A stretch of 64,000 nucleotides of DNA from Pseudomonas sp. Teo4 (GTDB taxonomy: Bacteria; Pseudomonadota; Gammaproteobacteria; Pseudomonadales; Pseudomonadaceae), in contig NZ_JAXCIL010000001.1 of the NCBI RefSeq assembly GCF_034387475.1, positions 3,038,001-3,102,000 of the forward strand. Reading direction: 5' to 3'. The notes under the pieces are model-generated. The model had not been told where the DNA came from. It saw nothing but the letters and a program-made list of their open reading frames with translations, and made no database searches. This document shows, piece after piece, positions 1-64,000 of the stretch. Both the position numbers and the translations under genes were made by a program. The stretch's first letter is position 1; each line of letters starts with the position of its first letter.

Positions 1-3000
1 TGCAACTGAACCTGCGGCAGCAGTTGCAGCACTCGGTCACGCAGGTTCGCCGACAGCGCTTCGCCACCGGAGAACACCCGGCGCAGGCTGGTGCAGTTGG
101 CGGTTAGCGGCTCTTGCACGAACACTTGCAGCAGCGGTGGCACGAAGTGCAGCGTGGTCACGCCATGCTGCTGTACCAGCGCCGCGATGCGCTGCGGGTC
201 GCGGTGCTCGCCTGGCCCTGCGAGTACCAGCTGGCACCCGGTGACCAGCGGCCAGAAGCACTCCCACACCGACACGTCGAAGCTGATCGGCGCCTTTTGC
301 ATCAGCACGTCGCTGTCGTTCAGTGCGTAGGTGGCCTGCATCCAGCCCAGGCGTTCGGCCAGGGCCGCGTGGGTGTTGCCGACGCCCTTGGGCTGGCCGG
401 TGGAGCCGGAGGTGTAGATCACATAGGCGAGGTTGTCGCCATCCAGGTGCAGGCCGGGGGCCTGGCTAGGCCAGCTGTCCAGGTGCAGCTGGTCCAGGGC
501 GATGGCGCTGACGCCTTCGACCTGGGGCAGTTTGTCGAGCAGGCCGCTGTGGCTCAGCAGCAGGCCGGCCTTGCAGTCTTCGAGCATGTAGGCCAGGCGT
601 TCGGCCGGGTAGTCGACGTCCAGCGGCACGTAGGCGCCGCCGGCCTTGAGGATGGCCAACAGGCCGATCAACAGTTGTGGCGAACGCTCTACGGCGATGG
701 CAACGCAGGTGTCGGGGCCGACGCCCTTGTCACGCAGGTAGTGGGCCAGGCGGTTGGCTTGCTGGTGCAGCTCGGCGTAGTCGAGGCTGCCGCCCTCCCA
801 CACCAGCGCGGTGCGTTGCGGGGTCAGCCGTGCCTGTTCGTTGAGTTGCTCGACCAGCAGGCGCTGCGGCGTCGGAGCCGGTGCCTGGCCCCAGCTCAGC
901 AATTGCGCACGGGCGGGTTCATCCAGCAGTTGGACCTCACCCAAAGCTAGCTGCGGCTGGGCGCAGACCTGCTCAAGCAGCGCCAGCAGGTGGTGAGCCA
1001 GACGCTTCACTGTACTGGCTTCGAACAGCTCGGCGGCGTAGTCGAAGGCCAGGCTCAGGCGGCCCTGGTGGTCTTCTTCGCTGTGCAGCTGCAGGTCGAA
1101 CTTGGCTTCGCGGCTGTGCCACGGCAGTTCTTCGGCCAGCAGGCCGGGCAAGCGGCGCAGGGCCGACAGGTCGCGCTGCTGGTGGTTGAACATGACCTGG
1201 AACAGGCCTTGCTCACGCGCCTCAGGCAGGGCTTCGAGCAGTTGTTCGAACGGCAGGTCCTGGTTCGCCTGGGCTTCAAGGGTGGCCTGGCGCACCTGTG
1301 CCAGCAATTGCTGGAACGGCAGGCGGCCATCGAGCTGCGCACGCAGCACCTGGGTGTTGATGAAGAAGCCGACCATGCCTTGGGTTTCCAGGCGTGGGCG
1401 GTTGGCATTGGGCACGCCGACGCGCAAGTCGCCTTGGCCGCTGTAGCGGTGCAGCAGGCCTTGCCAGGCGGCCAGCAGGACCATGAACAGGCTCGCCTGT
1501 TGCTCGCGGGCCAGTGCCTTGATGGTGTCGCCCAGCTTGGCGGGCACTTTCAGGCTGAAGCGCGCGGCACGTTGGTCGCGTTGGTTGGCACGCGGATGAT
1601 CGGTGCACAGGTCGAGCACGGGCAGTTCATCGCCCAGTTTGTTCTTCCAGTAGGCCAGTTGGCGTTCGGCCTCCCCGTCCGCCAGCCACTGCCGTTGCCA
1701 GCTGCCGTAGTCGGCATAGCCCAGCGACAACGCTGCCAGGTTGGCCTCCAGGCCTTGGCAGCGCGCGGCATACAACTTGGCGAACTCATCGAGCAGGATG
1801 TTCAGCGACCAGCCGTCGGCGATGATGTGGTGCAGGGTCACCCACAGCTGGTGGTCTTCGTCATCCAGGCGCACCAGAGTCACGCGCAGCAGCGGGCCGC
1901 AGGCCAGGTCGAAGGGCCGCTGAGCTTCCTCTTCGCGTCGTGCCGCCACCTCGGCGGGGGACTGGCCTTCGAGGTCCAGGTGACTCAGGTTGAAAGGCTG
2001 CTCGGGCAGAATGCGCTGCACGGCCTGGCCGTCTTCTTCGCCGAACAGCGTGCGCAGTGATTCATGACGTGCCACCAGCGCCTGGAATGCAGCCTCCAGC
2101 GCGGCCTGGTCCAGCTCGCCACGCAGGTGCAGGCCAGCGGGAACGTTGTAGGCCGCCGACTGCGGCGCCAGCTGCCACAGAAGCCACATGCGGTTCTGCG
2201 CCAGCGACTGCGGCAGGGCCTTGCCTCGGCTCAGGGCGCCGATGGCGGTTTTGCCGGTGCCTTGGGCGAGTACCTGCGCCACGGCGGCGCTGTAGTCGGC
2301 CAGGGTCGGTGCTTCGAACAGGGTGCGCAGGCCCAGGTCGATGCCCAAGTCGTCAGCCAGGCGTGCAGTCACCTGGGTGGCGGCGATGGAGTTGCCACCC
2401 AGCAGCAGGAAGTGGTCGTCCGCAGCCACCGCCTCAATCTTGAGTATTTCGCGCCAGACGGCAGCAATCCGCACCTGCAGGTCATCGGCCGGCGCAGCGG
2501 CCTGGGCCGACTCGGCAGATGCCGGGAAGCGTGCGTAGCAGTCCAGGCTGCCATCGTTCATGCGCAGGCGGCAGGCCGAACGCTGCAGTTTGCCGCTGGA
2601 GGTCTTGGGCAGCGCGCCCGGGTTGAGCAGCAACACCACGGCGGGTGCCTGGCGGCAAGCGTCGGCGATCACCTGACGCAGGGTCTTGATCAGCTCCTGA
2701 GGCTTGATGGCCTTCTGCACGTTGCGGCTGATTTCCACCGCCACGCCGATGCCCTCCTCGCCCTGATCGTCGACGGCGAACACTGCCACGCGGCCTTTGC
2801 GCAGCACTTCGACTTCACGCTCAAGGGTTTTTTCCAGGTCCTGCGGGTACAGGTTCTGCCCGCGAACGATGAGCATGTCCTTCAGGCGACCAGTGACGAA
2901 CACTTCGCCATCGCGCATGAAGCCAAGGTCACCGGTGCGCAGCCAGGTCTGGCCGTCCATTTCGACGAAGGTGCGGGCACTGGCCTCGGGGTTGCGCCAA

Positions 3001-4232
3001 TAGCCCAGGGCGATGCTCGGGCCGCCGGCCCAGATTTCGCCCACCTGGTTGTCGCCCAGCACTGCAAGCCGCTGCGGCTCGACGATGCGCACGGCGTGGC
3101 CAGGCTGCGGATAGCCACAGCTCATCAGCACGCTGCCCTTGCCTGGCTCGGCGCGGTTGGCGGCGAACGCTTCGGCATCCAGTTCCAGGGCACCGATGCC
3201 CTGGCCACGACGGCTGCCACTGACGAACAGCGTGGCCTCGGCCAGACCGTAGCTGGCGAAGAAGCTGCTCGGGTCGAAGCCGCAGGCGCGGAATTTGTCG
3301 GCGAAGGTGTCGAGGCTGTCATGGCGAATGGGCTCGGAGCCGGAATAAGCCACGCGCCAGCGGCTCAGGTCGAGTCCGGCCAGGGCCGCCTCGCTGACCC
3401 GCTCGCTGCACAGGCGGTAGGCGAAGTCGGGGCCACCGCTGATGGTGCCGCCGTACTCGCTGATCGCCTGCAACCAGCGCACGGGCCTTGCCAGGAAGTA
3501 GCCGGGCGACATCAGCACGCACGGCACACCGCTGAAGATCGGCTGCAGCAGGCCGCCGATCAGGCCCATGTCGTGGTACAGCGGCAGCCAGCTGACGATC
3601 ACATCGTCCGGGTTCACGTCGATGCCGAAGCCATGGCGAATCAGTTGTTCGTTGGCCACCAGATTGCCGTGGCTGACCTGCACGCCCTTGGGCAGCGCGG
3701 TGGAGCCGGAGGTGTACTGCAGGAAGGCGATGTCATCGCCTTGAAGCGTAGGTTCGCGCCAAGCATTGGCCAGTACCGGGTCCAGGCTGTCCACAGCCAA
3801 CAGTTCTGGGGCGTTGTCCGCCGCCAGGGCTTCCAGGCCCTGCAGGCTTTCATGCAGCGCCGTGACGGTCAGCAGCAGCCGTGGTTCGGCGTCGTCGATG
3901 ATCGACAGCAGGCGTTCCTGATGGTGGCGGCGCGACGACTCAGGCGGGTACGCCGGGACGGCGATAACACCGGCATACAGGCAACCGAAGAACGCCGCGA
4001 CGTAATCCGGGCCACTGGGGAACAACAACACCGCACGGTCACCCAATACGGCGCGTGCCTGCAGGGCGGCGGCGATGGTGCGTGCGCGCGCGTCCAGGTC
4101 CCGATAGCTGAGCACGGCCTGCTCGCTGGGGTCATCGGCCAGAAAGCGCAAGGCGATCCGGTCCGGGGTCTGCGCGGCGCGTTGCGCCAGGGCCTGGACC
4201 AGCGTGAGCGGGAGTTCGAAGGCGTCCGTCAT
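1..4232 (-). CDS. pvdL: Pyoverdine peptide synthetase PvdL, N-terminal part (cut by window edge)
   Basis: A long minus-strand frame begins at ATG 4230-4232 (MTDAFELPLT) and runs off the left edge with about 1,410 codons visible. Domains in order: a fatty-acyl-AMP-ligase-like loading domain (TSGSTALPKG near residue 177), a carrier protein with LGGNS near residue 612, a condensation domain with HHIIADG near residue 802, then an adenylation domain (TSGSTGQPKG near residue 1275). This acyl-ligase/T/C/A start is the hallmark of PvdL, the cytoplasmic NRPS that acylates and starts the pyoverdine chromophore peptide. The full protein is normally over 4,000 residues, so only about a third is present. 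A PvdS-type box lies about 90 bp upstream, and pvdS is divergent. The frame is intact over its visible length. Confidence 0.93.
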   Translation of the reverse strand, partial: MTDAFELPLTLVQALAQRAAQTPDRIALRFLADDPSEQAVLSYRDLDARARTIAAALQARAVLGDRAVLLFPSGPDYVAAFFGCLYAGVIAVPAYPPESSRRHHQERLLSIIDDAEPRLLLTVTALHESLQGLEALAADNAPELLAVDSLDPVLANAWREPTLQGDDIAFLQYTSGSTALPKGVQVSHGNLVANEQLIRHGFGIDVNPDDVIVSWLPLYHDMGLIGGLLQPIFSGVPCVLMSPGYFLARPVRWLQAISEYGGTISGGPDFAYRLCSERVSEAALAGLDLSRWRVAYSGSEPIRHDSLDTFADKFRACGFDPSSFFASYGLAEATLFVSGSRRGQGIGALELDAEAFAANRAEPGKGSVLMSCGYPQPGHAVRIVEPQRLAVLGDNQVGEIWAGGPSIALGYWRNPEASARTFVEMDGQTWLRTGDLGFMRDGEVFVTGRLKDMLIVRGQNLYPQDLEKTLEREVEVLRKGRVAVFAVDDQGEEGIGVAVEISRNVQKAIKPQELIKTLRQVIADACRQAPAVVLLLNPGALPKTSSGKLQRSACRLRMNDGSLDCYARFPASAESAQAAAPADDLQVRIAAVWREILKIEAVAADDHFLLLGGNSIAATQVTARLADDLGIDLGLRTLFEAPTLADYSAAVAQVLAQGTGKTAIGALSRGKALPQSLAQNRMWLLWQLAPQSAAYNVPAGLHLRGELDQAALEAAFQALVARHESLRTLFGEEDGQAVQRILPEQPFNLSHLDLEGQSPAEVAARREEEAQRPFDLACGPLLRVTLVRLDDEDHQLWVTLHHIIADGWSLNILLDEFAKLYAARCQGLEANLAALSLGYADYGSWQRQWLADGEAERQLAYWKNKLGDELPVLDLCTDHPRANQRDQRAARFSLKVPAKLGDTIKALAREQQASLFMVLLAAWQGLLHRYSGQGDLRVGVPNANRPRLETQGMVGFFINTQVLRAQLDGRLPFQQLLAQVRQATLEAQANQDLPFEQLLEALPEAREQGLFQVMFNHQQRDLSALRRLPGLLAEELPWHSREAKFDLQLHSEEDHQGRLSLAFDYAAELFEASTVKRLAHHLLALLEQVCAQPQLALGEVQLLDEPARAQLLSWGQAPAPTPQRLLVEQLNEQARLTPQRTALVWEGGSLDYAELHQQANRLAHYLRDKGVGPDTCVAIAVERSPQLLIGLLAILKAGGAYVPLDVDYPAERLAYMLEDCKAGLLLSHSGLLDKLPQVEGVSAIALDQLHLDSWPSQAPGLHLDGDNLAYVIYTSGSTGQPKGVGNTHAALAERLGWMQATYALNDSDVLMQKAPISFDVSVWECFWPLVTGCQLVLAGPGEHRDPQRIAALVQQHGVTTLHFVPPLLQVFVQEPLTANCTSLRRVFSGGEALSANLRDRVLQLLPQVQL

Positions 4233-4322
4233 GGGGTGTTCCTGCCAGTGTCTGGTGAAGTCGGCCGGCTGCCCCGCACGCGTTGGGCGGGCAGCGCTCG
4301 GCGGCCGGATGTACACAGGGGA

Positions 4323-4346
4323 ACGGATGGGCGCAGGAAGAAATTA
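4323..4346 (-). promoter_or_regulatory. Candidate PvdS-dependent (iron starvation) promoter of pvdL
   Basis: Read on the minus strand the site is TAATT, 16 bases, CGT. This differs by one base from the PvdS/IS-box consensus TAAAT-N16-CGT. It lies about 90 bp upstream of the pvdL ATG in the right orientation, next to pvdS itself. Confidence 0.6.
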
Positions 4347-4409
4347 GCGTTTGCCGGGGTTGGGTGAGGGGCTGCAAGTGCAAGTCTCGAGAGTTGCTGC
4401 GCTCTGCAG

Positions 4410-4481
4410 ATCGAGCGCCGCCCGCGCGGCGCATCGCGAGCAAGCTCGCTCCTACATTTGTTTCGGGCCAGTTATTCCTGA
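4410..4481 (+). repeat. GC-rich dispersed repeat, single copy
   Basis: This element begins GAGCGCCGCCCGCGCGGCGC and ends near TTTCGGGCCAGTTATTCCTG. It is nearly the same as each arm of the large inverted repeat at 12256-12467, with a few differences and a one-base deletion. It is a palindromic intergenic element, probably of the Pseudomonas REP type, lying between divergent pvdL and pvdS. Confidence 0.75.
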
Positions 4482-4506
4482 AAAGTATAGATACTAATTA
4501 CGTTTC

Positions 4507-4539
4507 GTATTTGACAATCATTATCATTCTGAATAGCTT
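4507..4539 (+). promoter_or_regulatory. Fur box overlapping the pvdS promoter
   Basis: Bases 4507-4525 match the 19-bp Fur consensus at 14 positions, including the whole right half ATCATTATC. The box overlaps a -35 hexamer TTGACA (4511-4516). A weak -10, TAGCTT (4534-4539), follows after 17 bp. Fur control of the iron-starvation sigma factor is well established in fluorescent pseudomonads. Confidence 0.8.
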
Positions 4540-4606
4540 GTCGCACGTCGTAGGAAGCTTCCCAAATCTGGAGGCGACCTCTCCCCTCTGAGACAAGGTG
4601 ATTTCC

Positions 4607-5137
4607 ATGGCGGAACAACTATCCACAAGTAAGTGCGATTCACCATTACTTCAGGCATTCGTCGACAATCGCAGCATTCTGGTGAAGATCGCGGCACGCA
4701 TCACCGGCTGCCGTTCGCGCGCCGAAGACGTGGTGCAGGATGCATTCTTCCGCCTGAGCGCCGCACCGCAGATCACCTCGTCGTTCAAAGCCCAGCTCAG
4801 CTATCTGTTCCAGATCGTGCGCAACCTGGCCATCGACCATTACCGCAAGCAGGCGATGGAGCTCAAGTACTCCGGCACTGAAGAGGAAGGCCTCAATGTG
4901 GTCATCCAGAACGCTTCGCCGGAAGCCACGCACATCAACCTCGCCACCTTGGAACACATTGCCGACGCGCTCAACGAGCTGCCGCAGCGCACCCGCTATG
5001 CCTTCGAGATGTACCGCCTGCATGGCGTGCCACAGAAAGACATCGCCAAGGAACTGGGCGTGTCGCCGACGCTGGTGAACTTCATGATTCGTGATGCCCT
5101 GGTGCATTGCCGCAAGACGGCCAGCCGCCAGGCCTGA
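4607..5137 (+). CDS. pvdS: Iron-starvation ECF sigma factor PvdS
   Basis: This 176-residue ECF sigma-70 protein directs RNA polymerase to pyoverdine genes under iron limitation. Region 2 is visible near residues 10-85 (RAEDVVQDAFFRL, LFQIVRNLAIDHYRKQA). Region 4 is visible near residues 120-170 (ELPQRTRYAFEMYRLHG, QKDIAKELGVSPTLV). The start is placed at ATG 4607 (MAEQLSTSK) because AAGGTGA lies 7 bases upstream and PvdS proteins begin there; a GTG at 4598 is in frame but less likely. The gene sits under a Fur box and is divergent from pvdL. Its target boxes occur before pvdL and before the acetyltransferase downstream. Confidence 0.96.
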   Translation: MAEQLSTSKCDSPLLQAFVDNRSILVKIAARITGCRSRAEDVVQDAFFRLSAAPQITSSFKAQLSYLFQIVRNLAIDHYRKQAMELKYSGTEEEGLNVVIQNASPEATHINLATLEHIADALNELPQRTRYAFEMYRLHGVPQKDIAKELGVSPTLVNFMIRDALVHCRKTASRQA

Positions 5138-5152
5138 GTTTTTTCATCCAGG

Positions 5153-5243
5153 GCCTTATCGCCGGCAAGCCGGCTCCCACATGGACCGCGCTGATCTTGA
5201 GATCACTGCCATACCTGTGGGAGCCGGCTTGTCGGCGATTGCG
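5153..5243. repeat. REP inverted pair
   Basis: Two inverted copies of a Pseudomonas REP (GCCGGCAAGCCGGCTCCCAC type) at about 5153-5180 and 5215-5243 are separated by a short spacer. They lie between the convergent ends of pvdS and the acetyltransferase gene and may act as a bidirectional 3'-end structure. Confidence 0.85.
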
Positions 5244-5244
5244 G

Positions 5245-6258
5245 TCAAACCAACTTGCAGTGATCGAAGAACCGCTCCCGCCCCAGAATCATCAGTGCCG
5301 CACGCTTGTGCGGGAAATCGAACTCCTTCTCGCAATGGAAGCACTGGTCGTGCATGTAGCCGATCATCTTGCCGTTGTCGGCACGCGGCTCGGCCACCAC
5401 CCGCTGGGTGCGCGGGTCGTCCAGGAACAAGTAGTGCACCAGGGCCGACAACCAGCTGGCCACCTTGTGCGGACCACGGTGCGCCTCTTCACCCACCAGC
5501 ATGTGAACGCCGCGGTCGTAATCGTCCGCCGGGTAGAACGGCGCGATGCGGTCTTCTTTCGCCCAATAGGCTTCGAAGTAGGCGAAGGGCTGGTCATCGA
5601 AACAGCCGATCAGGGTCAGGGTGTGCGGGTCGGCGTCGAGCTTTGCCAGGTACTCGCGATGCTGCTCGAGCGAACCGCCCTCCTGCCAGAACTGCTCCAC
5701 CCGCGGGTTGTTCTGCCAGCGGTTGAATCGCTCCAGGTCCTGGTCGATTTCCAGGGTGCGCAGCGAAACCCAACTGCCCAGACGGGCATCGAAACGACGG
5801 TATACCTCACCGCGAGGTTTCGGTGCACGGCGCGGGTGGCGCTTGCCATTGCTGATCTGCATCTGCTGCGGGTAGGCCCCAGTGGCAGCCTGGCCCAGCC
5901 AGGGCTGAGGCAATTGCCAGAACAGGGTGCGCTCGCACAGGTACTGCCCCGGCTGCTCGGTGCTCAGCAGCAGGCCGCTGGCCAGTGCCTGGGGCATGGG
6001 CTCGGCCAGTTGCCAGGTCAGGCGCTGGCGCGCCGGGTCGCGTGACAGCAACCAGTAGCACGCCGCCCACAAGGCCTGGTAGGGGCGCTCCGGGCACAGG
6101 CTTTCGAGGTGAACGCGCAGGGATTCAGCCGGCTCCAGGCGCACCCGGATCAGCGGGCGACCTTCGAGGGTCAGGCTCAGCCAGCAGTCACCCTCGTCGG
6201 CACTCAGGCTGCGCCAGCGTGGCAGGGACAGGGGCTGCGAAGCGGCATCGAACGGCAT
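5245..6258 (-). CDS. IucB/AlcB-family siderophore acetyltransferase (pyoverdine)
   Basis: This 337-residue protein has a C-terminal GNAT-type acyltransferase of the siderophore-biosynthesis family (Acetyltransf_8) from about residue 160. Typical stretches are ERFNRWQNNPRVEQFW, FAYFEAYWAKED, RGVHMLVGEEAHRG and QRVVAEPRADNGKMI. Family members N-acylate hydroxylated ornithine or lysine in siderophore precursors, so acylation of N5-hydroxyornithine for pyoverdine is the likely role. A perfect PvdS box (TAAAT-N16-CGT) lies 46 bp upstream of the ATG, tying it to the pyoverdine regulon. It converges on pvdS. The substrate cannot be read from sequence. Confidence 0.88.
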   Translation of the reverse strand: MPFDAASQPLSLPRWRSLSADEGDCWLSLTLEGRPLIRVRLEPAESLRVHLESLCPERPYQALWAACYWLLSRDPARQRLTWQLAEPMPQALASGLLLSTEQPGQYLCERTLFWQLPQPWLGQAATGAYPQQMQISNGKRHPRRAPKPRGEVYRRFDARLGSWVSLRTLEIDQDLERFNRWQNNPRVEQFWQEGGSLEQHREYLAKLDADPHTLTLIGCFDDQPFAYFEAYWAKEDRIAPFYPADDYDRGVHMLVGEEAHRGPHKVASWLSALVHYLFLDDPRTQRVVAEPRADNGKMIGYMHDQCFHCEKEFDFPHKRAALMILGRERFFDHCKLV

Positions 6259-6303
6259 GGTAATGGCTCACAGGTAGAGGAAAGGAAGGCTCACACCTGA
6301 AAA

Positions 6304-6327
6304 CGTGGCCACCCTCCAGGAATTTAG
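6304..6327 (-). promoter_or_regulatory. PvdS (IS-box) promoter of the acetyltransferase gene
   Basis: On the minus strand this reads TAAAT, exactly 16 bases, CGT, a perfect match to the PvdS promoter consensus. It lies 46 bp upstream of the ATG at 6258 and overlaps the stop codon of the preceding gene. Confidence 0.8.
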
Positions 6328-7133
6328 TCGTGGGGCGCTTCGACGCTGATGCGGTAAGGCTGGAAGATGCGCGTCAGCTCGCCGGTGTCGCGCAGGTAAC
6401 GCAACAGCGCCGCGAACGCCTCGTCGCTGATCGGGGCACCGGGGCGTAGCAGCGCGTAATGATGGTAAATCTGGTCGACCCGCTCCGAAGCCATCAACTG
6501 CCCAAGGCTGTCCGGGTTGCGCACCAGAAAATCGCTCAGGTAGGAGCGAGTCACCAGGGCGATGTCGGAGCGGCCAGCCTGAACCATCAGCAGATTGCTG
6601 TCGTGGGAATAGGTCAGCGTCGCGTTGTAGGTTTTGCGCAGGTAATTTGGGTCGGGGTTGAAGCTGGCGAATGCATAGTGGTAACCATTGAACAGCGCCA
6701 GGCGCTTGCCGCTCAGGTCATCGAAGTAGTGTTGGTCGCGGTTGCCGAGCTTCTTGGCGACGAACACCTCGGCATCCTCAAGGCCCATGTCGACGGTCTG
6801 ATGCGGAATCTGCTGCCAGCCCCATTGCGGGTTCTCGAAAATCGCCATGTCGGTGCGACCCTGCTGCAAGTCGCCGAAACGCCGCTGGATGGAGGTGGGC
6901 ACCAACACGAAACGGTAGTCCTGCTGCAACCGGTTCAGGGCCTCCACCAGTTGTGGCAGCAAACCGGTGTCCGCGCCCTGCTCAGGCCGTACGGTATAGG
7001 GAGGAAAATGCGCGGCACCGATTTTCACTTCGATGGCCTCGCCAGCCCAGGCAGGCGCTACCAGCCACAACGCGGCGAGTGCAAAGAAAGAACACAACAC
7101 TTTTAGGCCGGGCGCTGGAGTCAAGACGGACAC
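6324..7133 (-). CDS. Periplasmic substrate-binding protein (SBP_bac_3-like)
   Basis: This 269-residue protein has an N-terminal signal peptide (hydrophobic CSFFALAALWLVAPAWA, cleavage near residue 30). A two-lobed binding-protein fold of the amino-acid/polar ligand type follows (IKIGAAHFPPYT-like start of lobe 1, DMAIFENPQW, KRLALFNGYHYAF). No permease or ATPase lies beside it, so it is an orphan binding protein or a sensor component; the ligand is unknown. It is on the minus strand upstream of the acetyltransferase, whose PvdS box overlaps this gene's stop codon. Confidence 0.8.
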   Translation of the reverse strand: MSVLTPAPGLKVLCSFFALAALWLVAPAWAGEAIEVKIGAAHFPPYTVRPEQGADTGLLPQLVEALNRLQQDYRFVLVPTSIQRRFGDLQQGRTDMAIFENPQWGWQQIPHQTVDMGLEDAEVFVAKKLGNRDQHYFDDLSGKRLALFNGYHYAFASFNPDPNYLRKTYNATLTYSHDSNLLMVQAGRSDIALVTRSYLSDFLVRNPDSLGQLMASERVDQIYHHYALLRPGAPISDEAFAALLRYLRDTGELTRIFQPYRISVEAPHD

Positions 7134-7287
7134 TCATCACGGTTCGTACCTGGATGCGCCTAAACTAGGCGTTTTCCCGGCAAGGCACAACCGCTGGTTA
7201 TGCCAAAGTGAGGGCATTTTGCCAGGGGATGCCGAGGGGCCGGACATTGGCTACGCTGCTCTGGCATGTATGGCAAGGGAGCCAAGT

Positions 7288-7839
7288 ATGGGCCATTGGT
7301 TGGTGATCGACCTGGAAGCCACCACCGACGACGGTGGCTGGCCGGTCACAGAGATGGAAGTTATTGAAATCGGCGCCAGCCTGGTGACCCGCGAAGGCCG
7401 CGAAGTCGACCATTTCCAGCGCTTCGTCAAGCCCAGGCGGCGTCCCCAGCTGACACCGTTCTGCCGCGAACTGACACATATCAGCCAGGCCAGCGTCGAC
7501 AGTGCCGCAGGCTTCGCTGACGTGTGGGCCGCTTTTGAACGGTGGCTGGGGCACCATCAAGGCCAGTTGCAGGCGTGGGTCAGTTGGGGCGACTACGATC
7601 GCCAGCAGTTGCTGCAGGAATGGCAGCAGCACAAGGTCGACAGCCTGCTGCGCACCCTGCCACACATCAACCTCAAGCAGCGTTTTGCCAAGGCTCGCCA
7701 CTTGCAGCGCCCAACCGGGCTGAACGGTGCCCTGCAACTGGCCGGGCTGCAGTTTTGCGGGCAACAACACCGGGCCCTGGAGGATGCTCGCAATACGGCG
7801 CGCCTGCTGCCCTTGAGCCTGCCCGCCCACGGCACCTGA
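7288..7839 (+). CDS. DEDDh 3'-5' exonuclease family protein
   Basis: This 183-residue protein has the exonuclease motifs in order: Exo I VIDLEATT (Asp8, Glu10), a middle motif around SWGDYDRQQL, and Exo III HRALEDARNTA near the C-terminus (His and Asp). This is the DEDDh fold shared by DNA polymerase III epsilon, RNase T and KapD-like proteins. The start is ATG 7288 preceded by AAGGGAG; the frame is open further upstream without a comparable ribosome-binding site. The substrate (DNA or RNA) is not determined. It is transcribed divergently from the binding-protein gene. Confidence 0.88.
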   Translation: MGHWLVIDLEATTDDGGWPVTEMEVIEIGASLVTREGREVDHFQRFVKPRRRPQLTPFCRELTHISQASVDSAAGFADVWAAFERWLGHHQGQLQAWVSWGDYDRQQLLQEWQQHKVDSLLRTLPHINLKQRFAKARHLQRPTGLNGALQLAGLQFCGQQHRALEDARNTARLLPLSLPAHGT

Positions 7840-7915
7840 AAGCAGATGACGGCGCCAGTGGCCTTGGGCATACTGGCCAGCCCTTTTTCATCCCCCTCAT
7901 TTCAGGAGTCGCCCT

Positions 7916-8200
7916 ATGTTCAAGGTCAACGAGTACTTCGATGGCACCGTCAAGTCGATCGCCTTCGAAGGCACTGAAGGTCCGGCCACCGTTGGCGTCA
8001 TGGCACCGGGCGAATACGAGTTCGGCACCGCCAAGCGCGAGATCATGCATGTGGTATCGGGCGCCCTGACCGTCAAGCTGCCGGGCAGCGACAACTGGGA
8101 AACCTTCAATGCAGGCGACAAGTTCAATGTTGCCGCAGACAGCAAGTTCCAGCTGCAGGTCAAGGTTGATACCGCTTACCTGTGCGAGTACCGCGACTGA
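7916..8200 (+). CDS. ppnP: Pyrimidine/purine nucleoside phosphorylase
   Basis: This 94-residue cupin-type protein of the former DUF1255/YaiE family matches the family end to end ([40 protein letters not shown]). E. coli PpnP phosphorolyses several pyrimidine and purine nucleosides to base and ribose-1-phosphate. A strong CAGGAG ribosome-binding site precedes the ATG. A REP inverted pair follows the stop codon. Confidence 0.95.
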
Positions 8201-8209
8201 TTGATTCGT

Positions 8210-8292
8210 CTGTCCCGGCCTCTTCGCGGGTAAACCCGCTCCCACCGGTTTAGTCTGTGGGGGCGGGTTTACCCGCGAAAGGGCCGGGACAG
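8210..8292. repeat. REP inverted pair
   Basis: Nearly perfect inverted copies at 8210-8244 and 8257-8292 share CTGTCCCGGCC followed by TTCGCGGGTAAACCCGC and are separated by 12 bases. They lie between the convergent ppnP and hydrolase genes. Confidence 0.9.
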
Positions 8293-8297
8293 CCAGC

Positions 8298-8990
8298 TCA
8301 GTCCATCAGAAATTCTGCCACCCTTTCAGCCGCCGCCTGCATATGCTGCTCATGGCTGAACCCCGAAGCCTTCAGTGGCTTCAAGTCATGATCCGCCGCC
8401 ACCAGCCAGCTCACCTCGATCGCAGGCGACAGCGCATACCCCTGAACCGCCTCCCGATTACCCAGTGCATCGCGCTCGCCTTGCACGATCAGCGTTGGCG
8501 TGCGCAGCCCTGCCAGATGCTCGACCCTCGGCTTTTCCGGCTTGCCCACGGCGTAGAACGGATACCCCAGGCACACCAGCGCATCGGCACCGAGCTCATC
8601 GGCCAGCAAACTGGCCATGCGCCCGCCCATGGACTTGCCGCCAATGGCCAGCTTTCCCGTGACCAAAGGTCGCACCTGCCGGTACACCTCGTGCCAGCAT
8701 TCCAGTAATACCTTCTGCGGATTGGGCGGCCGTTTGCCGCCACTCACCCTGCGCTCGGCCATGTAGGGAAACTCGAAGCGAATCACCCCCACCCCAAGCG
8801 CCGCCAGCCTTTGCGCCATGTCCTCCATGAACGCGCTGTCCATGGGCGCACCCGCGCCGTGGGCCAGGATCAGGCAGCCTGCGGGGCCTTCACCCAGGCC
8901 TGTGCGCGGTGGGTCGCAGCGCAAGCCTGGGACATTTCCGATATTCGCCCATTGATCCCCGTCAATACCGGCACTTTGCCCATTAATCAT
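8298..8990 (-). CDS. Alpha/beta hydrolase (KANL2/DLH-like small hydrolase)
   Basis: This protein is about 230 residues if translated from ATG 8990 ([10 protein letters not shown]). It shows [12 protein letters not shown] (oxyanion region), the nucleophile elbow [10 protein letters not shown], a late acid region ([10 protein letters not shown]) and a catalytic-His candidate in ADHDLKPL. The family is predicted esterase/hydrolase of unknown substrate. The frame is open upstream to 9050, but that would run into ccoN1, and the ANR box of ccoN1 lies inside its first codons. It converges on ppnP. Confidence 0.85.
8952..8965 (+). promoter_or_regulatory. ANR/FNR box of ccoN1
   Basis: TTGAT, four bases, GTCAA is a perfect half-site pair for the ANR/FNR consensus TTGAT-N4-ATCAA class. 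It is centred about 82 bp before the ccoN1 ATG and falls inside the 5' end of the divergent hydrolase gene. The regulator gene anr is at 23.4 kb in the same block. Confidence 0.8.
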
Positions 8991-9040
8991 GCTTGCCTCG
9001 CTGTAAAGCCTGCCAAATAACCGTGGATGGGAACCCATAC

Positions 9041-10465
<1,425 letters not shown>

Positions 10466-10478
10466 GGAGACCTGCCTG

Positions 10479-11087
10479 ATGAAACATGAAGTCATCGAGA
10501 AAAACGTCGGCCTGCTGGCCCTGCTGATGGTGTTCGCCGTCAGCATCGGCGGCCTGACCCAGATCGTCCCGCTGTTCTTCCAGGACGTCACCAACAAGCC
10601 GGTCGAAGGCATGAAGCCCTACACCGCGTTGCAACTGGAAGGCCGCGATATCTACATCCGTGAAGGCTGCGTCGGTTGCCACTCGCAGATGATTCGCCCG
10701 TTCCGCGCCGAGACCGAGCGCTACGGCCACTACTCGGTGGCCGGCGAGAGCGTCTGGGACCACCCGTTCCTGTGGGGTTCCAAGCGTACCGGCCCGGACC
10801 TGGCCCGGGTCGGCGGGCGCTACTCGGACGACTGGCACCGTGCGCACCTGTACAACCCGCGCAACGTGGTACCTGAGTCGAAGATGCCGTCGTACCCGTG
10901 GCTGGTCGCCCAGCAGGTCGACAACAGCCACACCGACACCAAGATGCGCACCCTGCGCACCCTCGGCGTGCCGTACACCGACGAAGACATCGCCGGTGCC
11001 CGCGATGCAGTGAAGGGCAAGACCGAGATGGATGCCCTGGTCGCCTACCTGCAGGTGCTGGGCACCGCCATCAAGAACAAGAGGTGA
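10479..11087 (+). CDS. ccoO1: Cytochrome cbb3 oxidase subunit II, copy 1
   Basis: This 202-residue membrane-anchored monohaem cytochrome c has one N-terminal transmembrane helix ([19 protein letters not shown]) and the haem site CVGCH at residues 64-68 (QMIRPF follows). It passes electrons from CcoP to CcoN. It lies 13 bp after ccoN1 with a GAGGAGA ribosome-binding site. Confidence 0.97.
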
Positions 11088-11092
11088 ATGCG

Positions 11093-11284
11093 ATGGAACT
11101 GGACATCGGCATGATCCGCGGCTTGGGCACCCTGGTGGTGATGATCGCCTTCATCGGCCTCTCGCTGTGGGTGTTCAACCGTCGCCGCGACCGAGATTTC
11201 GCCGAAGCGCGCCTGCTGCCCTTCGTCGACGACCGCCTGCCCCCGGCCGGGCAGGAACCTGCCATGAGGAATGAACGGCAATGA
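11093..11284 (+). CDS. ccoQ1: Cytochrome cbb3 oxidase subunit CcoQ, copy 1
   Basis: This 63-residue single-span protein ([20 protein letters not shown], then [12 protein letters not shown]) is a CcoQ/FixQ subunit that stabilises the cbb3 complex. It starts 5 bp after ccoO1, with GAGGTGA as ribosome-binding site, and its stop overlaps the ccoP1 start (ATGA). Confidence 0.92.
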
Positions 11285-12222
11285 CCACCTTCTGGAGTAC
11301 CTACATCAGCGTACTGACCCTCGGCAGCCTTGTTGGCCTGGCCTGGCTGTTGCTGGCCACCCGCAAGGGTCAGAGCAACAACACCACCGACCAGACCATG
11401 GGCCACAGCTTCGACGGCATCGAGGAGTACGACAACCCGCTGCCGAAATGGTGGTTCTACCTGTTCGTCGGCACCCTGGCCTTTGGCGTCGGTTACCTGA
11501 TCCTGTACCCGGGCCTGGGCAACTGGAAAGGCATCCTGCCCGGTTACGAGAATGGCTGGACCGGCGCCAACGAATGGCAGAAGGAAATGGAAAAGGCCGA
11601 CGCCAAGTTCGGCCCGATCTTCGCCAAGTTCGCCGCAATGCCGGTGGAGGAAGTGGCCAAGGACCCACAGGCCCTGAAAATGGGTGGCCGCCTGTTCGCC
11701 TCCAACTGCTCGGTGTGCCACGGCTCGGACGCCAAGGGCGCGTATGGTTTCCCCAACCTGACCGACAAGGACTGGCGCTGGGGCGGCGAGCCGGAGACCA
11801 TCAAAGCCTCGATCATGAACGGTCGTCACGGCGTGATGCCGGCCTGGGCCGAAGTGATTGGCGAGCAGGGCGTGGCGGATGTGGCAGCCTACGTGCTGAC
11901 CAACCTCGACGGCCGCAGCCTGCCGGAAGGCGTGAAGGCGGACGCGGCCAAAGGCAAGGAAATCTTCGCCGCCAACTGCGTGGCCTGCCACGGGCCTGAA
12001 GGCAACGGCACGCCCGCCATGGGCGCACCGAACCTGAACCACCCGCAGGCGTTCATCTACGGGTCGAGCTTCGCCCAGCTGCAGCAGACCATCCGCTATG
12101 GTCGTCAGGGCCAGATGCCGGCGCAAGCCGAGATCCAGGGCAATGACAAGGTGCACCTGCTGGCGGCTTATGTGTATAGCCTGTCGCAGGGCGAAAGTGT
12201 CGAAACGGTGAGTGCCAAGTGA
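11281..12222 (+). CDS. ccoP1: Cytochrome cbb3 oxidase subunit III, copy 1
   Basis: This 313-residue dihaem cytochrome c has two N-terminal membrane helices. Haem sites are CSVCH (143-147) and CVACH (233-237). It accepts electrons from soluble cytochrome c or the bc1 complex and feeds CcoO. It overlaps ccoQ1 by four bases. It differs from ccoP2 by lacking a short insertion after the PGYE/PGYS position. Confidence 0.97.
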
Positions 12223-12255
12223 GTATGTCGGGAGATATCTTGCGCCTGTGAGACC

Positions 12256-12467
12256 GAGCGCCGCCCGCGCGGCGCATCGCGAGCAAGGCTCGCTCCTACG
12301 TTTGTTTCGGGCCAATTATTCCTGTGGGATTCGCGCGCGAACGCCTTGGCGCATGGCTTGATATCGAGTCGTACCCACAAGGCGGTCGCGCGCGGCTACA
12401 GGCGTTATTGGCCCGAAACAAACGTAGGAGCGAGCCTTGCTCGCGATGCGCCGCGCGGGCGGCGCTC
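12256..12467. repeat. Perfect 61-bp inverted repeat (GC-rich element pair)
   Basis: Arms 12256-12316 and 12407-12467 are perfect reverse complements over 61 bp, with a 90-base spacer that also holds short complementary pieces. A single near-copy of the arm lies at about 4410-4481. It sits between ccoP1 and the ccoN2 promoter and could fold as a very stable transcript end for the first cbb3 operon. Confidence 0.93.
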
Positions 12468-12673
12468 GATCTACGCCCCACCGCAAATCCCAAGACATCC
12501 ACCTCCCCACCCCAACGCGCACCAAAGCCCCCTCCCTTGCACCCCCTCCGATCAGAACTAAGCTTGTTGCCTCAGTAGCCCTCGCTGCCAATCCAGCGAG
12601 ACAGACGCGGCGCACGGCCTGACGCCGCCAGCAAAAAAAGCTTGACCGATCGATCAGAAAAAAGCGAAAAACG

Positions 12674-12705
12674 GTACACATTACAAATATTTATTTGTGT
12701 ACAAT
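12674..12705 (+). promoter_or_regulatory. Candidate ccoN2 promoter with nested palindromes
   Basis: GTACACA (12674-12680) is mirrored by TGTGTAC (12696-12702). Between them lies the palindrome ACAAAT-ATTT-ATTTGT (12683-12698). The right arm runs into TACAAT (12700-12705), a good -10 element; no strong -35 is seen. No perfect ANR box was found here, unlike copy 1. A regulator binding the palindrome is inferred, not shown. Confidence 0.5.
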
Positions 12706-12854
12706 CGTTCGAACCCCAACACCGCGGGACATCGGTGGACGGGTTTGGACACGGGTCGGCGCAAGGATCCTTGCGTTGCCATAACCCAGGTGGTTATCGA
12801 TACTGGCGCCGATTTTTCAACCAACAAGAACACCAAAACCGTGGAACCTTAGCA

Positions 12855-14296
<1,442 letters not shown>

Positions 14297-14297
<1 letters not shown>

Positions 14298-14905
14298 TGA
14301 AGCATGAAGCAGTCGAGAAGAACATAGGCCTGCTGGCCTTCTTCATGGTCATCGCCGTGAGTGTCGGTGGCCTCACCCAGATCGTCCCGCTGTTCTTCCA
14401 GGACGTCACCAACAAACCCGTTGAAGGCATGAAGCCGCGCACCGCGCTGGAGCTTGAAGGCCGCGACATCTACATCCGCGAAGGCTGCGTCGGTTGCCAC
14501 TCGCAGATGATTCGCCCGTTCCGCGCCGAGACCGAGCGCTACGGCCACTACTCGGTGGCCGGCGAAAGCGTCTGGGACCACCCGTTCCTGTGGGGTTCCA
14601 AGCGTACCGGCCCGGACCTGGCCCGCGTCGGCGGCCGCTACTCGGACGACTGGCACCGCGCGCACCTGTACAACCCGCGCAACGTGGTGCCTGAGTCGAA
14701 GATGCCGTCCTACCCGTGGCTGGTGGAAAACAAGCTCGACGGCAAGGACACCGCGAAGAAGATGGAAGTGCTGCGCACCCTCGGCGTTCCGTACACCGAC
14801 GCCGACATCGCCGGTGCCCGCGACGCGGTCAAGGGCAAGACCGAGATGGACGCCATCGTCGCGTACCTGCAAGGCCTTGGCACCATCATCAAGAGCAAAC
14901 GGTGA
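14297..14905 (+). CDS. ccoO2: Cytochrome cbb3 oxidase subunit II, copy 2
   Basis: This 202-residue monohaem cytochrome c has the same layout as ccoO1: one N-terminal helix and CVGCH at residues 64-68. It is translationally coupled to ccoN2 (TGATG). Confidence 0.97.
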
Positions 14906-14910
14906 CGCTG

Positions 14911-15108
14911 ATGGATATCGGGATGATTCGCGGCCTGGGCACCGTCGTGGTGATGGTGGCCTTCGTGGGCCTGGCGCTGTGGGTGTTCAACCCACGGCGC
15001 AAGCGGGAATTCGACGAGGCGACGCTGTTGCCGTTCGCGGATGATCCAGAGGCCAGCCGGCACGTCGAACAAGCGCAAGACAAAGCTTCTGGGAGCAAAC
15101 AACAATGA
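14911..15108 (+). CDS. ccoQ2: Cytochrome cbb3 oxidase subunit CcoQ, copy 2
   Basis: This 65-residue single-span protein ([32 protein letters not shown]) is homologous to ccoQ1. It starts 5 bp after ccoO2 and overlaps the ccoP2 start by four bases. Confidence 0.92.
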
Positions 15109-16085
15109 CAACCTTCTGGAGTCTGTACGTCACCGTCCTGACCCTGGGCACCATCTTCTCGCTGACCTGGCTGTTGCTGTCGACCCGCAAGGGCCAGCGC
15201 GAAGAGGTCACCGACGAAATCGTCGGACATGCCTTCGATGGCATCGAGGAATACGACAACCCGCTGCCGAAATGGTGGTTCTGGCTGTTCGTCGGCACCA
15301 TCATCTTCGCCCTTGGTTACCTGGTGCTCTACCCCGGCCTGGGCAACTGGAAAGGCGTGTTGCCGGGTTATTCGTACCTGGATAACGACAAGAAGTCCGA
15401 GTTCGCCAATGGCCAGCCAGGCTGGACCGGCGTGCACGAGTGGGAAAAGGAAATGGCCAAGGCCGATGCCCGCTTCGGGCCGATCTTCGCCAAGTTCGCC
15501 GCCATGCCCATCACCGAGGTGGCCAAGGACCCTCAGGCCCTGAAGATGGGTGCGCGACTGTTCGCCTCCAACTGTTCGGTGTGCCACGGCTCCGACGCCC
15601 GTGGCGCGTACGGCTTCCCTAACCTCACCGACAACGACTGGCGCTGGGGCGGCGAGCCGGACACCATCAAGACCACCATCATGGGCGGTCGCCATGGCGT
15701 GATGCCGGCCTGGGCCGAGGTGATCGGCGAGCAGGGCGTGGCGGATGTGGCCGCGTTCGTGGTCAGCAAGCTCGATGGCCGCAGCCTGCCGGAAGGCGTC
15801 AAGGCCGATGCCGAGAACGGCCAGAAGATCTTCGCCGCCAACTGCGTGGCCTGCCACGGGCCAGAGGGCAAAGGTACGCCGGCCATGGGTGCGCCTAACC
15901 TGACTCACCCGCAAGCGTTCATCTACGGTTCGAGCTTTGCCCAGCTGCAGCAGACCATTCGCTATGGTCGCCAGGGTCAGATGCCGGCCCAGGAACAGCT
16001 GCAAGGTAACGACAAGGTGCATTTGCTGGCGGCTTATGTGTACAGCCTGTCGCATCAGCAGCAGGAGCCTGAGAAGGCTGAGTAA
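15105..16085 (+). CDS. ccoP2: Cytochrome cbb3 oxidase subunit III, copy 2
   Basis: This 326-residue dihaem cytochrome c has haem motifs CSVCH and CVACH and two N-terminal membrane helices. Compared with ccoP1 it carries about a dozen extra residues around [14 protein letters not shown]. It is the last gene of the second cbb3 operon; a perfect REP inverted pair follows 14 bp after the stop. Confidence 0.97.
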
Positions 16086-16099
16086 GGCTTATAGCCTGC

Positions 16100-16182
16100 A
16101 CTGGCCTCATCGCCGGCAAGCCGGCTCCCACAAAGATAAGCGGTGCTTTTGTGGGAGCCGGCTTGCCGGCGATGAGGCCAGT
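16100..16182. repeat. Perfect REP inverted pair after ccoP2
   Basis: Arms 16100-16134 and 16148-16182 are perfect 35-bp inverted repeats of the CATCGCCGGCAAGCCGGCTC type with a 13-base loop. They probably form the 3' end of the ccoN2OQP2 transcript. Confidence 0.92.
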
Positions 16183-16386
16183 GAATTCAAGCACTTGATG
16201 ACCTGGATCAATTGACACCCGCCATAACACGATTCACACCATTAACCCAACGCGACTAAGTGTCGCAGCGCGACCCCGATGTGCCACCACCGGCGTATCA
16301 TGGGGCGCAGAGCGCTAGCAGAATGCGCGAGACTGCGGCCGGCACGCACTGGCCGCGGCATTTCTCCACTGCCGTGGGACTTGATG

Positions 16387-17802
16387 ATGAGCAAGCAAAT
16401 TCCGGTACATGACGTCACCCCGCCTGCCAGCAAAGGGAAGGATTCCGTCGACCTCTATGCCTCCCGAGAGAAAATCTACACCCGCGCCTTCACCGGCGTG
16501 TTCCGCAGGCTGCGCATGGTCGGCGGCGCAGTACTGTTCCTGCTCTACTTCGGCACTGTGTGGCTGAACTGGGGTGGGCACCAGGCAGTGTGGTGGAACC
16601 TGCCGGAGCGCAAGTTCTACATCTTCGGCGCCACCATCTGGCCGCAGGACTTCATCCTGCTTTCCGGCATTCTTATCGTCGCCGCCTTCGGCCTGTTCTT
16701 CGTCACGGTTTATGCCGGTCGGGTCTGGTGCGGCTACACCTGCCCGCAAAGCGTGTGGACGTGGATTTTCATGTGGTGCGAAAAAGTCACCGAAGGCGAC
16801 CGCAACCAGCGCATGAAGCTCGACAAGGCCCCCATGAGCGGCAACAAGTTCCTGCGCAAGTTCGCCAAGCACAGCCTGTGGCTGCTGATCGGCTTCGTCA
16901 CCGGCATGACCTTCGTCGGCTACTTCTCGCCGATCCGCGAACTGGCCATCGAATTCTTCACAGGGCAAGCCGATGGCTGGGCCTACTTCTGGGTCGGCTT
17001 CTTCACCCTCGCCACCTACGGCAACGCCGGCTGGCTGCGTGAGCAGGTGTGCGTGTACATGTGCCCCTATGCCCGCTTCCAGAGCGTGATGTTCGACAAG
17101 GACACCCTGATCGTTTCGTACGACCCGCGCCGCGGCGAAACCCGTGGCCCACGCAAGAAAGACGCCGACTACAAGGCCCAAGGCCTGGGCGACTGCATCG
17201 ATTGCACCATGTGCGTACAGGTTTGCCCCACCGGCATCGACATCCGTGACGGCCTGCAGATCGAGTGCATCGGCTGCGCCGCCTGCATCGACGCCTGCGA
17301 CAGCATCATGGACAAGATGAACTACCCCAGAGGCCTGATCAGCTACACCACCGAGCACAATCTGTCCGGCCAGAAGACCCACATGCTGCGCCCACGGCTG
17401 ATCGGCTATGCCGTGGTGCTGCTGGTCATGATCGGCGCCCTGGCCACCGCGTTCGCCACCCGTTCGCTGGTCGGTTTCGATGTCAGCAAGGACCGGGTGC
17501 TGTACCGCGAGAATGCCCAGGGGCGAATCGAGAACGTGTACAGCCTCAAGGTGATGAACAAGGACCAGCGCGACCACGTCTACGTGCTCGATGCTGCCGG
17601 CCTGCCGGACCTGAGGCTCGAAGGCCAGCGCGAAATCCGCGTGGCCGCTGGCGATATCGTCAGCCTGCCGGTGCAGCTGTCGGTCGCGCCCGAGAAACTG
17701 CCCTCGACCACCAACGAAATCACCTTCATCCTCAAGAGCGCTGACGACAGCGACAGCCAGGTTGAAGCCAAGAGCCGCTTCATCGGCCCACAGATCCGCT
17801 GA
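16387..17802 (+). CDS. ccoG: cbb3 oxidase assembly ferredoxin CcoG (FixG/RdxA)
   Basis: This 471-residue polyferredoxin has several membrane helices, the GRVWCGYTCPQSVW motif, and two 4Fe-4S clusters (CIDCTMCVQVCPTG and CIGCAACIDACDSI). An Ig-like C-terminal domain follows. CcoG is proposed to reduce copper for delivery to the oxidase. Two ATGs occur in tandem at 16384 and 16387, and GGGA upstream suits either. It starts the ccoG-ccoH-ccoI-ccoS group. A TTGAT/ATCAA pair upstream has the wrong spacing for ANR. Confidence 0.95.
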   Translation: MSKQIPVHDVTPPASKGKDSVDLYASREKIYTRAFTGVFRRLRMVGGAVLFLLYFGTVWLNWGGHQAVWWNLPERKFYIFGATIWPQDFILLSGILIVAAFGLFFVTVYAGRVWCGYTCPQSVWTWIFMWCEKVTEGDRNQRMKLDKAPMSGNKFLRKFAKHSLWLLIGFVTGMTFVGYFSPIRELAIEFFTGQADGWAYFWVGFFTLATYGNAGWLREQVCVYMCPYARFQSVMFDKDTLIVSYDPRRGETRGPRKKDADYKAQGLGDCIDCTMCVQVCPTGIDIRDGLQIECIGCAACIDACDSIMDKMNYPRGLISYTTEHNLSGQKTHMLRPRLIGYAVVLLVMIGALATAFATRSLVGFDVSKDRVLYRENAQGRIENVYSLKVMNKDQRDHVYVLDAAGLPDLRLEGQREIRVAAGDIVSLPVQLSVAPEKLPSTTNEITFILKSADDSDSQVEAKSRFIGPQIR

Positions 17803-17816
17803 GAGAGAACCACACA

Positions 17817-18344
17817 ATGCCTGCCGCCACCGCCGCCAGCCCCTGGTACAAGCACCTCTGGCCCTGGATCATCATCGGCATCCTCACCACCTCGGTGTGC
17901 CTGAGCCTGACCATGGTCAGCATCGCCGTGCGCAACCCGGACAACCTGGTCAACGACAACTACTACGAGGCTGGCAAAGGCATCAACCGCTCGCTGGACC
18001 GCGAACTGCTGGCCCAGACCCTCAACCTCAAGGCCAGCGTGCACCTGGACGAGCTGACCGGCGAAGTGGACGTGCGCCTGACCGGCAACAGCGACCCGCA
18101 GAGCCTGGAGCTGAACCTGATTTCGCCCACCCAGCCGGACAAGGACCGCAAGGTGCTGCTTAGCCGGGCCGAAGCCGGACGCTATGTCGGCCAACTGGAT
18201 GACAAGGTTGATGGGCGGCGCTTCGTCGAGCTGCTGGGCAGCCAGGACGAGCACGTGTGGCGGCTGTTCGAGGAGGAAAAGGTCGAGCATGGTACGACCT
18301 TGCAGCTGGGTGATGAGGCGCTGCAAGGTGCCGAGCACCAGTAA
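17817..18344 (+). CDS. ccoH: cbb3 oxidase assembly protein CcoH (FixH)
   Basis: This 175-residue protein has one N-terminal membrane helix (WPWIIIGILTTSVCLSLTMV) followed by a periplasmic FixH domain (NPDNLVNDNYYEAGKGINRS). It is needed for cbb3 assembly and stability. It begins 14 bp after ccoG with GAGAGAAC upstream. Confidence 0.93.
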   Translation: MPAATAASPWYKHLWPWIIIGILTTSVCLSLTMVSIAVRNPDNLVNDNYYEAGKGINRSLDRELLAQTLNLKASVHLDELTGEVDVRLTGNSDPQSLELNLISPTQPDKDRKVLLSRAEAGRYVGQLDDKVDGRRFVELLGSQDEHVWRLFEEEKVEHGTTLQLGDEALQGAEHQ

Positions 18345-18354
18345 TCGCAGCACC

Positions 18355-18376
18355 CCCGCTCTCCTGTGAGAGCGGG
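18355..18376 (+). other. Stem-loop between ccoH and ccoI
   Basis: CCCGCTCTC, loop CTGT, GAGAGCGGG forms a 9-bp perfect stem 10 bp after the ccoH stop. No T-run follows, so it is more likely a processing or attenuation structure than a full terminator. Confidence 0.6.
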
Positions 18377-18416
18377 TCCGTTTCAGGCCGGCCGTTTTGT
18401 GTAAGGCAATGATGTC

Positions 18417-20861
18417 ATGACCCACCCCACCCCCTGCTACCACTGTGCCCTGCCCGTCCCCGCCGGCAGCCGCTTCACCGCTGTGGTCCTCGGCGAACCG
18501 CGGCAGTTCTGTTGCCCCGGCTGCCAGGCGGTGGCCGAGTCCATCGTTGCCGGGGGCCTGGAGCACTACTACCAGCACCGCAGCGACACCAGCGCCAACC
18601 CCGAAGCGCTGCCCAGGCAGTTGCAGGATGAACTGGCGCTGTACGACCGCGCCGACGTGCAACGGACCTTCGTCCGCCACAGCGGCGAACTAGCCGAAAC
18701 TACACTGCTGGTCGAAGGCATCAGCTGCGCCGCCTGCGGCTGGCTGATCGAAAAACACCTGCGCAACCTGCCCGGCGTCGCCGAAGCGCGGCTGAACCTG
18801 TCCAACCACCGCCTGCTGCTCAACTGGGATGACCACCAGTTGCCGCTGTCACGTCTGCTCGCCGAACTGCGCCAGATCGGTTATGCCGCACACCCCTACC
18901 AGCCCGACCAGGCCGCCGAGCAACTGGCCCGGGAAAACCGCAGCGCCCTGCGCCGCCTGGGTGTGGCCGGGCTGTTGTGGTTCCAGGCGATGATGGCAAC
19001 CATGGCCACCTGGCCGGAATTCAACATCGACCTGTCGCCCGAACTGCACACCATCCTGCGTTGGGTGGCGTTGTTCCTGACCATCCCCATCGTGTTCTAC
19101 AGCTGCGCCCCGTTCTTCAAGGGCGCCGCCCGCGACTTGCGCACACGCCATCTGACCATGGACGTCTCGGTCTCGCTGGCCATCGCCCTGGCCTTTGGCG
19201 CCGGTATCTGGACCGCCATCACCGGCAGCGGCGAGCTGTACTTCGACACCGTGGGCATGTTCGCCCTGTTCCTGCTCACCGGCCGCTACCTCGAACGGCG
19301 CGCCCGCGAGCGTACGGCGGCGGCCACCGCGCAGCTGGTGAACTTGCTACCCGCCTCCTGCCTGCGCTTGGATGCCTATGGCCACGCCGAGCGCATTCTG
19401 CTCGGTGAACTGAAATGCGGCCAGACCGTGCAGGTCTTGCCAGGCGCGGTGATTCCCGCCGACGGGCGCATTGTCGAGGGCCGCTCCAGTGTCGATGAGT
19501 CGCTGCTGACCGGCGAGTACCTGCCCCAACCTCGCCGGGTGGGCGAGCGCGTCACCGGCGGTACGCTGAACGTGGAAAGCACGCTGAACGTGGAAGTCGA
19601 GGCTCTTGGCCACGATTCGCGGCTGTCGGCTATCGTGCGCCTGCTGGAACGCGCCCAGACGGAAAAGCCGCGCCTGGCGGAAATCGCCGACCGCGCCTCG
19701 CAATGGTTCCTGCTGTTCAGTCTGGTCGCAGCCGTGGCCATTGGTCTGTGGTGGTGGCACCTGGACCCGACCCGGGCGTTCTGGATCGTCCTGGCCATGC
19801 TGGTGGCGACCTGCCCGTGCGCCCTGTCCCTGGCCACGCCCACTGCCCTCACCGCCGCCACCGGCACCCTGCACAAGCTCGGCCTGTTGGTGACCCGCGG
19901 CCACGTGCTGGAAGGCCTGAACCAGATCGACACAGTCATCTTCGACAAGACCGGCACCCTCACCGAAGGGCGCCTGGCGCTGCGCAGCATCCGCCCACTG
20001 GGCGCGATGCCCGCCGACCGCTGCCTGGCCCTGGCGGCCGCCCTCGAAAACCGCTCGGAACACCCCATCGCCCGTGCCTTCGGCCGTACCGCCGCGTCAG
20101 CCGACGAGGTGCAGAGCGTGCCGGGGCTTGGTCTGGAAGGGCTGGTGGACGGCCAGCGTCTGCGTATCGGCCAGGCCACCTTCGTCTGCGCCTTGAGTGG
20201 CGCCGAGGTCCCTGGCGTGCCAGAGCCCCGCGGCCAATGGCTGCTGCTGGGTGATCGTCAGGGCCCACTGGCGTGGTTTGGCCTGGACGACCGCCTGCGC
20301 GAGGATGCCGCCGACCTGTTGGCCGCCTGCAAGGCTCGCGGCTGGCGCACCTTGCTGCTATCGGGCGACAGCTCGCCAATGGTCGCCGAAGTCGCCGCGC
20401 AGTTGGGCATCGACCAGGCCATCGGCGGCCTGCGCCCGGACGACAAGCTAGACCGCCTCAAGGCGCTGCAGGCCGCAGGCTGCAAGGTGCTGATGCTGGG
20501 AGACGGGGTCAACGACGTGCCGGTGCTGGCCGCCGCCGACATCAGCATCGCCATGGGCAGCGCCACCGACCTTGCCAAGACCAGCGCCGACGCGGTGCTG
20601 CTGTCCAACCGCTTGCAGGCATTGGTACAAGCCTTCGACCTGGCCCGCCGCACCCGCCGCAACATCCTCGAGAACCTGCTCTGGGCGACCCTGTATAATG
20701 GCCTCATGTTGCCGTTCGCCGCGCTCGGCTGGATTACCCCGGTGTGGGCGGCCATCGGCATGTCGGTCAGCTCGCTGATCGTGGTCCTCAATGCCCTGCG
20801 CCTGACCCGGCTGCCCGGCTTGCCGACCGCCAGCAGCCACCCGCAACCCGCCACGGCCTGA
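18417..20861 (+). CDS. ccoI: Copper-exporting P1-type ATPase for cbb3 assembly (CcoI/CopA2)
   Basis: This 814-residue P1B-ATPase has an N-terminal cysteine-rich domain ([18 protein letters not shown]), an HMA domain with CAAC ([15 protein letters not shown]), the metal-transport motif CPCAL, the phosphorylation motif DKTGTLTEG and the hinge [15 protein letters not shown]. It moves Cu(I) to the periplasm for CuB insertion rather than for bulk detoxification. The short cysteine-rich N-terminus before the HMA domain is typical of FixI/CcoI. A 13-bp gap leads to ccoS. Confidence 0.96.
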
Positions 20862-20874
20862 CCAGGAGCCCGCC

Positions 20875-21087
20875 ATGCCAGCCCTCTATGTCATGATCCC
20901 GGCCGCCCTGCTGCTTGTTGGCGTGGCGGTGTACATCTTCTTCTGGGCGGTGGACAGCGGCCAGTACGACGACCTCGAAAGCCCTGCCCACAGCATCCTG
21001 TTCGACGACCAGGACCCGCGCCATCAAGCCGCCGTGAAGGGCGACGAAGCCCAAGCCGAAGACAAGGAACCGCCACCTCGTGCCTGA
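20875..21087 (+). CDS. ccoS: cbb3 oxidase maturation protein CcoS
   Basis: This 70-residue protein has one N-terminal helix followed by FFWAVDSGQYDDLESPAHSI, the CcoS signature. It is required for cofactor insertion in cbb3 oxidase. It overlaps the next gene by 8 bases, indicating translational coupling. Confidence 0.94.
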   Translation: MPALYVMIPAALLLVGVAVYIFFWAVDSGQYDDLESPAHSILFDDQDPRHQAAVKGDEAQAEDKEPPPRA

Positions 21088-21763
21088 ATTGTTTCCCCTG
21101 CTGGGCTCGGCACTGGTACTTGGCCTGCTCGGCGGTGGCCACTGCCTGGGCATGTGCGGCGGCCTGATGGGCGCCCTGACCCTGGCCATCCCTCCCGAAC
21201 AACGTGGCCGTCGCCTGCGCTTGCTGCTGGCCTACAACGTCGGGCGCATCCTCAGCTATGCCTGCGCCGGCCTGCTGCTGGGCCTGGCCGGCTGGGCCGT
21301 GGCCAGCAGCCCTGCCGCCCAGGCGCTGCGTGTGGTGGCCGCGCTGCTGCTGATCGCGATGGGGTTGTATCTGGCTGGCTGGTGGAGTGGGCTGACCCGT
21401 ATCGAAGCACTGGGGCGTGGCCTGTGGCGGCACATTCAGCCGGCCGCCTCGCGCCTGATGCCCGTCTCCAGCGTGCCACGCGCACTGTTGCTGGGAGCGC
21501 TGTGGGGCTGGTTGCCGTGCGGCTTGGTGTATAGCACCCTGCTGTGGTCGGCCAGCCAGGGCAATGCCGGCTATAGCGCGGCGTTGATGCTGGCATTCGG
21601 GCTGGGAACCTGGCCGGTGCTGCTGGCCACGGGTTTGGCGGCGGAGCGTGTGAACGCAGTGCTGCGGCGGCGTAGCGTGCGCATGGCAGGGGGTGTGCTG
21701 GTAATCCTGTTTGGCATCTGGACCTTGCCTGGGCCGCACCAGCATTGGTTGATGGGGCACTGA
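21080..21763 (+). CDS. TauE/SafE-like membrane protein (cytochrome/copper biogenesis)
   Basis: This 227-residue polytopic protein starts at GTG 21080 (MPELFPLLGSALVLGLLGGG). The GHCLGMCGGLMGAL motif in helix 1 and GWLPCGLVYSTLLW later resemble DsbD/CcdA-type thiol or metal carriers in the sulfite-exporter-like family (DUF1523/SafE). The same gene follows ccoS in many proteobacteria, so a role in cbb3 or copper maturation is inferred. The paired C-x-M-C motif could bind copper. Confidence 0.85.
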   Translation: MPELFPLLGSALVLGLLGGGHCLGMCGGLMGALTLAIPPEQRGRRLRLLLAYNVGRILSYACAGLLLGLAGWAVASSPAAQALRVVAALLLIAMGLYLAGWWSGLTRIEALGRGLWRHIQPAASRLMPVSSVPRALLLGALWGWLPCGLVYSTLLWSASQGNAGYSAALMLAFGLGTWPVLLATGLAAERVNAVLRRRSVRMAGGVLVILFGIWTLPGPHQHWLMGH

Positions 21764-21793
21764 AAGGGGGCTGCGCAGCGGCCCCCATTGCCC

Positions 21794-21807
21794 TTGATAC
21801 AAATCAA
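21794..21807 (+). promoter_or_regulatory. ANR/FNR box of hemN
   Basis: TTGAT-ACAA-ATCAA is a perfect palindromic ANR box. It is centred 41.5 bp upstream of a start predicted from the -10-like TAGACT (21830-21835), the usual class II activation geometry. The hemN ATG is at 21870. Confidence 0.88.
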
Positions 21808-21869
21808 CACAGTTTCCTACAGACGACCCTAGACTCCGGACACTGCAGCTCTTTCCGGGGACCGCCCAC

Positions 21870-23252
21870 ATGCTCGACGACCTACGTTGGGATTCCGACC
21901 TGATCCGCCGCTACGACCTGGCCGGACCACGCTACACCTCCTACCCGACCGCGGTGCAACTGCACAGCGAAGTGGGCTCGTTCGACCTGCTCCATGCCCT
22001 GCGCGAGAGCCGCCGAGCCGTGCGCCCACTGTCGCTGTACGTGCATGTGCCGTTCTGCGCCAACATCTGCTACTACTGCGCCTGCAACAAAGTCATCACC
22101 AAGGACCGCGGTCGCGCCGCACCCTACTTGCAGCGCCTGGAGCAGGAAATTCAGCTGATCGCTTGCCACCTGGACCCTAAACAACGTGTTGAACAGCTGC
22201 ATTTCGGTGGCGGCACGCCGACCTTCCTCAGCCATGTGGAACTGCGCCAGCTGATGGCCACCCTGCGCCAGCACTTCAACCTGCTGGACGACGACTCGGG
22301 CGACTACGGCATCGAGATCGACCCGCGCGAGGCCGACTGGTCGACCATGGGCCTGCTCCGCGAGCTGGGCTTCAACCGCGTCAGCCTCGGCGTGCAGGAC
22401 CTGGCCCCAGCCGTGCAACGAGCGGTCAACCGCCTGCAGAGCCTGGAGCAGACCCGCACCCTGATCGAGGCAGCCCGCACCCTGCAGTACCGCTCGGTGA
22501 ACCTGGACCTGATCTACGGCCTGCCCAAGCAAACCCCGGAAGGTTTCGCCCGCACCGTCGAAGAAGTGATTCGCCTGCAACCCGACCGCCTTTCGGTGTT
22601 CAACTACGCCCACCTGCCCGAGCGCTTCATGCCGCAACGGCGCATCGACAGCAACGACCTGCCGAGCCCCGCGGCGAAACTGGAAATGCTCCACGCCACC
22701 ATCGACCAGCTCACAGACGCCGGCTACCGCTACATCGGCATGGACCACTTCGCCCTGCCCGACGACGAGCTGGCCATCGCCCAGGAAGAAGGCACCCTGC
22801 AGCGCAACTTCCAGGGTTACACCACCCACGGCCACTGCGACCTGATTGGCCTGGGGGTTTCGGCCATCAGCCAGATCGGCGACCTGTACTGCCAGAACAG
22901 CAGCGACCTCAACACCTACCAGGACGCCCTCTCCAATGCCCAGCTGGCCACCCAGCGCGGCCTTTTGTGCAACCACGACGACCGCGTGCGGCGGGCGGTG
23001 ATCCAGCAGCTGATCTGCCACTTCGAACTCGACTTCGAGCCCATCGAACAGGCCTACACCATCGATTTTCGTGGCTACTTCAACGACCTCTGGCCACAGC
23101 TGCTGACCCTTCAACGGGACGGCTTGATCCGCCTTGACGACAAAGGCATCCGCATCCTGCCAGCGGGCCGTCTGCTGGCGCGCTCGGTGTGCATGGTGTT
23201 CGATGCCTATTTGGCCATGCACAACCACCAGCGCTTTTCACGGGTAATCTGA
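21870..23252 (+). CDS. hemN: Oxygen-independent coproporphyrinogen III dehydrogenase
   Basis: This 460-residue radical-SAM enzyme has the CxxxCxxC cluster motif at Cys63, Cys67 and Cys70 ([10 protein letters not shown]) and the HemN glycine motif FGGGTPTFL. It converts coproporphyrinogen III to protoporphyrinogen IX without oxygen, supporting haem supply for cbb3 oxidases under microaerobic growth. A perfect ANR box precedes it, and anr lies directly downstream. Confidence 0.97.
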
Positions 23253-23437
23253 ACCAGACGAGTCGAATAACCGCATGGACAACCTACCTTGCCAGGCACA
23301 CTATGGGCAGGTCGCAAGCCAAGGCACACCCTGCTGAGGCTTCGCCAGTTCGCACCAAAACTGCGCACACTGGCCTACAACCTATGCCGTGGGTTACCCT
23401 TACGGCTTATGTGTGTTTCCCACAAGGATCGATTCAA

Positions 23438-24172
23438 ATGTCCGAGCCAGTCAAACTGCGCCCACACAGCCAGGCCCATTGCAAGGATTGCAGCCTGGCC
23501 CCTCTGTGCCTGCCTCTTTCGCTCAACCTGGAAGACATGGATGCACTGGATGAGATCGTCAAGCGTGGGCGACCGTTGAAGAAAGGCGAATTCCTGTTCC
23601 GACAGGGTGACAATTTCGGTTCGGTCTACGCGGTACGCTCCGGCGCCCTGAAAACCTTCAGCCTGAGCGACAGCGGCGAAGAGCAGATCACCGGGTTCCA
23701 TCTTCCGAGCGAGCTGGTTGGCCTGTCGGGCATGGACACCGAGGCATACCCGGTGTCGGCCCAGGCCCAGGAAACCACCTCGGTCTGTGAAATCCCGTTC
23801 GAGCGCCTCGACGAGCTTTCGGTGCAGCTACCGCAGCTACGCCGCCAGCTGATGCGGGTGATGAGCCGCGAAATCCGCGACGACCAGCAGATGATGCTGC
23901 TGCTGTCGAAGAAAACCGCCGATGAGCGCATCGCCACCTTCCTGGTCAACCTGTCCGCCCGCTTCCGCGCCCGCGGTTACTCGGCCAACCAGTTCCGCCT
24001 GAGCATGTCGCGCAACGAAATCGGCAACTACCTGGGCCTGGCGGTGGAAACCGTGTCGCGGGTGTTCACCCGCTTCCAGCAGAACGGCCTGATTCGCGCC
24101 GAGGGCAAGGAAGTGCACATCCTCGACCCGATCCAGCTCTGCGCGCTGGCCGGTGGCGCAATGGAGGCCTGA
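23438..24172 (+). CDS. anr: Anaerobic regulator ANR (FNR/CRP family)
   Basis: This 244-residue Fe-S transcription regulator has N-terminal cysteines in [11 protein letters not shown] plus a further Cys in TSVCEIPF for the 4Fe-4S cluster. A cyclic-nucleotide-binding fold ([20 protein letters not shown]) and a C-terminal HTH ([20 protein letters not shown]) follow. The start is ATG 23438 (MSEPVKLRP) with AAGGAT upstream, although the frame is open much further 5'. It activates genes with TTGAT-N4-ATCAA boxes, two of which lie in this window. Confidence 0.96.
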
Positions 24173-24227
24173 GGCTTCGGCGAACGAGGTATACTTGCGC
24201 ATTCGTTTTCCCAGGATACCTGCAACA

Positions 24228-24776
24228 ATGCACAGCGACGCCTTCGACCTCAAAGCCCTGATCCGCCCGGTAGTGGACTTCCCCAAGCCGGGCGTGATCT
24301 TCCGCGACATTACCCCGCTGTTCCAGTCGCCACGCGGGCTGCGCTATGTCGCCGACCAGTTCATCGAGCGCTATGTCGAGGCTGAGTTCAGCCATATCGG
24401 CGCCATGGATGCGCGGGGCTTTCTGATCGGCTCGATCATCGCCCACCAGCTGAACAAACCGCTGATCCTGTTCCGCAAGCAGGGCAAGCTGCCGGCCGAC
24501 GTGCTGTCGGAGGGTTACCAGACCGAGTACGGCGAAGCCTTCCTGGAAGTGCACGCCGACAGCCTGTGCGAAGGCGATTCGGTGCTGATCTTCGATGACC
24601 TGATTGCCACCGGCGGCACCTTGCTGGCAGCCGCCAATCTGGTGCGCCGTACCGGTGCCCAGGTGTTCGAGGCGGCGGCGATCATCGACCTGCCGGAACT
24701 GGACGGTTCGCGCAAGTTGCAGGCGGCTGGGGTGCCGACTTTCTGCCTGACCGAGTTTTCGCTGAGCGAATACTGA
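24228..24776 (+). CDS. apt: Adenine phosphoribosyltransferase
   Basis: This 182-residue type I PRTase has the PRPP-binding signature [14 protein letters not shown] and the N-terminal [20 protein letters not shown] block. It salvages adenine to AMP. The start is ATG 24228, matching the family length; an upstream in-frame ATG lies in the anr tail region and lacks a ribosome-binding site. Confidence 0.96.
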
Positions 24777-24784
24777 GTCGTGTT

Positions 24785-24890
24785 TCGGGCCGCTTTGCGG
24801 CCCATTCGCGGGTAAACCCGCTCCCACAGATTCCGCGCAACCTTGCTTATCAGCGCAGCACCTGTGGGAGCGGGTTTACCGGGGCGCCGG
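24785..24890. repeat. REP inverted pair
   Basis: CGGGTAAACCCGCTCCCAC and its inverse GTGGGAGCGGGTTTACC flank a spacer of about 45 bases, with a small extra stem GGGCCGCTTTGCGGCCC at the left. They lie between the convergent apt and recR genes. Confidence 0.85.
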
Positions 24891-24923
24891 ACCGGCGCGA
24901 ACACGGGCCAAGCCCGTGCCAAA

Positions 24924-25526
24924 TCACAACGAAATCGGCTTGCGCCCCGCAAAAGCGTGCGCCAGTGTCCCGCCATCCACCAACTCCAGCTCCCCGCCCA
25001 GCGGTACCCCGTGGGCGATGCGCGACGCCACCAGGCCTTTCTCGGTCAACAGCTGCGCGATGTAATGCGCAGTCGCCTCCCCTTCCACCGTCGGGTTGGT
25101 CGCCAGGATCACTTCAGTGAATGTGCTCTGTTCTTCGATCCGCGCCATCAACTGCGGCACACCGATCGCCTCAGGCCCGAGGCCGTCAAGCGGCGACAGA
25201 TGCCCCTTGAGCACGAAGTAACGGCCGCGATAACCCGTTTGTTCCACGGCGTACACATCCATCGGCCCTTCCACCACACACAGCTGGGTGTCGTCACGAC
25301 GCGGGTCGGCGCACTGCGGGCACAACTCCTGCTCGGTCAGCGTGCGGCACTGACGGCAATGCCCAACACCCTCCATGGCCTGGCTCAGAGCCTGGGCCAG
25401 GCGTGTACCACCGCTACGGTCACGCTCAAGCAGTTGCAGGGCCATGCGCTGGGCAGTTTTCTGGCCGACACCGGGCAAGATTCGCAGGGCGTCGATCAGT
25501 TGGCGGATGAGAGGGCTGAAACTCAT
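24924..25526 (-). CDS. recR: Recombination mediator protein RecR
   Basis: This 200-residue protein has an N-terminal HhH region ([20 protein letters not shown]), a four-cysteine zinc finger ([16 protein letters not shown]) and a TOPRIM domain ([16 protein letters not shown]). It works with RecF and RecO to load RecA at gaps. The start is ATG 25526 ([10 protein letters not shown]). In most pseudomonads recR directly follows ybaB; here about 4.1 kb of other genes intervene. Confidence 0.96.
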
Positions 25527-25682
25527 GGGAAAGGCCTGACAATTCAATAAGAGGCGGTTTATACCGGCCAGGGCAGGCAGCGTCAAATCAGCCACGACAG
25601 CATCGGAAACCAGCTACCCGATATTGCTGTCGACCCACGCCCACCTGCCCCGGTTCACCACCTCGGCATTACCCGTGCACGG

Positions 25683-26990
25683 TTACCAGATCGGCACCGA
25701 GTAGCTGATGGTCAGCCGGTTATGGTCAGCATCCCCACCCACCTCACTGCGCAGCATGGAGTTGCGCCAGGCCACCCCCACGTTCTTCAAGGGGCCGGAC
25801 TGAATCACGTAGCCGAGCACCAGGTCACGCTCCCACTCCTTGCGGTCGGCGCCACCTGCGGTCTTGATCTGGTCGCCCTTGAGGTACGCAAGGTTAAGGT
25901 TCAACCCTGGCACACCGGCCGCTGCGAAGTCATAGGTGTACTGCCCAAGCAGTGTGCGCTCACCGGCATAGTTGAAGCTGGCCGTGAGACGATCGGTAAT
26001 CAGGTACAGCGAGGTTCCTCCCGCACCTTCGCCAGGCAGGCTGCCTTGGTTGAGCTGGACGAAATTGCTGCCATCGGACACCTCCTGGTAGCCCAGGCTG
26101 AAGGCATGGCCACCCAGGCCATAGGTGAACATCGCGCTCCAGGTATCGTTGTCGATCTCACCGTCGTTGCCCTTGGTGTAACCCGATGTGCGGTATCCCG
26201 CCTTGCCTTGGGCATTGGCACCGTCGGAGCCGGTGCGGAAGTAGCGAAGGTCGGTCTTCAACACCTGGCCCGGGGCAATAGGCAAGGTGTGCAGCGCGCC
26301 AACGAAGTGCTGTTTGTAGTAGTCCTCGAGGTTGGCGTAGTAGTACTGCAGGGTCAGGTCCTTGATGCCCTTGTAATCACCGCCGGCAAACAGGAACTTG
26401 TTGCTCTGCTCAAGGCCGCCAGCCACCGCCATTCCGGTGAAATTGCTCGACATTCGCCCCACCACATGCTCGATCTGCCCAGCTGTCAGCGTCACGCCAT
26501 CGATCTCGTTGGACGTGATGACACCGCCCTCGAACAGCTGCGGCAACAAACGTGCATCGTTGCTGGTCAGGATCGGCAACTTGGGCTGCAGGATGCCGTA
26601 GCGCGCATCTGTCTTGGAGAAGCGCAGCTTGCCGGTCAAGCCGCCACGACTGAAATCATCCACGGCCTCGGCGCGCCCCTTGGCATCGGTGTCTTCAGGA
26701 AACACCGAGCCCTGCCCTGGCGCGTCGAGTTTGACGCCGAGGGTACCGATGGCATCGACCCCGAAACCGACCGTGCCTGGGGTGAACCCCGACTGCACGT
26801 TGAGCACGAACGCTTGCCCCCACTCGCGCACGCTGTCCTTGTCGACATCCCGGTAATCATGGTTGTAGTAGAAGTTGCGCAGATCGAGCCGGGCCGAACT
26901 GTCTTCGATGAACCCTGCGGCGTTCGCCGCCCAGGGCTGTGTTGCCAGCGCGGTGCTCCCCACAGCCATCGCCAGTAACGTCTTCTTCAT
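25683..26990 (-). CDS. OprD-family outer-membrane porin
   Basis: This 435-residue protein has a signal peptide (MKKTLLAMAVGSTALATQPW, cleavage after AANA). The OprD start AGFIEDSSARLDLRNFYYNHDY and internal motifs such as GQAFVLNVQSGFTPGTVGFGVDAIG follow. It ends in an aromatic residue (SVPIW), as beta-barrel proteins do. OprD porins admit small carboxylates, amino acids or their derivatives. GGGAGA precedes the chosen ATG 26990. It lies downstream of an MHS transporter on the same strand, implying joint uptake of one substrate. Confidence 0.9.
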   Translation of the reverse strand: MKKTLLAMAVGSTALATQPWAANAAGFIEDSSARLDLRNFYYNHDYRDVDKDSVREWGQAFVLNVQSGFTPGTVGFGVDAIGTLGVKLDAPGQGSVFPEDTDAKGRAEAVDDFSRGGLTGKLRFSKTDARYGILQPKLPILTSNDARLLPQLFEGGVITSNEIDGVTLTAGQIEHVVGRMSSNFTGMAVAGGLEQSNKFLFAGGDYKGIKDLTLQYYYANLEDYYKQHFVGALHTLPIAPGQVLKTDLRYFRTGSDGANAQGKAGYRTSGYTKGNDGEIDNDTWSAMFTYGLGGHAFSLGYQEVSDGSNFVQLNQGSLPGEGAGGTSLYLITDRLTASFNYAGERTLLGQYTYDFAAAGVPGLNLNLAYLKGDQIKTAGGADRKEWERDLVLGYVIQSGPLKNVGVAWRNSMLRSEVGGDADHNRLTISYSVPIW

Positions 26991-27117
26991 TGCGGTCGTC
27001 TCCCAAGTGTTGCGTTTTATGGTTATTGCACTGGAATTGCGGACGAACGCTCCCTCAGGCGAGGCGTGTGCCACCTGGACGGAGCGGGCATTACGAAGTG
27101 GACTGCAGATACCGACC

Positions 27118-27136
27118 GGGGCCCGTTGCGGGCCCC
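27118..27136. other. GC-rich stem-loop between transporter and porin genes
   Basis: GGGGCCCG, loop TTG, CGGGCCCC forms an 8-bp stem 12 bp after the transporter stop and upstream of the porin. No T-run follows on the minus strand, so termination is uncertain; it may adjust the ratio of the two transcripts. Confidence 0.5.
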
Positions 27137-27148
27137 GATCACTTCAAC

Positions 27149-28477
27149 TCATGACGACTTGACGGCGCCGCGCACGGCCTGTCCTTCATTGTCACGCTGG
27201 GTGCTGCGCACGCACAGGACGGCCACCAGCGAAACCAGCACGGTACCCAGCAGGTACAGCGCCACAGGCTGCCAGCTCCCCGCGTAGCGGCTGAGCAGGA
27301 AGGTCGCGATCAATGGTGCGGTACCACCGGCCAGCGCCGCCCCCAACTGGTAGCCCAGGGTGATGCCGGTATAGCGCACGCGGGTCGAGAAAATTTCCGA
27401 ACTCATGGTGCCCAGCACGGCGGTGACCGGCGCCCAGAGCACACCGAAGGCGATCACCGTGGCCAGCATCAAGCCCCAGGTGGTGCGGGTATCGAGCAGT
27501 TTGAAGTACGGCACGATGAATGCGGCGATCAACAGGATGCCTGCGATGTAGACAGCCTTGCGGCCTACCTTGTCCGACAGCCAGCCCATCAGCGGGATCA
27601 TCAACGAGGCAACCGCCGCGCCGACCATCACCGCATTGAGGGTGCTGACCTTGTCGTAGCCCAGGGTGGTCACCGCATAGCTGACCACGAAGGTCGAGAA
27701 GATATAGAACGGCGCGGTTTCCACCACCTTCAGGCCCGCCGCGATCAACACTTCGCGCCAGTGGTCGCGCAGGGTTTCCACCAGCGGCATCTTGGCGACG
27801 TTGCCGGTTTCCTTGGCCTTCTTGAAGTCGGGGGTTTCGTCCAGGCCATGGCGAATCCACAGGCCGAGGAACACCAGGCCCGCGCTCAACACGAACGGCA
27901 CGCGCCAGCCCCAACTGAGGAACTGGTCTTCGGGCAACATGGCCATCAGGCTGACCGCCATGGTCGCCAGCAGCATACCCACGGTAACCCCTACCTGCGG
28001 CACGCTGCCAAACAGGCCTTTGCGCTTGGCTGGCGCATATTCGTAGGCCAGCAGCAGCGCCCCGCCCCATTCACCACCGATACCCAAGCCCTGGATCACA
28101 CGCAGGGAGATGAGCAGGATCGGCGCCCACACGCCAATGTGCTCGTAAGTCGGCAAGCAGCCGATCAGCACGGTTGCGCCGCCCATCAACGACAGGGTGA
28201 TAACCAGGGTTTTCTTGCGGCCGATGCGGTCACCGATGTGGGCGAACAATACCCCCCCGATAGGCCGCACGAAGAAGGTCAGCGAGAACGACAGGTAGGC
28301 CAGCAGCAGGCCGACCACAGGGTCGAAGTTGGGGAAAAACAGCTTATTGAATACCAAGGCGGCGGCGGTGCCGTAGAGGAAATAGTCGAACCACTCGATC
28401 GAGCTGCCGGTAAGGCTGGCGATCAAGGCGCGACCACGCCCCTGGGTTGCAGCGGGGGTTGCACTGGACGGCGTCAT
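27149..28477 (-). CDS. MFS transporter, metabolite:H+ symporter (MHS) family
   Basis: This 442-residue inner-membrane protein has 12 predicted helices. The MHS signatures are SSIEWFDYFLYGTAAALVF near the start, RPIGGVLFAHIGDRIGRKK after helix 2 and RVIQGLGIGGEWGGALLL. MHS carriers import organic acids, shikimate, betaines and similar solutes. The start is ATG 28477 (MTPSSATPAA) with CGGAGACT upstream. It precedes the OprD porin, and a P5C-reductase-like gene is divergent. The substrate is unknown. Confidence 0.9.
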   Translation of the reverse strand: MTPSSATPAATQGRGRALIASLTGSSIEWFDYFLYGTAAALVFNKLFFPNFDPVVGLLLAYLSFSLTFFVRPIGGVLFAHIGDRIGRKKTLVITLSLMGGATVLIGCLPTYEHIGVWAPILLISLRVIQGLGIGGEWGGALLLAYEYAPAKRKGLFGSVPQVGVTVGMLLATMAVSLMAMLPEDQFLSWGWRVPFVLSAGLVFLGLWIRHGLDETPDFKKAKETGNVAKMPLVETLRDHWREVLIAAGLKVVETAPFYIFSTFVVSYAVTTLGYDKVSTLNAVMVGAAVASLMIPLMGWLSDKVGRKAVYIAGILLIAAFIVPYFKLLDTRTTWGLMLATVIAFGVLWAPVTAVLGTMSSEIFSTRVRYTGITLGYQLGAALAGGTAPLIATFLLSRYAGSWQPVALYLLGTVLVSLVAVLCVRSTQRDNEGQAVRGAVKSS

Positions 28478-28824
28478 GCGAGTCTCCGTTTTTTTGATGT
28501 TATGTCGGCGAGCACAGTGTGAAACCGGGCAAAAGAGCAACCGGGTTGCACCGATGCGAGCGGATCTTATTCAAACTTCAAAAAAAGGTGCAACCCAGAT
28601 TAAACGTTTAACCTTTAATTATTTTGAAAAATAAAAAGAGATGCGCTGTTTTGAACCATAAAAAAAGCGAAAACCGCTGATAGCACCAAAAGAGTGCGTC
28701 ATGACTCACAAGTCACAAAGTTACCTTTTAAGTTTTCAAAAGAAAGGGTTGCACCCAGTTGCACCTAATCTCGAAAAACCCTTAACCTGAAAAAGAACAC
28801 AACAACAAACTTCGGAGACTACCG
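28478..28824. promoter_or_regulatory. Divergent control region with four GGTTGCACC nonamers
   Basis: This 347-bp AT-rich region separates the MFS and P5C-reductase-like genes. GGTTGCACC occurs at 28544-28552 and 28747-28755, its reverse complement at 28587-28595, and a one-mismatch copy at 28757-28765. A perfect 12-bp palindrome TTAAACGTTTAA lies at 28600-28611. Repetition of one nonamer around both promoters suggests operators of a local regulator, which is not encoded alongside. Confidence 0.6.
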
Positions 28825-29613
28825 ATGAAAGCGCTGTTTATTGGTTACGGGCGAATGGGTAGCGCACTGGGCGACGCCTGGCTGCGCACGGGGTTGATCG
28901 AGCAACTGAGCATTGTCGACCCCGGGCTCGCAGGCGCCCCAGAAGAAAGTCGCTTCACCCGCCTCGAAGAGGCCCCCGAGGATGCCTTCGACCTCATCGT
29001 GCTGGCTGTCAAACCTGGTTATGCCAGCACCGCTCTGGCCGGACTGAGTGATCGGCAATGCAGCCAGGCAATGGTGATCTCGGTCGCCGCCGGGGTGACG
29101 CTAGCGACCTTGAGCCAAGCGCTGGACGAGCGCTGCCCGGTGGTACGGGCCATGCCTAATACTCCGGTGCTGGTAGGTGCCGGTTGCACTGGCCTGTACG
29201 CTGGCGGCGGACTGGGCGAGGTACAACGAGAGCGTATCGGGCAATTGTTCGCAGCGGTCGGGCAAGCGTACTGGGTGGAACAAGAAGGACTGCTGGACGC
29301 CGTCACCGCCATCAGCGGCAGCGGGCCGGCTTACTACCACCTGTTCAGCGAAGCGCTTGCCCAGGCCGGAGCCAAACTTGGCCTGCCCACAGAACTGGCC
29401 CACCAACTGGCCGCACAAACCGCTTTTGGCGCAGCCACTTTGCAACAACAAGCGCATGCCGATTTCACCGAACTTCGCCTCGCGGTAACTTCACCGAACG
29501 GCACTACCGCAGCCGCCATCGAAGTATTCGAAGCCGATCAAAAGTTACGCGCTTTAGTGGACGCGGCAACAACTGCTGCCTTCAACCGTTCAGTGGAATT
29601 ATCGGCACACTGA
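28825..29613 (+). CDS. Pyrroline-5-carboxylate reductase family protein
   Basis: This 262-residue NAD(P)H reductase has a Rossmann start FIGYGRMGSAL, the conserved VRAMPNTPVLVGAG, ISGSGPAYYHLFSEAL and a C-terminal SPNGTT (usually SPGGTT). Canonical ProC makes proline from P5C. The setting beside a porin and an MHS carrier, rather than the usual proC neighbourhood, suggests a paralogue acting on a related cyclic imine or in catabolism; that part is inference. A bidirectional terminator follows. Confidence 0.85.
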   Translation: MKALFIGYGRMGSALGDAWLRTGLIEQLSIVDPGLAGAPEESRFTRLEEAPEDAFDLIVLAVKPGYASTALAGLSDRQCSQAMVISVAAGVTLATLSQALDERCPVVRAMPNTPVLVGAGCTGLYAGGGLGEVQRERIGQLFAAVGQAYWVEQEGLLDAVTAISGSGPAYYHLFSEALAQAGAKLGLPTELAHQLAAQTAFGAATLQQQAHADFTELRLAVTSPNGTTAAAIEVFEADQKLRALVDAATTAAFNRSVELSAH

Positions 29614-29661
29614 TACTGCGTACATTTTTATTATTCAGTCATTCAAATAAAAACCGATAAT

Positions 29662-29699
29662 AAAAAAGCGCCCGCTGCTTTTGGCAACGGGCGCTTTTA
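29662..29699. terminator. Bidirectional intrinsic terminator
   Basis: The stem GCGCCCG (29668-29674) / CGGGCGC (29688-29694) is flanked by AAAAAA on the left and TTTT on the right. It ends both the P5C-reductase-like gene (plus strand) and ybaB (minus strand). Confidence 0.9.
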
Positions 29700-29721
29700 A
29701 GTTCAACCTGCAAAACGCAGA

Positions 29722-30057
29722 TCAGAACGGCATCTTGAAGCCCGGCGGCAGTTGCATGCCGGCGGTCATGCTGCCCATCTTGTCCTGGCTGTTCTGCTCG
29801 ACCTTGCGCACGGCGTCGTTAAGCGCCGCGGCGATCAGGTCTTCGAGCACTTCCTTGTCATCTGCATCGGTCGACATCAGGCTCTGATCGATGCTGACGC
29901 GCTTGACGTCGTGACGACCGGTCATCACCACGCTCACCAGGCCGCCACCGGACTGGCCGGTGACTTCGGCGTTGGCCAGCTCTTCCTGCATCTTCTGCAT
30001 TTTTTCCTGCATCTGCTGGGCCTGCTTCATCAGGCCGGCCATGCCACCTTTCATCAT
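29722..30057 (-). CDS. ybaB: YbaB/EbfC nucleoid-associated protein
   Basis: This 111-residue DNA-binding protein ([20 protein letters not shown], Met-rich helix, then [20 protein letters not shown]) belongs to the YbaB/EbfC family. The start is ATG 30057. It lies 64 bp downstream of dnaX on the same strand, the conserved dnaX-ybaB pair. Confidence 0.95.
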
Positions 30058-30121
30058 GGGGGTATACCTCGATTGGGTCATGTAATGCAGCCCGGCATGT
30101 GGCCGGGCGCATGGTTATCCG

Positions 30122-32164
30122 TTACTGGCCCTGGCTGACCAGGGCGTCTACAGGCTCAATAGTATCGTGCCGGACCTTGGCGCCGAACTGCTTGATCATC
30201 TGCTGGATCAACGGGTCCTGTTCGATCGACACCACCGCTTCATGCTGACGCTCGGCACGCTTGCGCGATGCGGCCTGGGCGGGTGTCTCCTGCTCGGGGC
30301 GCACCAGCTCGATCCTGAGGTTCAGCGTGCGCCCCAGGTGCTGATTGAGCGCCTCGTTCAAGCGGCGTTGCTGAGTGCTGTTGAACAGGGCGCCCTGCCC
30401 TGGGTCCAGATGCAGCAGCCAGTCATCACCGTCCGCCGCAATCAGCGTACAGTTTGCCGCGATGTTGCCTGTCATACCGGAGACAGGCAACTGTGGGAAT
30501 AATTCCAGCCATTGCAGGGCCAGGCCGGTGGCCGGCTGGGCAGCAGGCAGCGGTTCTGGTGCAGCGACGGGGTGATCTTCCTGAACGTGTTCAGCCAGCT
30601 CGTCAAGGTAGCTGAAGCCCATTGGCTCGCTGTCACCACCATAGTAGTCGTCATCCATCGGCGGCTCATCGTCACGGTCCATGCCCGCAGGAGCATAGGC
30701 ACTCGGATCGAACGGAGGCGGTTCGATGGCTGGCGGTACGTTCTGTGGCTCGGCAGCCGCGGGTGCGGGCGCCGGCGCTGGCTCGACAGCCTTTGGAGCC
30801 GGCGGCGCTGCAGGCTCTTCCCATGGCAGGTCGACAACCTCTTCCACGGGAGCGGGCACAGGCTCGGGCTGAGCTATCACAGGCACAGGCTCAGGTTCCG
30901 GAGCCGGCTCAGGCTCAGGCTCGACCGGCACCTGCTCGACCAAAGGCGCTGACGCTACCGGTGCTTCGACAACGGGCGGCGCAACGACAGCCGCTGCCGC
31001 TGCCACCGGCCTTGCAGAATCAGCTGTGGCCTGGCTGATCCCCACCGGCTTTAGTACCGGTTTCGGTGCATCGTCGGTATCGGCTGGACGGAAAGCCAGC
31101 ATGCGCAGCAGGACCATCTCAAAGCCGCCACGCGGGTCCGGCGCCAAGGGCAGGTCACGTCGGCCAATCAGGCCCATCTGGTAATAGAACTGCACGTCCT
31201 CGGCGGGTAACGCCGACGCCAGGGCCAGCACGCGCTCGCGATCGCCCTGGCCGTTGTCCACCGCCTCAGGCAGCGCCTGGGCAATGGCTACCCGGTGCAG
31301 CACGTTGAGCATCTCGGCCAGCACGCCACTCCAGTCCGGACCTTGCTCGGCCAGGTTGCGCACGGCCTCCAGCAGCGCGCGCGCGTCGCCTTCGAGCAGC
31401 GCCTGCAGCACACCATAGACCTGGCCATGATCGAGGCTGCCGAGCATGGCACGCACATCGGCAGCCAGCACCTTGCCCTCACCAAAGGCGATGGCCTGGT
31501 CGGTAAGGCTCATGGCATCACGCATCGAACCATCGGCGGCGCGGCCGAGCAACCACAGCGCATCCGGCTCGAACGGCACGTTTTCGGCCGTAAGCACGTG
31601 GCTCAGGTGCTCGACCACCCGTTCGGGGCTCATGTTCTTCAGCGAGAACTGCAGGCAGCGCGACAGGATGGTGGCCGGCAGCTTCTGCGGGTCGGTGGTC
31701 GCCAGGATGAACTTGACGTAGGGCGGCGGCTCTTCCAGCGTCTTGAGCAAGGCGTTGAACGAGTGGGTGGACAGCATGTGCACTTCGTCGATCAGGTAGA
31801 CCTTGAAGCGCCCACGGCTGGGGGCGTACTGCACGTTATCGAGCAGCTCGCGGGTGTCTTCCACCTTGGTGCGGCTGGCGGCGTCGATCTCGATCAGGTC
31901 GACGAAACGACCCTCGTCGATCTCCCGGCACACCGAACAGGTGCCGCAAGGCGTGGACGTGATGCCGGTTTCGCAGTTCAGGCATTTGGCGATGATACGG
32001 GCAATGGTAGTCTTGCCGACCCCGCGGGTGCCGGTGAACAGGTAGGCATGGTGCAGGCGCTGATTGTCCAGCGCGTTGATCAAGGCCTTGAGCACATGGG
32101 TCTGGCCGACCATTTCGCGGAACGAGCGCGGACGCCATTTACGTGCAAGAACCTGATAACTCAT
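30122..32164 (-). CDS. dnaX: DNA polymerase III subunits gamma/tau
   Basis: This 680-residue clamp-loader ATPase has Walker A GTRGVGKTT near residue 45, a zinc module (CLNCETGITSTPCGTCSVC) and the sensor region EEPPPYVKFILATTDP. A Pro/Ala/Glu-rich linker spans about residues 380-530 and the tau-specific C-terminus follows. I did not find an A-AAA-AAG slippery heptamer in the linker, so gamma formation by frameshifting is not evident. The start is ATG 32164. Confidence 0.96.
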   Translation of the reverse strand: MSYQVLARKWRPRSFREMVGQTHVLKALINALDNQRLHHAYLFTGTRGVGKTTIARIIAKCLNCETGITSTPCGTCSVCREIDEGRFVDLIEIDAASRTKVEDTRELLDNVQYAPSRGRFKVYLIDEVHMLSTHSFNALLKTLEEPPPYVKFILATTDPQKLPATILSRCLQFSLKNMSPERVVEHLSHVLTAENVPFEPDALWLLGRAADGSMRDAMSLTDQAIAFGEGKVLAADVRAMLGSLDHGQVYGVLQALLEGDARALLEAVRNLAEQGPDWSGVLAEMLNVLHRVAIAQALPEAVDNGQGDRERVLALASALPAEDVQFYYQMGLIGRRDLPLAPDPRGGFEMVLLRMLAFRPADTDDAPKPVLKPVGISQATADSARPVAAAAAVVAPPVVEAPVASAPLVEQVPVEPEPEPAPEPEPVPVIAQPEPVPAPVEEVVDLPWEEPAAPPAPKAVEPAPAPAPAAAEPQNVPPAIEPPPFDPSAYAPAGMDRDDEPPMDDDYYGGDSEPMGFSYLDELAEHVQEDHPVAAPEPLPAAQPATGLALQWLELFPQLPVSGMTGNIAANCTLIAADGDDWLLHLDPGQGALFNSTQQRRLNEALNQHLGRTLNLRIELVRPEQETPAQAASRKRAERQHEAVVSIEQDPLIQQMIKQFGAKVRHDTIEPVDALVSQGQ

Positions 32165-32289
32165 CGAAAAACCATCGTAGCCTGATCGAGCGAAAGATCG
32201 CTAATGCTAGCGGAGCGGGGGCAAAATTGCACCCTGCATGGCTCGTCTAAGCTAAGGAACTGGCGCAGGAAGTTCAGGGAGGATAGCCA

Positions 32290-33045
32290 TTGCGAAGACT
32301 GCTGGCCCTGTTGTTGTTCTGGACCACCCACAGCCTGGCGGAGCAGCCGGTGCTGCGCTTCTCCGTGGCCGAAAGCTGGAGCATGCCGCTGATCCGCACC
32401 GAAGACGGCCAGCCGGTGGAGGGCTTGCTGTACGACCTGATGCAAGCCATGGCCCGCGAAGCCGGCGCCCGCCCCGAATATCACATGCTCGCCCGCCTGC
32501 GCCTGCAACAGGCGATGGACGATGGCGATATCGACGTGCGCTGTTACGTCAGCACCCAGTGGTTCAACGACCGGCCGGGTAATTTTGTCTGGAGCATTCC
32601 ACTGTTCGTGCAGCGCGATCTATTAGTCGCCCGCCCTGCCGACAGCGCCCCCACCCGACCTGAGCAATTGCCACCGCAAGCGATCGGTACCGTGCTCGGG
32701 TATACCTACACGACCCTGGAGCCGCTGTTCGCCACCGGCAAGCTGCACCGCGAGGACAGCCGCAATCAGGAGCTGGCACTGCAAAAGCTCGAGATTGGCC
32801 GCTATCGCCATGCGGTGAGCAATCAGTTGTCACTGGGATGGTTCAACCAGCGACTACCTGCCGAACAACGCTTGCAGGCGGTGGCGGTGCTGGAGGAGCA
32901 ATCACTGGGGTGCATGGTGCGCAATGACCCGGCGATACCGACACAAGCGGCATTGAGGGCGCTGGTGAGGCTGAAGCAGTCAGGGGCGATAGAGCAGATT
33001 ACCCGGCGGTATGGGGCTGCGGAGTATTCGGTGGCTCGGCCTTGA
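32290..33045 (+). CDS. Periplasmic substrate-binding (transporter-type) protein
   Basis: This 251-residue protein has a short signal peptide (MRRLLALLLFWTTHSLA) and an SBP_bac_3-like fold (VLRFSVAESWSMPLI, EGLLYDLMQAMAREAG, GTVLGYTYTTLEPLF). It begins at TTG 32290, a choice supported by a strong GGGAGGA six bases upstream and by the lack of a nearby ATG. No permease genes are adjacent. It is the last chromosomal gene before the island. Confidence 0.78.
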   Translation: MRRLLALLLFWTTHSLAEQPVLRFSVAESWSMPLIRTEDGQPVEGLLYDLMQAMAREAGARPEYHMLARLRLQQAMDDGDIDVRCYVSTQWFNDRPGNFVWSIPLFVQRDLLVARPADSAPTRPEQLPPQAIGTVLGYTYTTLEPLFATGKLHREDSRNQELALQKLEIGRYRHAVSNQLSLGWFNQRLPAEQRLQAVAVLEEQSLGCMVRNDPAIPTQAALRALVRLKQSGAIEQITRRYGAAEYSVARP

Positions 33046-33126
33046 TTGCGGTGATACCCGCGACCTCGGAGCAAAACCTGGAGCAAGGATCAAGAACAGA
33101 AGACAGGGGCATTTTTCAACCCCAGA

Positions 33127-33204
33127 AATGGAGGCGGCCCCACCAGCCACACCCCGGCACTCAATGTCCCCGCCTTGGCTGCTCCCTTCCGGGCCTGACC
33201 AGGT
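33127..33204 (-). repeat. Left attachment repeat (attL) within ffs sequence
   Basis: This 78-bp block is identical to 47816-47893. It contains the SRP RNA core (read on the minus strand: CAGGCCCGGAAGGGAGCAGC) and the 3' end of ffs. Beyond 33204 the two copies differ. Confidence 0.95.
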
Positions 33205-33239
33205 GGCATGCAAGCATGCTCGGTAATCAATGCAGGGCT
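33133..33239 (-). pseudogene. Hybrid second 4.5S RNA-like sequence at the left junction
   Basis: On the minus strand the true ffs 3' part is preceded by a different 5' half supplied by the island. It still has GCATTGATTACC and an AGCCCT that can pair with GGGGC near the 3' end, but replaces a few bases by GAGCATGCTTGCATGCC. It could fold like an SRP RNA. No convincing promoter was seen, so it is probably silent; expression is untested. Confidence 0.55.
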
Positions 33240-33333
33240 TATGGGGCGAGGGTTTCAGGCTGATGAGGTAGTTCGCCACCCACCTTTGCAGCCACTCAGC
33301 ATAGGGGCTCAAAAACCGGGGTGTAGCCAGCAC

Positions 33334-33368
33334 TGTCACACTTTGCTGTAACACTTTGGTGTCACACC
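33334..33368 (+). repeat. Tandem 13-bp integrase arm-type repeats
   Basis: Three consecutive units of 13-bp period lie here: TGTCACACTTTG (33334), TGTAACACTTTG (33347) and TGTCACACC (33360), ending at the integrase start codon. Another TGTAACACTTTG is at 33442-33453 inside the gene, and TGTCACACTT is at 47761-47770 near the right end. The layout fits arm-type binding sites that also overlap the int promoter. Confidence 0.7.
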
Positions 33369-33369
33369 C

Positions 33370-34671
33370 ATGGCCTACATCATCAAGCGCGGGGCGCTCT
33401 ACTATCTGAATTTCAAGCTGCCGAAGCACCTCTTCCCGAGGTGTAACACTTTGCGTTTGAGCCTGAACATCAGGCACCGGCAGAGCGCCCTGTTCATTGC
33501 CGCAGCACTGGTCCAGCGACTGCATCACTACCTTAGCGAGCACCCGCTAACAGACCTTCAGACACTTCGTGCACTATGTTCGCAGTGGCGGGACTCAGCC
33601 CCCACACCTGCCATTCCTGTAGCACTACGGGCGAGTTCGACGACTCCAGTGAAGGCCGGACACGACAACCCTACCCTCGCCGCCCTATCGAGGCTCTATA
33701 TAGAAGAAGGGAAACGTGGCGGCACATGGCGGCAGGTCAGTGCGGATGAAGTCGAGCGTGCGTTATCTGACCTGTTCGAGCTAATGGGTGACATGCCTGC
33801 CATAGCCTTCGATGCTCAGCAAGCACGCACACTCAAGGAGAGGCTAAGCCGCTGTCCCCAGTACTTTGGCTTACGCCCCGAGTTCAAGGGGAAGACCCTG
33901 AGGCAGGTGGTCGAGTCGGACAGCAACTACAAGACCATCACCGCCGTAACGGTGAACAACCGGCTACGCAAGCTCACCGCCTTCATGAACTGGTGCAAAT
34001 CAAACGGCTATATAGCCGAAAATCCTCTAGCCGGGATTAAGGTGATGACGGGATCAGCGAAGGATGCACGACTATCCTTTGACCGCCACGACCTTGTAGC
34101 CCTGCTCAACCACGAAGCGCTGCAAAAGGAAGCCAGCAAGCACCCTTGGCGATACTGGTTGCCACTTCTCGGGCGAGCCACCGGAGCACGACTGGAAGAG
34201 CTCTGCCAACTGCGCATCGATGACTTCATCGAGCAGCACGGCATCCAGTGCATTCGCATTGACGACTCTCGTGAAGGCCAGAACCTAAAGAATGCAAGCA
34301 GCCGTCGCGTGCTCCCCCTGCACCCTACCCTGATCGACCTTGGCCTGTTACAGCACGTTGAGTCAGTCAGGGTTACCGGGGGTGATCGCCTGTTCCCTGA
34401 GTTGGAAGCCGTGCGAGGAAAGCTGGGCCACGCACCATCGAAATGGTTTGGCCGCTACAAGGTGAAGCAAGGCATCACCGACCCCAAGAAAACGTTTCAT
34501 AGTTTTCGCCACACATTGATTGACGACTTGCGGGATGCAGGCGTTCAGGACTCTCTCATCAAGCGTATTGCCGGCCACGAGGACGGAGCGGTAACCTTCA
34601 GTATCTACGGAAGCCGTAACCCACTGAAGGCGATGCTTGACGTAATCCGCCATATTGCCGTACCCCTATGA
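33370..34671 (+). CDS. Tyrosine recombinase (island integrase)
   Basis: This 433-residue phage-type integrase has the catalytic set visible in order: Arg in GATGARLEEL, Lys/Arg region NASSRRVLPLHP, HSFRHT, GHEDG and the nucleophile Tyr in FSIYG near the C-terminus. An N-terminal arm-binding region and a SAM-like core-binding domain precede them. It adjoins the left repeat in ffs. No Shine-Dalgarno is evident and its start abuts three arm-type repeats, suggesting autoregulation. It should excise and insert the island at ffs. Confidence 0.95.
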   Translation: MAYIIKRGALYYLNFKLPKHLFPRCNTLRLSLNIRHRQSALFIAAALVQRLHHYLSEHPLTDLQTLRALCSQWRDSAPTPAIPVALRASSTTPVKAGHDNPTLAALSRLYIEEGKRGGTWRQVSADEVERALSDLFELMGDMPAIAFDAQQARTLKERLSRCPQYFGLRPEFKGKTLRQVVESDSNYKTITAVTVNNRLRKLTAFMNWCKSNGYIAENPLAGIKVMTGSAKDARLSFDRHDLVALLNHEALQKEASKHPWRYWLPLLGRATGARLEELCQLRIDDFIEQHGIQCIRIDDSREGQNLKNASSRRVLPLHPTLIDLGLLQHVESVRVTGGDRLFPELEAVRGKLGHAPSKWFGRYKVKQGITDPKKTFHSFRHTLIDDLRDAGVQDSLIKRIAGHEDGAVTFSIYGSRNPLKAMLDVIRHIAVPL

Positions 34672-34743
34672 TTTCCGCGAAACAAGCCTGTGCATCAGCT
34701 CGCTGGAGCTGCCAGGTATAGAGGGAGGGCCGCTCCGATTAGC

Positions 34744-34968
34744 CTAACCGGATGCGGCACCACTAAGACCAGAGACCAGAGAAAGGCCGAAATATTTTCG
34801 CATAAGGGGGTTGACTCCATGTAAGCACTCGCGTAGATTCTCGCCATCACCAAGTGACAGGTGATCAACAAGGCCCGCATTGGCCAACTGCAACACCCAC
34901 CTCCCTGCAGATTCGTTAAAACAACGAATGGTTAGCACGGAGGTTTCGTCGTGTCCGGAATTCAGCAA
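34744..34968 (-). CDS. Small hypothetical protein (uncertain)
   Basis: A 74-codon frame (MLNSGHDETSVLTIRCFNES, later LVDHLSLGDGENLRECLHGV) reads plausibly as a small globular protein, but I do not recognise it. A good plus-strand promoter lies inside it, so it may be spurious or an antisense gene. Confidence 0.3.
   Translation of the reverse strand: MLNSGHDETSVLTIRCFNESAGRWVLQLANAGLVDHLSLGDGENLRECLHGVNPLMRKYFGLSLVSGLSGAASG
34811..34839 (+). promoter_or_regulatory. Candidate sigma-70 promoter upstream of the ClpP-like gene
   Basis: TTGACT (34811-34816) and TAGATT (34834-34839) are separated by 17 bp. Transcription from here would give a leader of about 520 bases before the ClpP-like gene. 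Confidence 0.5.
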
Positions 34969-35367
34969 GTTCCGACCGCATCAGCCCTAGTTTTAATTAC
35001 TTGAGTAACCACCATGCCATGATTGCAAGATGAGTCCGTGCCCGAAAAACGCCTTCAAAACACCGCCGGAGAACAACTGTATGACGTAAGAGAATCGCCC
35101 TTCATACCTGGCTGAGCATAGAGCCAGTACATCAGTACGATTCCATATACCACCAGCACGACGGAACTTTAAGTTTCCGTGACGGCACCCTGCGACCCAA
35201 AAAACACAACTAAACCGACCACAGGATAGACAGATGCATTAGCCACTTCACCGACACTTACACCGACACCCACAAACTTAATTCAACAGGCCACCCAAAC
35301 CCGCACAAGCTCTTAATTTCGAGCGACGGTTACCTATTGCCTGAAATCCGTAAAAGAAGATAACCAA

Positions 35368-36060
35368 ATGAAATACCAAGCCAACATTGACGCCATAGAA
35401 CTCGAAAGCATTTACCGCCCGAAGAACATCCTAGCCAAGCAGCGAGTTTCGACGCAATACGTTGTCCCGCTCACCGGCCCTATTGGCGAAATCCATGAGT
35501 ATGGCGAGTTCATCAACATCCTTGCCCATGCGGGAGAGGAAGATCAAGTATATATCCAACTCTCATCACCAGGCGGAAGCCTGGAGACTTGCGACTATCT
35601 TTGCCGTCGAATGGAAGAATGCGAAGCTCACATCACTGTAGAGATTGGAATGACTTGCGCCTCAGCTGCTTCTGCTATAGCCCTACAAGCCGAGGACTGG
35701 GTGATTTACGATAGCAGCACTATGATGATTCAACCTTATTACTACTCACCAGGGTACGGAAAGGAATCGGACATCCGGTCGAGAATGGAATACATGGATC
35801 GACTAAATTGGGAATGGATTGAGCGAACCTACGAAGGCTTTCTCTGCGAGGAAGAAATTATCGAAACCCTAGAACACGGCAATGATCTATATCTCTACGC
35901 AGACGATCTACGGGAACGAATGCCGCTACTCAATGAGTATCGCAAGGAGCTTAAGACCCGACGTTCCGAAGAGATCATGCAACACTGGGAACACCAAAAA
36001 AACAGCAACAGCATAGAGGCGTTATATCATTTAGACCCCATTACCACCAGCAAGAGTTAA
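35368..36060 (+). CDS. Phage-type ClpP-like serine protease fold, atypical active site
   Basis: This 230-residue protein has the ClpP/crotonase fold: SSPGGS (66-71) forms the oxyanion-type loop and CASAAS (97-102) places Ser102 where ClpP has its nucleophile. The following strand reads MMIQPYYY (119-126) where ClpP has MIHQP, so the catalytic His is missing or replaced. The acidic C-terminal half (EWIERTYEGFLCEEEIIETL) is typical of phage versions. It follows a long leader. It may be a regulatory pseudoprotease, or the His may lie elsewhere. Confidence 0.8.
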   Translation: MKYQANIDAIELESIYRPKNILAKQRVSTQYVVPLTGPIGEIHEYGEFINILAHAGEEDQVYIQLSSPGGSLETCDYLCRRMEECEAHITVEIGMTCASAASAIALQAEDWVIYDSSTMMIQPYYYSPGYGKESDIRSRMEYMDRLNWEWIERTYEGFLCEEEIIETLEHGNDLYLYADDLRERMPLLNEYRKELKTRRSEEIMQHWEHQKNSNSIEALYHLDPITTSKS

Positions 36061-36127
36061 CTCTAAGTATTCGCAAGGACATTCCGCCGCCCGAATAAAC
36101 ACGAACAACCAACTAGTGGAGACAGCC

Positions 36128-36136
36128 ATGACTTAG
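36128..36136 (+). other. Start-Thr-stop minigene with Shine-Dalgarno
   Basis: ATG ACT TAG is preceded by GGAGA (36118-36122) with 5-base spacing, in the 196-bp gap between the ClpP-like and Rha genes. Similar units lie at 35014, 35081, 35234 and 37386. Confidence 0.4.
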
Positions 36137-36256
36137 ACCCAACCTAAACCGCAACGACCTCGCCCAGCGCCTAATCAATGCGCGAGACAACTTTAAACGC
36201 CCATTCTAATCGCTACCAAACCATCGCGACGGGCTGCTACACCCAAAATTTAAGAG

Positions 36257-37084
36257 ATGAGTTATATCATGCAAACTAATACCTTTCCTGAGCAGAGCCA
36301 AATCGTAAACCCAATCACCACCTCCAACTTCATGGCATTCGATACTCCGCTTCAGACACTGACAGTTGATTACGATAACCACACAATCAACCCAATCGCC
36401 ATGAGCAGCATGGAGATCGCTGATCTGGTGGGGAGCCGTCACGACAATGTGAAAATCAGCATCGAGCGACTGGTAGATCGCGGAGTAATTGAAGCTCCTG
36501 CATTGCAGGACCTTCGCACTTTGAGTGGCCAAGCTAGCAAGGAATATATTTTCGCTGGTGAACAAGGCAAGCGTGACAGTATTGTTGTCGTCGCTCAGCT
36601 CTCACCAGAGTTCACCGCAACCTTAGTTGATCGCTGGCGCGAGCTGGAGGCAGAGAAAAAACATGACTCCCTTGCTATGCCGAACAATCTTAGTGGAGCC
36701 CTGAATCTTGCGTGCATGCTTGCTTATAAAGTAGAGGCACTGGAACAGCAGGCTACCGAAAACCTCGACAAGCTTGAATTCTACGAAGAGATGGTAAATA
36801 CGACGCAGCTATTCAGCGTATCTACAGTTGCCAAAACGCAAGATACAGGGCCGATTCGCTTGTTTGCCTACATGCGTGACCACAAAATCCTAATGTCGAA
36901 GCGCTATAAGTTCAATGAGCCCTACCAAGTACATTTGGATGCTGGGCGATTCCATGTAAGGTGGGCTCACTACAAAGACGAGTTGACTGGTGAAATTGAG
37001 TTGAAAGCAACTCCATACTTCACAGGCAAAGGAGTCACTTGGATCAAACAGTTCATCGCCAAGCACGGTCGCGACGGATTGTAA
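36257..37084 (+). CDS. Rha/KilAC phage antirepressor-type regulator
   Basis: This 275-residue protein has an N-terminal Rha domain (MSSMEIADLVGSRHDNVKISIERL, then YIFAGEQGKRDSIVVVAQLS). A C-terminal phage antirepressor KilAC-like domain follows (YEEMVNTTQLFSVSTVAK, GPIRLFAYMRDHKILM, YFTGKGVTWIKQF). Rha-type proteins alter phage development and host range control. A second ATG 12 bases downstream (36269) has AAGAG at good spacing and could be the start. It lies in the same direction as the ClpP-like and HTH genes. Confidence 0.88.
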   Translation: MSYIMQTNTFPEQSQIVNPITTSNFMAFDTPLQTLTVDYDNHTINPIAMSSMEIADLVGSRHDNVKISIERLVDRGVIEAPALQDLRTLSGQASKEYIFAGEQGKRDSIVVVAQLSPEFTATLVDRWRELEAEKKHDSLAMPNNLSGALNLACMLAYKVEALEQQATENLDKLEFYEEMVNTTQLFSVSTVAKTQDTGPIRLFAYMRDHKILMSKRYKFNEPYQVHLDAGRFHVRWAHYKDELTGEIELKATPYFTGKGVTWIKQFIAKHGRDGL

Positions 37085-37416
37085 GGACATGGGTCACGCT
37101 CACGAGCTTGAGCCCCCTAGCTTGTAATCCTCGGGTTTGCCTCGCTAAGCGCTAACAACATGGACGTATTTCCCCAGGACGACGTTATGCACCGATCTGG
37201 ACGTAATACTCATTAACGGTGGCTGGCGCAATCAAACCAGCCATCGCCTAGCGCCAAACTTCAAATAGCCACAGCTAGCTCACTCAAAGTCAATAGCCCA
37301 CTGAGCAGAGCGGATTTCGTGCCGCCTGCAATTTTGGCTACAAGTTCCTGCCGCTAACTAACGGAACACAACTGAGGGTTTGCATATGAACTGACACCAG
37401 ACAAATAGCAAAATAC
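37085..37416. other. Gene-free leader before the AT-hook/HTH gene
   Basis: This 332-bp region contains a hairpin GGTGGCTGG/CCAGCCATC (about 37218-37246) and the minigene ATG AAC TGA at 37386-37394. A GAGGG lies 7 bases upstream of the minigene and the next gene's ATG is 22 bases downstream. No gene is recognised. Confidence 0.55.
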
Positions 37417-38253
37417 ATGAAACAGAACCACCTTAATAGCGACACTATCGAACTACTCTCCCAATCTGAACTCAAAGCGCTAGACGCACGAATCGGAGCC
37501 AACGCTGACAAATGGCTTAAAGATCACGCACCGAAGACCAAGAGCAAGGCCAAACGTGAGCCCAAGAGTAATCGTGGAAGAAAGCCAAAGGTAGTTGAAA
37601 ATCCTTTCTTCGGATTCATTGGCAGTACATCGCACTGGGGTCGCTACCCAGTGTTTGCAGAAAGCATCATCGAAGGAGCTGCACGACTGGACTGGCATGA
37701 TCGCCCTATCGGAAAGGGTGGAAAGTCCATGCCATTGTCTGTAAGCAACATCGCTGTGATCCTGGAAAGCTTGCCAGTCATTTCAAACGAAGCTGTGGAA
37801 GACTTGTTGCACTTGGGTGAGCGACACGCTCGACGTTACTTTAAAGCGATGCAACTCATCATTCCTCAAATGATGGAGAGACGCCCTCGCTCACTCATCA
37901 ATGAGATGGATGGTGTCGAGCCTGAACCAAAAGCCTGCGAATGGGAGGACCGTGATGATGCGTGTGCCCCAAGCGCCGAAGCGCTGGACAAGCTGCACCA
38001 TGACCTTCGTACCTTGACTGAATACAAGACTGCTGAAGAATACGAGGCGGAGTTTTACTCTTTCACCACTCAGTCGAACTCAGTCAACTTCTCCACTCGC
38101 CAACAGCACCCAATGAAGGCCAAAGTGGTGCAGATGCTACTGGAGGGCGCCACATGCAAAGCTGTTGAGCAAGAGACTTCGGTATCCGCGAAGACAATCA
38201 GGAAGTGGCGGGACGAGATGATCACTGCACAAGGACCGCTGCAAGCCGCCTGA
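37417..38253 (+). CDS. AT-hook and HTH-containing phage-like protein of unknown function
   Basis: This 278-residue protein is not recognised as a family. It has a Lys-rich segment with an AT-hook-like RGRKPK (53-58). A central region (GFIGSTSHWGRYPVFAESII, VEDLLHLGERHARRYFKAMQ) follows. A C-terminal transposase-type helix-turn-helix (MKAKVVQMLLEGATCKAVEQ, SVSAKTIRKWRDEM) ends it. Together these indicate a DNA-binding protein, perhaps an initiator for the stem-loop array that begins 50 bp after its stop; that link is inference. It has no ribosome-binding site of its own and may be coupled to the preceding minigene. Confidence 0.7.
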   Translation: MKQNHLNSDTIELLSQSELKALDARIGANADKWLKDHAPKTKSKAKREPKSNRGRKPKVVENPFFGFIGSTSHWGRYPVFAESIIEGAARLDWHDRPIGKGGKSMPLSVSNIAVILESLPVISNEAVEDLLHLGERHARRYFKAMQLIIPQMMERRPRSLINEMDGVEPEPKACEWEDRDDACAPSAEALDKLHHDLRTLTEYKTAEEYEAEFYSFTTQSNSVNFSTRQQHPMKAKVVQMLLEGATCKAVEQETSVSAKTIRKWRDEMITAQGPLQAA

Positions 38254-38934
38254 TCCACGCCCGTCGGGGGGAGTAATTCGGCCGCATGTATCAAAGGCCA
38301 AGTGCCAACTTCCGCCAATGGGCGGAATGGGGCACAATCGCCAAAGCGGAAGCTTTGAGATTAACCACTTCTACTTATTATTTCGTGGCGTGAACGCCAC
38401 AGCAGGACCGCATGTGCCTGAAGCACGACTAACAACTCTATTAAGCAGGGGAAGAAAGGGGCAAGCAAGCCCCTTCCCGCTCTTGATCTTCCTTTCAACC
38501 TTGCTTAGAGCTGTAGAGGTTACTACAACGTGACGGAACGTCACCATGTATCGGCACAGTTCAAATCAAAAGCTCCGGGGGGCTTTTCTGCCCTGCCCCC
38601 CTGATTACAAGCATGCCGTAAGGCAAGGTAACGATTCTAGGTAGCAAGTGGGAGCGGGGCTACACTGCCCCTCCCCGCTCTTGATCTTACTTCTAATTCT
38701 ACAATCATCGCGTGCAACACAATCTAGTAACGGTACGTTACATCTAATTCTACAGCTGAACCCAAGTTGATCGGGGGCTTTCACCTCTGCCCCCGCCTCT
38801 ATAACTATCATGCCGCAGGCATTCGAGGAACGCTAACTATGCAGGACGGTGTGGTGCGTCACCACCCACATCTAATCCAGGCAGACAACACCAGAAGCCA
38901 AGAGTGACAACTCTGCTCAGCCCCTACAGCACAC
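38254..38934. ncRNA. Array of duplicated stem-loop cassettes (candidate structured RNA or ssDNA element)
   Basis: No gene is visible in 681 bp. Two homologous cassettes (A about 38445-38625, B about 38652-38822) share the order: GC stem; the string CCCGCTCTTGATCTT; a 6-bp stem; a GGGGGC/GCCCCC stem; and a TGCC/GGCA stem. The 6-bp stem is GTGACG/CGTCAC in A (38530-38544) and GTAACG/CGTTAC in B (38727-38741). Further versions are GTGGCG/CGCCAC (38385-38400) and GTGGTG/CACCAC (38851-38865). The third stem is GGGGGGC/GCCCCCC in A (38577-38601) and CGGGGGC/GCCCCCG in B (38772-38795). Paired substitutions indicate selection on folding. Strand is undetermined. Confidence 0.6.
38302..38335. other. 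Two-part hairpin at the head of the stem-loop array
   Basis: GTGCC/GGCAC (outer, 5 bp) and TTCCGCC/GGCGGAA (inner, 7 bp) enclose loop AATG, with three unpaired bases on each side between stems. A second small hairpin AAAGC-GGAA-GCTTT with a GNRA-type loop follows at 38343-38356. Confidence 0.7.
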
Positions 38935-39279
38935 TCAAACCCGTTCTTCGGGCTTCATCACCTGAAGAACAAGGGGGCTAATGATGCACTCAAGTGGACC
39001 GCCCGGTTCGATACTCACATTTACCAAGTCGATCCAGCCCCCATCGACAAGGTGAGCGAGTTCCTTGGTGAGCTTACGGAGGGTAACGTCGCACTCATGG
39101 GCGATAGCAGCCTGTGACACCCGCACTACTCCGCCCTCTCCCACGTTCGACCAAAGGGCAAGAAGGATGGCACCACAAGAACGGTGTGAAAGCACCAGCT
39201 TAAGGGCGCACCTCATGGCTTCAGGCGTGAAGTACACGGAGCCCTGGGATACAGGGGAATTAGAAGCTACCTCGGTCAT
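38935..39279 (-). CDS. Small winged-helix-type regulator (hypothetical)
   Basis: This 114-residue protein has a helix-turn-helix-like core (VSQAAIAHECDVTLRKLTKE followed by LAHLVDGGWIDLVNVSIEPG), resembling winged-helix phage or plasmid control proteins. It is divergent from an XRE repressor gene 95 bp away, as in phage switch regions. It reads toward the stem-loop array. The exact family is not recognised. Confidence 0.6.
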   Translation of the reverse strand: MTEVASNSPVSQGSVYFTPEAMRCALKLVLSHRSCGAILLALWSNVGEGGVVRVSQAAIAHECDVTLRKLTKELAHLVDGGWIDLVNVSIEPGGPLECIISPLVLQVMKPEERV

Positions 39280-39374
39280 CGGCTCGATCCTTAGGCACCC
39301 GCGAGGGCTGACCCTTCAACGAATGTCACGATTAGTGTGTGTCCGATTAGATCACATCCGCTGACCATGAGGGA
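39280..39374. promoter_or_regulatory. Divergent switch region between regulators
   Basis: The 95-bp gap contains CGATTAG twice in direct orientation (39329-39335 and 39344-39350, 15 bp apart) and TGTG/CACA flanks around the second. They are candidate operators for the XRE or winged-helix protein. Confidence 0.45.
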
Positions 39375-39605
39375 ATGCCTGCACCACCACCCTACCCAGC
39401 GCTTCAGCATCAGTTCGGCACCCGAATCAGGGAGCTGCGTATGGCTATGGGCATGAGCCAAGAAGCCTTTGCTGATCGGTGCGGTTTCGCCAGGACGTAC
39501 ATGTCTCGCATTGAGACTGGCGGTGCCAATCCATCCATCAACGCCATCAAGGTGCTGGCCGATGCCTTGGGTGTGAGCATCGCGGCCCTATTCGAGGGAA
39601 TGTGA
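39375..39605 (+). CDS. XRE-family repressor
   Basis: This 76-residue single-domain Cro/CI-type HTH protein (FGTRIRELRMAMGMSQEAFA, CGFARTYMSRIETGGANPSI, ALGVSIAALFEGM) is full length for the compact type. It is divergent from the winged-helix gene and is the likely master repressor of the island. GAGGGA lies almost directly before the ATG, so start efficiency may be low. Confidence 0.85.
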   Translation: MPAPPPYPALQHQFGTRIRELRMAMGMSQEAFADRCGFARTYMSRIETGGANPSINAIKVLADALGVSIAALFEGM

Positions 39606-39976
39606 GCGATCTTTCAACATGACTGGCCAGGTTTTTTTGGCACAGCAGCGCCCACCTACACCACATCAGCAAGGTCTGCCGAGAGCCGTTATCTGACGAC
39701 CACTATCGACCCAAAGCGACCCTTGGTGGAGGGCAGCAAAGGGCCAAACGTCACCGTTCGACTTGATCCACTTCCTACGCTAACTCAGCCAATCTTTAAG
39801 CATTCAGTGAAGCCACTGCATTGAATGATAGCAATTTGACCTCATTTTCTTGGATTTCCGAAACTTTAGATGCGAAGAGGACGAATTTAGAATCGTAGCT
39901 ACGCTATCCCAAGAACCTGAATCCCCTGCTGGCAGTTGCCAAACCGGTACAGCGCTTTAGTCAAAAGGAGCTTGCA
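39606..39976. other. Gene-free region before the alkylsulfatase
   Basis: This 371-bp region contains an unclear leader with a strong AAAAGGAGC ribosome-binding site for the next gene at its right end. I found no gene and no clear sigma-54 or sigma-70 promoter. Confidence 0.5.
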
Positions 39977-41998
39977 ATGACTTATTTCGCGAAACCGAGC
40001 AACTATGGCCGCTCTGCGTCGGCGGGCAGAATCTGGAAACTCAGTTCGACTTTCTTCTTGGCGACCGCCATTGCCATGGCATCGCAGGCCTGGGCGGAAG
40101 AAAAGGCCAAGCCGGCCACTGCCGCAACCAAGGCCGCGAACGACGCTCTGCTCAAGGAACTGCCGTTCAACGACAAGACTTCCTTCGAGCTGGCCCACAA
40201 GGGCTTTATCGCCCCCTTACCTGCGGAGCCGATCAAGGGCCCTTCCGGCAACATGATCTGGGACCCGGCTAAGTACGGCTTCATCAAGGAAGGTGCAACT
40301 GCACCGGCCACTACGAACCCGAGCCTGTGGCGGCAGTCGCAGCTGATAAATATTTCCGGCCTGTTCGAGGTCACCGATGGTCTTTACCAGGTGCGCAACT
40401 ACGACCTGTCGAACATGACCATCGTCGAGGGCAAGGAAGGCATTACCATCATGGACCCGCTGATCTCCTCGGAAACCGCCAAGGCGGCCTTGGAGCTGTA
40501 TTACAAGCACCGACCGAAGAAGCCAGTGGTCGCGGTGATCTACACCCACAGCCACGTCGACCATTACGGCGGTGTGCGGGGTGTGGTAAACGAGGACGAC
40601 GTCAAGGCTGGCAAGGTCAAGATTTATGCGCCCAAGGGTTTCCTCGAACATGCCGTAGCCGAGAACGTGATGGCCGGTACAGCCATGAGCCGTCGTGCCA
40701 GCTACATGTACGGCAACCTGCTGCCGCCTAGCGAAACCGGCCAGCTCGGTGCTGGCCTGGGCACCACCACTTCCGCCGGCACCGTGACCCTGATTCCGCC
40801 TACCGACATCATCGAGAAGACCGGCGAAAAGCACACAATCGACGGGTTGACGTACGAGTTCCTCTACGCGCCGGGCAGTGAGGCGCCAGCGGAGATGCTC
40901 TATTACATCCACGAGAAGAAGGCGCTGAATACCGCCGAGGACTCGACGCACACCTTGCACAACACTTATTCCCTGCGCGGGGCGAAAATTCGCGAACCGC
41001 TGCCGTGGTCCAAGTACCTCAACGAAGCGCTGAAAATGTGGGGCGACGATGTACAGGTCATGTACGCCATGCACCACTGGCCGGTCTGGGGCAACAAGGA
41101 GGTCAAGGACCAACTATCGTCGCAGCGTGATATGTACCGCTACATCAACGACGAGACCCTGCGTCTGGCCAACAAGGGCTATACCATGACCGAGATCGCC
41201 GAGCAGGTGAAACTGCCGCCCTCGATCGCCAACCGTTTCTCCAACCGGGGCTACTACGGCTCGCTCAACCATAACGTCAAGGCCACCTACGTACTGCACC
41301 TGGGCTGGTTCATCGGCAACCCCGCCACCTTGTGGGAGCTGCCGCCTGATGAGCAAGCCAAGCGCTACGTCGACATGATGGGCGGTGCCGATGCGGTACT
41401 GAAAAAGGCCAAGGAGTACTACGACAAGGGGGACTATCGCTGGGTGGCTGAGGTGGTCAACCATGTGGTCTTCGCCGACCCGAGCAATCAGGCGGCCAAG
41501 AACCTTCAAGCCGACACGCTGGAGCAGCTGGGCTACCAGGCCGAGAGTGGCCCATGGCGCAACTTCTACCTCACCGGTGCCCAGGAACTGCGCAATGGCG
41601 TGCAGAAACTGCCGACACCGGACACCGCCAGCCCCGACACCGTCAAGGCGATGGACCTGGACCTGTTCTTCGACTTCCTGGCCATGCGGTTGAAAGGGCC
41701 TGAAGTGGGCGACAAGCACATCACCCTCAACCTGGACTTCACTGACCTCAAGCAGAAGTACACGCTGGAAATGGTCAACGGTGTCCTCAACCACACCGAG
41801 GGCGTGCAAGCGAAGAATGCCGACGCAAGCATCAGCCTGACCCGTGACACCTTGAACAACATCATGCTCAAGCAGACCACGCTCAAGGACGCGGTCAGCA
41901 AAGGCGACGTGAAGGTCGACGGTGCCGAGGGCAAGCTTGAGGAACTGATGAGTTACATGGATAACTTCGAGTTCTGGTTCCCAATCGTTACACCGTGA
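39977..41998 (+). CDS. Alkylsulfatase, metallo-beta-lactamase fold (SdsA1-like)
   Basis: This 673-residue protein has an N-terminal export signal (STFFLATAIAMASQAWA, cleavage near residue 41). A metallo-beta-lactamase domain carries the zinc motif THSHVDHYGG near residue 190 plus further ligands (AEDSTHTLHN, MHHWPVWG). An alkylsulfatase dimerisation domain and a C-terminal SCP2-like domain (LNLDFTDLKQKYTLEM) complete the SdsA1 layout. Such enzymes hydrolyse primary alkyl sulfates such as SDS, giving sulfate and an alcohol. No LysR regulator (SdsB type) is adjacent. Codon use is GC-rich, unlike the phage-like genes around it, marking it as cargo. Confidence 0.93.
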   Translation: MTYFAKPSNYGRSASAGRIWKLSSTFFLATAIAMASQAWAEEKAKPATAATKAANDALLKELPFNDKTSFELAHKGFIAPLPAEPIKGPSGNMIWDPAKYGFIKEGATAPATTNPSLWRQSQLINISGLFEVTDGLYQVRNYDLSNMTIVEGKEGITIMDPLISSETAKAALELYYKHRPKKPVVAVIYTHSHVDHYGGVRGVVNEDDVKAGKVKIYAPKGFLEHAVAENVMAGTAMSRRASYMYGNLLPPSETGQLGAGLGTTTSAGTVTLIPPTDIIEKTGEKHTIDGLTYEFLYAPGSEAPAEMLYYIHEKKALNTAEDSTHTLHNTYSLRGAKIREPLPWSKYLNEALKMWGDDVQVMYAMHHWPVWGNKEVKDQLSSQRDMYRYINDETLRLANKGYTMTEIAEQVKLPPSIANRFSNRGYYGSLNHNVKATYVLHLGWFIGNPATLWELPPDEQAKRYVDMMGGADAVLKKAKEYYDKGDYRWVAEVVNHVVFADPSNQAAKNLQADTLEQLGYQAESGPWRNFYLTGAQELRNGVQKLPTPDTASPDTVKAMDLDLFFDFLAMRLKGPEVGDKHITLNLDFTDLKQKYTLEMVNGVLNHTEGVQAKNADASISLTRDTLNNIMLKQTTLKDAVSKGDVKVDGAEGKLEELMSYMDNFEFWFPIVTP

Positions 41999-42025
41999 AT
42001 GCTCCCTTGACGCAGTTAGGCGTCA

Positions 42026-42064
42026 AGCAGGACATCGAGTAATCGGTGTCCTGCTCTTTTTTTA
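42026..42064 (+). terminator. Intrinsic terminator after the alkylsulfatase gene
   Basis: The stem GCAGGACA/TGTCCTGC is followed by TC and a run of eight T (42057-42064). Confidence 0.93.
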
Positions 42065-42093
42065 GACCGGAGTAACGCAGAAGGAGAAGTAGC

Positions 42094-42762
42094 ATGAAGA
42101 GCAAATCGTTGGTTGCAGTAGTGTGCCTCGCCTCGCTACTGCTGCATGGCTGTGCCAGCAAGTACGTCGAGCCGGACCAGTATTCGGGCTTTCTGAAAGA
42201 CTACAGCAAACTCAAAGAGGATAAATCGCCATCGGGCGCGGCGGTCATGCGCTGGATCAAGCCGGGAATTGATGCCAGCCAGTTCAGCAGTGTGTATGTC
42301 GAGCCCAGCCAGTTTTACCCTAAACCACAGCCAACTGAAAAAATCCCACAACAGACGTTGACAGGGATCACCCAGTACTACGATCAGGCGTTGAAAACCC
42401 AGTTCTCCAAAGCCCTGCCGTTGGCCACCAGCCCAGGACCGGGGGTGCTGGTGGTACGCCCGGCAATCACAGGGGTAAGCGCCAAAACCAAGGGCCTGCG
42501 TCCTTATGAAGTGATTCCGATCGCGCTGGTCGCTGCTGGCATCAGCACGGCCACGGGTATCCGCGACCAAGATACTAGTGTTGCCACCGAGGCTGCTTTC
42601 ATCGATGGTCGCTCCAATGAAGTCGTCGCCGAGGTGGTACGCAAAGGCGCCGGTACCGACCTTGAAAACTCCTCGCAAGTAATGCAGGCCAAGGATGCTC
42701 GCGTTGTGCTCGACGGTTGGGCGAGAGACATGGTCAATGCATTCCAGGCGCTGAAGAAATAG
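42094..42762 (+). CDS. DUF3313-like lipoprotein
   Basis: This 222-residue lipoprotein has lipobox LLHGC with Cys20. It contains the DUF3313-type features SGFLKDYSKLKEDKSPSGAA, a short YVEPSQFYP repeat of the N-terminal strand and LVVRPAITGVSAKT. Its function is unknown. It has its own AGAAGGAGAAG ribosome-binding site, beginning 30 bp after the upstream terminator, and travels with the alkylsulfatase as cargo. Confidence 0.8.
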   Translation: MKSKSLVAVVCLASLLLHGCASKYVEPDQYSGFLKDYSKLKEDKSPSGAAVMRWIKPGIDASQFSSVYVEPSQFYPKPQPTEKIPQQTLTGITQYYDQALKTQFSKALPLATSPGPGVLVVRPAITGVSAKTKGLRPYEVIPIALVAAGISTATGIRDQDTSVATEAAFIDGRSNEVVAEVVRKGAGTDLENSSQVMQAKDARVVLDGWARDMVNAFQALKK

Positions 42763-42857
42763 CTCTTATGTCCTCCTGGCGTGCTGGCCGCGACAGGAGG
42801 ACTTAGAGGCCTTGAGTAGACTTCAAGTGAGAGGCTTCACTTACTGGAGGAGCGGCA

Positions 42858-43388
42858 ATGAATACCGTGTTGCTAAAGCTCAAACATGAATTCATGAAGG
42901 TGCTTCCCCCGACCCTGTTCTTCTTTGTGATCCTGCACATCGTGGCGCTGATTCGTGCACTGATGATCAAGGGCTCAGGGGTCGAGTTGCCTGTTTCAGC
43001 TTCCGTGCTGATCGCGTCCATGGTCCTTGGCAAGTCAGTACTCGTTGCTGACATGCTGCCGTTCATCAATCGATTTCCCGACAAGCCGCTGATCTGGAAC
43101 GTCGCCTGGAAAACCGCAATGTATGCCTTGGTAGCCCTGATCGTTCACTATCTGGAGCGACTGTACGATTACTGGAAAGAGTCGCCCGGGTTTGTCGATG
43201 CCAATGCTTTGTTATGGTCGTCGATGAACTGGCCGCGCTTCTGGGCGATTCAGATTCTGTTGATCACCCTGATCTTCATGTACTGCGTAATCGCAGAGCT
43301 GGCACGAGTAATTGGTCGTGGTCGACTGAAAGTGATGTTCATCGGCCCACTGCCGCCAAAAACCGCTGAATCTACGGAGGGCGCCTGA
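42858..43388 (+). CDS. Hypothetical inner-membrane protein
   Basis: This 176-residue protein has about four predicted membrane helices (LFFFVILHIVALIRALM, VSASVLIASMVLGKSVLVA, AMYALVALIVHYL, QILLITLIFMYCVIAELARV). No family is recognised. TGGAGGAG precedes the ATG. It is the last gene of the GC-rich cargo block. Confidence 0.75.
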   Translation: MNTVLLKLKHEFMKVLPPTLFFFVILHIVALIRALMIKGSGVELPVSASVLIASMVLGKSVLVADMLPFINRFPDKPLIWNVAWKTAMYALVALIVHYLERLYDYWKESPGFVDANALLWSSMNWPRFWAIQILLITLIFMYCVIAELARVIGRGRLKVMFIGPLPPKTAESTEGA

Positions 43389-44041
43389 GGGTCAGTCACT
43401 GGTTCGGGGAGGATTCTCAGGGGCATGCTCGAACGTCCGCTACGGGGCGATAGCAGTCATTCGCCACAACGCTATTACATTATCTATTGGCTATCTATTC
43501 GTCGCCCGACTAGACACGCGCCCCACTACCGGCCACCTAAACCCTCGCCACCCGAAAATACTGGGATTGAGCCAGGTGGAGCTAAGCTGAAGCCCCTTGA
43601 ACGATTAACCATTCAAAACATATGGTTTATATGCGGATGATCTCTCCCTAGCAGTACCACACTTGAAGTGGTGAAGCTATCGGTTCATCTGATCAAGCCA
43701 GACCGCATGGTTGACCTAGCACCGGGATAGTATCTGGGCATAACTGGCACTGGTTGAAGCCAGCCGATGACGAGTCAGCAACGCAGCGCACAAAGGCTCG
43801 CCGACTATCAAAGGAGTAGACAAGTCTGGTAGCAGGACAGCCCATCACACAGCACTCTCGCAAAGCTATCGGGGATAGTCATACGCTGAGACCCTTATTG
43901 GTCCATGGCCCCAGAGTGCAAACCGGAAACCCCACAAAGCCGAAGGTTCGCAACCGAGTGCACGAACATTAACTTAACACTTCGTAGACGGTCGTTAGCA
44001 ATATGTTATGATTGCCATACAGCAGACGATCACGCGAGACG
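43389..44041. other. Gene-free region before the serine recombinase
   Basis: In 653 bp I see no credible gene, tRNA or strong terminator. AT-rich promoter-like sequence (TATGTT/TATGAT near 44002-44010) precedes the recombinase. Confidence 0.5.
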
Positions 44042-44755
44042 ATGATGCAGGTAGTGGCCTATGCAAGGATGAGTACAGACGACCAGTGCTTGTCGGTAGG
44101 TGGCCAGTTCGCAGCCATCAAGATCGCAGCAGAAACCCACGGATGGGAGATTCTCGCCCAGTTCACTGACGAAGGTGTATCAGGTGCCATCGATCCCCAG
44201 GACCGACCACAATGCCGGCTGGCTCTCGCTATGGCGAAAGGGCTGGACTGCCCAGTTGTCGTGCATCGAATCGACCGCCTCACACGCGATCATGCTCACT
44301 TCGTCACACTTCAGAAGAAGTACACCTTCATCGAGGCAGAAGACGTACATAGCAGCGGCCTGCTGCGGAACATCAAGTCATTACTCGCTGAAGAAGAGCT
44401 GCTGAAAATCCGTGCCCGTACAAAGGCTGGCCTGGCCGAACTGAAGAAGCTCGCCGCCAGTGGTGATACTGAAGCTCAGGAAAAGATCGCCCGTCGTGAC
44501 GCTGGCCGTGCGAAGGCGTGGGCAGTGGGCAACGGTGCCGCTATAAAGGCTAAGCAGGTTCATGCAGACAGTCGGGCTGATGCTATCGCTCACCACATCA
44601 AGGCGTGCTTGTACGATGGTTGCACTTCGTTTGCTGCCATTGCCCAGTGCCTCAATTCCAAGGGCGTGACCACAGCTCGGGGCAGTGCATTTCAACCCAT
44701 GACTGTATCCCGCTTGATGACTCGCCTTCAGTTGTCCTTCGACACTAAGGGCTGA
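44042..44755 (+). CDS. Serine recombinase (resolvase family)
   Basis: This 237-residue protein has the resolvase catalytic start VVAYARMSTDDQ (nucleophile Ser11), the second motif FTDEGVSGAIDPQDRP and VVHRIDRLTRD. A long helix linker and a C-terminal recombinase HTH region (CTSFAAIAQCLNSKGVTTAR) follow. Two tandem ATGs (44042, 44045) occur; an upstream TTG at 44012 is open but less likely. It may resolve multimers or invert a segment, or mark a nested element. No target site was identified. Confidence 0.88.
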   Translation: MMQVVAYARMSTDDQCLSVGGQFAAIKIAAETHGWEILAQFTDEGVSGAIDPQDRPQCRLALAMAKGLDCPVVVHRIDRLTRDHAHFVTLQKKYTFIEAEDVHSSGLLRNIKSLLAEEELLKIRARTKAGLAELKKLAASGDTEAQEKIARRDAGRAKAWAVGNGAAIKAKQVHADSRADAIAHHIKACLYDGCTSFAAIAQCLNSKGVTTARGSAFQPMTVSRLMTRLQLSFDTKG

Positions 44756-45073
44756 TACCAGCTTGTAGCCTCACTGGGAGCGATTTCAGCAAAGCTCCCT
44801 GTAAGACCCTGATATTTTAAAATCATGCTCTACCGGTCCCTCCTGGCCCGTGAAGGGGATTAAGCACCGGGAGCCACACGGCTGATCTCAGCCGCTCCTT
44901 CATTGCCTCTTATGATATTCCTACCCACGCACACAGGCGATATTCTCGATAGGGTACGTTGCCTCCGAATTGTTTCAGGTAACACCGAGATTGGAAAAGT
45001 ATCCTATCCTGCCTGCAGGCCCTATCGCCTCGTAAAATAGTGCAATGGTGCAACAGCATAGAGAACACCTAAT
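44756..45073. other. Gene-free region after the serine recombinase
   Basis: This 318-bp region has a hairpin CGGCTGA/TCAGCCG near 44879-44894 and GC-rich flanking sequence. No gene is recognised. Confidence 0.45.
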
Positions 45074-45289
45074 ATGGAAAACAAGGCCCCAGCAATCGCA
45101 GACGCACTTGAACTGCTATATTTAAATCAGATTGCTTTGAGAGCGGCCATCGAAGAAATCAGTACCTGGGTCCGCCAGCGTGGGTCCGTGAATGCCCACG
45201 AAAACGCCATGGGCGCCTTAGCAACGCTTGATACAAATGAAGATGCCCTCAACGCCGCAATTTTACGATTACGCTCCCAGCTCCTCTAG
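45074..45289 (+). CDS. Small hypothetical protein
   Basis: This 71-residue, largely helical protein (MENKAPAIADALELLYLNQI, WVRQRGSVNAHENAM) resembles small proteins common on Pseudomonas islands. It has no known function. An intrinsic terminator directly follows, supporting expression as a single gene. Confidence 0.65.
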   Translation: MENKAPAIADALELLYLNQIALRAAIEEISTWVRQRGSVNAHENAMGALATLDTNEDALNAAILRLRSQLL

Positions 45290-45295
45290 CTCCTT

Positions 45296-45317
45296 GCCGC
45301 CTTCGGGCGGTTTTTTT
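45296..45317 (+). terminator. Intrinsic terminator with UUCG loop
   Basis: CCGCC-TTCG-GGCGG is followed by seven T (45311-45317). Confidence 0.95.
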
Positions 45318-45435
45318 GTCTTTCACGGCTGAGCTAGGCTTTAGACCAGCGTGAAGCGCTAGCCACATAGCAGGCTATGCTATCTAGGAAGGTACAGACT
45401 GCATGCCAACCACTGGTCAGTGATCAGTACGTGAG

Positions 45436-45702
45436 ATGGGTACTCTGATTGATAGGGCCAAGACGGAAATGAGATTTCAGATCGACTATTCGCTCAAAGG
45501 TGAATCGAGGGTGTGGCACTGCGAAGGCCCGAGAAATGATCTATCGCTAGACGATGCATTGAAGGCGCTGATCCAGCTTCACACACCCTTCATAACGCAG
45601 CTCTTACAACCTGACTGCATGCGATCAACCGACGACGAGCGAAAGCTGGCGATCCAGAACTTAGGGATATCTGATGTCAGAATTCAAGCACTTCACCCTT
45701 GA
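45436..45702 (+). CDS. Small hypothetical protein
   Basis: This 88-residue frame (MGTLIDRAKTEMRFQIDYSL, SLDDALKALIQLHTPF) is unrecognised. Its 3' end overlaps the next gene by 29 bases in another frame, an arrangement typical of coupled small phage genes. Confidence 0.5.
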   Translation: MGTLIDRAKTEMRFQIDYSLKGESRVWHCEGPRNDLSLDDALKALIQLHTPFITQLLQPDCMRSTDDERKLAIQNLGISDVRIQALHP

Positions 45703-45943
45703 TGATCTTCGTCAAGCCGATGCACTCTCCCACCCCGCTCATGACTTTCCGCGATTCTTCCTGATTTTCCTAACCATGCTGGACAACGGTGGCCCGATTG
45801 CTGCCGATGAGATTGCTCGGGTTTATGAACTGGAAATGGACAACCTAAAAGCTTACTGCCGTCAAGCTGCTGAACTATTGAATTCGGAGCGCGGATTTCT
45901 TCATGCTAACGAAAAGGTGCTAGCAGATTGGGCGGGCTATTAG
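45674..45943 (+). CDS. Small hypothetical protein
   Basis: This 89-residue protein (MSEFKHFTLDDLRQADALSH, DNGGPIAADEIARVYELEMD) is unrecognised and mainly helical. TTAGGGAT 9 bases upstream supports the ATG at 45674. It overlaps the preceding small gene. Confidence 0.6.
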   Translation: MSEFKHFTLDDLRQADALSHPAHDFPRFFLIFLTMLDNGGPIAADEIARVYELEMDNLKAYCRQAAELLNSERGFLHANEKVLADWAGY

Positions 45944-45994
45944 CCACGCCCCCATATGGCATCGCGCATTCCGCCGCGATCAGCTGACCAGCCC

Positions 45995-46363
45995 TTAGCT
46001 CGGGTTAAACTCTGGAATAGGACGCTCATGCCAATGCAATCGCTCTTCGCCATCTTCCTCTTCGAGACGAAGATTGCTGACCATTCGCCCAAGTAAAAAT
46101 GGATTATCCCCACACGTGATTCTACCCTGCCAAGGAACACCATTAATGACATCGAACGAGGCAGGATAGGGGTTTACGCTTCTGTCTTTCGCATATGCCA
46201 GCTTTTCAGCATCCGAGAAGTTCCTCGACACGTACAGCTGCTCCATCAAGTCTTTCACATATGCACCCTGTCGCCGATGGCTGACGACAGCAACGACCTT
46301 GTCTGCTACAGCAGCGTGATCACCCATCCATTCCCACGTGATTAGCCATGCTGTTTTCATCAC
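45995..46363 (-). CDS. Hypothetical protein, possible partner of restriction-type nuclease
   Basis: This 122-residue protein (MMKTAWLITWEWMGDHAAVA, VINGVPWQGRITCGDNPFLL) resembles a widespread unnamed family seen near restriction and defence genes; that is recalled, not searched. It lies 107 bp downstream of the HsdR_N-like gene on the same strand, so the two may be co-transcribed. Confidence 0.65.
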   Translation of the reverse strand: MMKTAWLITWEWMGDHAAVADKVVAVVSHRRQGAYVKDLMEQLYVSRNFSDAEKLAYAKDRSVNPYPASFDVINGVPWQGRITCGDNPFLLGRMVSNLRLEEEDGEERLHWHERPIPEFNPS

Positions 46364-46470
46364 GAGCCTCCATACTGAAGTGCATGCGACACCTAACCAA
46401 GTGCCACATCAAGCGACTCATAACTCATGCCAACACTGAGCCTGCATTGGCATGAGCCAGCAGGCAACAA

Positions 46471-47553
46471 CTATTCGTAGAGTGAAACGGAGCCTTTCAG
46501 TTGCTCGGCAAAGGTGTAGATTTCATCGAGAGATGAGATTGGATGCCGAGTTTCATTTTTATCAGAATCGAACAGGCCAATATACTTCTGACTCCGATTG
46601 AAGTGTAATCGACAGATGGGCTTTCGATTATTGTCATCAAGCAAAATACCAAAGTAACTCTGTGTATCGCGATGCACTATTCGCTTCGCATCAACAACTG
46701 CCCGCACAATCGCCTTGACGATATGGAATCCTTCAAGCTCATCAAGGGTGGTTTGAATACGATCTTCATCAACTTCTTCGGCAGGCTCTGCTGACACAGT
46801 AGATTGAACTGCACTCATCGCATAGGACGGCTCGACGGCGCCACTCATTGCAGACTTGAGTCGATCATTAACCTGATCCCCTAGAAACTGAATTGCAGCC
46901 TTACGGGTCAAAGTGGTGAACTGCTCTCTAACCTTCTGGGTGATGATTCCATCGTAAACCCGAGTAGCGAAAAACTTAACGAAGTCATCACTCGGCTGAC
47001 TGAACTGCGAAGCCATCTCTTTCTTGATCTGGCCAACGTACTTCAGTTCTCCAGCTGCACTGATGATCGAGTCAACATCGAACGCAGACTTGGTTAGCTT
47101 CTGAAGCTCAGGAAGGGCGTGCTCATCCAGATCGAGAAGGTCCAGTTCCAGGAACGGCTTCTCATCCATCTTGTTAGGGGCATCGAGGTCGGTGAAGAAC
47201 CGGTAGACCTGGCCATTGGTAAGGATCGAGATACGGGCGGTGGTGACGTGGAAATACCGGAAGAGCTGGCTAGCGTGATTGATATGCAGCGGCTCGCCGA
47301 TCTTCTTGCACTCGATCAGAATCTGAATCTCGCCGTTCTTCATGATGGCGTAGTCGATCTTCTCGCCCTTCTTAGTCCCAACGTCGCAGACGTACTCGGG
47401 CGTCACCTCGGAAGGGTCGAAGACATCGTAGCCTAGGACAGTGTTGATAAAGGGCATGACGAAGGCAATCTTGGTCGCCTCTTCCGTTTGGATTGCAGGC
47501 CCCTGCTGGCGGATTTTGGCTGATAACGCGTTCAGTCGCTCTACGAATTCCAT
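46471..47553 (-). CDS. HsdR_N-type restriction nuclease, solitary
   Basis: This 360-residue protein has an N-terminal PD-(D/E)xK nuclease domain of the type I restriction R-subunit N-terminal class: Asp67 in KIDYAI and ECK at residues 81-83 after a beta strand. The rest (ATRVYDGIITQKVREQFTTL and a C-terminal RLHFNRSQKYIGLF region) matches stand-alone phage or island versions without the helicase. ATG 47553 is chosen because GAGGAGCGAGAG directly precedes it. No methylase or specificity gene is present. A defence or exclusion role is inferred from family and position beside the right end. Confidence 0.82.
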   Translation of the reverse strand: MEFVERLNALSAKIRQQGPAIQTEEATKIAFVMPFINTVLGYDVFDPSEVTPEYVCDVGTKKGEKIDYAIMKNGEIQILIECKKIGEPLHINHASQLFRYFHVTTARISILTNGQVYRFFTDLDAPNKMDEKPFLELDLLDLDEHALPELQKLTKSAFDVDSIISAAGELKYVGQIKKEMASQFSQPSDDFVKFFATRVYDGIITQKVREQFTTLTRKAAIQFLGDQVNDRLKSAMSGAVEPSYAMSAVQSTVSAEPAEEVDEDRIQTTLDELEGFHIVKAIVRAVVDAKRIVHRDTQSYFGILLDDNNRKPICRLHFNRSQKYIGLFDSDKNETRHPISSLDEIYTFAEQLKGSVSLYE

Positions 47554-47815
47554 CTCTCGCTCCTCGCTCAGATGCCACATCCTAGTAGCACAGCCGCCGT
47601 ACTGGCAATTACAAATCACAGCGAGCTAAAGGGAAAAGCGGGGCACTAGCGGATGACAGAGCTTCGCCGAGATTGGCGTAACCGCAGAGGGGTATTGGAG
47701 AGGAATGATAACGAAGCTAGAATTCCCAGCACAGTGCACCACTTAGGTGTACCTAAACGCTGTCACACTTCGAGATTTTTGAGCGAGAAACCCTTGAGAA
47801 TTCAAGGGCTTGCGT
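47554..47815. other. Right-end region of the island
   Basis: These 262 bp contain an arm-type copy TGTCACACTT at 47761-47770 and the hairpin described separately. No gene is seen. Confidence 0.5.
47788..47808 (-). terminator. Island-supplied terminator-like hairpin after ffs
   Basis: On the minus strand CCCTTGA-ATTC-TCAAGGG is followed by TTT. It lies just downstream of the reconstituted ffs 3' end and inside island DNA, so the island appears to provide the transcript end. Confidence 0.6.
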
Positions 47816-47893
47816 AATGGAGGCGGCCCCACCAGCCACACCCCGGCACTCAATGTCCCCGCCTTGGCTGCTCCCTTCCGGGCCTGACCAGGT
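47816..47893 (-). repeat. Right attachment repeat (attR) within ffs
   Basis: This 78-bp block is identical to the left repeat and covers the 3' part of functional ffs plus a few bases beyond the RNA end. Confidence 0.95.
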
Positions 47894-47919
47894 AAACGGG
47901 TAATCAATGCGGGGGGACC
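47822..47919 (-). ncRNA. ffs: 4.5S RNA of the signal recognition particle
   Basis: On the minus strand the SRP domain IV core is intact: CAGGCCCGGAAGGGAGCAGC with the GGAA loop and flanking symmetrical/asymmetrical internal loops. The 5' end GGTCCCC can pair with GGGGCC near the 3' end, giving about 98 nt. A sigma-70 promoter lies upstream on chromosomal DNA. The 3' three-quarters and flank come from the island, which restores the gene on insertion. Confidence 0.93.
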
Positions 47920-47963
47920 GATGGAGCCACCACTACGCTGCTCGCCATGTGACGAGCCGCGCC

Positions 47964-47991
47964 ATTGTACCGGTCTGAGGCGAAGTTACAA
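47964..47991 (-). promoter_or_regulatory. ffs promoter
   Basis: On the minus strand TTGTAA (47986-47991), 16 bp, then TACAAT (47964-47969). The predicted start is near 47957, leaving a leader of about 38 bases to be removed, as RNase P does for 4.5S RNA. Confidence 0.8.
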
Positions 47992-48041
47992 CCTCTTCAG
48001 TGAGAAAAAGTCATCATTTCTCAATGACTTGTCCTGACGCA

Positions 48042-48140
48042 CCGGCCTCATCGCCGACAAGCCGGCTCCCACGTGGACCGCGACGCCCTCAAGATCACCG
48101 CAGTACCTGTGGGAGCCGGCTTGCCGGCGATGAGGTCGGC
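48042..48140. repeat. REP inverted pair
   Basis: CCGGCCTCATCGCC(G)ACAAGCCGGCTCCCAC-type sequence and its inverse flank a spacer of about 40 bases, between ffs and the 3' end of ligA. Confidence 0.88.
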
Positions 48141-48164
48141 AAGGTCAAAACAAGACAATGCGCT

Positions 48165-50663
<2,499 letters not shown>

Positions 50664-50729
50664 AAACCAGGCAACGGCAATACCCGAACCAACCAGCACG
50701 CCCTCAGGCTGCTCTTTCGCTTGGATCTA

Positions 50730-51605
50730 TCAACGCTTCTGAGTCAGCGCACGGCGCTCGAACTCGACGATACGCTGGCGGTAGTGCTCGATAGTCTGGG
50801 CGGTCAGCACGCTGCGCTGGTCGTCCTTGAGCTCGCCATTGAGCTCATGGGCCAGCTTGCGCGCGGCGGCCACCATCACGTCGAAGGCCTGCTTCGGATG
50901 GCGCGGGCCTGGCAGACCAAGGAAGAAGCTCACGGCGCGGGTGCTGAAGTGGTCGATGTCGTCCAGGTCGAAGATGCCTGGCTTGACCGCGTTGGCCATC
51001 GAGAACAGCACCTCGCCATGACCGGCCATGCTTTCGTGACGGTGGAAAATGTCCATTTCGCCGAAACGCAGGCCGCTTTCGAGGATGTTCTGCAGCAGCG
51101 CCGGGCCTTTGAAACCACCTTCATCGCGGGAAATGACACTGATCACCAGCACTTCTTCGACAGGCGGCAGCTCTTTGGCCGCATTGCCGCTGGCGGCGAA
51201 ACCGCTGTTGCGGTTGTTGTCGGCAGCGAAGCTTTCATCGGCATCGTCGAACAGGTCCGGCTCACGCTGCTCGGCAACCAGGTTCAGGTCGCCCTGCGGG
51301 GCTTGCGCTGCACGCTTGTTGCGCTTGCCGGCCTTGGCAGGCTTGGGCTCGCGTTCACGCTCAGGTGCACTGACCGAAGGCAAGTCGCTCTCGTCCAGCT
51401 CTGGCTCTTTATGAGTGTCCAGCACCCGCGATGGGCCAAGCACCTCGGCACTGCCTTCTTCGTCCGGCAGGTTGGAGTAGCTGCGATCCAGACGGAACTT
51501 CAACTTGCCTTTACCGCCGCGCATGCGGCGCCAGCCGTCGAAAAGAATACCGGCGATGACAATGATGCCGATGACGATCAGCCACTCGCGCAGACCGATT
51601 TCCAT
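50730..51605 (-). CDS. zipA: Cell division protein ZipA
   Basis: This 291-residue protein has an N-terminal membrane anchor ([20 protein letters not shown]), a charged linker (about 30-150) and a C-terminal FtsZ-binding domain ([32 protein letters not shown]). The start is ATG 51605. It links FtsZ to the inner membrane at midcell. Confidence 0.95.
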
Positions 51606-51808
51606 GTAATCCCGTGCCTCTATAAAAATATGCTTGAAAACAAAGGGTTCAAAGCCCTTTAACACGTGGCGCCAACTCTATGTTCTGACAGGCGTTTTAC
51701 CCACGCAAAAAACGAGTGACATTAAGCTAGCACGACCAAAGACAACTTTACACCGTCTGTCGCACATGGCGGGGCATTTGCCTACACATTCTGCCCTATC
51801 TTCGCTTA

Positions 51809-54800
51809 TCAGGCGTCGACCATGGCCAGCGCCTCCTCCACATCAACTGCAACAAGACGTGAGCAACCGGGCTCATGCATGGTCACCCCCATCAATTGAT
51901 CGGCCATCTCCATGGCAATCTTGTTATGGGTGATGTAAATGAATTGCACGCTTTCACTCATGTCCTTGACCAAACGGGCGTAGCGCCCGACGTTGGCATC
52001 GTCCAGCGGCGCGTCGACCTCGTCGAGCATGCAGAACGGTGCGGGGTTCAACTTGAAGATGGCAAACACCAGCGCAAGAGCGGTCAGTGCCTTCTCGCCG
52101 CCGGACAGCAGATGGATGGTGCTGTTCTTCTTGCCCGGCGGGCGCGCCATGATCGTCACCCCTGTATCGAGTAGATCTTCGCCCGTCAGTTCCAGGTAAG
52201 CGCTGCCGCCACCGAAAACTTTTGGAAAAAGTGCCTGTAATCCGGCATTTATCTGATCAAAGGTATCCTTGAAGCGGTTGCGGGTTTCCTTGTCGATCTT
52301 GCGGATGACGTTTTCCAGGGTCTCCAGCGCCTCGACCAGGTCGGCGTCCTGAGCGTCCAGATAGCGCTTGCGTTCGGACTGCTGCTCGTATTCTTCGATG
52401 GCGGCCAAGTTGATCGCGCCCAGACGCTGGATACGCGCCTCCATCTGCTCCAATTCCTGTTCCGTGCCCTGCTCGCTGGCTTCGGGTTCGAGCGTGGCAA
52501 GCACGCCTTGCAGATCGTAGCCATCGGCCAGCAGTTGCTCCTGCAGGGTCTTGCGGCGCACGTCCAGGCCCTGGCACTCCAGGCGCAGCTGTTCCAACTG
52601 GCCACGCAGCAGCTGGGCCTGCTGCTCGGCCTGGGTTCGGCGCTTCTCGGCGTCGCGTAGCTCGCGGTCGGCCTCGTCCATGTGCAGCCGTGCCTGGCGC
52701 ATTTCCTCGTCGACGCTCATGCGCCGCTCCAGCAACTCCTCCAGCTTCAGACGAAGCTCTTCCAGCGGGGCCTCGCCCTCCTCCAGGTTGAGGCTCAACT
52801 GTTCCTGACGCTCGCTCAGGCGCGCCGCTTGTTGCTCCAGACGCTCCAGAGCCTGGCGAGTGGAGTCGTGCTGGGCCCGCAACGAGCCAAGGCGCACGGC
52901 CAACTGATGGGCGTGATCCTTGTGCTGACGGGCTTCCTGACGAATACGGTCAAGGCCCTCGCGCAAGGTGTCGCGCCGGGCCATCAGCGCTTCGCGCTGT
53001 TCGGAGTCCTGCGCCATGACTTCAAGCGCCTCTTGCAGCACCAGGCGCGCTTCGCCCAGCTGTTCGTGCTCAAGGGCACGCTGCTCCTGCAGCTCGAGCA
53101 GCTCTTCCTGCAAACGGCTGCGGCGCAGCTCCAGCTGCTCGGCTCGGGCGCGGGCGGCTGACAGGCGCGACTTGAGCTCGCCGTGCTGACGGGTTTCTTC
53201 CTGGGTGCGGCGGCGCAGTTGCTCACGCTGTTCTTCGTGATCCAGTTGCTGCTCTCGCAGGGCCTGCAACTGCTGCTCCAGAAGCTCCAGCGCAGCCTCT
53301 TGCTCGCCCTGCTCCAAGCCCAGGCGCTCGATTTCCTGGCCACGGGCCAGCACCCCACCCTGGGCATCGCCGCCACGGCTGATACGCAAAAAGTGACGAC
53401 CGACCCAGTAGCCATCGCGGCTCACCAGGCTTTGGCCTTCGCCCAGCGAGGCTCGCAGGGCCAAGGCTTGAGCGAGGTCTTCCACTGGCTTGACCTGGGC
53501 CAGCCAAGGGGCAAGATCGGTTCGGCCTTCGACTTTTTCCAGCAGGCTGCCGGCCTGGCGCGCGCCCTCCTTGCTCGCAAGCAGCAAACGCAGCTCGCCC
53601 TGCTCCAGCTGGGTGAAATCGAGTTGGGCGAAATCGTTCACCAACACCGCTTGCAGGTCGGCGCCCAGCACCGTTTCGACGGCCAGCTCCCAGCCCGGCT
53701 CGACGCGCAACCCTTCGGCCAGCCGCGGCTGCTGGTCCAGGCCTTGTTCGCTCAACCACTGCGCGGTGCCGGCCCCTGGTTCGAGGGCAGCCTGCTGCAG
53801 GGCTTCAAGCGAGGCCAGCCGCCCGCCCAGGCGTTGCAGATCACCCTGCGCCTGTTGCTGCGACTGGGTAGCCTGTTGCAATTGCTCACGCACGCTTTCC
53901 AGGCGCTCGATCACCTGTTCTTCCGCCAATTGCAGCTCTTCAAGCAGCAACTCACTGCTGGCCAACTGCTCGCCCAGCGCAAGCATGTCGGCATCCTGCG
54001 GGTCGGCGCCCAACTGGTCGCGCTCCTCGCCGAGCTTGCGCTGGCGCTCAGCCATGCGTTCCAGGCTGGCCTCCAGCTGCTGCAGGCGTGCCTGCTGCAC
54101 CTCGGCCTGACGCCGCGGTTCGGCAGAGCGGGTATTGAAGCTGTCCCATTGCTCTTGCCAGCCATGCATGCCTTGCTCGGCTTCTTCCAGAACGGCGGCG
54201 GCTTCCTCGGCGGCGGCCAGGGTCAGCTCCTGTTCGGGCACCAGCATGTCCAGTTCTTCGCCCAGGGTGGCCAGCAAGGTGCGATCGTGGCCCAGGTGCG
54301 ACTCTGTCTCCAGGCGTGTGCGCTCGGCTTCCTTGAAGTCGTCCTGCAACTGGCGCAGGCGTTGCTGACCGTGCTGGATACTCTGCTCGACCCGGGCGAT
54401 GTCCCCGGCCACCGAGTAGAAGCGGCCTTGAACCTGATTGAAGCGCTCGGACAACTCATGGTGGCCATCACGCAAGCGCTCGATGCTGGCGTCGGCATTG
54501 CGTTGCTCGGCTACCAGCGCCTCGTGGGCCACATCCTGGTCGCCAATCACCGTCTCGCGCTGACGCACGCGCGCATCCAGGTCTCGCCAGCGCAAGGCCG
54601 ACAGGCGCGCCTTGAGCTGGCGCTCCTGTGCCTTGTACTCGCGGTATTTCTCGGCGGCCTGGGCCTGGCGGTGCAAGCGCTCCAGCTGGCGCTCCAACTC
54701 TTCGCGCAGGTCGGTCAGGCGCGCCAGGTTTTCCTGGGTACGACGGATGCGGTTCTCGGTCTCGCGACGGCGCTCCTTGTACTTGGAGATGCCAGCGGCT

Positions 54801-55297
54801 TCCTCGATGAAGTTGCGCAGCTCCTCGGGCTTGGCCTCGATCAGCTTGGAGATCATGCCCTGTTCGATGATCGAATAGCTGCGCGGCCCCAGGCCCGTGC
54901 CCAGGAAGATATCGGTGATATCACGCCGACGGCACTTGGCGCCGTTCAGGTAATAGGTGTTCTGCCCGTCGCGGGTAACCTTGCGGCGGATGGAGATTTC
55001 GGCGTAGGCGGCGTATTCGCCCACCAAGGTGTTGTCGCTGTTGTCGAACACCAGTTCGATGCTGGCCTGGCTCACTGGCTTGCGGCTGGTGGAGCCGTTG
55101 AAGATGACATCGGTCATCGACTCGCCACGCAGGTTCTTCGCCGAGCTTTCGCCCATCACCCAGCGCACCGCATCGATGATGTTCGACTTGCCGCAGCCAT
55201 TGGGGCCGACCACGGCCGCCATGTTGCTGGGGAAGTTGACCGTGGTGGGGTCGACGAACGACTTGAACCCGGCCAGGCGAATGCACTTGAGGCGCAT
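51809..55297 (-). CDS. smc: Chromosome partition protein SMC
   Basis: This 1162-residue ATPase has Walker A GPNGCGKSNIID at the N-terminus and two long coiled coils (about 170-500 and 660-1000). A hinge lies near residue 510-650 (GTAQWLSEQGLDQQPRLAEG, AVLVNDFAQL). The C-terminal signature LLSGGEKALTALAL and Walker B CMLDEVDAPLDD complete it. It is full length. It starts 3 bp after the GntR gene on the same strand. Confidence 0.97.
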   Translation of the reverse strand: MRLKCIRLAGFKSFVDPTTVNFPSNMAAVVGPNGCGKSNIIDAVRWVMGESSAKNLRGESMTDVIFNGSTSRKPVSQASIELVFDNSDNTLVGEYAAYAEISIRRKVTRDGQNTYYLNGAKCRRRDITDIFLGTGLGPRSYSIIEQGMISKLIEAKPEELRNFIEEAAGISKYKERRRETENRIRRTQENLARLTDLREELERQLERLHRQAQAAEKYREYKAQERQLKARLSALRWRDLDARVRQRETVIGDQDVAHEALVAEQRNADASIERLRDGHHELSERFNQVQGRFYSVAGDIARVEQSIQHGQQRLRQLQDDFKEAERTRLETESHLGHDRTLLATLGEELDMLVPEQELTLAAAEEAAAVLEEAEQGMHGWQEQWDSFNTRSAEPRRQAEVQQARLQQLEASLERMAERQRKLGEERDQLGADPQDADMLALGEQLASSELLLEELQLAEEQVIERLESVREQLQQATQSQQQAQGDLQRLGGRLASLEALQQAALEPGAGTAQWLSEQGLDQQPRLAEGLRVEPGWELAVETVLGADLQAVLVNDFAQLDFTQLEQGELRLLLASKEGARQAGSLLEKVEGRTDLAPWLAQVKPVEDLAQALALRASLGEGQSLVSRDGYWVGRHFLRISRGGDAQGGVLARGQEIERLGLEQGEQEAALELLEQQLQALREQQLDHEEQREQLRRRTQEETRQHGELKSRLSAARARAEQLELRRSRLQEELLELQEQRALEHEQLGEARLVLQEALEVMAQDSEQREALMARRDTLREGLDRIRQEARQHKDHAHQLAVRLGSLRAQHDSTRQALERLEQQAARLSERQEQLSLNLEEGEAPLEELRLKLEELLERRMSVDEEMRQARLHMDEADRELRDAEKRRTQAEQQAQLLRGQLEQLRLECQGLDVRRKTLQEQLLADGYDLQGVLATLEPEASEQGTEQELEQMEARIQRLGAINLAAIEEYEQQSERKRYLDAQDADLVEALETLENVIRKIDKETRNRFKDTFDQINAGLQALFPKVFGGGSAYLELTGEDLLDTGVTIMARPPGKKNSTIHLLSGGEKALTALALVFAIFKLNPAPFCMLDEVDAPLDDANVGRYARLVKDMSESVQFIYITHNKIAMEMADQLMGVTMHEPGCSRLVAVDVEEALAMVDA

Positions 55298-55300
55298 CGG

Positions 55301-55960
55301 TCAGCCCTTGGCCAACGCCGCCAGCACCAGTTCGCAGCTGCGCTGGCCGTAGGCGGTGAGCACCTCGCGGATGCGCGGCAGGTCGCGGGCGACCACAGCG
55401 TCGAGCAAACGGGCGAACAGGTCCAGGTAATCGATCATGTTGGCCTTGCGCTGGTCCAGGGCCAGGTAATAGGCACGGCTCATGGCCGGCTGCAGGTTCT
55501 CGACGGTTTCCTGCAGGTAGGGGTTGTCAGCGAACGGATACGCCGCACGCATCACGGCAAAACTTTCAGCCACGAAGGCCTTGATGTCCTGCTCGCCATG
55601 GGCGTGGCGCAAACGCTGCTGGATGCCCAAAAACGGCATCAGGTCGCTGTCGGTGCGCCATTTTTGCGCAACGGCGTTGCCCAATAGAATGTAGAACTCG
55701 CTCATCAAGCTGCACAGACTGCGCACGCTGCGCTCATCCAGTTCGGTCACATGGGCGCCACGACGCGGCAGGATCGCTACCAGATGGCGACGTTCGAGGA
55801 TCAGCAGCGCTTCACGCACCGAACCACGGCTGACATTCAGCGCTTGGGTAACCTTCTGCTCCTGGATGCGTTCTCCCGGCGCGAGTTCGCCGCGGATGAT
55901 CCGCTCGGCCAGGTAGTCGGCGATCTGCTCGGAGAGGCTGTCCGGCGCCTTGAACGTCAT
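55301..55960 (-). CDS. GntR/FadR-family transcription regulator
   Basis: This 219-residue protein has an N-terminal GntR winged helix (LSEQIADYLAERIIRGELAP, VTQALNVSRGSVREALLILE) and a C-terminal all-helical FCD ligand domain. It is divergent from xdhA, and the intergenic region holds two GACC/GGTC dyads, so control of purine catabolism is likely. The stop lies 3 bp before smc, an unusual pairing with a housekeeping gene. Confidence 0.9.
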   Translation of the reverse strand: MTFKAPDSLSEQIADYLAERIIRGELAPGERIQEQKVTQALNVSRGSVREALLILERRHLVAILPRRGAHVTELDERSVRSLCSLMSEFYILLGNAVAQKWRTDSDLMPFLGIQQRLRHAHGEQDIKAFVAESFAVMRAAYPFADNPYLQETVENLQPAMSRAYYLALDQRKANMIDYLDLFARLLDAVVARDLPRIREVLTAYGQRSCELVLAALAKG

Positions 55961-56138
55961 GGTTTTCCTTCAAAATCATTGAACTGGGGACAAGGGCGCG
56001 ATTGTAGCGCACTTGCAGACCAATCGAGCAGTGGGACCACAGGCTTTGTTGGCATCGCTGGATACCCTGAACGGCGGCCCGATCTATGCTTAGGAAAAGG
56101 ACTGGTTCGGTGGAATCGGGTGGGGTGCAAATAATTTC

Positions 56139-56190
56139 CTGACCTTTGGGTCAGAAAAATATTGACCTGGAGGTCAGCCCTGCTTAGAGT
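56139..56190 (+). promoter_or_regulatory. xdhA promoter with doubled operator
   Basis: Two dyads, CTGACC-TTTG-GGTCAG (56139-56154) and TGACC-TGGA-GGTCA (56163-56176), have centres 23 bp apart. The second overlaps a -35 TTGACC (56162-56167), and TAGAGT (56185-56190) follows after 17 bp. This looks like repressor control of xdhABC-guaD by the divergent GntR protein or another purine-responsive regulator. Confidence 0.7.
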
Positions 56191-56229
56191 CCGCCCGAAC
56201 AACAATAAAACCATTGCGAGGCCTTCCCC

Positions 56230-57676
<1,447 letters not shown>

Positions 57677-57684
<8 letters not shown>

Positions 57685-60076
57685 CCATCACGCCGTCAAG
57701 AGCCAGGCCGAGATGGCCGAACTGTTCAGCCAGGACCTCACCACCGGGGTTGGCCGCAGCGTCAAGCACGACAGTGCCGACAAGCACGTGTCCGGCGAAG
57801 CGGTGTACATCGATGACCGTCTGGAATTTCCCAACCAGCTGCACGTCTATGCCCGTACGTCCGACCGCGCCCATGCGCGCATCCTGCGCATCGACACCAC
57901 GCCGTGCTATGCCTTCGAAGGCGTGCGCATCGCCATCACCCACGAAGACATCCCGGGCCTGAAGGACATCGGCCCGGTGGTCGCCGGTGACCCGCTGCTG
58001 GCCATCGACAAGGTCGAGTTCTTCGGCCAGCCGGTGCTCGCCGTGGCTGCCCGTGACCTTGAGACCGCACGCCGCGCAGCGATGGCCGCCATCGTCGAGT
58101 ACGAGGACCTGGAGCCGGTGCTGGACGTGGTCGAAGCGTTTCGCAAGAAGCACTTCGTACTCGACAGCCACACCCATCAGCGTGGCGATTCAGTCGCCGC
58201 CCTGGCCAGCGCCCCGCATCGCCTGCAGGGCACCTTGCACATCGGCGGCCAGGAACACTTCTACCTGGAAACCCAGATTTCCTCGGTGATGCCCACCGAA
58301 GATGGCGGCATGATCGTTTACTGTTCGACGCAGAACCCCACCGAGGTCCAGAAACTGGTCGCCGAAGTGCTGGACGTGCCGATGAACAAGATCGTGCTCG
58401 ACATGCGCCGCATGGGCGGCGGCTTTGGCGGCAAGGAAACCCAGGCCGCCAGCCCGGCCTGCCTGTGTGCGGTGGTCGCTCGCCTGACCGGGCAGCCGAC
58501 CAAGATGCGCCTGCCGCGGGTCGAAGACATGACCATGACCGGCAAACGCCACCCGTTCTATGTCGAGTACGACGTGGGCTTCGACGATGACGGCCGCCTG
58601 CACGGCATCAATTTCGACCTGGCCGGCAACTGCGGCTATTCCCCGGACCTGTCCGGTTCGATCGTCGACCGCGCCATGTTCCACTCCGACAACGCCTACT
58701 ACCTGGGCGATGCCACCGTGCACGGCCACCGCTGCAAGACCAACACCGCCTCGAACACCGCCTACCGTGGTTTCGGTGGCCCGCAGGGCATGGTCGCCAT
58801 CGAGCAGGTGATGGACCACATTGCCCGCCACCTGGGCCGCGATCCGCTGGCGGTGCGCAAGGCCAACTACTACGGCAAGACCGAGCGCAACGTCACCCAT
58901 TACTACCAGACGGTCGAGCACAACATGCTCGAAGAGATGACCGCGGAACTGGAAGCCAGCAGCGACTATGCCGAGCGCCGCGAGTCGATCCGTCGTTTCA
59001 ACGCCAACAGCCCGATTCTCAAGAAAGGCCTGGCGCTGACGCCAGTCAAGTTCGGCATCTCGTTCACCGCCACCTTCCTCAACCAGGCCGGTGCGCTGAT
59101 CCACATCTACACCGACGGCAGCATCCACCTGAACCACGGCGGTACCGAGATGGGCCAAGGCTTGAACACCAAGGTCGCCCAGGTGGTGGCCGAGGTGTTC
59201 CAGGTCGACTTCAGCCGCATTCAGATCACCGCCACCAACACTGACAAAGTGCCCAACACTTCGCCGACCGCCGCCTCCAGCGGCGCCGACCTGAACGGCA
59301 AGGCGGCGCAGAATGCCGCCGAAATTCTCAAGAAGCGCCTGACCGAGTTCGCCGCCCGGCACTACCAGGTCACCGAAGAAGACGTGGAGTTCCGCAACGG
59401 CCATGTGCGGGTGCGCGACCAGATCGTCAGCTTCGAACAGCTGGTGCAGCTGGCGTACTTCGCCCAGGTTTCGCTGTCCACCACCGGTTTCTACCGCACC
59501 CCGAAAATCTACTACGACCGCAGCCAGGCGCGTGGCCGGCCGTTCTACTACTTCGCCTTCGGCGCCGCGTGTGTGGAAGTGATCGTCGACACCCTGACCG
59601 GCGAGTACAAAATGTTGCGTGCCGACATCCTGCACGACGTCGGCGACTCGCTGAACCCGGCCATCGACATCGGCCAGGTGGAAGGCGGCTTCATCCAGGG
59701 CATGGGCTGGCTCACCACCGAGGAACTGGTGTGGAACGCCAAGGGCAAGCTGATGACCAACGGCCCGGCCAGCTACAAGATCCCGGCAGTGGCCGACATG
59801 CCGCTGGACCTGCGAGTGAAACTGGTCGAGAACCGCAAGAACCCGGAAGACACCGTGTTCCACTCCAAAGCCGTGGGCGAGCCACCGTTCATGCTCGGCA
59901 TCGCTGCCTGGTGCGCGATCAAGGATGCCGTGGCCAGCATCGCCGACTACCGCGAGCAGCCGAACATCGATGCGCCGGCGACGCCGGAGCGGGTGTTGTG
60001 GGGTTGTGAGCAGATGCGCAAGGCCGTAGCTGTCGAGCAGCCCACCGCCCAGGAAATGGAAACCGTGACGCACTGA
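57677..60076 (+). CDS. xdhB: Xanthine dehydrogenase large (molybdopterin) subunit
   Basis: This 799-residue molybdenum hydroxylase subunit has the Moco motif GGGFGGKETQ near residue 250, substrate-pocket AYRGFGGPQG and the catalytic Glu region KAVGEPPFML near the C-terminus. It oxidises hypoxanthine and xanthine to urate. A REP pair and xdhC follow. Confidence 0.97.
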
Positions 60077-60088
60077 CAGTGCGAAACC

Positions 60089-60162
60089 CTGTGGGAGTGG
60101 GTTCACCCGCGAATGCGGCGGCGAATGCATCATCGCATTCGCGGGTAAACCCGCTCCCACAG
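60089..60162. repeat. REP inverted pair between xdhB and xdhC
   Basis: CTGTGGGAGTGGGTTCACCC and CGGGTAAACCCGCTCCCACAG form inverted copies with an inner GCGAATGC/GCATTCGC stem. It lies inside the operon and could lower downstream expression. Confidence 0.85.
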
Positions 60163-60193
60163 TGCCCGCGGCGCAACGTAGAGAGGTTGCATC

Positions 60194-61039
60194 ATGCACC
60201 AATGGATCAACGCCCTCGCCGACCACCAGTCCCGCGGCGAACCCTGCGTCCTGGTGACCATCATCGAGGAACGCGGCTCCACGCCTCGTAATGCTGGCTC
60301 GAAGATGGTCGTTAGCGCCAGCGCCCTGTATGACACCATCGGCGGCGGCCACCTGGAATACAAGGCCCTGCACATCGCCCGGCAGATGCTCGAGGAGCAC
60401 CGCACCACCCCGCACCTGGAGCGCTTCAGCCTTGGCGCCAGCCTCGGCCAGTGCTGCGGTGGCGTCACCGTGCTGCTGTTCGAGCCCATGGCCGCGGTGC
60501 AGGCACACATCGCGGTATTCGGTGCGGGCCATGTCGGCCGTGCTCTGGTACCCTTGCTCGCCGCACTACCCTGCAAGGTGCGTTGGATCGATTCACGCGA
60601 GCAGGAATTCCCCGAACTCATCCCCAACGGGGTGAGCAAAGTCGTCAGCGAGGAACCGGTCGACGAAGTGGCCGACCTGCCAGCAGGTTGCTACTGCATC
60701 GTCATGACCCATAACCACCAGCTCGACCTGGAACTGACCGCCGCCATTCTCAAGCGCAACGATTTCACCTGGTTCGGCCTGATCGGCTCGAAGACCAAAC
60801 GGGTCAAGTTCGAGCACCGCCTGCGCGAGCGCGGCTATGACGATGCCGTCATGGCACGCATGCGCTGCCCGATGGGCCTGGCCGAGGTCAAGGGCAAGCT
60901 GCCGATCGAGATCGCCGTGTCGATTGCCGCGGAAATCATTGCCACCTACAACGCCTGCTTTGGCCAGCACGATGCTGCCGCCAACGCCGGCCCCATTGCC
61001 CAGTTGCTGCCGCCCTCTCGGCGCAGCCAAGCTATTTGA
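60194..61039 (+). CDS. xdhC: Xanthine dehydrogenase accessory protein XdhC
   Basis: This 281-residue Moco-insertion chaperone has an N-terminal XdhC/CoxI domain (VLVTIIEERGSTPRNAGSKM) and a Rossmann XdhC_C domain (AVFGAGHVGRALVPLLA, WFGLIGSKTKRVKFEHRLRE). It protects and inserts sulfurated Moco into XdhB. It lies 10 bp before guaD. Confidence 0.95.
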   Translation: MHQWINALADHQSRGEPCVLVTIIEERGSTPRNAGSKMVVSASALYDTIGGGHLEYKALHIARQMLEEHRTTPHLERFSLGASLGQCCGGVTVLLFEPMAAVQAHIAVFGAGHVGRALVPLLAALPCKVRWIDSREQEFPELIPNGVSKVVSEEPVDEVADLPAGCYCIVMTHNHQLDLELTAAILKRNDFTWFGLIGSKTKRVKFEHRLRERGYDDAVMARMRCPMGLAEVKGKLPIEIAVSIAAEIIATYNACFGQHDAAANAGPIAQLLPPSRRSQAI

Positions 61040-61049
61040 CGAGTGTTTT

Positions 61050-62354
61050 ATGACTGCAACCCGCAAAGCCTACCGTGCCGCCATCCTGCACAGCATCGCC
61101 GACCCGGCCGAGGTCGGCCTGGAGGCGTCCCACGAATACTACGAGGACGGTCTGCTGGTGATCGACGATGGCCGCATCGCCGCCCTTGGCCATGCCAGCG
61201 AGCTGCTGCCAACTCTGGACGCCGGCATCGAGGTGGTACACCACCAGGACGCCCTGATCACCCCAGGTTTCATCGACACCCATATCCATTTCCCACAGAC
61301 CGGCATGATCGGCTCCTACGGCGAACAGCTGCTGGACTGGCTGAACACCTACACCTTCCCGTGCGAGAAGCAGTTTGCCGACAAGGCCCACGCCGACCAG
61401 GTGGCGAAGATCTTCCTCAAGGAACTGCTGCGCAACGGCACCACCACCGCCCTGGTGTTCGGCAGTGTGCACCCTGAGTCGGTCAACGCGCTGTTCGAAG
61501 AGGCCGAGCGCCTGGACCTGCGCCTGATCGCCGGCAAGGTGATGATGGACCGCAATGCCCCCGACTACCTGACCGATACCGCCGAATCCGGCTACACCGA
61601 GAGCAAGGCACTGATCGAGCGCTGGCATGGCAAGGGCCGCCTGCACTATGCAGTCACCCCACGTTTCGCGCCAACCAGCACCCCGGAACAGCTCACCCTG
61701 GCCGGCCAGTTGCTCAAAGAGCACCCAGGCGTGTACATGCACACGCACCTGTCCGAGAACCTCAAGGAAATCGAGTGGGTCAAGGCGCTGTTCCCGGAGC
61801 AGAAAGGCTATCTGGACGTCTACGACCACTTCGAACTGCTGGGCGAACGCTCGGTGTTCGCCCATGGTGTGCACTTGTGCGACGAGGAGTGCCAGCGCCT
61901 GTCCGAGACCGGCTCGGCGATTGCCTTCTGCCCGACCTCCAACCTGTTCCTGGGCAGCGGCCTGTTCAATTTGCCCCAGGCCGAGCGCTTCAAGGTCAAC
62001 GTGGGCCTGGGTACCGACGTGGGCGCCGGCACCAGTTTCTCGCTGCTCAACACTCTCAACGAAGCCTACAAGGTGATGCAACTGCAGGGCGCCCGCCTGC
62101 ACCCTTACAAGTCGCTGTACCTGGCCACCCTTGGCGGCGCCCGCGCACTGCGCCTGGACGACCGCATCGGCAGCCTGCGCCCAGGCAATGATGCCGACTT
62201 CGTGGTGCTCGACTACAAGGCCACGCCGCTGCTGGACTACCGCATTCAGCAGTCCAACAGCATCGAGGAAACCCTGTTCGTGCTTACCACTCTGGGTGAC
62301 GACCGCACCGTGCGCGAAACCTATGCCGCCGGGCGCTGCGTACACCAACGCTAA
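61050..62354 (+). CDS. guaD: Guanine deaminase
   Basis: This 434-residue amidohydrolase has metal-binding FIDTHIHFPQ, a later MHTHLSEN, VFAHGVHLCDEE and the Asp in NVGLGTDVGAGTSFS. It converts guanine to xanthine, the substrate of the dehydrogenase encoded upstream. The start is ATG 61050 with GACGAG upstream. It converges on the next gene with only 6 bp between stops. Confidence 0.96.
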   Translation: MTATRKAYRAAILHSIADPAEVGLEASHEYYEDGLLVIDDGRIAALGHASELLPTLDAGIEVVHHQDALITPGFIDTHIHFPQTGMIGSYGEQLLDWLNTYTFPCEKQFADKAHADQVAKIFLKELLRNGTTTALVFGSVHPESVNALFEEAERLDLRLIAGKVMMDRNAPDYLTDTAESGYTESKALIERWHGKGRLHYAVTPRFAPTSTPEQLTLAGQLLKEHPGVYMHTHLSENLKEIEWVKALFPEQKGYLDVYDHFELLGERSVFAHGVHLCDEECQRLSETGSAIAFCPTSNLFLGSGLFNLPQAERFKVNVGLGTDVGAGTSFSLLNTLNEAYKVMQLQGARLHPYKSLYLATLGGARALRLDDRIGSLRPGNDADFVVLDYKATPLLDYRIQQSNSIEETLFVLTTLGDDRTVRETYAAGRCVHQR

Positions 62355-62360
62355 GACGCG

Positions 62361-62996
62361 CTAGAAATCGGCCAGGCGCATAACCGCGACCTGGCCGTTG
62401 TGGCGCCCAGCCCCCAACCGCAAGGTCACCACCAGCCGCACCAGCCGGCTCTGCTCGATAGCCTGCTGCAGCGACTGTGCAGCTTGCTCCCCCAACTGCG
62501 CCTGCCACCGCGTGAGCCACACCTGCGACAAAACGGCCGTGCCCTGCTCGAACGCCACTTCGACCACAGCGTCCTCCCTCACACTTAGGTGCGCAATGTA
62601 CACCCTGCCCGTCGAGGGCTGGTTGTACTGGATGATGCTACCGACACGGTGCTGGCGCACCAGGCCGTAGCGCCTGAGGATATCGTCCACCACGGTGGTG
62701 GCATGCTGACGCATGCGCCGACCACTCACCGCGCCCAGCAGATCCTGCACGCCTTGCTCCACCGCTCGCAGATAGTAAATCCATGGGCTGGCAGTCGGCA
62801 CATTAACTGCCAGAGGCAGGCTCCAGCTTCGCCCGCTGTCCAGGCCCAACGGGCGCTGTGGCGTGAGCAGCAGCAACGGGTCCGCCAGATCGCCGGCCGC
62901 CCGCGTATCACCCAACCAGTTACCCAGTACTCGCTCCAGATGCAGCAGACGAGCATGCTCAGTCCCCTGGAAACCTTCGAACACCGAGCGGGCCAC
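62361..62996 (-). CDS. Unrecognised protein, downstream part of a frame split by TAA
   Basis: This 212-codon frame begins at GTG 62996 (ARSVFEGFQGTEHARLLHLE). It is in the same reading frame as the gene ending at 63000, separated only by TAA and one codon. No ribosome-binding site precedes the GTG. It contains WSLPLAVNVPTASPWIYYLR and VSGRRMRQHATTVVDDILRR. No family is recognised. It is probably the C-terminal part of one larger protein disrupted by a nonsense change. Confidence 0.6.
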   Translation of the reverse strand: MARSVFEGFQGTEHARLLHLERVLGNWLGDTRAAGDLADPLLLLTPQRPLGLDSGRSWSLPLAVNVPTASPWIYYLRAVEQGVQDLLGAVSGRRMRQHATTVVDDILRRYGLVRQHRVGSIIQYNQPSTGRVYIAHLSVREDAVVEVAFEQGTAVLSQVWLTRWQAQLGEQAAQSLQQAIEQSRLVRLVVTLRLGAGRHNGQVAVMRLADF

Positions 62997-62999
62997 GTT

Positions 63000-63989
63000 T
63001 TACGCACTTTGCTGCGTCAAACCAGGCCTGGCCCGTGTTACCTGGCGGTCCAGATTCAACATGAACAACGCACGTCGCACCGACCAGCCTTGTTGGCTAC
63101 GCACGACCAGCCAAGGCTGTTCGCCATAGCTTTGCCGAATACAACGTTCCAGGTCATCGAAACTCAAGGGAGCCGCTAACCGCTGAGAACGGGTGAGCAG
63201 AATGTTGCTGGTGCCTTCGACGGGGAAGATCGGCACCCAGCGCCGTTCGATGCTCACGCCATGGGCCAGCGTATCGCCTGCCCTGCCGTACAACCCCGAA
63301 TGAGGCACCAACTCCTGATCCGTCGCCAGCAGGTCACGGGCACTCTGCCGCCAGCTGCGCCCCGGCGGCACAACCTGATCATTGCCAAGGCTCAGGCGTA
63401 TGCGTTGCCACACCAGCTCAGTGGTATTCGGACCATCCAGGTGCAGCCCTCCCACTATCGGGTGCAGCAAGCCTTGTTGACGCGCTGAGCGCATCGCTGA
63501 AGCCGCGCGGAGATTGACCCGCGACAGCAGTTCGTCAAGCCAGACGTCACCAAGCTGCACCATGCCATTGCGGCCCATCAGGGACATTTGCCCCATGTGC
63601 TGGTGCTGCAACAGCACATATACATGACGCTGCCCTGGGCGCAGGAAAATCGCGACGTACCGGCCATGGTGCGCGCCCTGCTCGATGACCAGATAGCCCC
63701 GAGCAGTGAGCAAGCGGGTCATGCTTTCCTGGAACGGCTGCATGGCTTCAAGGCCGATGGCATTGCGCAGCGCGAAGGCCTCGGTATCGGCAAGGGACCA
63801 CCGCCATTCGTTGTAATGGCCTATGTTGATTTGCTGGTCCATATTGAATGCCAATGCGCGAACGACCCGCTCATTGACCACCTGCAACGGCTCGGACCCA
63901 ACGTCATCGATCCAGCGCTCCAGCTCCTGAAGGCTTATCGAACTCCAGCCACTGCGGCGCAAGGCATTTTGGTACAGTGCCTCGCCCAT
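63000..63989 (-). CDS. Unrecognised protein, upstream part of the same split frame
   Basis: These 329 residues run from ATG 63989 (MGEALYQNALRRSGWSSISL); the frame is open up to the window edge, so the true start may lie beyond. It ends at TAA 63000-63002, in frame with the following 212 codons. Visible features are ARGYLVIEQGAHHGRYVAIF and VWQRIRLSLGNDQVVPPGRS; no signal peptide or membrane segment is obvious. Function is unknown. It is convergent with guaD. Confidence 0.65.
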   Translation of the reverse strand: MGEALYQNALRRSGWSSISLQELERWIDDVGSEPLQVVNERVVRALAFNMDQQINIGHYNEWRWSLADTEAFALRNAIGLEAMQPFQESMTRLLTARGYLVIEQGAHHGRYVAIFLRPGQRHVYVLLQHQHMGQMSLMGRNGMVQLGDVWLDELLSRVNLRAASAMRSARQQGLLHPIVGGLHLDGPNTTELVWQRIRLSLGNDQVVPPGRSWRQSARDLLATDQELVPHSGLYGRAGDTLAHGVSIERRWVPIFPVEGTSNILLTRSQRLAAPLSFDDLERCIRQSYGEQPWLVVRSQQGWSVRRALFMLNLDRQVTRARPGLTQQSA

Positions 63990-64000
63990 TGCTGACCGTG

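Follow-up and report, generated by a model that had tools for sequence, protein, structure and literature searches.

The window, by which we mean the whole 64,000-nt stretch of DNA that was analysed, carries an island of about 14.7 kb at 33127-47893 in ffs, the gene for 4.5S RNA. As in an integrative island, an integrase gene was found together with a 78-bp perfect direct repeat of the target gene end, one copy at each end, and the integrase matches phage integrase families. The gene order is integrase, ClpP-like protease, KilAC antirepressor and a protein encoded at 37417 (hereafter the 37417 protein), followed by a hairpin array, a winged-HTH ORF, an XRE regulator, and cargo together with a serine recombinase. 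A 673-aa cargo ORF at 39977-41998 is, we take it, similar to an alkylsulfatase. The island also contains a 382-aa ORF at 46471-47619, which is alike in 6 of the 20 loci that carry closely related arrays.

Directly after the gene for the 37417 protein and a short leader, two hairpin motifs, X and Y, alternate across 38385-38865 (Table 1). The X motif has the form GTGRCG-3/4 nt-CGYCAC or is of a GTGCC type, and it is accompanied by an AT-rich tail such as GATAACAACTCTAT; TGCC-GTAA-GGCA represents a further X hairpin type in the window array. The Y motif is a nested GGGG/CCCC hairpin (GGGAA-GAAA-GGGGC-AAGCAA-GCCCC-TTCCC) followed by the tail GCTCTTGATCTT, and on direct reading the longer string CCCGCTCTTGATCTT was found at 38476-38490 and again at 38674-38688. 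The spacing of the c copies gives a repeat period of 198 bp, longer than the 170-180 bp estimated for each cassette in the initial annotation. That annotation had placed the feature at 38385-38865, where it is indeed present, although the island to which it belongs extends far beyond these limits. Inspection of the alignment showed that most a hairpins resemble X and the d hairpins resemble Y when read from the other strand, and the order is therefore approximately X, Y, X-bar, Y-bar. The reverse complement of GCTCTTGATCTT fits the pattern RATCAANRGC, a pattern shared by 15 of the 20 near arrays and 5 of the 8 far ones (both sets are defined below). Short ORFs cross the array, and one minus-strand ORF is alike in 4 of 20 loci; since the loop lengths vary by one base, the array was read as non-coding. 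Copies within the window array are only 71-81% alike over 24-37 nt and alternate in orientation, and on this basis a CRISPR array, for which near-identical direct repeats and even, unique spacers would be expected, was rejected. Elsewhere in the window, the hairpin scan showed two GC hairpins (GCGCCGC-CCGC and GCGAGC-AAG) at 12258-12293 that are found again, with their order inverted, at 12430-12465, about 140 bp apart.

Table 1 Features of the island and of its hairpin array, in positions of the window
Feature	Position	Strand	Evidence or remark
Left att copy (78 bp from the 3' part of ffs)	33127..33204		Perfect repeat of 47816-47893
Tyrosine integrase of the island	33370..34671	+	Pfam Phage_integrase, 49.6 bits (cut-off 27.1)
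Upstream protein (37417 protein)	37417..38253	+	N-terminal half phrog_3360, 77.8 bits; C-terminal HTH_28, 18.8, below cut-off 25
Leader	38254..38384	+	Specific to the 37417 gene family; G run, CGGCCGCATGTAT motif; leader alignment
Leader hairpin CAAAGC-GGAA-GCTTTG	38342..38357	+	CAAAGC-GNA-GCTTTG type in 9 other loci
X hairpin a0, GTGGCG-TGAA-CGCCAC	38385..38400		Same place in 14 loci compared
X hairpin b1, GTGC-CTGAA-GCAC, tail GACTAACAACTCTAT	38414..38426	+	R1 unit 38411-38492 begins here
Y hairpin c1, nested GGGAA..GGGGC-AAGCAA-GCCCC..TTCCC	38449..38478	+	R1 match, 93.3 bits
Y tail GCTCTTGATCTT, copy 1	38479..38490	+	Direct reading
X hairpin a1, GTGACG-GAA-CGTCAC	38530..38544		Direct reading; covariation
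Y hairpin d1	38577..38601	-	Inverted Y by inspection
X hairpin b2, TGCC-GTAA-GGCA	38614..38625	+	R1 unit 38610-38690, 40.9 bits
Y hairpin c2	38650..38675	+	Direct reading; R1
Y tail GCTCTTGATCTT, copy 2	38677..38688	+	Direct reading
X hairpin a2, GTAACG-GTA-CGTTAC	38727..38741		Compared with a1, G-C to A-T pair change
Y hairpin d2	38772..38795	-	Outer C-G where d1 has G-C
X hairpin b3, ATGCC-GCA-GGCAT	38810..38822		Partial third unit
X hairpin a3, GTGGTG-CGT-CACCAC	38851..38865		Direct reading
Winged-HTH ORF facing the array	38935..39279	-	Phage replication initiators, phrog_270, E 0.004 (weak)
Serine recombinase (resolvase type)	44012..44755	+	Pfam Resolvase, 76.1 bits (cut-off 23.3)
Right att copy, within ffs (47827-47923, - strand)	47816..47893		78-bp repeat

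The initial annotation had described a structured cassette, present twice and with base changes that occur in pairs, and this was borne out both in the window and in its relatives. Direct reading located the four 6-bp X stems with their exact complements where they had been reported, with loops of 4, 3, 3 and 3 nt (a0 to a3), and the noted G-C to C-G swap in the GGGGGC stem lies at its outer end. The number of hairpins clearly exceeded the level in shuffled controls, produced by our own dinucleotide-preserving procedure, in which incomplete mixing would raise the control rather than lower it. The window array holds 4 perfect 6-bp stems with loops of 3-5 nt, whereas 100 shuffles averaged 0.41 and never gave more than 3; for 12 arrays together the count was 46 against 5.9 (max 13), and the 20 near arrays contain 64 non-overlapping hairpins of at least 6 bp against 7.4 (max 15). 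Folding of the whole window array gave z scores of -3.7 on the plus and -3.3 on the minus strand (40 shuffles).

Paired changes were analysed in 14 or 17 of the 20 near loci. In the a hairpin (18 copies, 17 loci), 106 of 108 cells at matched positions were Watson-Crick pairs, a degree of pairing that was reached in 0 of 20000 re-deals of the 3' arms between loci. The observed pairing was reached in 105 of 20000 re-deals for the a0 hairpin (14 loci) and in 5 of 20000 for the d hairpin with its flanks (18 copies). At one outer d position all four Watson-Crick pairs occur, with 11 of the 18 copies paired there. Because the sequences are related by descent, these counts are not independent, and the GTAACG form, present in 6 of the 18 a copies, was probably inherited by several loci. 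Homologues with retained pairing were found, so that the initial proposal escaped the main observation that would have spoken against it. We have little doubt that the hairpin array is real and conserved.

The near set comprises 20 arrays, namely the one in the window, 18 from Pseudomonas genomes (two of them in genome G178) and one from an IMG/VR contig. Of 398 Pseudomonas genomes, 11 were found by BLAST to carry the array, the window's own included, and 12 by the model R1, the union being 13. R1 was built from 9 b-c units with a TGA-type or like loop; 22 units had been picked by hand, of which 18 went into A1. Ten genomes with the array, five of them new, came from the family-level draw of 398 genomes, and the order-level draw of 293 genomes returned the own genome plus one match at E 0.0095 that was treated as chance. 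The R1 search of IMG/VR, which took in 80 of 94 stretches as listed plus 14 more, gave one convincing match (L134, 75.7 bits), the next among the stretches listed being at E 0.041; the leader pattern had 0 matches in IMG/VR, and array DNA was without a match in the plasmid and phage DNA collections. A scan of genome contigs with the 37417 protein gave one locus, L015, for which a hairpin scan was made. Units detected by R1 lie on both strands of one and the same array in L019, L021 and L024 (E<=1.1e-4).

Both copies of the att sequence were seen around the array in 7 of the 20 loci (the window, L017, L018, L022, L025, L172 and L173, with outer distances of 8.6-14.8 kb), a single copy in 6 and no copy in 7. 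In the IMG/VR contig IMGVR_UViG_3300024309_000099 (L134:1-2753, oriented like the array) the right end of the island, att and the left end are joined, a junction that could stem from an excised circle or from two islands in tandem. It is practically certain that the array belongs to a mobile island. Two further ORFs were noted in such islands: L017:13220-14304, downstream of the array, where two ORFs match phrog_2427 and phrog_4062, phage families of unknown function, and a 572-aa cargo ORF at L054:14231-15949, presumably a reverse transcriptase judged by motif.

In all 20 near loci the array lies 3' of a gene, which stands 42-464 bp before the first match. By BLAST, the upstream genes fall into five families, with an N-terminal HTH protein in 6 loci, the phrog_3360 type in 5, a related type with a weak phrog_3360 match in 4, a DEAD-box protein in 3 and a RepL-like protein in 2. 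One of the five is related to the phrog_3360 type, so at least four of the families are mutually unrelated in these searches. Most contain an HTH, with HTH matches mostly below the Pfam cut-offs, and the upstream protein of L021 had no Pfam match. The RepL match reached 22.1 bits in L022 (cut-off 20.3) and stayed below it in L018 (14.2); the DEAD-box protein showed a sub-threshold match to the herpes origin-binding protein (16.8 against a cut-off of 20). Structure models were poor (pLDDT 63 for the N-terminal-HTH protein, 47 for the 37417 protein), and a fold search with the former model returned nothing at E<=0.001. According to the leader alignment, the leader tracks the upstream gene family and the array is common to all families. 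A leader hairpin CAAAGC-GNA-GCTTTG, with N being A, C, G or T, occurs in 9 loci, and with the GGAA loop of the window the total is 10 of 20. A run of 6-11 G follows soon after the stop codon in the window (38269-38274) and in the leaders of L172, L173, L176, L177, L178 and L180; the run varies in length and is shorter or absent in other leaders of the family.

The 37417 protein has 216 homologues in one search; in a search of the 398 genomes, homologues were found in 19, the own genome included. Eight homologues outside the near set that reach the C-terminal HTH are followed, after the stop codon, by a hairpin array, referred to here as far arrays. Their stems differ from those of the window (CTGTCG-TATA-CGACAG, GTCAGC-GTCC-GCTGAC, CATAGC-TTC-GCTATG and others), and R1 barely detects them, the best E value being 0.0094 in L181. 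Together they hold 38 non-overlapping hairpins of at least 6 bp against 3.2 (max 8) in 100 shuffles, each array exceeding its own shuffle maximum except L180 and L182, which equal it. Among the other ten of the 18 non-near protein loci, seven with an N-terminal match only (L184-L190) showed on inspection no such array and at most one Y-like hairpin, and L191-L193 were searched with R1 and left out of inspection. The array sequence of the window was matched just once in its own 6.5-Mb genome at E<=0.001. This genome also contains a second island (G000:C2:1994850; L194, L202), in which a far-type array accompanies a homologue of the 37417 protein at 34% identity. Since the far arrays stand after the same gene with other stems, the layout is kept while the stem sequence is not. 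In the far island L197, two serine recombinase genes (6738-7304 and 12065-12658) were seen, one on each side of the HTH gene and array.

Such turnover could be thought to arise without selection on pairing, with template switching (quasi-palindrome correction) maintaining perfect palindromes within a tandem repeat that is decaying. Template-switching mutation is known for short palindromes, and in L022 (about 7085-7150) one Y tail has grown into tandem CTCTTG and ATCTTG hexamers. However, 28 loci with very dissimilar stem sequences all have their hairpin array in the one position behind the upstream gene, and the tails of the arrays stay conserved, so that this explanation is hardly credible.

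Whether the array works as DNA or as RNA was judged from several features. Single mismatches in the 6-bp stems of near arrays were G-T in 38 and A-C in 46 cases (26 and 30 in shuffles), and the 7-bp stems gave 17 and 23. In the far arrays the corresponding numbers were 19 and 11 (shuffles 11 and 12) for 6-bp and 11 and 5 for 7-bp stems; the far arrays alone thus lean to the plus strand. A structured RNA, in which the array would be transcribed from a leader promoter and its long, repetitive transcript would regulate or serve as a sponge or scaffold, would fit this excess, and it would also fit the TATAAT-like box that on inspection points into the array in several leaders, the GNRA-like loops such as GTAA, and the X loops, of which 28 unique ones end in A without starting in T against 9 of the mirror type (binomial 0.0013), a modest plus strand bias. 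Against the RNA stand the lack of a G-T excess in the near arrays, the loop bias that the flanking hairpins show as well (125 vs 87, Fisher p 0.04), and the comparable folding of both strands in 12 arrays, with z from -0.9 to -8.9 on the plus and from -1.6 to -7.2 on the minus strand. The three loci in which a single array has units on both strands likewise argue against it, as does the stretch 37900-39400 of the window, where one sigma-70 promoter and one terminator were predicted, not above shuffles. In line with the first description, which recognised no known riboswitch, Rfam returned the SRP RNA only for the window at gathering scores, no array match for 12 loci at E<=1 and, for 13 loci, nothing in the arrays apart from a sub-threshold MIR5292 in L183 (27.8 bits, gathering 105). 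We therefore consider the RNA unlikely, and the specific RNA reading of the initial annotation was not supported; if it were true nonetheless, the islands would encode a large repeated RNA absent from Rfam. Given cassettes in both orientations, G-T mismatches that overall are not above A-C, and RepL-like or O-like proteins adjoining some arrays, we lean towards an element that acts as DNA.

One way to act as DNA would be as a duplex or cruciform site, where binding of the upstream HTH protein, or of a host protein, to the palindromes would regulate the island genes. The palindromes are symmetric and strand-neutral, and the array lies beside an HTH-type gene, with regulators facing it. Yet the loops measure 3, 4 and 5 nt in 37, 45 and 3 of 85 hairpins and are longer in the Y hairpins, and many different stem sequences occur within one array, features that speak against a dimeric operator, as had been noted for the loops in the window. 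The same kind of array, moreover, stands beside upstream proteins that are unrelated by BLAST, which makes a binding site of this type decidedly unlikely.

The downstream genes offer another candidate. Downstream of the array, 17 of 20 near loci (of the other three, L023 reaches the contig end) and all eight far loci encode a serine recombinase; Pfam was run on that of the window only and the others were placed by BLAST. The array might accordingly be a res-like recombination or resolution site of this enzyme. Res sites, however, have a three-subsite layout, unlike ten or more differing palindromes, and in the near loci the recombinases lie 0.8-6.1 kb away and belong to more than one subfamily; we regard such a site as improbable. 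It was also considered that the array might be a signal by which a phage satellite is packaged or hijacks its helper, as the islands contain phage-like genes and tblastn with the N-terminal half of the 37417 protein gave matches in 165 phage records, 164 of them from Pseudomonas phages and all below 60% identity. Against such a signal, the phage collection contained no array DNA, three phage loci with a 37417 homologue had no array and their genes are tightly packed after it, and there was no capsid or terminase gene among the island proteins scanned. This possibility appears very improbable.

The reading that we favour, with a probability of roughly 0.4, is that the array is a replication or priming origin of an excisable Pseudomonas island. 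It draws on the position of the array 3' of a gene from one of five families, one RepL-like and one with a DEAD-box protein, and on the winged-HTH ORF, which is present on the opposite strand in 8 of 20 near loci and matches a phage O-like initiator well in L021 (E 4.3e-7) and weakly in the window, L020 and L022. The frequent serine recombinase, a usual gene of circular replicons, adds to this, as do the leader that follows the gene family ahead of an array common to all, the L134 junction, the units on both strands, the missing overall G-T excess, and the precedents of PICI, pRN1 and the RSF1010 ssi sites set out below. Initiator identity is supported for the RepL-like protein of L022 only, among the 20 loci with the array 3' of a gene. 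The TATAAT-like leader boxes and the mismatch counts of the far arrays suit an RNA and hence count against an origin. So do the HTH matches that mostly fall below the Pfam cut-offs, the poor structure models, the absence of array matches from the plasmid and phage DNA collections, and the possibility that L134 represents a tandem. Several functions had been left open at first; the gene neighbourhood points to an origin without being proof of it, and we infer that the array is a replication or maintenance locus of the island.

No iteron set was detected in the window between 37900 and 39500, nor two sets flanking an AT-rich region, and DnaA boxes with at most one mismatch within 1.5 kb were absent from 8 of 14 loci and single in the other 6, with no cluster. 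An array of IHF sites was rejected: in the near arrays WATCAANNNNTTR occurred 13 times at one mismatch against 6.6 (max 14, 30 shuffles) and twice exactly against 0.2 (max 1), and in the far arrays 7 times at one mismatch against 5.0 (max 8) and never exactly. Lacking an iteron set, a DnaA cluster and a clear IHF enrichment, the array was not assigned to PICI or iteron origins.

If the array is an origin, the upstream protein would act at the leader specific to its own gene and open the DNA there. The adjoining array, once single-stranded or supercoiled, would then extrude hairpins with conserved tails on both strands, which would serve as priming or primosome-assembly (ssi-like) sites, and the serine recombinase would resolve multimers of the island circle. 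Replication would in that case begin at a locus with a preserved form but almost freely changing hairpin sequences, and this kind of locus would function next to several different types of initiator. More broadly, the array may constitute a new class of element. In alternating hairpin arrays of this class, selection would act on architecture and short tails rather than on stem sequence, and across a large family of satellite-like islands of Pseudomonas they would form a shared origin or priming platform, to which different initiators (RepL-like, origin-binding-helicase-like, phage-derived HTH) and serine recombinases are attached; this generalisation is tentative, and we rate it as rather doubtful. 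The arrays would mark a little-described island family of Pseudomonas, near arrays being present in 13 of the 398 genomes and far arrays in another 7 of this set.

No description of the array was found in the literature searches made, including the available parts of two papers on Pseudomonas islands (PMC2647930, PMC12629846). REP and BIME elements resemble it in combining short looped palindromes in opposite orientations. According to excerpts of PMC3733652, REPs have GTAG or CGTC as an unpaired tag and occur repeatedly throughout the genome. They were rejected for the array, which was matched once in its own genome, the array of the second island having another sequence; by inspection, CGTC lies inside the X stem and there is no constant GTAG tag. 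The promoters of the N4 virion RNA polymerase, as far as the accessible text of PMC4496689 describes them, are small hairpins in DNA that have a sheared G:A pair and three bases in the loop and are extruded by supercoiling, and the available part of PMC3715699 reports hairpin promoters with 3-nt loops for a Pseudomonas N4-like phage. The leader hairpin CAAAGC-GNA-GCTTTG has such a 3-base loop in 9 of 20 leaders (GGAA in the window). In N4, three promoters stand ahead of early genes.

The other three systems are origins or priming sites. In RSF1010, following the parts of PMC4434180 at hand, ssiA and ssiB are 40-nt sites, each a hairpin with single-stranded tails, one per strand and served by an own primase, whereas no primase was identified in the islands. 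The archaeal plasmid pRN1 has a single 100-nt stem-loop downstream of its replication gene, the integrity of which is needed for replication (available text of PMC4234260); the Pseudomonas islands have an alternating array and are compared with pRN1 here by layout. PICI origins differ in consisting of two iteron sets around an AT-rich stretch, in place of hairpins, but within the integrated island they lie immediately 3' of the replication initiator gene, as stated in the accessible portion of PMC6092414, and the array is situated 3' of a gene at every near locus.
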